Source of the DNA: a virus
IMG/VR virus record: IMGVR_UViG_3300020207_000156
Location: 1 to 24,141 of that record
Reading direction: 5' to 3' (one strand)
Length of the DNA: 24,141 nt
Both the position numbers and the translations under genes were made by a program. The notes beneath the pieces are model-generated. The model did no database searches, was not told the origin of the DNA, and saw only the letters and a program-made list of their open reading frames with translations. Of the stretch, positions 1 to 24,141 are shown one piece after another; positions within the stretch are counted from its first letter, which is position 1; every line of letters starts with the position of its first letter.

Positions 1-297
1 AAGTATGGTTCAACAAGTCCTTGGGGGACAACACCAATTTTAAGAAATCAATATTTAGACGTAATGAAAATTAGGCCAGTGCCGGCAAGCGACGATGATG
101 TATTATATGAAATACAACCTCAGTTTACGCATAGACCTGACTTACTTGCTTTTTCAATTTATGGTACTCCAAAGTTATGGTGGGTATTTGCACAAAGAAA
201 CATGGACATTTTAAAAGATCCTGTTTTTGATCTTGAAGCAGGTGTTCGAATCTATATTCCAAGAGAAGACAAATTAAAAGACTTTTTAGGTTATTAA
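1..297 (+). CDS. 53: Baseplate wedge protein, gp53-like (5' truncated)
   Basis: The frame is open from the first base to a TAA at 295-297, giving 98 C-terminal residues; the true start lies before the window. The Met codon at 64 is probably internal, because the 21 codons before it read as the same family (SPWGTTP, then LDVMKIRPVPAS). Recognisable gp53 features are RPVPAS, the conserved THRPDLLAFSIYGTPKLWWV stretch followed by FAQRN, and a C-terminal IYIPRED strand like the end of a LysM-type fold. In T4, gp53 (196 residues) joins neighbouring wedges in the baseplate. The next gene starts 4 bases after this stop, so the two are probably co-transcribed. Family identity comes from remembered motifs, not a search, but the match is strong and the hub and spike genes follow. 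Confidence 0.87.
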   Translation, partial: KYGSTSPWGTTPILRNQYLDVMKIRPVPASDDDVLYEIQPQFTHRPDLLAFSIYGTPKLWWVFAQRNMDILKDPVFDLEAGVRIYIPREDKLKDFLGY

Positions 298-300
298 TAA

Positions 301-3024
301 ATGGCAATAAATTTTACTAGACTTACTAATTCGGTAAAAGACTTACCAACGCAACTGAACCGTGTAACAGGTCAAGCAAACGACCTGTTAGGATCTGTAC
401 CAGCTCAAGTAGAAAGTTCTCTTAACAATTTAAAATCACAAGCAAGTTCGTCAATAATTTCCGTAACTGATCAGTTCAATGTTGGAGAACAATTAGAATC
501 AGCAGTAGCCGGATTTAGAAATAGTATTCCTACTGATATTCAACAATTAGCTGATATTGAACAGGCTATTTCGCAAGGAGCAGCAGGTCTAATTGCATCA
601 GCATCAGGCTCTGTATTACAAACTGCTACAGTAGCATTAGGACAAACAGAAAATAAATTAAAAGAATACGCAACATACAATTACATTATAACACTTGCTT
701 GTTTAACAATTAACGAAATTAATTTTCCTGATAGTACATATCGAGTTGGTCCACCGAAAGTAACAGTATTAAAATCAGGAGGCGGACTAGGAGCTAGTAA
801 AGCAAAAACAGCATACGAAACTAGTGATTTATCGTTAGAATATTTTATAGACGATTTAGAAATTGAAGGAATTATCGCACCTACTACTAAATCACGTTCA
901 ACAAATGCAACAGTTTTAAATTTTACTGTTACAGAACCTTATAGTATGGGATTGTTTTTACAAACACTTATGATTGCTGCTAATAAAGCAGGTCATAAAG
1001 ATTATTTAAAAGCACCATATGCACTAATAATAGAATTTAGAGGATATGATGATAACGGTAATCCTTTAAACTTAGATAGAACAACACGCAGAGTATTTCC
1101 AATAAGCATTAACACAGTTGATTTTGATGTTACAGCAGGTGGTTCTAGATATGCAGTACAAACTAATGCTTGGCAAGAAATTGCCTATAGCAGTGTAGCA
1201 CAAAGTACAAGAAGCGACACTATTTTGCAAGGCGCATCTGTACAAGAATTATTACACACCGGAACAAACAGTTTAACAGCAATACTTAATAAAGCAATTA
1301 GAGAAAAAGACGATGAAGGAAATAGTATTAATAGAGATGAATATGTTATAATGTTTCCAAACCAACTCTCATCAAGTTTAGGAATATCAAATCAAGCAGG
1401 AACAAATCTTAGTGACAGAGCATTAATGACCGAAGAAGAATTTTATTCCGCTTGGACTGGTGCTGACACTGAATTGTTTGATTTTGATCCTGACCTTCTT
1501 TTACAAAATAGATCAGAAGCATACGAACGTTATATAGAAATTAGTGCTTCAAACAATAATATTTCAGCCGCAGTACGCAGAGCTGCTGATAATACTGAAA
1601 CAGCTAATCCAATAGGAAAAGGTCAAATTGACAGTGCAATGATAACAGGTGGTGCAGTACCTTTTGGTGAAGAAGCATACACATATGATCAAAGAACAGG
1701 CATTTATAGAAGTGACCAAGTAACAATTTCTCGAGATTTTAGAACATTTCAGTTTAAGCAAGGAACTAGGATTGAAGATATAATTGAAGAAATAGTTTTG
1801 ATAAGTGAGTATGCTCAAACAGCCGCAACACAATTACAAAGTGTTCCTGCAGGTGGAGGAATGATTCCTTGGTTTAGAATACATGCGCAAACATTTTTAG
1901 TACCAGATGAAGAAATTAGACGTAGAACCGGCCAAAATCCAAAAATATATGTATATGCAGTTGTGCCTTATCAAGTACATTCGTCAACATTTCAACAAGC
2001 ATCGCAACCATCAGTGGGCATAGAACAGCGTAAAGCAGCCGCAGCAAAACGATACGATTTTATCTATACAGGTCAAAACGACGATATAATTGATTTTGAA
2101 ATTAATTTCAATAATGCATTTTATACAGCAATGAGTTCAAACATGAATGGTGCAGGAACAACTAGACTTGCAACTCGTGATTCTGTAACAGTAGATACTG
2201 CACCAAGATTTCAGCCAGCAGCAGGAAATGAAGGTGTTGGCAGTGTTAACAGTGACAGATCTGTAACAGAAGTTGCAAATGCAACAGCAACCGGAAATAG
2301 TGGCGGCAGTGATGCAGATACACCTGCAATACGAGTTGCTAGAATGTTCCATGAGGCAATAGTCAATAATGACACTGATATGGTTACGATGGAGTTAACT
2401 ATTATAGGAGATCCTTATTATCTTGCAGACAGCGGACAAGGAAACTATTTTTCTCCACCATCGGGATTTACAGGATACACGTCAGACGGAACAATGGATT
2501 ATCAGTCGTCAGAAGTAGAAGTTTTAGTAACTTTTAAAACTCCGATAGATTATAATACAGGAAATGGATTAATGATATTTCCAGAAATAGACAATGTTCC
2601 GGTAAACGCATTCACTGGCTTATACAAAGTAAACATTGTAAGAAACAGTTTTGCTGGAGGAAAGTTTACTCAAGTGTTAGAATTAATTAGAAGAAACAAT
2701 CAAGATAGTGATACAAATGTTAGAGGCGGCGGCACCGGCGATAACTCTACTGCTGTTGCTCCATCAGACACTACTGGCAGCGGCTCAGGAGATACACAAA
2801 CTCCACAACCAGTAATTTTTGGCGGACAGGATATTACTAATACAGGAACAGCACAAGGAACTGGAGCAGGAGCACCACCTACTCCTACTCAACCTACTGC
2901 ACAAGTTAACACAACATCTCCAACAGTGGAATTTGGTGGACAAACAATCGTTAATGAAAACTTTACTCCTCCGGCTAATAATAATCCGCCGCCTGATGCT
3001 AATATTGATGGAGGAGTTTCTTAA
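301..3024 (+). CDS. Baseplate hub protein, probable gp27-like role (907 aa)
   Basis: This is a large virion protein with no signal peptide or membrane segment. Residues 1-125 are helical, rich in Ala, Ser and Gln, and look like an added N-terminal region. Residues 126-300 hold a beta-rich domain with TEPYSMGLFLQTL (211-223) and IIEFRGYDDNG (243-253), a pattern I associate with T4-like hub proteins. Residues about 520-611 carry MIPWFRIHAQTF, KIYVYAVVPYQVHSS and YTGQNDDIIDFEINFNNAFY. Residues 697-717 carry MELTIIGDPYYLADSG. The last 100 residues are low-complexity Gly/Thr/Pro and contain FGGQ twice. The gene lies immediately before gp5 and overlaps it by one base, as expected for a hub that carries the spike. 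T4 gp27 has only 391 residues, so this would be a much enlarged version. It could instead be another central baseplate or tube-initiator protein. The ATG at 301 follows two TAA codons; the AGG at 288-290 is a weak ribosome site. Confidence 0.6.
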   Translation: MAINFTRLTNSVKDLPTQLNRVTGQANDLLGSVPAQVESSLNNLKSQASSSIISVTDQFNVGEQLESAVAGFRNSIPTDIQQLADIEQAISQGAAGLIASASGSVLQTATVALGQTENKLKEYATYNYIITLACLTINEINFPDSTYRVGPPKVTVLKSGGGLGASKAKTAYETSDLSLEYFIDDLEIEGIIAPTTKSRSTNATVLNFTVTEPYSMGLFLQTLMIAANKAGHKDYLKAPYALIIEFRGYDDNGNPLNLDRTTRRVFPISINTVDFDVTAGGSRYAVQTNAWQEIAYSSVAQSTRSDTILQGASVQELLHTGTNSLTAILNKAIREKDDEGNSINRDEYVIMFPNQLSSSLGISNQAGTNLSDRALMTEEEFYSAWTGADTELFDFDPDLLLQNRSEAYERYIEISASNNNISAAVRRAADNTETANPIGKGQIDSAMITGGAVPFGEEAYTYDQRTGIYRSDQVTISRDFRTFQFKQGTRIEDIIEEIVLISEYAQTAATQLQSVPAGGGMIPWFRIHAQTFLVPDEEIRRRTGQNPKIYVYAVVPYQVHSSTFQQASQPSVGIEQRKAAAAKRYDFIYTGQNDDIIDFEINFNNAFYTAMSSNMNGAGTTRLATRDSVTVDTAPRFQPAAGNEGVGSVNSDRSVTEVANATATGNSGGSDADTPAIRVARMFHEAIVNNDTDMVTMELTIIGDPYYLADSGQGNYFSPPSGFTGYTSDGTMDYQSSEVEVLVTFKTPIDYNTGNGLMIFPEIDNVPVNAFTGLYKVNIVRNSFAGGKFTQVLELIRRNNQDSDTNVRGGGTGDNSTAVAPSDTTGSGSGDTQTPQPVIFGGQDITNTGTAQGTGAGAPPTPTQPTAQVNTTSPTVEFGGQTIVNENFTPPANNNPPPDANIDGGVS
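2812..2964 (+). repeat. Duplicated FGGQ peptide motif in the hub C-terminal tail
   Basis: Two related 13-residue motifs, VIFGGQDITNTGT (residues 838-850) and VEFGGQTIVNENF (876-888), lie 38 residues apart in a disordered-looking Gly/Thr/Pro/Asn tail. The repeat is visible in protein and only loosely in DNA. A short docking peptide is a guess. Confidence 0.55.
3010..3016 (+). promoter_or_regulatory. Strong ribosome binding site for gp5
   Basis: GGAGGAG lies 7 bases before the ATG at 3024, within the last codons of the hub gene. It fixes the gp5 start, whose A is also the last base of the hub stop codon (TAATG). This arrangement suggests coupled translation. Confidence 0.75.
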
Positions 3025-5513
3025 TGCCAGCAAATACACGACCTTCACGACGATTAGTAGTTTCGAATCCAGGTCCGTACGAAGCGATTGTTGTATCTCA
3101 TCTTGACCCAAAAAGAATGGGTACACTTCAAGTTGAATTATTAAGAAACAGCACGTCTGGTAACGATCCAGAACGTTCAGGGCAAATAGTTACAGTAAAG
3201 TATCTGTCTCCGTTTGCAGGAACAACACCTATATCAGGAAATACTACTACAAATAATTTTCAAGGATCACAGAAATCTTATGGGTTTTGGATGGTACCAC
3301 CTACAGTTGGAACACGAGTTCTTGTTATATTTGCAGAAGGAAACATTGCTAGGGGTTATTGGATTGGTTGTGTATATGATGCTTATATGAATTGGATGAC
3401 CCCAGATCCTTGGTCAGGATCTCCGTACAATACTTTTGATCCTAATAGAAAATTACCAGTTGCAGAGTTTAATAAACGTATAGCATCTTCTGCAGGTAAC
3501 GATCCTACAAAATATATTAAACCTCTTAATAACGATTTTTACACTATACTTGGACGTCAAGGACTTGTAGATGACGATGTTAGAGGTCCTGCCAACAGCT
3601 CTAGTAGAAGAGAATTACCGTCAAGGGTTTTTGGGGTAAGCACCCCCGGGCCAACTGATAAACGAGAAGGTGCACCTAAAGGTCCTATAGGACCAGTTGA
3701 AGCAAGAACACAAGCGTTTTCAAGTGTACTCGGTGGAAGCAGTATTGTAATGGACGACGGTGATGACCGTTATATAAGAAACAGTTATGCTAGCCAAGAT
3801 AAAATGGAGTATACAGATCTTGTTGCTAATCCTGAAGCAACTACAGGAATAAAAACGCTACCAAAAGGTGAAATGATGCGATTTAGAACTCGCACAGGAC
3901 ATCAGATTCTTATGCACAATTCAGAGGATTTAATTTACATTGCTAATGCCCAAGGCAGTACTTGGATAGAATTAACTTCTAATGGTAAAATTGATATCTA
4001 TGCACAGGATAGTGTTAGCATAAGAACACAAAATGATTTAAATGTTAGTGCTGATAGAGATATCAATATGACTGCGTCAAGAGATATTAACTTTAATGCT
4101 GGTAGAGATTATAAACTTACTGTTTCAAACAACAGTGATGTTAAAGTTGGCAATGATCATAAACTTGATGTTGCTTCAAATCATGATGTATATGTTGGAG
4201 CAACACAAAAAGTATATGTTGGTGCAGAAGGACATTTAGTAGTAGTTGGCGCACACTATATAACCAATCAAACAACGTTTGATATGAGCACTACAGGACA
4301 GCGTACAGAGTTTCAAGGACAGTACGATTTACAAACTGGCGGACACAATTATTTCACTTCAGGTGAAAATACAGAAATTGCATCTAGCGGAGACATTATT
4401 CAAACAGGCACAAACATTCATCTAAACGGTCCTGCGGCTACTACCGCAGCTCTTGCGAGCGGAGCAGCGCAAGCCGCTGTCGCAGCACCTGCGCTTTGGC
4501 CGGTACGTGTACCGGTACATGAACCGTGGCGTGGACATGAACATTTAGACCCTGGAACATTTACTCCTCAGTTCACACAAGCAAGCAGTTCTCCAAGCCC
4601 TGCATTAAGAGAATCAACACCGCAACTTAATACTAATGCTGACTTAGCAGGATCTGGCGCAGCGCCAGGAGCAACAGTTGCAGCAGCAAACAACACTACT
4701 GCCGGATCAAATGCACAAGTTGTTGTACCTGGAGAAGTAGGAACTAGCGGAGCACAACCAGCAAATCCAGTTCCGGTTAACGATTTACAAAAACACTTTT
4801 TAAGTGAACTTATAAAAGCAATTGGATTAGACCCTGCAAATGCTCTTAAAACAGCAGATCCTAACAGACTTGCCCCTGGTGAAACACCAGGAAATGCAGA
4901 AGCACTTGGTATGGCAATGGCACAGATTCAAGCAGAATGTGGTTTCCGTCCAAGAAGCGAAAACATGAATTATAGAGCAAGTACATTACGTAGAGTATTT
5001 CCTAGTCGTGTTAGAAGTGATGCGTTTGCTCAAGAACTTGTTGCAGCAGGGCCTGCTGCAATTGGTAATACATTGTATGGCGGACGTTATGGCAACGCTC
5101 AAAATGAAGGTTACAAATATCGTGGTAGAGGGTTGATTCAGTTAACATTCAAAGACAACTATAGACGTTATGGTGGACTAGCTGGAACTCCACAAATTGT
5201 TGAAAATCCTGATTTAGTTAATGATCCGGAAATTGCAGTAAAAATTGCTTGTGCATATATTAAATCAAAGTCTATTAGTTGGGGAAGTTATGACTTTGGA
5301 GCACTTGGTGAAGAATTCCGTAGAGCAGTCGGTTATGCTAACCGCGGCGGCGAAGAGACACGAAATCGTATTGGATTAGGTAGAGGGTTTGCAAGTAAGA
5401 TTATTACTGGTGAGCTAGTACCGCTTGCAAGTATTACAACAGAACCTGCAGGCACAAATATTGAAGCAGGTAATAGAGTTGAACCAGCAGAAGAACTTCC
5501 TCCACTGCCATAA
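3024..5513 (+). CDS. 5: Baseplate spike protein gp5 with C-terminal GH19-like lysozyme domain
   Basis: 829-residue central tail spike that pierces the cell envelope and opens peptidoglycan. Residues 10-120 form a gp5/VgrG-type OB-like domain, with PGPYEAIVVSHLDPKRMGTL near 16-35 and a GTRVLVIFAEGN strand near 97-108. Residues 323-468 are octad repeats (DINMTASR, DINFNAGR, then a row of Val/Gly octads) as in the T4 gp5 beta-helix needle. Residues 470-580 are an Ala/Pro/Thr-rich linker with VPVHEPWRGHEHLDP. Residues 587-800 match GH19 chitinase-like endolysins: QIQAECGF with likely catalytic E638, ENMNY with second candidate E646, and YKYRGRGLIQLT at 697-708. T4 gp5 (575 residues) instead places a GH24 lysozyme between OB fold and needle. 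The start is fixed by GGAGGAG and the one-base overlap with the hub gene. Family assignment is from motifs only. Confidence 0.88.
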   Translation: MPANTRPSRRLVVSNPGPYEAIVVSHLDPKRMGTLQVELLRNSTSGNDPERSGQIVTVKYLSPFAGTTPISGNTTTNNFQGSQKSYGFWMVPPTVGTRVLVIFAEGNIARGYWIGCVYDAYMNWMTPDPWSGSPYNTFDPNRKLPVAEFNKRIASSAGNDPTKYIKPLNNDFYTILGRQGLVDDDVRGPANSSSRRELPSRVFGVSTPGPTDKREGAPKGPIGPVEARTQAFSSVLGGSSIVMDDGDDRYIRNSYASQDKMEYTDLVANPEATTGIKTLPKGEMMRFRTRTGHQILMHNSEDLIYIANAQGSTWIELTSNGKIDIYAQDSVSIRTQNDLNVSADRDINMTASRDINFNAGRDYKLTVSNNSDVKVGNDHKLDVASNHDVYVGATQKVYVGAEGHLVVVGAHYITNQTTFDMSTTGQRTEFQGQYDLQTGGHNYFTSGENTEIASSGDIIQTGTNIHLNGPAATTAALASGAAQAAVAAPALWPVRVPVHEPWRGHEHLDPGTFTPQFTQASSSPSPALRESTPQLNTNADLAGSGAAPGATVAAANNTTAGSNAQVVVPGEVGTSGAQPANPVPVNDLQKHFLSELIKAIGLDPANALKTADPNRLAPGETPGNAEALGMAMAQIQAECGFRPRSENMNYRASTLRRVFPSRVRSDAFAQELVAAGPAAIGNTLYGGRYGNAQNEGYKYRGRGLIQLTFKDNYRRYGGLAGTPQIVENPDLVNDPEIAVKIACAYIKSKSISWGSYDFGALGEEFRRAVGYANRGGEETRNRIGLGRGFASKIITGELVPLASITTEPAGTNIEAGNRVEPAEELPPLP
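3990..4427 (+). repeat. Octad-repeat beta-helix needle region of gp5
   Basis: Residues 323-468 consist of about 18 eight-residue units. The cleanest run is DINMTASR, DINFNAGR, DYKLTVSN, NSDVKVGN, DHKLDVAS, NHDVYVGA, TQKVYVGA. The alternating hydrophobic positions with Gly or Ala match the triple-stranded beta-helix of T4 gp5 and VgrG, which trimerises into the puncturing needle. Confidence 0.85.
4782..5423 (+). other. GH19 chitinase-like lysozyme domain (within gp5)
   Basis: Residues 587-800 read as the GH19-like fold used by many phage endolysins. Key landmarks are AQIQAECGF (first candidate acid E638), SENMNY (second candidate acid E646) and the substrate-cleft block YRGRGLIQLTFKDNY (699-713). 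Peptidoglycan cleavage during injection is the expected role. The usual HES around the first acid is AEC here. Confidence 0.78.
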
Positions 5514-5521
5514 TATAATAG

Positions 5522-5533
5522 GGTAAATACTGT
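5522..5533 (+). promoter_or_regulatory. Possible late-promoter -10 element before gp25
   Basis: GGTAAATACTGT lies in the 21-base gap between gp5 and gp25 and shares TAAATACTGT with the gap before gp6. It resembles the T4 late -10 element TATAAATA. It sits so close to the ATG at 5535 that a normally spaced transcript would begin at or inside the start codon. The site may therefore be weak, may make a leaderless message, or may not be a promoter. Confidence 0.35.
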
Positions 5534-5534
5534 T

Positions 5535-5981
5535 ATGAGTACACAAGAAAAACGTTTATATAAAGAGGTAACAGTTAGCTCTAACAAAAGACCGTCTCTA
5601 CCAACACAAAGTAGAGCGTACAAAGGCATCTCAACAGTTAATAAAGAGAATAGCAGTTTTAACTTGTATGACATTGCTCTTATAAAACAGGATATTATAA
5701 ATCATTTTCATATTCGTGTAGGAGAAAAGTTAGAAAATCCTGGATTTGGAACTATCATTTGGGACGTATTATTTGAACCAATGACAGAAGCTCTAAGAGA
5801 TGCTATTGCTGATAATGTTACAAAAATTATCAATCATGATCCTAGGGTACAAGTTGAGCAAGTCACTGTAGACACCTATGAAAGTGGTATAATGATAGAG
5901 TGTACGCTAACATATTTGCCTTACAATATTTCTGAGAGTATGCGCTTAAAATTTGACGAAGATAATGCTATTTTATCTTAG
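5535..5981 (+). CDS. 25: Baseplate wedge protein gp25
   Basis: 148-residue member of the gp25 / TssE family, which sits in the inner baseplate and is thought to nucleate sheath attachment. Family landmarks are LYDIALIKQDI (44-54), the block GEKLENPGFGTIIWDVLFEP (63-82), and HDPRV (101-105), which corresponds to the conserved EPR motif with Asp in place of Glu. The length is close to T4 gp25 (132 residues) with a slightly longer, basic N-terminus. The gene lies 21 bases after gp5 and 59 bases before gp6. The ribosome site is poor: only AGGG at 5519-5523, 11 bases upstream. No other Met codon occurs before residue 83, so the start is firm. In T4, gene 25 is not next to gene 6; here it precedes it. 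Confidence 0.92.
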   Translation: MSTQEKRLYKEVTVSSNKRPSLPTQSRAYKGISTVNKENSSFNLYDIALIKQDIINHFHIRVGEKLENPGFGTIIWDVLFEPMTEALRDAIADNVTKIINHDPRVQVEQVTVDTYESGIMIECTLTYLPYNISESMRLKFDEDNAILS

Positions 5982-6009
5982 AGAATTAAGTACGCACTTT
6001 TCGAATCAT

Positions 6010-6021
6010 AATAAATACTGT
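6010..6021 (+). promoter_or_regulatory. Putative T4-type late promoter before gp6
   Basis: AATAAATACTGT in the 59-base gap between gp25 and gp6 matches the T4 late -10 consensus TATAAATA at 7 of 8 positions (AATAAATA, 6010-6017). A transcript would start near 6023-6025, just before the ribosome site at 6027-6035, giving a short leader. The 10-mer TAAATACTGT recurs before gp25. This promoter could drive gp6 and the giant gene late in infection. Confidence 0.55.
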
Positions 6022-6026
6022 ATAAT

Positions 6027-6035
6027 AAAGGAAAG
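6027..6035 (+). promoter_or_regulatory. Ribosome binding site for gp6
   Basis: AAAGGAAAG ends 5 bases before the ATG at 6041 and supports that start. It is the clearest ribosome site in the window that lies outside coding sequence. Confidence 0.65.
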
Positions 6036-6040
6036 CAAAT

Positions 6041-9000
6041 ATGTCCACGACAGATAGACAAAATAGACTATTACTAGCGGAAGATTGGAAACGAGTTTAT
6101 CAGTCTTTCCGTAATGCAGATTTCCAAAGTTACGACTTTGATAATTTGCGTAGAACAATGATTAATTACCTCCGTCAAAACTATCCGGAGGACTTCAACG
6201 ATTATATCGAATCAAGCGAATATCTAGCACTTATTGACCTTATTGCTTTCCTTGGTCAAAACTTGTCTTATCGTATTGATTTAAACGCTCGTGAGAACTT
6301 CCTTGAACTAGCAGAACGCCGTGAAAGTGTACTACGTTTAGCAAGATTGCTTTCCTATAATCCTAAGCGTAACCAATCAGCAAATGGCTTGTTAAAGTTT
6401 GAGTCTGTAAGAACTACCGAAGAAATTTACGATTCAAATGGTACAAACTTATCAGGACAAACTATACTATGGAATGATATTTCAAACCAAGATTGGTACG
6501 AGCAATTTATTAAAGTACTTAATGCTGCACTTCCAGCAAACTCTGTTTATGGGCGTCCTGTAAAAAGCAGTACAGTTAACGGAGTTAGTGTTGAACAGTA
6601 TAGAGTAAACGGTACAAACAGCGATATTCCTGTTTATGGTTTTACTAAAAATGTTGATGGTAAATCAACACAATTTGAAATTGTAAGTACTAACATTGAG
6701 AATGGTGCTATTATAGAAGAAGCACCTCTTCCGGGAAATAACTTTGCATTCCTTTATAGAGATGATGGACAAGGAGCAGGTTCTAATAATACAGGATTTT
6801 TTGCACACTTTAGACAGGGTCGTTTAGATCAAGGGCAATTTACAGTTACTAATCCTTCAACAAACCAAGTAGTTGCTATTGATGCAATTAATGTTAATAA
6901 TACAGATACTTGGCTATACAAACTTGACACTATAGGTAGTGAGCAAGAACTATGGACAAAAGTTGATGCTATAGAAGGTAACAACATTGTTTACAACAGT
7001 TTAAACAAAAATATTAGAAATGTGTATTCTGTTTTAACAAGAGTAGAAGATAGAATTAGTTTAATTTTCTCTGATGGTACTTTTGGTAACTTACCTAAAG
7101 GTAGTTTTAAAGTTTACTATAGAGTAAGCGACAATAGAAGTTTTACTGTTAGTCCTGGAGAGTTAATTAATATTTCAATAACTATTCCTTATCAAAGCAA
7201 ACAAGGTACAAGCGAAAAACTAACAATAGGGTTAGAATTAAAATATGCTATAGATAATGCAAGCACTTCAGAAACAAGTGCAAGCATTAAAGCAAATGCT
7301 CCTGCAACTTATTATACACAAAATAGAATGGTTACAGGCGAAGACTACAATGTTGCTCCTTTAAATATTAGTCAAGAAATTATTAAAGTTAAAAGTGTAA
7401 ACAGAACATCTAGTGGTATTTCAAGATACTATGATTTGCTTGATGCAACAGGAAAATATTCTAAAACAAACCTTTACGGAAAAGACGGTGTTATCTATAC
7501 ACAAAATTTAACAAGCAAAGAACAATTTACTTTTAATACTAGAACAGACATTGAAGGTATTATTAAGAATCAAATTGAACCTATACTAGCAAATTATAAA
7601 ATTAAAAACTTTTACTATGCACAATTTTCTAAAATCATAGTGCGTGATCTAGGTGCTAGATGGAATCAAGTAACAAAAGCACAAAACCTTACAACAGGTT
7701 ATTTAACCGATGCTGACGGAACAAAACTAAGAGTTGCATCTTTTACTGGCTCTACGCTACAATATTTAGAACCAGGGTCTATGTTAAAATTTGTAACACC
7801 TGCTGGTTATTTCTTTATGCCAGACGGATCAATAAGACCTGGACAACCTAATATTCCAGGAGCAAAAACATATAAATGGACTAAAGTAATTTCTATAAAC
7901 GGACCAGGTATTGATAATACAAATACTGGTGAAGGAGCTATTGCACTTAATGATATTATTCCTGGCGGAATTAATGGAGATATAAACTCTGCACCAATCC
8001 TACAAGAAATTAAACCTGTGTTTACAACTGAAATAGAAACACAAATAAAAACACAAATTATTGATCAAGTCTTTACATACAAAACATTTGGATTAAGATT
8101 TGATTTTAGATCTTCAACTTGGCGTGTAATACTTGAAAATGATCTTGATATTTTATCTACATTCTCAACTGGTAAAAGTGGAGATCAAACAAATCAAAAT
8201 TTAGATTCAAGTTGGATTTTGTTATTCCAAACAGATGGAGAAACATACACAATTACATATAGAGGTAAGCGTTATGTTTTTGAAAGCGATAGAGAGATTA
8301 GATTCTATTACGATAGCTCAGACAAAGTTTTTGATCCTTTAACAAATGAAATTGTTAAAGATAAAATTTCTTTAATGTCTATTAATACTGTTCCAGTTAA
8401 TGACGGATACGGATTAACACCATTTACTACACCGTTTGATTGGGAAATTGTAAATGAATACAGAGATAACGAAGGTTACGTTGACAGTAAGAAAATTGAA
8501 ATAGGATTTTTTGATAGTGACGACGATGGTGTAGTTGATGATCCAGAAATATTTGATAATTTTATTACAAACTCTGTTTCTGATAAATTTATATTCCAAA
8601 AGAAATATACTACAACAGATAATGTAGAAGATTATAGATATGTTGATGCATTTGATGAAAATATACAAGTTGTTAATACAGAAACTGATATAACAACTAA
8701 CGGTATTGATAGTTATCCTGCAAATTCTGTTTTTTATATAATTGATACTAATATCTTTAAAGTATATAATACAACTACAGAAGTATTAGAAATTGTTGTA
8801 AATTATAGAGCTTATAACGGAAGAGATAAAATCATATTCCAATACGAACATGCTGCTGACGAAAGTAACAGAATAGATCCAAGCAGCTCAAACATAATTG
8901 ACACTTATGTTTTAACTAAGCAGTATGATACAAAATTTAGACAGTACATTTCGGGTGCTATTTCTAGCAAGCCAGTACCTCCTACTAGCGACGAGCTTTA

Positions 9001-9490
9001 TGTTAATTTTGGAGAAGAAATTAATAAGATAAAGTCAATTAGTGATGAAGTTATCTATCATCCTGTTAAGTATAAAGTGCTGTTTGGAACAAGCGCATCA
9101 GAAGATCTAAAAGCAATGTTTAAAATAGTTAAAAATCCTGATAAAGTTGTAAACGACAACGAAATCAAAGCAGCAGTTATTACAGCAATTAATGAATTTT
9201 TTGCTATAGAAAACTGGGAATTTGGCGATACATTTTACTTTACAGAATTAAGTGCTTATGTCATGACGCAAGTAGCGCCAGACTTAGCAGCCTTTGTTAT
9301 TGTTCCTGTACAAGATAGTTTAACGTTTGGTAGTTTGTTCGAAGTTAAGTCAGAAGCAGATGAAGTGTTTATTAGTAGTGCAACTGTTGATAACATTGAA
9401 GTAGTTTCTTCGCTTACTGCTACTAAACTTAAAGCATCTGGAGCAATATATACAGATACATCTAGCATAAGCGGAGGAAACGTTTACTAA
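6041..9490 (+). CDS. 6: Baseplate wedge protein gp6, enlarged (1149 aa)
   Basis: gp6 forms the dimeric wedge core that closes into the inner baseplate ring. The N-terminal 120 residues are typical: DWKRVYQSFRNADFQSYDF (15-33), then SSEYLALIDLIAFLGQNLSY and RRESVLRLARLLSYNPKRNQ. The C-terminal region (about 1008-1120) also reads as gp6, with KYKVLFGTSASEDLKAMFKI and ENWEFGDTFYFTELSAYVMT. Between them is a large beta-rich middle, so the protein is about 490 residues longer than T4 gp6 (660). Residues 825-836 (DSDDDGVVDDPE) form a perfect EF-hand-type calcium loop pattern. The start has a good ribosome site and a late-promoter-like element upstream. The stop overlaps the start of the giant gene by one base (TAATG), so the two are probably translated together. 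Confidence 0.88.
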   Translation: MSTTDRQNRLLLAEDWKRVYQSFRNADFQSYDFDNLRRTMINYLRQNYPEDFNDYIESSEYLALIDLIAFLGQNLSYRIDLNARENFLELAERRESVLRLARLLSYNPKRNQSANGLLKFESVRTTEEIYDSNGTNLSGQTILWNDISNQDWYEQFIKVLNAALPANSVYGRPVKSSTVNGVSVEQYRVNGTNSDIPVYGFTKNVDGKSTQFEIVSTNIENGAIIEEAPLPGNNFAFLYRDDGQGAGSNNTGFFAHFRQGRLDQGQFTVTNPSTNQVVAIDAINVNNTDTWLYKLDTIGSEQELWTKVDAIEGNNIVYNSLNKNIRNVYSVLTRVEDRISLIFSDGTFGNLPKGSFKVYYRVSDNRSFTVSPGELINISITIPYQSKQGTSEKLTIGLELKYAIDNASTSETSASIKANAPATYYTQNRMVTGEDYNVAPLNISQEIIKVKSVNRTSSGISRYYDLLDATGKYSKTNLYGKDGVIYTQNLTSKEQFTFNTRTDIEGIIKNQIEPILANYKIKNFYYAQFSKIIVRDLGARWNQVTKAQNLTTGYLTDADGTKLRVASFTGSTLQYLEPGSMLKFVTPAGYFFMPDGSIRPGQPNIPGAKTYKWTKVISINGPGIDNTNTGEGAIALNDIIPGGINGDINSAPILQEIKPVFTTEIETQIKTQIIDQVFTYKTFGLRFDFRSSTWRVILENDLDILSTFSTGKSGDQTNQNLDSSWILLFQTDGETYTITYRGKRYVFESDREIRFYYDSSDKVFDPLTNEIVKDKISLMSINTVPVNDGYGLTPFTTPFDWEIVNEYRDNEGYVDSKKIEIGFFDSDDDGVVDDPEIFDNFITNSVSDKFIFQKKYTTTDNVEDYRYVDAFDENIQVVNTETDITTNGIDSYPANSVFYIIDTNIFKVYNTTTEVLEIVVNYRAYNGRDKIIFQYEHAADESNRIDPSSSNIIDTYVLTKQYDTKFRQYISGAISSKPVPPTSDELYVNFGEEINKIKSISDEVIYHPVKYKVLFGTSASEDLKAMFKIVKNPDKVVNDNEIKAAVITAINEFFAIENWEFGDTFYFTELSAYVMTQVAPDLAAFVIVPVQDSLTFGSLFEVKSEADEVFISSATVDNIEVVSSLTATKLKASGAIYTDTSSISGGNVY
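8513..8548 (+). other. EF-hand-like calcium-binding loop in gp6
   Basis: Residues 825-836, DSDDDGVVDDPE, have Asp at loop positions 1, 3 and 5, Gly at 6, a hydrophobic residue at 8 and Glu at 12. That is the full EF-hand or dockerin-type loop pattern. Beta-strand-like sequence flanks it (KIEIGFF before, FDNFI after), so it is more likely a lone calcium loop than a helical EF hand. Confidence 0.5.
9473..9477 (+). promoter_or_regulatory. Ribosome binding site for the giant gene
   Basis: GGAGG lies 12 bases before the ATG at 9490, within the last codons of gp6. The spacing is long, but the one-base TAATG overlap with the gp6 stop suggests coupled translation. Confidence 0.5.
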
Positions 9491-12400
9491 TGGCTTACGA
9501 AAATAATCAGTCTGAGTATCCATTACCAGTTAACGGAGATTCGGGATCTCGCAAAAGCGAAAAATTTCTCCCAAGATACTTTAGAACAGAAGTAAACAGT
9601 AAATTTTTACAAGCAACATTGGACCAGCTAACACAACCAGGTGTTGCTGAAAAACTTAATGGGTATTACGGAAGGAAAATTTCTAAAGCCTATAGTGCAT
9701 CAGACAATTATGTCGGTGATGTATCTACTCAACGAGAAAACTATCAACTTGAGCCAGTTACACTTATTAAAGACAATCTTGGAAACGTTACATTTTTAAA
9801 AGATTATAATGATTACTTAAACCAAATTAAAAGTTTTGGAGGAAATGTAGAAAATCAAGAAGTTTTAAATAGACAAGAATATTACACTTGGAATCCGCAC
9901 ATTGATTGGGATAAGTTTTCAAACTTTAGAGAATATTACTGGTTACCTTATGGACCGCAAACAATAAGAGTTGCAGGTCAGGAAAGAGGTATAGAAAGTA
10001 CTATTAAAGTTTCATTATTTGATAATTTAGATAATGTTGGTTATATTTTCTCTTCCGATGAACTAGTACAAAATCCTACACTAGTATTGTATAGAGGACA
10101 AACTTATACGTTTGAAATTGATACTCCAGGAAATCCTATTTCATTTAGAACAAAAAGAACCTTACAAGATGATTTCAACTATAACGATGGTGTTAGTGTT
10201 CAAAGCGTCGAAAAGGGAACTATTACATTTGAAGTAGATCCAAATGCTCCAGAAGCATTATATTATATTGCAGATAATAATATTAACAATAGTGGATTAA
10301 TTCAAATTAAAGACATTGAAGAAAATACAGAAATCAATGTTGAAAAAGAAATTTTAGGAAAAACAAAATATAAAACGGCATCCGGAATACAATTTTCTAA
10401 CGGAATGAAAATAAGATTTGTAGGATTAGTAACTCCAGAGATTTACAGCGAAGGCGATTGGTATGTTGAAGGTGTTGGAGAAAAGATACAACTTATAAAA
10501 GAAACTGATCTTGAAATTCCTGGACCTTATGCTGAAAATAGAGAAATACCGTTTGATACTAATGAGTTTGATAGATTACCATTTGAGACAGCAAGTGGAT
10601 ATCCAGGTGTTCCAGATTACATCCTAATAAATCGTGCAAGTAAAGATGGAAACATGTGGTCTAGATATAATCGCTGGTTCCATAAAGATGTTGTTGAACA
10701 ATCAGCATTGATTAATGGACAAACAATTAGTGCAGATCAATCTCAACGTGCAACAAGACCAATTATTGAATTCCAAGCCGGCACAAAGTTGTTTAACTTT
10801 GGATCTAAAAACAAGACTAACGTTGACTTGATAGATACATTTACAAAAGATATTTTTTCAACTATTGAAGGTTCTCAAGGATACAACATTGACGGAATAG
10901 ATTTAGTAGACGGAATGAGAGTTCTATTTGTTGCTGAAGAAGATATTAGAGAATCTGGAAAAATATATAAAGTAAAATTTATTACTCAACGAGGCATTAG
11001 ACAGATTAGTTTAATTGCAGAAGAAGATTCAGAACCGTTAGAAAATGAAACAGTACTATCTCTTAATGGAGTAGAGTATCAAGGTCGTATGTTCTACTAT
11101 GATGGAACTAAGTGGCACCTAACACAAGAAAAAACAAAAATAAATCAACCACCATTGTTTGATTTATTTGACAATAACGGTTTTAGTTATAGTGATACTT
11201 CTGTGTATCCAAATAGTGATTTTACTGGAAATAAAATATTTTCTTATAGAGAAGGCACAGGCACTAACGATAGTCAATTAGGTTTTCCATTATCATATAG
11301 AAGTATTGAAAATATTGGTGATGTAGTATTTGACTTTGATCTTGTAAACCAAGATATTACATTTACAAATGATTCTTTGTTATCAGAAACTATTCGTACA
11401 GATGCTAGTTCTGTTTTTAAGTATAAATCAAGAACTGAGTACGAAGTTCAGAATGGTTGGATTAAAGCAAACACAGAAAGTGCTCAACGAGTTTTAAGAC
11501 AGTATGTAGCAGAAGAAAATCAAACAAGATTTACAGTAGATGTTTATGACAATAGTTCTACAGTAGATTTTTTAACAATTCGAGTCACTATTAATAATGA
11601 TTTAAAATTTGAAAATATTGATTTTACCATTGACAAAACTGGATCCAATGCTGTAGTTGAGTTTACTCAACCTCTGTCAGCTAACGACATTGTTGTTTTA
11701 TATTGTAGATCTGCTGTAACAAAGAACGAGAATGGTGTATACGAATTACCTTTAAATGCAGAAAGAAATCCGCTTAATAGTGATATTGTAGAATTTACAT
11801 TAGGTGAAGTAAACGATCATGTTACTTCAATTGTACAAGAAGCCGAAGAGTTTTACGGCGTTCACCCAGGTGCCGGCAATTTAAGAGATATAGGCAATCT
11901 TTCAAGTTATGGTAGAAAATTTGTACAGCACACGGGACTAGTAAATCTATCACTATATCATATTACAGATAAAAATGCAAATATAATTAAAGCAGTTGAT
12001 TTTAACAGACGAGAGTATGCAAAGTTTAAAAGATTATTTTTACAAACAGCACTTGGTTTGGGGTTTGACGGATCTCCAAAAGCACACGTTGATTTAATTT
12101 TTAAAGAAATAAACCAAAATAAAACTACAACGCTTCCGTTTTATTTTTCCGATATGATTCCAATAGGCGGATCTAGAGTAACCGAATACGATGCCATTCC
12201 AGGAAACATTTATTATGCTCTAAACGAAGTATTTGATAATACACAACCGGGCGTTAAAGCGGTAACTGTATATCTAGACGATAATCAATTAATTTATGGA
12301 AGAGACTATACTTTTAATGCTGATGGATTTTGTGAAATAACGGCAGAAACTGTAGCAGGACAAAAGATTACAATTTACGAGTATGAAACTACAGACGGAT

Positions 12401-15400
12401 CTTATGTTCCGCCTACTCCTACAAAATTAGGGTTGTATCCTAAATTTATTCCTACAAAGTTTATAGATAACACATACCTAGAACCAACTGAAGTAATACA
12501 AGGACACGACGGATCAATAGTAAAAGCATTTGGCGATTTTAGAGATGATCTATTGCTTGAACTTGAAAAAAGAATTTTTAATAACTTAAAAGTCTCTTAC
12601 GATCCTAGTATACTTGATATTCATACATTTGTAGGTGGTGAATATAGAGATACAAATATTTTAAAAGACAGTATCGATAACGTTCTTTTAAAAGACTTTG
12701 CTTCTTGGTTAACAAATATTGATGATGTTGATTATACTGATTTTAGTTTTTATCAAAGAGATAATAGATTTACATATAACTACAGCTCAATGAAATCTCC
12801 TAACGGAACAAGTTTACCTGGCTATTGGAGATCTGTTTATAAACAAGCATACGACACTGATAGACCACATACACATCCTTGGGAAATGTTAGGTTTAACT
12901 ATTAAGCCTTCGTGGTGGGAAGAAGTTTATGGTCCAGCTCCGTATACTAGTAACAACTTGTTATTATGGGAAGATTTAGAAAAAGGTATAATTGCCCAAC
13001 CAGGGGTATCAAGAATTATTAAAGATCAATATAAGCGTCCTGGTTTAATAAATCATATTCCTGTAGATACTGGTGGAAATTTATTAAGTCCATTAGATAG
13101 TGGTTACGCTAAAAACTTTGTTGCAGCACTTTCAAAAGCTACGTTTGTTTTTGGCGACGAAGCACCAGTTGAAACAGCCTGGAGGAAAAGTTCAGAATAT
13201 CCATTTGCATTAATGAAATCATGGATACTAAACCAACCAACAAAAATAATTGGTTTAGGTTTTGATAGATTAAGAATAACACGTAATAATGCTAATCAAC
13301 TAGTATATAGTGATACACAAAAAAGAATAACCTTAGAAGATTTAAAATTCCCTAATAACTCAACAGTGTCTGATGATACAAATAGAATATATACTTCGGG
13401 ATTTGTTAATTTTATTGCAAATTATCTATCGAGTAATGTTTTATCTAATTATGAAGATTATCAAACAAATCTTAAAAGTGTAACTAATCAGATAGCATTT
13501 AAGGTTGGCGGTTTTACAGACAAAACTAAATTTAATCTAATACTTGATAGTAGAACTCCTTTAAACCAAGGAAACGTTTTCATACCGCCAGAAAACTATC
13601 AAGTAACATTGCAAACAAGTAGTCCTATTGATGTTGTTACATATAGTGGTGTTGTAATTGAAAAAGCAACTAGTGGATATATTATTAGAGGGTATGATAT
13701 ACCTAGTCCGTCTTTTAGATATTATAAACATCAAGAAAATGAAAAAGATCCTCTAGTTAATGTAGGAGGAGTAAGTGCAGGATTCGTAGAATGGGATCAA
13801 AATAAACGTTATGTTGTAGATACTATTGTAAAGTTTGAAGTAACTTATTATAGATGTACTACAGCACACACTAGTACCAGCATATTTGACCAAACTAAGT
13901 TTTCAAAACTTCCTTCATTGCCAACCGAAGGCGGCAGATCTGCTATATTTAGAACTAAGTTTGATAAAGTATTTCCACAAGAGTTACCATACGGAACATT
14001 ATTAAGAACTACACAGGAAGTTGTTGACTTTATACTAGGATATAGTGAATACTTAATTGATTCAGGATTTGTTTTTAACAATCATAATCCTAATTTAGAA
14101 ACTATTGAAAACTGGAAATTAAGTGCAAAAGAATTTATGTTCTGGACAACTCAAGCCTGGGATAGTGGAGCATTAATAACTCTTAGTCCAGGTGCACAGC
14201 GAATTGAATTTAAATCAGAGTATGCAGTAGTAGACGATATATTTGATACTTTTTATGATTACGGGTTAGTAAAAGCAGACGGCACAAAACTAAGAAAAGA
14301 ATTTTGTAATATTTTAAGAACCAATGATAATAGTTTTGTTCTTACTACAAAAAATACAGCAGACGGAATATATGCTGTAAAATTACCATTAGTTCAAAAA
14401 GAACATGCTATTGTACTTGATAATGAAACAGTATTTAAAGATGTTATATATGATTTAGCACCAGGATATAGACAAGAGCGTATTCGTGTACTAGGTTACA
14501 GAACTGCTGACTGGGCAGGCGGATATAACATTCCAGGATTTTTATATGATAATGCTACAGTAACAGAATGGCAATCTTGGAAAGATTATGCAATTGGCGA
14601 AACTGTTAAGTATAAAGAGTTTTATTATACTGCTACTACTAAAATTACAGGTAGTGAAACATTTGTTAATAGCCAATGGTATAGACTAGACGAAAAACCA
14701 GAAAGCAGACTTATTTCTAACATTGAATATAAAACTAATCAATTTGCTGATTTTTATGATTTAGATACTGATAACTTTGATATTAACCAACAAGAAATTG
14801 CACAACATTTAATTGGCTACCAAAAAAGAGATTATCTAGCAAATATTATTAACGACGATGTTAGTCAATACAAGTTCTATCAAGGAATGATTGCTGATAA
14901 AGGCACTCGTAATGTATTAACTAAATTGTTTGACGCACTTGGCGCAGCCGATAAGGAAAGTTTAGAGTTTTATGAAGAATGGGCTGTTAGAGTAGGCCAA
15001 TATGGAGCAGCTGACGGATTTGATGAAATTGAATTTTTGTTAGACGAAGAAAAGTTTAGATTAAGTCCGCAACCAATTCTACTAACTAATACTATTCCAG
15101 AGGATGTTACAGATTTAATTTATAGACAAACTCCAAGTGATATTTACGTTTCGCCTGTTAATTATACAAGCAATCCTTTCCCAGTAAGATATACACCGGA
15201 TACTCCTTTAAAAACAGCTGGATTTGTTAGAGAAGATGATGTTCAATATACAGTGAAAACATTTGATGATATATTAACTTTGGATCATACAGTGTTAACT
15301 GAAGGTGATTATATCTGGGTAACATTTGAAAAAGATTCTTGGAATGTTTATAGATATGTTGACACTCCTTGCAGAGTTACATCTCTTATTAGTACAGAAA

Positions 15401-18400
15401 GTAGCACATCTGTAGTTGTTGTTTTAGACAGATTAACTTCTGTTAAAGTTGGAGATATTATAGGTTTATATGAAACTGGAGAAGAAATTAACGGACTGTT
15501 TAAAGTAACAGAAGTTGCACTGAACAGAATAACTATTGAACTACCTGAAGATGTAACACTAAGCAATGAACTAACAGAACTCACAGGAATCCTAACAACG
15601 TTTGTTTCTAACAGAGTAGCAAATCTTGAAGAAGCAAATTCATATGCAGAAAACGACATAGGGTTTAACGAGTTACTATGGGTTGATAGCCAAACAACTG
15701 ACGGTAATGGAAAATGGGCAGTACTTAAAGCAGGTAACTCATTTAACTTTGACGAAGATTTAATAAATCCTACAAATTCAAATTACTCATTTGGTAAAAG
15801 TATATTTACTAATGATGATAATACTTTAGTTGCAGTAGGTTCTCCTGAAGATGGAGATGGAAAAGTCTTTATATATGAAAGAGTGCAAGACGGCAGCACA
15901 GCTCACGGAACACTACAATTTAAACAAGTTATAGAACCAACACTAAACTTTTCGTCAGGCGGAAGTAAGTTTGGAGAATCGGTTTCTATAAGTCCTGATG
16001 GTAAGTTCTTAGTTGTTGGAGCTCCAAATGCAAGCAATGTAAAAACAGCATATAAAGAAGAATTTAACTTTAATACAGATTATAAATTAGGTGCTATTGT
16101 ACAACATAAAGGTAATTTGTTTAAATCAAGAAGAACAGTTAGAGGTAGATCCGATAATGTTGTTTTTGGTACATTTGGTAGTGCTAGTAGTTGGAGATCA
16201 GAATTACATAAAATCTATAACTCCTATGACGATGTACCTTTAATTGCATTAGGAGACTCTCCGCTAAGAGATGTTTCAATCGATCATATATTAGTTAGAG
16301 CACCGGCTGCTGCGTTTGAAGGTAGTAATGTAGGTGATAGCGTATACTTTGATTGGAACGATATTAGTTACAATTACAATCCTATATCGGAAGTTGCTAT
16401 AACAAATATTAATTTGGCAAATCCTGTAGAAATTACAACAGCAACTGATCATGGATTTTCAGATGGTGACGAAGTAATATTTACTGATTTCCCAAATGAC
16501 GGATTCTTATTTAGACCATTTACAGGTAATGACCTATTTGACAATAGTGATGTAAACGTTCCTTATGATACTATAAGACAATACGGTGTTAAAGGATTTG
16601 AAAACAAACGATATTATGTTAAAGTTATAACTAGTCAGTTAGTTGAACTTTATAATAATGAAGAGCTTACTAATAGAGTTAACGGTAATCCAACATCTGG
16701 ATTATTTACTGGTTCTTCAGATCCAACTAGATTTAACGGATACATAAGAAAAATTAATAAGATTTTTGATGATCTTTATTCTGATGTAATAAACAAATCT
16801 TTCTTAACAACAACTGTTCATACAGTTAGAAGAAAAATTACAGATGTATTTTATGTTGTTGATCCTATAAACATTCCTAGTGTATCACAAGGAGATAGAG
16901 TTACTACAACAACAGGTAATGCTGATGTAGTTTATGTCCGCAACGAATTAGGAAGATTAATTATCTATGCTAACAATAAAAACGGTATTTTCAGTGAAAC
17001 TGGAGAATTGTTTATTAATGACCAATTCCGAATTGGAACCTATACTAGACCATTGCATGATAGTGTAGATAGAAGTTCAGTCTTAGGCGGGTATTGGGAA
17101 ATAGCGTTACCTACACCTATTACACCTAAAGATTATCAAATAGTTGATGCACCACTAATTGAACCTGCTGATGGTCTAGTGTTAGTTGATGTTAAAAATA
17201 ATAGTGCAACTGATTTAGTTAACGGATATACCGAAAGTACAGCTAGATTACCTTATAAGAGCACTATTCAAAATGCCTTAGATGTTCCAGTTACAATTAT
17301 TGCTGCTACAGGTCTACCGTTCCAAAAAGAAACAGACTTAATACGTGTACTAAGTCATAAAAGTCAAGGCGTTGGCGGCAGTGTTACAGAAATAGATGTA
17401 TTAGATCATCGTTGGGTAGTTAGATTGCCTAAAAATGTTTCTGACAAAGCAACAACTGCGTTTTCTGATGCAACAAAACCAGATCCTTATGTTGGTGTTT
17501 GGTTAAACGATATACCCGGTGTTGACGGAACATTGCCAGACTTATCGGATAGAGGTTTTGGGACAGATCCTTACAGTATTATAAACGAAACAAGAGTTCC
17601 TTTAGATTTATGGGATGGATACATTGATTATGATGTATTTGCTGAAATTCCTTTAGTGCCTGGTGATGTTATTAGAGAAGGCATTTCTGGAGCAACAGCA
17701 GAAGTTGCATATGTTCAAAGAGATCTTGACAAGGGAAGAGTGTATGTTAAAAATGTATCAGGTACATTTAGTTTTGGTGATAGATACTTCCCGGGGTTAG
17801 CACCGACGTCTATGTTCTTGTACAAGCAAGTCGGAGTACAACTTTCTAGATTTGGTACAACTGAATCAAGACAACTTGCCGACGACGATATAGGTAAACT
17901 AGCAGTATTTGGTCAATTTGATGAAAATGGAACTCCTATACCTAGAGAAATTCCACCTACACTGACATATGCTATTACATCTACTTCAGACGAAATTGCA
18001 GATTATGAAGTTAAATTTATTTCTGGAATAGAATATCATACTTGGGTTGAAGAGCGTAAACCAGGACTTCCACGTAATGCTATTGAACCAAGTACAGAAA
18101 ATAATGACTGGTTTGAAGTTGATAATATTCCAATTAATGTGCAAAGAAATGCAAGCTCTTTTGTTAATGAAGGTGCATACTTTGTTTACGAATACAATAC
18201 AGAAACATACAATTATGATTTAGTAAATGGTTATATTTTACCTAACAGAGAATCTAACAGATTCCTTGCTAGACATGTTAAAATTATTCAAAACAATAAT
18301 TTTTATAAAATTATTATCAATTCTAATGAAACACATACTAACGATACAAAACAAGAAGTTAGTGCAGATGGTAGAGGTAGATTATATTTTGTTCTTAATG

Positions 18401-21400
18401 GAACAAGCGACTATGGAACATTTAATTGGTCACTAGGAAGAGATCCAAACTTCAAAGGTGTTTATTCTAATACAAGCTCTTATTATCAAGATCAAATTGT
18501 TATCTATAATGAAGTATTTTATAAAGCATTAACAACAATGCAAGCTGAAGAGTTTGATAGTACTAAATGGAGAGTGTTAGGAGATCATATAGACTATGTT
18601 GGCTATTTGCCTAATACTTCAGGAATTACTATTATTGGTGACGATTCTAGTATTTCAAATTTAGATACAACAGCATTTGGCGATCAATTTGATATAAGTG
18701 ATAATGGCAGAGTACTAGCAACTATTGCAAGATATGAAACTGGCGATAAGTTAATAATTTATAGACTAAAAGATATGCATTTTGAATTTGCAGCGGAGTT
18801 TGATGCCCCGGCAGATTCAAAGAATTTTGGTGATAGTATTGCAGTTTCTGATAATGGTAACTTGATTGTTGTTGGAGCATATAAATCAGATGATAATGAA
18901 GCATTCCAAGGAAAAGTATTTGTTTATAAAAATGTTTCCGGAGTATATCAACTACAGCAAACTTTACACAGTCCTAATGCAGAGCTAGTTGAAGGCTTTG
19001 GACTTAATTTAAGTTTTGACGGCAACCAATTAATAGTAGCAGGAGAAGCAAGTGATATTATACTCGATACAACATTTGATAGGTATTCAGAAAGAAATAC
19101 AAATTCTTTAACAGAGTTTAATAGTAAGTTTGTAAATAATCCTAATAGTAATTTGTCAATTGGAGAAACTACATTTGACAATGGATTTACTACATATGTT
19201 AAAAAACTAAACGATAGTGGTATAGTTTACTTGTATGAAAATGTAAATGATACTCTAGTATTTGGACAACGTTTAAAATATCCTGACTTCAGAGTTAAAG
19301 ATTTTGGTAAGAATATAGTTGTTAAAAACAATTCAATTTTAGTAGGTTTGCCAGGAAGTTTGGTACAAGATAACCTAGTTGGAAAAGTAGCAGTTTACAA
19401 TAAGTTTAATGAAAGTAAAATTTGGGAAGTATTTAGAGAGCCAGTTGATCCAGCTGATATTTCAAAATTTAGAGGAAGTTTCTTATATGACACTAGTGAA
19501 AACAAAATGCTCACTAGGCTTGACATATTAGATCCAATACAAGGAAAAATTCCCGGATTAGCAGAACAAGAACTATCTTATAAAACTTACTATGACCCAG
19601 CATCTTATAATATAGGATATGCACATGATAAAGAACAATATGTTTCTTGGGGCAGTGAACATGTTGGTAAACTATGGTGGGATTTAAGTACAGTTAAGTA
19701 TGTTGATTATCATCAAGGTAGTATAACTTATGCACAAAATCATTGGAATACATTTGCTGAAGGTTCGTCAGTAGATATTTACGAATGGGTTGAATCAAAT
19801 ATTCTTCCTTCGGCTTGGGATAACTTAGCCGGTACAAATAGAGGTATTGCTTTAGGAATAAGTGGTGTTTCTAAATACGGAGATACTAGATATGTTGTAA
19901 AAGACATATACGATTCTATCTCGCAATCATTTGTAGTAAAATATTATTTTTGGGCAAAAGGAACCACAATACTACCACAAGTAGAAGGAAGATCAAAAAC
20001 TGGATTTGATGTACAGAATATTATATTAGATCCTCAAGGACAGCAATTAAAATTTGTTACTATTTTAGGCGATAATAAATTTGTTCTTTATAATTCTAAC
20101 GGTTATTTAAAAGACAAAGACATTGCAATAAATTTCCGTTATTGGACTATAGATAATCAAGATAATAACATCCATACAGAATATCAAATTATTACAGACG
20201 GATTTGAAACAAGCCGTCCTAAGAAAGTAATAGAAGATAAATGGTTTGATAGTTTAATAGGATCAGATAAATTCCATAGACCTGTTCCAGATCCTGCATT
20301 AAGTGTAAAGCAAAAATATGGAAATATGAATAGACCAAGACAGAGTTGGTTTGTTGATAGACAGGAAGCACTAAAGCAGTTTATTGAAAGAGTTAATAGA
20401 GTATTAGCAAAAGAGTTAGCTACAGATAATTTAAATCTTGCAAAGCTATTTGATGCAGAAAAAGCACCATCAACATTAACAGGATTATATGACACTGCTG
20501 TTGACACTGATGAAGAATTAAGATTTATTGGTACAGTACGTGCAGAACAAGCACAAATACAAGCAACTGTTGTTGACGGAGTTGTGACTAAGATAGATGT
20601 TATTAATAGAGGTAGAGGATACAAATATCCACCTAAGATTGAAATAACTGGAACTGGAGAAGGTTTAGAGCTAGTACCAGTATTAAACAATTTAGGCATG
20701 ATTACAAGCGTTACTATTGTAAATGGCGGGTCAAACTACACTAATGATATAACGCTTACTATAAGACCTCTTACTGCGCTTGTAAGAGCGGATAGTACTA
20801 TAGGCGGTGCCTGGTCATTGTATGCTTGGAATAGCACTACAAGAACTTGGAATATAGTTCGTCAGCAATATTATAATGTTTCGCAATATTGGCAGTATAA
20901 AGATTGGTACGAAGATGGCTATTCTGAACTTACATCTGTTGATTTCTTAATAGATGACTATTACCAGTTAAACATTATTAATGATAGTATTGGTGATATT
21001 GTTAAAATATCAAATGTTGGCGAAGGTGGATGGATTTTACTTGAAAAAATTGTTAACGTTGATACTCCTGATTACACTTCGGGATATAGAACTGTTGGTA
21101 GACAAAGAGGCACAATAGAGTTTTTACCTACACTGTATACTCAAGAAGGCGGCGATACAGAACTTAGAAAGATACTTGAAACTATAAGAGATGACTTGTT
21201 TGTTGACGAACTAGCTTCTGAATATAATCAGTTATTCTTTGCAAGTTTACGCTATGTACATACTGAACAAAACTATGTAGATTGGGCATTTAAAACCAGT
21301 TTTATTAAAGCAAAACACAACGTTGGAGAGCTTATTGAGAAAACAACATTTAACAATGATAGTTTACCTAGCTTTGAAGCATATATTGAAGAAGTTAAAC

Positions 21401-24141
21401 CTTACAAGACTAAAATTAGAGAATATTTGTCAGCATACGACAAAACTGACAACACTCAAAGTGTAATAACAGATTTTGAACTATCTCCGTTCTATGATCC
21501 AGAAATTGGAGAAATTGTTTCTCCACAAGTACAAATTAATAACGGTGTGTTATCAGGAATAAACTTTGATGTTACTGTTTATCCACAAAAACACTGGATT
21601 GATAACTTTACATATTCGGTGCAAGAAATTATAATTGAAGACGGCGGATCAGGTTATGTTGAAGCACCTCAAATAGTAATTAGTGGAGGTGGCGGATCAG
21701 GAGCCAAAGCAACAGCGTATATTGGTAGTGGTAGTATTCAGTCTATTGTAGTAACAAGTCCTGGCACAGGATACACTAGTGTTCCAAATATAACTGTAAT
21801 TGGTACTGTAGCCGACGGCGGCTCACTTCCTAAAGTTTCGGTAGTACTTGGTAATAAAAAAGTAAGAAGTTTAACTTTACAACAAAAGTTTGATAGGGTT
21901 TCTCCTAATTATGAAATTTTTGTGTTAGAAGAAACTGAATCATTTGTAAGCAGTGGTACTGAGCTTGTGTTAAGACTAAAATACCCTATGGATCTTACTA
22001 GAGCAAATGTTAAAGTATTCTTTAATGGTACTGAAGCATTAAGTAGCGAATATACTTACAAAAATATAAACGTTTTCTCAAACGATAAAACACACATACA
22101 TGCAAAAGGTACTATTATACTAGAACAAGCAGCTCTTAACGGTGTTACTATAACTGTACAATATAATAAAGACATTAGTATGCTTACTGCTGCTGACAGA
22201 ATTAGATTATTTTATAATCCAGCAGAAGGACAACAAGGAAATGATCTTGGACAGCTAATGGACGGTGTTGACTATGGTGGTGTAGAAGTTAGATCATTTG
22301 AGTTTGGACAAGATTTAGGTTGGGATACTAAAGAATGGTATACAACTTCTTGGGATTCATACGATACAAACTTTGATGACGAAACATTCTATTCAGATGG
22401 CAGCACAACTAAGTTTTCGTTAAGTAAACCTCTTGAAGATGGTGTTGAATACAATGTGTACATTAACGGTATACGCATTGATGATCCTAATTGGGATGGA
22501 AGTTCTAAAACTTATCTTGCCGATGATGGAGTTACAGTACTTGCACTAGGAAATCCTAACGCAATAATGAGAACTATTACAACAGAAAGTTCAAATTATG
22601 AAGTTGTTAATGGCGAGTATATTGTAAGTATAGAAAACATAGAAGAATTTGAAGAATACTACACTACAAGTATTAATAATCCTCCTAAAGACCAAGTTAT
22701 TGTTATTAGAAAATCTACATCAGATGGAAGTTTCTTACCCGAAGGTGTTGGATTTGACTCAATAATACAAGGTGGTAATTTAGCATATGGAACTGCTACA
22801 GGTTTAGCAGCAGGTGATATTACACTTGACGGTGACGGATTTGTTACACCTACTACAAGCAAAGGTCCTGAAGAACTTATTCCAGGACAGTTACACGATA
22901 CACTTGATTTAAAAGTTTATGATCGTGCAGCAGATGGCGGCAGTTTAATAAGCACTAGAAATTATACTGCTACTAGCGGACAAACTACTTTTGATTTAAG
23001 TATTTTACCACATAATATAGATTCGTTATTTGTTAAAGTTAATGGTGTGCTAATGAGCTCCGAAGAGTATGAAATAAATTATTCTGACAAGGTTGTTACT
23101 TTAACAACGGCTCTATCACAAGGAGATAAAGTAAACATTTCTTCAATGGCAGGTAATGGTGAAAGAATTATTGATATAGACTCATTTACTGGGGACGGAA
23201 CAACACAAATTTTTGTTTCTAGCGCACTTTATAATCCAAATCAGCAATATTATATTACTGTAGATGGTAAAAAAGCACAAGTTACTCTGTTTGAAGCCGA
23301 CGAAACATACGGAGATTTACAAGGCTATACCGCAATGCAGTTTGTAGTTGCTCCTGAAGAAAATGCATTTATATATTACTCGTTATTTGACACTAACGAA
23401 GATGCTACAATACAAAGATATAGCGAAGTCCTTGTAGATAGATTTATAGGCGACGGTAGTACAGTTGAATTTGAATTAACTCCAGAGCCGTCAACTAGAC
23501 TTCCTTTAAGTCATAACATTATTGTTAAGGTTGATAATAAAATTCTTTATCCAGGATATACACAACATTGGTATATTAGTACTTCTAGAGAATATGTGTT
23601 AGATAGATCACAATATGCAACAGGTAGTTTAAGTCCTGATTCAGTTATAGTCTATCTAAACGGTGAAAAATTAGCATTATTACAAGACTATCGTTGGAAC
23701 TATAGTGACTCTTCAGTAACATTGTTTGATAACGTTGGAGAAGTTGGCGATGATTTAGAAATTGTTATTCCAGAATCTGGCGAATATGACTTTAATAGAA
23801 ATACTTTAATAACTGTTCCAAATGCAATTGGTACATTTGAACCTGGGGAAACTGTTGAAATTGGAACAGGAGATAGTACTGTTTATACAGCAACAGTTAA
23901 ATCTTATTCTACAGGATCAGGAAATCTTGTGTTAGTTGGCACAGTATCAGGACTTGTACAAGCAATTGATCTTGATGATACTATTCCTGTAAAAGGACTA
24001 ACTAGCCAAGCATCAGCTGATAATATTTCTGCAATAGAATTTATCGAAGCAGGAGATAGTTTAATTCTAAAAGATACTCCGGCTGAAAATGCTACTATAG
24101 ATGTTTATAAATTTAACAAACACGATATACAAGATATACAA
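9490..24141 (+). CDS. Giant mosaic structural protein, probable baseplate/tail component (3' truncated, over 4884 aa)
   Basis: One frame stays open for 4884 codons to the window end; I read every line without a stop. Residues 27-60 (FLPRYFRTEVNSKFLQATLD onward) and 131-156 (YYTWNPHIDWDKFSNFREYY) form an N-terminal block. Residues 193-275 are cupredoxin-like. Family blocks follow: NRASKDGNMWSRYNRWFH (381-398), RPHTHPWEMLGL (1125-1136), FYQGMIADKGTRNVLTKLFD (1796-1815), RPRQSWFVDR (3615-3624) and EEVKPYKTKIREY (3967-3979). CBM-like motifs occur four times, FG-GAP blades lie at 2098-2181 and 3062-3317, GxGY repeats near 3695-3760 and 4044-4121, and beta modules from 4298 on. The block at 1796-1815 resembles a segment near the end of T4 gp7 (FYSTKG then helix), and gp7 follows gp6 in T4, so a wedge role is plausible but unproven. 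A host-contact or fibre role is the alternative. By motif I recognise the family from marine T4-like phages; its function is unknown to me. Confidence 0.85.
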   Translation, partial: MAYENNQSEYPLPVNGDSGSRKSEKFLPRYFRTEVNSKFLQATLDQLTQPGVAEKLNGYYGRKISKAYSASDNYVGDVSTQRENYQLEPVTLIKDNLGNVTFLKDYNDYLNQIKSFGGNVENQEVLNRQEYYTWNPHIDWDKFSNFREYYWLPYGPQTIRVAGQERGIESTIKVSLFDNLDNVGYIFSSDELVQNPTLVLYRGQTYTFEIDTPGNPISFRTKRTLQDDFNYNDGVSVQSVEKGTITFEVDPNAPEALYYIADNNINNSGLIQIKDIEENTEINVEKEILGKTKYKTASGIQFSNGMKIRFVGLVTPEIYSEGDWYVEGVGEKIQLIKETDLEIPGPYAENREIPFDTNEFDRLPFETASGYPGVPDYILINRASKDGNMWSRYNRWFHKDVVEQSALINGQTISADQSQRATRPIIEFQAGTKLFNFGSKNKTNVDLIDTFTKDIFSTIEGSQGYNIDGIDLVDGMRVLFVAEEDIRESGKIYKVKFITQRGIRQISLIAEEDSEPLENETVLSLNGVEYQGRMFYYDGTKWHLTQEKTKINQPPLFDLFDNNGFSYSDTSVYPNSDFTGNKIFSYREGTGTNDSQLGFPLSYRSIENIGDVVFDFDLVNQDITFTNDSLLSETIRTDASSVFKYKSRTEYEVQNGWIKANTESAQRVLRQYVAEENQTRFTVDVYDNSSTVDFLTIRVTINNDLKFENIDFTIDKTGSNAVVEFTQPLSANDIVVLYCRSAVTKNENGVYELPLNAERNPLNSDIVEFTLGEVNDHVTSIVQEAEEFYGVHPGAGNLRDIGNLSSYGRKFVQHTGLVNLSLYHITDKNANIIKAVDFNRREYAKFKRLFLQTALGLGFDGSPKAHVDLIFKEINQNKTTTLPFYFSDMIPIGGSRVTEYDAIPGNIYYALNEVFDNTQPGVKAVTVYLDDNQLIYGRDYTFNADGFCEITAETVAGQKITIYEYETTDGSYVPPTPTKLGLYPKFIPTKFIDNTYLEPTEVIQGHDGSIVKAFGDFRDDLLLELEKRIFNNLKVSYDPSILDIHTFVGGEYRDTNILKDSIDNVLLKDFASWLTNIDDVDYTDFSFYQRDNRFTYNYSSMKSPNGTSLPGYWRSVYKQAYDTDRPHTHPWEMLGLTIKPSWWEEVYGPAPYTSNNLLLWEDLEKGIIAQPGVSRIIKDQYKRPGLINHIPVDTGGNLLSPLDSGYAKNFVAALSKATFVFGDEAPVETAWRKSSEYPFALMKSWILNQPTKIIGLGFDRLRITRNNANQLVYSDTQKRITLEDLKFPNNSTVSDDTNRIYTSGFVNFIANYLSSNVLSNYEDYQTNLKSVTNQIAFKVGGFTDKTKFNLILDSRTPLNQGNVFIPPENYQVTLQTSSPIDVVTYSGVVIEKATSGYIIRGYDIPSPSFRYYKHQENEKDPLVNVGGVSAGFVEWDQNKRYVVDTIVKFEVTYYRCTTAHTSTSIFDQTKFSKLPSLPTEGGRSAIFRTKFDKVFPQELPYGTLLRTTQEVVDFILGYSEYLIDSGFVFNNHNPNLETIENWKLSAKEFMFWTTQAWDSGALITLSPGAQRIEFKSEYAVVDDIFDTFYDYGLVKADGTKLRKEFCNILRTNDNSFVLTTKNTADGIYAVKLPLVQKEHAIVLDNETVFKDVIYDLAPGYRQERIRVLGYRTADWAGGYNIPGFLYDNATVTEWQSWKDYAIGETVKYKEFYYTATTKITGSETFVNSQWYRLDEKPESRLISNIEYKTNQFADFYDLDTDNFDINQQEIAQHLIGYQKRDYLANIINDDVSQYKFYQGMIADKGTRNVLTKLFDALGAADKESLEFYEEWAVRVGQYGAADGFDEIEFLLDEEKFRLSPQPILLTNTIPEDVTDLIYRQTPSDIYVSPVNYTSNPFPVRYTPDTPLKTAGFVREDDVQYTVKTFDDILTLDHTVLTEGDYIWVTFEKDSWNVYRYVDTPCRVTSLISTESSTSVVVVLDRLTSVKVGDIIGLYETGEEINGLFKVTEVALNRITIELPEDVTLSNELTELTGILTTFVSNRVANLEEANSYAENDIGFNELLWVDSQTTDGNGKWAVLKAGNSFNFDEDLINPTNSNYSFGKSIFTNDDNTLVAVGSPEDGDGKVFIYERVQDGSTAHGTLQFKQVIEPTLNFSSGGSKFGESVSISPDGKFLVVGAPNASNVKTAYKEEFNFNTDYKLGAIVQHKGNLFKSRRTVRGRSDNVVFGTFGSASSWRSELHKIYNSYDDVPLIALGDSPLRDVSIDHILVRAPAAAFEGSNVGDSVYFDWNDISYNYNPISEVAITNINLANPVEITTATDHGFSDGDEVIFTDFPNDGFLFRPFTGNDLFDNSDVNVPYDTIRQYGVKGFENKRYYVKVITSQLVELYNNEELTNRVNGNPTSGLFTGSSDPTRFNGYIRKINKIFDDLYSDVINKSFLTTTVHTVRRKITDVFYVVDPINIPSVSQGDRVTTTTGNADVVYVRNELGRLIIYANNKNGIFSETGELFINDQFRIGTYTRPLHDSVDRSSVLGGYWEIALPTPITPKDYQIVDAPLIEPADGLVLVDVKNNSATDLVNGYTESTARLPYKSTIQNALDVPVTIIAATGLPFQKETDLIRVLSHKSQGVGGSVTEIDVLDHRWVVRLPKNVSDKATTAFSDATKPDPYVGVWLNDIPGVDGTLPDLSDRGFGTDPYSIINETRVPLDLWDGYIDYDVFAEIPLVPGDVIREGISGATAEVAYVQRDLDKGRVYVKNVSGTFSFGDRYFPGLAPTSMFLYKQVGVQLSRFGTTESRQLADDDIGKLAVFGQFDENGTPIPREIPPTLTYAITSTSDEIADYEVKFISGIEYHTWVEERKPGLPRNAIEPSTENNDWFEVDNIPINVQRNASSFVNEGAYFVYEYNTETYNYDLVNGYILPNRESNRFLARHVKIIQNNNFYKIIINSNETHTNDTKQEVSADGRGRLYFVLNGTSDYGTFNWSLGRDPNFKGVYSNTSSYYQDQIVIYNEVFYKALTTMQAEEFDSTKWRVLGDHIDYVGYLPNTSGITIIGDDSSISNLDTTAFGDQFDISDNGRVLATIARYETGDKLIIYRLKDMHFEFAAEFDAPADSKNFGDSIAVSDNGNLIVVGAYKSDDNEAFQGKVFVYKNVSGVYQLQQTLHSPNAELVEGFGLNLSFDGNQLIVAGEASDIILDTTFDRYSERNTNSLTEFNSKFVNNPNSNLSIGETTFDNGFTTYVKKLNDSGIVYLYENVNDTLVFGQRLKYPDFRVKDFGKNIVVKNNSILVGLPGSLVQDNLVGKVAVYNKFNESKIWEVFREPVDPADISKFRGSFLYDTSENKMLTRLDILDPIQGKIPGLAEQELSYKTYYDPASYNIGYAHDKEQYVSWGSEHVGKLWWDLSTVKYVDYHQGSITYAQNHWNTFAEGSSVDIYEWVESNILPSAWDNLAGTNRGIALGISGVSKYGDTRYVVKDIYDSISQSFVVKYYFWAKGTTILPQVEGRSKTGFDVQNIILDPQGQQLKFVTILGDNKFVLYNSNGYLKDKDIAINFRYWTIDNQDNNIHTEYQIITDGFETSRPKKVIEDKWFDSLIGSDKFHRPVPDPALSVKQKYGNMNRPRQSWFVDRQEALKQFIERVNRVLAKELATDNLNLAKLFDAEKAPSTLTGLYDTAVDTDEELRFIGTVRAEQAQIQATVVDGVVTKIDVINRGRGYKYPPKIEITGTGEGLELVPVLNNLGMITSVTIVNGGSNYTNDITLTIRPLTALVRADSTIGGAWSLYAWNSTTRTWNIVRQQYYNVSQYWQYKDWYEDGYSELTSVDFLIDDYYQLNIINDSIGDIVKISNVGEGGWILLEKIVNVDTPDYTSGYRTVGRQRGTIEFLPTLYTQEGGDTELRKILETIRDDLFVDELASEYNQLFFASLRYVHTEQNYVDWAFKTSFIKAKHNVGELIEKTTFNNDSLPSFEAYIEEVKPYKTKIREYLSAYDKTDNTQSVITDFELSPFYDPEIGEIVSPQVQINNGVLSGINFDVTVYPQKHWIDNFTYSVQEIIIEDGGSGYVEAPQIVISGGGGSGAKATAYIGSGSIQSIVVTSPGTGYTSVPNITVIGTVADGGSLPKVSVVLGNKKVRSLTLQQKFDRVSPNYEIFVLEETESFVSSGTELVLRLKYPMDLTRANVKVFFNGTEALSSEYTYKNINVFSNDKTHIHAKGTIILEQAALNGVTITVQYNKDISMLTAADRIRLFYNPAEGQQGNDLGQLMDGVDYGGVEVRSFEFGQDLGWDTKEWYTTSWDSYDTNFDDETFYSDGSTTKFSLSKPLEDGVEYNVYINGIRIDDPNWDGSSKTYLADDGVTVLALGNPNAIMRTITTESSNYEVVNGEYIVSIENIEEFEEYYTTSINNPPKDQVIVIRKSTSDGSFLPEGVGFDSIIQGGNLAYGTATGLAAGDITLDGDGFVTPTTSKGPEELIPGQLHDTLDLKVYDRAADGGSLISTRNYTATSGQTTFDLSILPHNIDSLFVKVNGVLMSSEEYEINYSDKVVTLTTALSQGDKVNISSMAGNGERIIDIDSFTGDGTTQIFVSSALYNPNQQYYITVDGKKAQVTLFEADETYGDLQGYTAMQFVVAPEENAFIYYSLFDTNEDATIQRYSEVLVDRFIGDGSTVEFELTPEPSTRLPLSHNIIVKVDNKILYPGYTQHWYISTSREYVLDRSQYATGSLSPDSVIVYLNGEKLALLQDYRWNYSDSSVTLFDNVGEVGDDLEIVIPESGEYDFNRNTLITVPNAIGTFEPGETVEIGTGDSTVYTATVKSYSTGSGNLVLVGTVSGLVQAIDLDDTIPVKGLTSQASADNISAIEFIEAGDSLILKDTPAENATIDVYKFNKHDIQDIQ
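10066..10314 (+). other. Cupredoxin-like domain lacking copper ligands (in giant protein)
   Basis: Residues 193-275 follow the cupredoxin-like pattern found in many marine phage and bacterial proteins: LYRGQTYTFEIDTPG, then NDGV, KGTITFEVDPNAPEALYY and GLIQIKD. The usual metal-binding residues (His in GHP; Cys, His and Met in YYxCxxHxxMxG) read GNP and YYIADNNINNSG here. The fold is probably kept as structure without copper. Confidence 0.6.
13789..13914 (+). repeat. CBM5/12-like motif, copy 1
   Basis: Residues 1434-1475 follow the pattern W..ckpY..gd.V.y...yY.a......F....W..l, starting EWDQNKRYVVDTIVKFEV, then TYYRCTTAH and FDQTKFSKLP. The closing Trp is Phe here. It is the most diverged of four copies spread through the giant protein. 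Confidence 0.45.
14566..14688 (+). repeat. CBM5/12-like motif, copy 2
   Basis: Residues 1693-1733 read EWQSWKDYAIGETVKYKEFY, YTATTKITG and FVNSQWYRLD. This is the clearest copy, with the opening Trp, a Gly-Glu-x-Val turn, paired Tyr and a closing Trp as in chitin- and cellulose-binding CBM5/12 modules. Confidence 0.6.
15781..16032 (+). repeat. FG-GAP beta-propeller blades, block A
   Basis: Residues 2098-2181 hold two FG-GAP_2-type blades: SFGKSIFTNDDNTLVAVGSP closing with GKVFIYERV, and KFGESVSISPDGKFLVVGAP. The second lacks its closing GxVxVY strand because a long insert begins just after GAPN. Confidence 0.72.
16063..16206 (+). repeat. CBM5/12-like motif, copy 3
   Basis: Residues 2192-2239 read FNFNTDYKLGAIVQHKGNLF, KSRRTV and later SSWRSELH. 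It begins ten residues after propeller block A and has a longer loop before the closing Trp than copy 2. Confidence 0.5.
18454..18582 (+). repeat. CBM5/12-like motif, copy 4
   Basis: Residues 2989-3031 read GVYSNTSSYYQDQIVIYNEV, FYKALTTM and FDSTKWRVLGD. It ends about 30 residues before propeller block B, so copies 3 and 4 bracket the insert in the propeller. Confidence 0.55.
18673..19440 (+). repeat. FG-GAP beta-propeller blades, block B
   Basis: Residues 3062-3317 hold four more blades, beginning at F3063, F3113, F3170 and F3272. The best is NFGDSIAVSDNGNLIVVGAY closing with GKVFVYKN. The third blade carries an insert of about 57 residues between VAGEAS and its closing strand GIVYLYEN. With block A this makes six visible blades, one short of a common seven-bladed propeller. 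Confidence 0.72.
20572..20769 (+). repeat. GxGY Gly-rich beta repeat, region 1
   Basis: Residues 3695-3760 contain two units of the form V..I.V...G.GY...P.I.I.G: VTKIDVINRGRGYKYPPKIE and ITSVTIVNGGSNYTNDITLT. This unit is common in phage fibre and baseplate proteins. Confidence 0.6.
21619..21852 (+). repeat. GxGY Gly-rich beta repeat, region 2
   Basis: Residues 4044-4121 contain two cleaner units of the same repeat: VQEIIIEDGGSGYVEAPQIV followed by SGGGGSGAKATAYIG, and IQSIVVTSPGTGYTSVPNIT. The two regions are separated by about 280 residues, including the EEVKPYKTKIREY block. Confidence 0.65.
22381..23769 (+). repeat. C-terminal array of fibre-type beta modules
   Basis: Residues 4298-4760 repeat a module with F.GDGST..F.L, then a strand ending in a VNG-like turn, and often a VTL...GD.I strand. 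Examples are YSDGSTTKFSLS, SGQTTFDLS with FVKVNGVLMS, FTGDGTTQIFVS with YYITVDGKK, FIGDGSTVEFEL with IIVKVDNKI, and DSVIVYLNGEKL. At least five units are visible, and they continue toward the window end. Confidence 0.65.

Follow-up and report, generated by a model that had tools for sequence, protein, structure and literature searches.

The locus described here raises the question of how the tip of a phage spike is closed when a cell wall-degrading enzyme follows the needle, where phage T4 places a tip protein, and whether such an enzyme has to be cut from the spike before it can act. The window analysed, i.e. the whole stretch of 24,141 nt, is record IMGVR_UViG_3300020207_000156, a 24-kb fragment of an uncultured virus, and the spike and its baseplate neighbours described below are encoded on its + strand. 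It starts with a gp53-like baseplate wedge gene (1..297; phrog_7145, E 6e-22), the 5' end of which lies beyond the window, followed by a gene for a hub-type virion structural protein (301..3024; phrog_11190, E 5e-27) that adjoins the spike. The spike ORF (3024..5513) encodes a protein of 829 aa and 88 kDa, which by its profiles is a gp5-type central spike with a C-terminal GH19 domain. A gp25-like baseplate wedge gene (5535..5981; GPW_gp25, E 6e-8) begins 21 nt downstream of it, followed by a gp6-like baseplate wedge gene (6041..9490; phrog_10646, E 5e-299). This is the baseplate-gene neighbourhood expected of a gp5-type central spike, and the order gp53, hub-type protein, spike, gp25 and gp6 is also found in RaK2, PA5oct and partly in Atu_ph07, with a structural-protein gene in the matching position in all three. 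The source is a marine jumbo-type phage, very probably with a contractile tail and related to RaK2 and PA5oct. The remainder of the window is occupied by a giant ORF (9490-24141, at least 4884 aa) that runs out of the window and matches phrog_10938, annotated as 'virion structural protein', in several stretches.

The N-terminal part of the spike has an OB fold of the injector type known from phages and type VI secretion systems (T6SS), as is found in gp5-type spikes. Phage_base_V (PF04717) matches residues 84-118 with an E value of 4e-6 and 27.4 bits, above the cut-off of 23.8, within an OB-fold collar region (residues 17-130, 3072..3413) that is conserved in 28 relatives, and the RaK2-type spike family phrog_13211 matches the protein with an E value of 6e-50 and its best stretch at residues 21-208. 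Residues 301-470 (3924..4433) should constitute the needle, a triple-stranded beta-helix with octads that are clear from residue 322 to about 417. The hydrophobic autocorrelation of residues 301-415 is 0.62 at lag 8, a value reached by none of 2000 shuffled sequences (p = 0.0005), and both Gp5_trimer_C and DUF2345 match the needle slightly below their cut-offs. Since an AlphaFold2 model of the full-length spike with 22 relatives was poor (pLDDT 42) and was discarded, we infer the needle fold and the spike trimer from profiles, periodicity and homology, and the placement of the GH19 domains is likewise a prediction. The alignments used for folding consisted of the window and survey loci, with GenBank phage rows left out.

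The needle is followed by the conserved motif PVHEPWRGHEHLDP (residues 497-510, 4512..4553). The form PxHEPWxxH, or a near variant, is present after the needle in every full-length GH19 spike and in every full-length spike with a VgrG3-like enzyme, and it is found at or near the C-terminus of the enzyme-less spikes of SCTP-2 and PA5oct, in the latter in a degenerate form. RaK2-type spikes have HxH at this place, and the HEPW motif is absent from S-SSM5 and from T4 gp5. Next comes a linker rich in Ala, Pro, Ser and Thr, as read from the sequence (residues 511-580, 4554..4763), and then the GH19 domain (residues 581-797, 4764..5414). The preliminary description put the enzyme at the far C-terminus, and it does come after needle and linker, but a short and partly conserved tail that includes the conserved SITTEPAGTNIEAGNRV still follows (residues 798-829, 5415..5510), for which the model is of low confidence from about residue 815. 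This element of the tail is kept throughout the clade of the window. One spike of that clade (L026:8001-10856) is 952 aa long, with about 125 extra residues past the GH19 domain and a K/R-rich end.

By sequence and model the C-terminal domain is of the GH19 muramidase type, as had been predicted. The Pfam GH19 profile matches with an E value of 3e-5 and 24.2 bits, slightly under the cut-off of 25.5, while a sequence search of the PDB finds GH19 endolysins with an E value of 3e-12. An AlphaFold2 model of the domain, made from 28 relatives, has a pLDDT of 84.6 and gives Z scores of 15.3, 15.2 and 14.9 to three GH19 endolysins, the first over 187 residues, compared to 9.9 for chitinases and about 6 for other lysozymes. 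E638 (codon 4935-4937) and E646 (codon 4959-4961) are invariant in 28 sequences; in an alignment with the SPN1S endolysin the former corresponds to its first Glu and the latter also to a Glu, and the corresponding pair E54 and E64 is required in the GH19 endolysin LysO78 (PMC8229158). The spike domain thus has both the fold and the catalytic Glu pair of a GH19 endolysin, and is putatively able to hydrolyse peptidoglycan. About 49% of the columns are invariant in the GH19 domain against 26% in the needle, indicating that the enzyme is under selection. A similar GH19 domain (52% identical) ends a 1223-aa protein of a 315-kb phage contig (L079:5082-8750); this protein is tape-measure-like and matches in the GH19 domain only, and was hence dropped as a relative of the spike.

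The order OB fold, octad needle, linker and GH19 given in the preliminary description is correct according to the profiles, the lag-8 test and the domain model, and so is its account of T4 gp5, for which Pfam gives OB fold, GH24 and needle. The order is not new, however, since spikes with the enzyme after the needle have been published for RaK2 and CBB; it is already standard among characterised relatives, the case which the preliminary description had named as refuting it. For RaK2 gp078 a beta-helix with a lysozyme domain C-terminal to it was reported in 2013 (PMC3622015), and for CBB_240, in 2017, an OB fold, possibly an M23 domain, and a lysozyme at the C-terminus, the protein being detected in the virion by mass spectrometry (PMC5259590). 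Both have a homologous spike body (about 29-31% identical to the window spike over most of residues 17-470) and the same gene order, but their enzyme is a GH24 domain preceded by M23, and HxH replaces HEPW. Outside phages, the evolved VgrG3 of the Vibrio cholerae T6SS is a spike that likewise ends in a peptidoglycan hydrolase (PMC9927483), but one of another enzyme family and in a secretion system. The T4 spike also combines OB fold, beta-helix needle and lysozyme on a single chain, but its GH24 domain is located between OB fold and needle, whereas the enzyme here is C-terminal and of the GH19 family. The protein thus belongs to a published kind of spike, and what is new is the enzyme family and the evidence that enzymes are swapped. 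No fusion of GH19 to a spike was found in 50,697 annotated phage records, none of which covers 80% of the spike in one place; the GH19 matches listed (60 of 755 records) are ORFs named endolysin, chitinase, lysozyme etc., or unnamed, so that a rare fusion could escape. Such spikes are common among marine metagenomic phages, with 75 IMG/VR loci in a single scan; L119 used as the query retrieved three loci only.

Comparison of the relatives shows a conserved spike body to which the enzyme is attached as an exchangeable module. By local profiles, 71 of 229 full-length relatives carry GH19, 81 a VgrG3-like C-terminal lysozyme (PF21277, E 4.5e-30) and 11 GH24 together with M23, and several of the remaining ones have GH24 by Pfam; the slot after the needle is thus filled by GH19, VgrG3-like lysozyme, GH24 with M23, GH24, or nothing recognised. 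Pfam gives OB fold, needle, M23 and GH24 in RaK2, Vibrio 2.275, GAP32, Munch, CBB, BF and XbC2, a terminal GH24 in 121Q, SLT_3 in XacN1 and RAS14, and no enzyme in PA5oct and SCTP-2. In a tree of the spike body with the enzyme left out, the GH19 spikes form one clade (99/98), which is sister to the VgrG3-like spikes (100/99), and the RaK2 type is more distant; the needle has thus been conserved while its enzymes were exchanged. The spike of Atu_ph07 (L004:7905-10502) has a C-terminal trypsin-like peptidase domain (E 6e-17), and that of Phosso (L083) has a similar-looking end, separated from the rest by a very long linker rich in Gly.

A close case of exchange is found in the Red Sea phage contig PBPT01000016.1 (L191), whose spike is 46-49% identical to the window spike through HEPW and has the same synteny, with gp25 directly downstream and no adjacent PAAR gene, but, like the 81 VgrG3-like full-length spikes of the survey, ends in PF21277 instead of GH19. 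Two phage contigs, L190 and L191 (153 and 335 kb), are found in the Neomarinimicrobiota MAG RS350 and share a stretch of 21.5 kb around the spike at 99.9% identity. Both are read as phage contigs binned into the MAG, and the Neomarinimicrobiota label was rejected as evidence of the host.

In T4 the PAAR protein gp5.4 sits on the end of the needle (PMC4576200), and its gene is located between genes 5 and 6. A C-terminal enzyme had been supposed to conflict with a PAAR tip, but this conflict is not real. The GH19 spikes of the window clade have a sister clade (clusters L059, L111, L117 and L119) with the same OB fold, needle, HEPW-type motif, linker and GH19 domain, and with another C-terminal tail, in which all 24 full-length spikes have a PAAR gene between them and gp25. 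Most of these loci were obtained by a search for PAAR, but six of them (L059, L060, L061, L066, L071 and L076) came from the spike search, and PAAR is adjacent in every one. An enzyme at the C-terminus of the spike is therefore compatible with a PAAR tip gene. PA5oct shows the reverse arrangement: its spike EST35_0133 has a homologous body (31% identity over residues 17-470) and carries no enzyme, while its PAAR protein EST35_0245 (L192:4102-5124), detected by mass spectrometry, has a C-terminal extension annotated as muramoyl-pentapeptidase.

The preliminary description had proposed a search for a PAAR gene elsewhere in the genome; in contrast to the sister clade, no such gene was found in the contigs of the window's own clade. 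There is no space for the gene behind the window spike because gp25 begins so close to it, and an adjacent PAAR gene is found in 0 of 43 testable loci of this clade, where gp25 follows the spike directly. None was detected in the window or in the window-clade contigs searched, which are fragments of up to 61.7 kb, one of them a contig of 53.6 kb whose spike is identical. Either the clade encodes PAAR at another place in the genome or it lacks the gene. If it is missing, the spike might close its own tip, e.g. by the HEPWxxHEH segments of three chains, comparable to the HxH of the P2 spike gpV, which is an iron site (PMC6116203). An adjacent PAAR gene is likewise found in 0 of 80 testable VgrG3-like loci, and no PAAR gene is present on the 335-kb VgrG3-like contig or in the rest of its MAG, although an end-overlap test did not show this contig to be complete. 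The RaK2-type genomes, where HxH follows the needle, point the same way, with PAAR in 0 of 11, but they count as one observation because they are a single lineage. On the other side, PAAR is encoded far from the spike in PA5oct, Atu_ph07, Phosso, SCTP-2 and the 242-kb record of L326, so that absence from fragments proves little, and the HEP motif is present in these five (degenerate in PA5oct) and in all PAAR-adjacent GH19 spikes, and is thus no sign that PAAR is absent. Neither could HEPW be used as a marker of PAAR-capped spikes: the five genomes have both, but all VgrG3-like spikes have the motif with no PAAR adjacent, and none on the 335-kb contig. We therefore regard self-closure in the window clade as unlikely, and as slightly more doubtful still the wider proposal that the window and VgrG3-like clades have both dispensed with PAAR, which the sister clade keeps, and that the spike closes its tip, perhaps by a metal bound to HEPWxxHEH, with three GH19 domains in front.

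Taken as a whole, the protein is very probably the central spike, or tail lysozyme, of the phage: a trimer of gp5 type with GH19 domains tethered C-terminally that would cut peptidoglycan at entry. Three chains would form the trimer and dock with their OB folds on the baseplate hub, the octad repeats would act as the piercing needle, and beyond it the conserved PxHEPWxxHE motif and a flexible linker of 70 residues would lead to one GH19 domain per chain. On contraction of the sheath the outer membrane should be pierced by the needle, after which the GH19 domains on their tethers could cut the peptidoglycan at the entry point. Where tip genes have been found they are PAAR, which in the sister clade stand next to the gene for the spike with its C-terminal enzyme, and the two products may be assembled together.

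Cleavage of the T4 kind should not be needed to free the enzyme, because it sits at the end of a C-terminal tether instead of being inserted ahead of the needle. The gp5 precursor of T4 is cut on maturation, and by this precedent the GH19 domain might instead be removed from its precursor at the linker, as a free lysin or an aid in needle folding, leaving a mature spike that ends near HEPW and an enzyme with no part in entry. In fibre-type proteins a C-terminal domain is often removed by cleavage (PMC4576200), and the natural ends of the PA5oct and SCTP-2 spikes, at or near the motif, would fit such a product. However, the enzyme is in frame with the spike in all 71 GH19 and 81 VgrG3-like full-length proteins, with no split into two genes seen, and the linker is among the less conserved parts (mean 61% identical residues over 513-580, below its neighbours), with no invariant cleavage site standing out across the relatives, which makes removal at the linker improbable. 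Most improbable is that the domain is a chitinase or a binder of surface polysaccharides, for although GH19 includes chitinases and the Pfam family is named 'Chitinase class I', its nearest neighbours in sequence and fold are phage endolysins and TseP, an effector of the T6SS, which exceed the chitinases by about 5 Z units.

With the tethered GH19 spike as the preferred reading, the phage spikes of this lineage resemble T6SS VgrG proteins in that the peptidoglycan hydrolase following the needle can be swapped for another, and the GH19 sister clades, one with and one without an adjacent PAAR gene, offer a natural comparison for how phages close the tip of the spike.

Follow-up and report, generated by a model that had tools for sequence, protein, structure and literature searches.

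The window (the whole stretch of 24,141 nucleotides, positions 1 to 24,141 of IMG/VR virus record IMGVR_UViG_3300020207_000156) carries baseplate genes followed by one giant open reading frame (ORF), all on the plus strand (Table 1). The giant ORF adjoins the gp6-like gene and overlaps it at 9490, as T4 genes 6 and 7 overlap, and has the gene order of T4 gp7 (directly after gp6, overlapping); hhalign of the N-block profile against T4 gp7 (a single-sequence template) gave a probability of 0.2. On a longer contig the giant protein is 5221 aa long and differs from the window version at 5 of 4884 residues. The source virus is probably a large phage, and megablast of the whole window returned no match. 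An assembly artefact was rejected, given that three other contigs encode a near-identical protein (differences at 5/4884, 1/3709, and 1/2601 residues) and that the layout is common to 43 other long rows of the alignment described below. An intein is likewise improbable, as the whole-protein Pfam matches include no intein family.

Table 1. Features of the window. W-numbers are residues of the window's giant protein; L-numbers in the text are relatives' loci.
Feature	Position	Strand	Residues	Remark
gp5-like hub, endolysin/GH19-like domain	3024..5513	+		
gp25-like baseplate wedge gene	5535..5981	+		
gp6-like baseplate wedge gene	6041..9490	+		directly upstream of giant ORF, one-base overlap
Giant baseplate-region protein	9490..24141	+		4884 residues up to window end
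CBM5/12-like module, N block	13789..13899	+	W1434-1470	outside propeller
CBM5/12-like module, N block	14569..14694	+	W1694-1735	outside propeller
Hairpin preceding propeller	15679..15729	+	W2064-2080	
Blade 1	15781..15939	+	W2098-2150	strands 2105-2148
Blade 2 strands a, b	15970..16026	+	W2161-2179	
Blade 2 b-c loop insert	16027..18171	+	W2180-2894	about 715 aa
CBM5/12-like module, first part	16036..16149	+	W2183-2220	
Inner insert in (apparently) split CBM-like module	16150..18078	+	W2221-2863	about 640 aa
Inner-insert domain copy 1	16786..17073	+	W2433-2528	
Inner-insert domain copy 2	17593..17886	+	W2702-2799	
CBM-like module, second part	18079..18165	+	W2864-2892	
Blade 2 closing strands c, d	18172..18237	+	W2895-2916	
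Cryptic blade 3	18262..18438	+	W2925-2983	model blade 2930-2982; compact relatives compared
CBM5/12-like module, d-a loop between blades 3 and 4	18442..18609	+	W2985-3040	
Blade 4	18673..18804	+	W3062-3105	model
Blade 5	18826..18969	+	W3113-3160	model
Blade 6 incl. b-c loop insert	18997..19275	+	W3170-3262	
Blade 6 b-c loop insert	19048..19218	+	W3187-3243	about 55 residues
Blade 7	19303..19434	+	W3272-3315	last strand outside modelled fragment

Structure prediction points to one seven-bladed FG-GAP beta-propeller, in which two blocks of blades close a single ring. The AlphaFold2 model of W2104-3303 (1200 residues, pLDDT 82.3, pTM 0.71) has seven blades, as does the model of a compact relative (L061) that was modelled in full. 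With both of its blocks, the window model superposes on seven-bladed WDR61 (273/300 residues, Z 25.6, rmsd 2.6) and on integrin alphaM (330 residues, Z 26.5), and the L061 model superposes on CIAO1 (309/328 residues, Z 28.7); integrins ranked first among the fold matches of both models. A sequence-only reading of this DNA had described six blades in two blocks, which might have formed either one propeller or separate domains, and in the model the blocks close into one. All six of its blade starts (F2101, F2161, F3063, F3113, F3170, and F3272) were recovered in the ORF at 9490-24141, together with its motifs VVGAPN (2175-2180), VAGEAS (3183-3188), and GIVYLYEN (3244-3251), but the modelled ring has a seventh, degenerate blade, blade 3 (2930-2982), which had been missed. 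The six are not chance resemblances: Pfam FG-GAP_2 matched the whole giant protein (E 3.7e-9, 37.1 bits versus a curated cut-off of 23) and, at E up to 0.01, 44/44 long-form rows (window included) and 56/66 compact rows. With the older FG-GAP model, PF01839, nothing in the window record matched.

In passages of PMC3192720 and PMC8023676, respectively, integrin-type propellers are described with the FG-GAP/Cage motif in all seven blades and with DxDxDG motifs in a-b loops. The window propeller differs on both counts, since neither FG nor GAP was seen in its blade 3 and neither D.[DN].[DN]G nor D.DG..D, the integrin-type calcium loop, was found in W2098-3318; the first of these patterns is present in 7/139 regions. 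The hairpin that precedes the propeller may contribute to ring closure, because superposition of the L061 model on integrins starts at residue 58. Its equivalent was also found in L121, where the propeller is absent.

Three inserts were located in the window propeller, all on the same face (b-c loops of blades 2 and 6, and the d-a loop after blade 3). The large blade-2 insert of the sequence-only reading is real, although about 715 aa long (2180-2894) instead of about 850, because strands c and d of blade 2, blade 3, and the second CBM-like module had been counted in. The blade-6 insert was rightly placed, with 55 residues (3189-3243) rather than 57 separating VAGEAS from GIVYLYEN, and in the model both inserts do share a blade position, the b-c loop of their own blade.

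In long forms the blade-2 module appears to be split, with approximately 640 aa nested within it. Two complementary module parts were recognised in 44/44 long rows, the second with i-E under 0.05 in 43. When 46 sliding windows were scored with strand c omitted, values were 99 and 95% for the first two, 14 and 63% for the last two, and at most 1.4% for the remaining 42. For 6/44 long rows, the first module match reaches model position 58-73, and these rows may have a complete module, with the second part surviving as a remnant. Pfam CBM_5_12 scored 25.8 bits on the window propeller fragment (curated cut-off 26.2) and 28.5 bits on L061, and at E up to 0.01 was detected in 14/66 compact and 30/44 long rows; the phage modules resemble this chitin-binding type 3 family but sit inside the loops of another fold. 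Searches named no family for the inner insert (W2221-2863), for which there was no PDB match at the sequence level and a best PHROGs match of E 0.0078. Among ORFs under 2000 aa in the fetched loci, the inner-insert sub-models had no match and the CBM sub-models matched two.

Relatives were drawn from lists holding the best 80 of 85, 80 of 159, and 80 of 433, and the proportions given here are those of this sample. The 222 ORFs with both anchors yielded 140 unique regions and 112 representatives, of which 110 were aligned, 66 in A1 (compact) and 44 in A2 (long, window included), with L070 and L121 left out. A scan based on L061 gave 4 loci. The tree, which came from a rapid LG+G4 search and has long branches for the isolates, comprised 115 rows past the length filter, and blade-2 loop states were obtained for 107.

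Across these 107 tree rows, the blade-2 b-c loop was under 20 aa (uninterrupted) in 15, 20-45 aa in 12, 60-95 aa in 32 (mostly CBM5/12-like modules, judged by eye), mid-size in 7, and over 500 aa in 41. An uninterrupted form, for which the sequence-only reading would have homologues compared, thus exists. Past the insert, strand c was found in 44/44 long rows (loop 525-830 aa), and a single clade for the 41 rows with over 500 aa is compatible with the tree (AU p 0.82). By parsimony, the uninterrupted forms are probable losses (4 steps) rather than the ancestral state (6 steps). Clean, module-sized gain or loss separates the related pairs L145/L156, L202/L210, L073/L092, and L064/L071, and whole modules differ among relatives with 74-83% N-block identity. 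Propeller and loops have diverged further than the N block has, the blades being the lower of the two in 59/61 pairs, with median differences to the N block of -0.092 for the insert and -0.101 for the blades. The insert was no more variable than the blades, so that the signature of an adhesin tip was absent and a diversifying insert tip was unsupported. L121 lacks the propeller entirely, yet it is nested among propeller-bearing rows.

Homologous N and C blocks were also found in the gp6-adjacent giants of jumbo phages (PA5oct gp355, the record of which is annotated ESI-MS/MS, Atu_ph07 gp180, and RaK2 ORF070w). None of six jumbo-phage isolates, one represented by a partial Vibrio gene, had an FG-GAP match at E up to 0.1, and comparison of the isolates with propeller regions gave no strong match (best E 1e-4, outside the blades). 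Their propeller site is filled by different sequence, about 100-1520 aa long.

With blade 3 read by eye, the 230 loops of at least 40 aa comprised 122 b-c, 71 d-a, 33 c-d, one a-b, and three unassigned. One face (b-c or d-a) accounts for 193/227 assignable loops, and the other 34 all belong to blade 3, where 31 compact rows have a domain of about 65 aa in the c-d loop, L055 and L069 have an additional CBM-like module there, and L217 has 85 aa in the a-b loop. Placement on one face is a bias and not an absolute rule. Alignment counts (124/124; 228/230 b-c or d-a) had pointed to a strict rule, which was overturned by a comparison of related pairs and by row-by-row reading of blade 3, because the alignment had placed 31 insertions in the c-d loop of this blade, and one in its a-b loop, under d-a. 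Reading by eye covered blade 3, other long-loop flanks in compact rows, blade-2 modules, and, of the mid-size blade-2 loops, that of L071. The 40-aa threshold makes change counts unstable for the blade-6 loop (16 changes; lengths mostly 31-60). The earlier idea of a tolerated insertion site was borne out for the b-c loop, which is used in blades 2, 4, 6, and 7, varying by row, and is gained and lost between related pairs; it has to be widened to the d-a loops that follow blades 1 and 3 and to the c-d loop of blade 3.

We lean towards reading the propeller as a rigid insertion platform for domains gained and lost in its loops and, with similarly modest confidence, as an accessory domain that is flanked on either side by a conserved block within a giant baseplate protein found in large T4-like phages. 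Domains would enter and leave the loops with the ring left unbroken, mostly on the face that b-c and d-a loops share, with the c-d insertions of blade 3 in some relatives as the exception. Judged from geometry, the domains may be displayed from the propeller scaffold, as had been suggested, and the loaded face would most likely point away from the baseplate and touch the cell surface or its glycans. The virion orientation, ligand binding, a role in adsorption, and an adhesin function are all inferred.

A plausible but less probable explanation is that the propeller is an elaborated wedge component, a docking platform whose modules would hold other proteins of the baseplate or the fibres (tail fibres, whiskers) and not the host. 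The gene occupies the place of that for the T4 wedge subunit gp7, insert and blades have diverged about equally, and the presence of insertions on either face of blade 3 would suit multi-sided contacts. The module after blade 3 has its best PDB matches within the first 120 residues of the phage tail-spike/fibre proteins 8fqc and 9rkv. The N-terminal-side end of a tail-spike (first 120 residues) usually attaches it to the virion. Because of these matches and the copies in the N block, the CBM-like modules may be docking pieces. Variation of whole modules at 74-83% N-block identity, and six isolates without the propeller, would however be unusual for an obligate assembly interface. It is improbable that tolerant loops simply accreted modules by recombination, which then persisted without a dedicated role; the sites are nested and reused, the blade-2 insertion is missing from the 15 uninterrupted rows, and L121 has no propeller, but the long insert is retained in 41 rows of a possible single clade with blade-like divergence, and a useless insert of 500-800 aa in a virion protein would be expected to decay. 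Two independent domains merely resembling a split propeller, as six recognisable blades in two blocks about 900 residues apart might suggest, are very improbable and were rejected in view of the single-ring superposition across model range 1-1200 and of seven-bladed relatives in which blade 2 holds a 60-95 aa module or nothing.

On the preferred reading, that of an insertion platform, the architecture is best read as resembling that of alpha-I integrins, minus the calcium loops. Integrin alpha subunits likewise carry a large additional domain close to blade 2 of a seven-bladed FG-GAP propeller; according to a passage of PMC6337777, this alpha-I domain measures about 200 residues, lies between blades 2 and 3, and occurs in nine of the 18 alpha chains. 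The phage insert instead lies inside blade 2 (b-c loop) and is 3-4 times larger and nested, several blades carry inserts, and the protein belongs to the baseplate rather than being a membrane receptor. Propellers at the host-facing end of the virion are described for phi11 Gp45 (five blades), PRD1 P2, and phiKZ gp131C (seven blades), the relevant part of PMC4901313 giving a cavity that might accommodate GlcNAc for phi11 and a position at the baseplate periphery for phiKZ. In contrast, the propeller described here is of FG-GAP type, is embedded within a giant protein encoded at the gp7 position, and bears inserted domains.

A tentative and rather doubtful extension is that large phages independently built an integrin-like recognition head, in which the loops, chiefly those of one face, would be a multi-socket landing strip for binding modules, and modules reshuffled among related phages would change the contacts of the virion. 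The sockets would lie within sockets: a propeller in a baseplate protein, a CBM-like module in a blade, and a multi-domain block in that module. If the loaded face is host-directed, a recognition element would be named for a phage group that is represented here chiefly by metagenomic sequences. The relatives form a natural series (no propeller, plain, one module, several modules, nested insert), which could be used for testing how a virion protein takes large insertions with its fold kept, and which offers an evolution-based map of permissive propeller loops.

No phage FG-GAP propeller with insertions was found in the open-licence literature. When W2001-3450 was compared with 50,697 phage records by using tblastn, 56 matched, solely from query position 1242 on. 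FG-GAP phage proteins are present in BFVD, e.g., from an uncultured Caudovirales phage and as a 407-aa virion protein of cyanophage S-TIM5.

The split beta-propeller of the giant protein is well supported as real. Structures were predicted with AlphaFold2 for a compact relative with a short propeller region, L061 (736 aa, pLDDT 80.6, pTM 0.81), including its first and last propeller strands, and for window residues 2104-3303 (1200 aa, pLDDT 82.3, pTM 0.71), a fragment without those two strands. Both models gave seven blades. The sequence-only reading had listed six blades in two blocks, parted by an insert of about 850 residues. All six were real and a large insert exists, but blade 3 carries no FG-GAP motif and was overlooked, so it was scored as insert; the count also took in the blade-2 closing strands and a module resembling small carbohydrate-binding (CBM) domains. 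The two blocks are predicted to close as a single propeller, as had been proposed: the window model (range 1..1200) superposed by VIA-align on the single seven-bladed propellers of WDR61 (273/300 residues, Z 25.6, rmsd 2.6), G-beta (276 residues) and integrin alphaM (330 residues, Z 26.5). The L061 model scored Z up to 30.1 against integrins and 28.7 against CIAO1 (309/328).

Coordinates of features in the giant protein (W, residue of its ORF) and of the upstream hub gene (window nucleotides)
Feature	Position	Basis
Blade 1 strands	2105-2148	window AlphaFold2 model
Blade 2 strands	2164-2178 + 2895-2916	window AlphaFold2 model
Blade 3 strands	2930-2982	window AlphaFold2 model
Blade 4 strands	3062-3105	window AlphaFold2 model
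Blade 5 strands	3116-3160	window AlphaFold2 model
Blade 6 strands	3170-3185 + 3245-3262	window AlphaFold2 model
Blade 7 strands	3276-3302 onward	window AlphaFold2 model
Module part 1	W2179-2220	profile positions, model 1-43
Module part 2	W2864-2901	profile positions, model 42-79
Inner-block domain copy 1	W2433-2528	duplicated domain
Inner-block domain copy 2	W2702-2799	duplicated domain
gp5-like hub gene (protein ending in an endolysin/GH19-like domain)	window 3024-5513	Pfam Glyco_hydro_19 E 3.3e-5; phrog_181 endolysin E 1.2e-33

For the 60-95 aa module, a profile was built from 32 compact rows, two of which (L066 and L067) were not CBM-like by eye. It matched 44/44 long rows (blade-2 insert >500 aa) as two parts, at the insert start and just before the blade-2 c strand, the second at i-E <0.05 in all except L039 (43/44; 0.37). 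Because this profile includes the c strand, it was rerun with the strand removed and L066 and L067 excluded. When 46 windows were slid along the insert, match probabilities were then 99 and 95% for the first two and 14 and 63% for the last two; none of the remaining 42 exceeded 1.4%. We consider it quite probable that the blade-2 module is split by an inner block. In six long rows (L052, L036, L232, L059, L053, L055) the first match extends as far as model position 58-73, which may mean that these rows have a complete module at that end. No named relative was found for the inner block (best PHROGs match E 0.0078).

Insertions were surveyed in 27 loops of 107 rows, giving 230 loops of at least 40 aa. 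With blade strands lettered a-d, the b-c and d-a loops lie on one common face of a propeller. A strict one-face rule, under which alignment alone had put 228/230 loops (124/124 in the compact set) in b-c or d-a, was overturned by reading blade 3 by eye. Blade 3 of 31 compact rows holds a different domain of ~65 aa ahead of its tryptophan-bearing d strand, in the c-d loop, as one change on the tree; L055 and L069 have an additional CBM-like module in that loop, and L217 has 85 aa in the blade-3 a-b loop. The c-d domain (L129 and 30 further compact rows, e.g. L098, L111, L073) shows the pattern YNPxGS...GMxVxGxGF...PSGxLxF. Corrected counts were 122 b-c, 71 d-a, 33 c-d and 1 a-b, with three unplaced (L066, L067, L245); minimum changes were 31, 11, 2 and 1, respectively, 16 of the 31 b-c changes coming from the blade-6 loop and being sensitive to the 40-aa threshold. 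The b-c/d-a face therefore takes 193/227 loops and 42/45 changes, all exceptions being in blade 3. All three window inserts lie on this face, in the b-c loops of blades 2 and 6 and the d-a loop between blades 3 and 4. Length differences between related pairs were clean: L156 against L145 (+69 aa blade-2 b-c, +79 blade 3-4 loop, +57 blade-4 b-c), L092 against L073 (+87 aa, blade-7 b-c), L210 against L202 (+85 aa after blade 1) and L071 against L064 (+63 aa within the blade-2 module). The tolerated insertion loop suggested earlier was borne out, and holds for several loops, most on one face. Between blades 3 and 4 of L066 and L067, ~70 added residues resemble an extra blade by eye, and this ring is possibly eight-bladed. 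The blade-6 insert (window 19048-19218, W3187-3243) contains TTFD-type motifs that recur by eye in many relatives.

Five scans of viral contigs yielded at least 245 loci, overlaps included. Among the matches listed, 222 ORFs with both flanking anchors gave 140 unique between-anchor regions (1 of 19 aa, 76 of <800 aa, 1 of 913 aa and 62 of at least 1004 aa). The propeller is wholly absent from the 19-aa case, L121 (ORF from locus base 4610), which sits among propeller-bearing rows in the tree as a natural empty site. Across the 107 tree rows, the blade-2 b-c loop was <20 aa in 15, 20-45 aa in 12, 60-95 aa in 32, mid-size in 7 and >500 aa in 41. By eye, blade 2 was continuous without an insert in the 15 short rows (motifs weak in L131, L106 and L248), so the uninterrupted forms that the earlier reading had proposed seeking exist. 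In six jumbo-phage isolates, homologous N and C blocks (the conserved blocks either side of the propeller) enclosed ~100-1520 aa of other sequence (by eye except Phosso), and no FG-GAP match at E up to 0.1 was found in their giant proteins, that of the Vibrio phage being partial. At the propeller-equivalent site of L086 (Salicola phage SCTP-2, residues ~2150-2350), a stretch with no Pfam match looked LamG/concanavalin-like by eye and is perhaps another occupant of the between-block site.

A tree of 115 rows was inferred from the N block only (W1000-1870) by quick search, with long outgroup branches. Long forms fell in one group of 42 rows including one compact member, L061; constraining the 41 long rows as a clade was not rejected (p-AU 0.82), with a likelihood above the free search. 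Parsimony favoured a global root lacking the propeller (2 vs 3 steps, a small margin for a tree from a quick search), which would then have been gained ahead of the sampled group and lost in L121. The ancestor of the propeller group was reconstructed as already having a blade-2 insert (4 vs 6 steps) and the 60-95 aa module (16 vs 18 steps), each by a small margin.

Integrin alpha propellers were matched by both Foldseek and HMMER. The integrin alpha-I domain (~200 aa) lies between blades 2 and 3 (PMC6337777). The phage propeller is architecturally like an I-domain integrin head. According to PMC8023676 a DxDxDG calcium loop is characteristic of integrin-type propellers, and according to PMC3192720 FG-GAP is required in every blade; the phage propeller has neither the loop nor FG-GAP in all blades, and thus is not integrin-type in the strict sense. 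Propellers are known in phage receptor-binding/baseplate proteins (phi11, PRD1 P2, phiKZ gp131C; PMC4901313).

Points in favour of a host-facing role were the baseplate-cluster location of the gene, a PA5oct homologue annotated with an ESI-MS/MS note, and the apparent sequence resemblance of the modules to CBM5/12. Also in favour was the greater divergence of the propeller region relative to the N block: in overlapping, non-independent pairs, the blades were lower than the N block in 59/61, the blade-2 loop in 53/59, the blade 3-4 loop in 49/58 and the blade-6 loop in 57/60. Counted against this role were insert variability no greater than that of the blades, CBM-like modules also within the N block, and closest solved modules that lie within residues 1-120 of phage tail spikes. 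Given these points, an adsorption role of the propeller and inserts is one that we infer. In L087 (Vibrio phage 2.275.O), a baseplate gene adjoining the giant gene has three matches to the module profile, placing the module in more than one baseplate protein.

The giant ORF is a stop-free frame of 4884 residues (window 9490-24141), in which all residue numbers and motifs of the sequence-only reading were correct; a near-identical protein on one longer contig is 5221 aa (5/4884 residues differ). Baseplate genes (gp5-like, gp25-like, gp6-like) lie 5' of it, and its first base is the final one of the gp6-like gene, similar to T4, where gene 7 overlaps gene 6; comparison of the N-block profile with T4 gp7 as a single-sequence template did not establish homology (hhalign probability 0.2). 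A glycine-rich beta stretch (W4041-4185, window 21610-22044) shows profile similarity to phrog_460 (head closure), with related copies in the between-block region of Atu_ph07. In L059 the giant gene occupies two frames, from 4465 and 8918 (1488 and 3536 aa), which may reflect a frameshift, split gene or assembly error.
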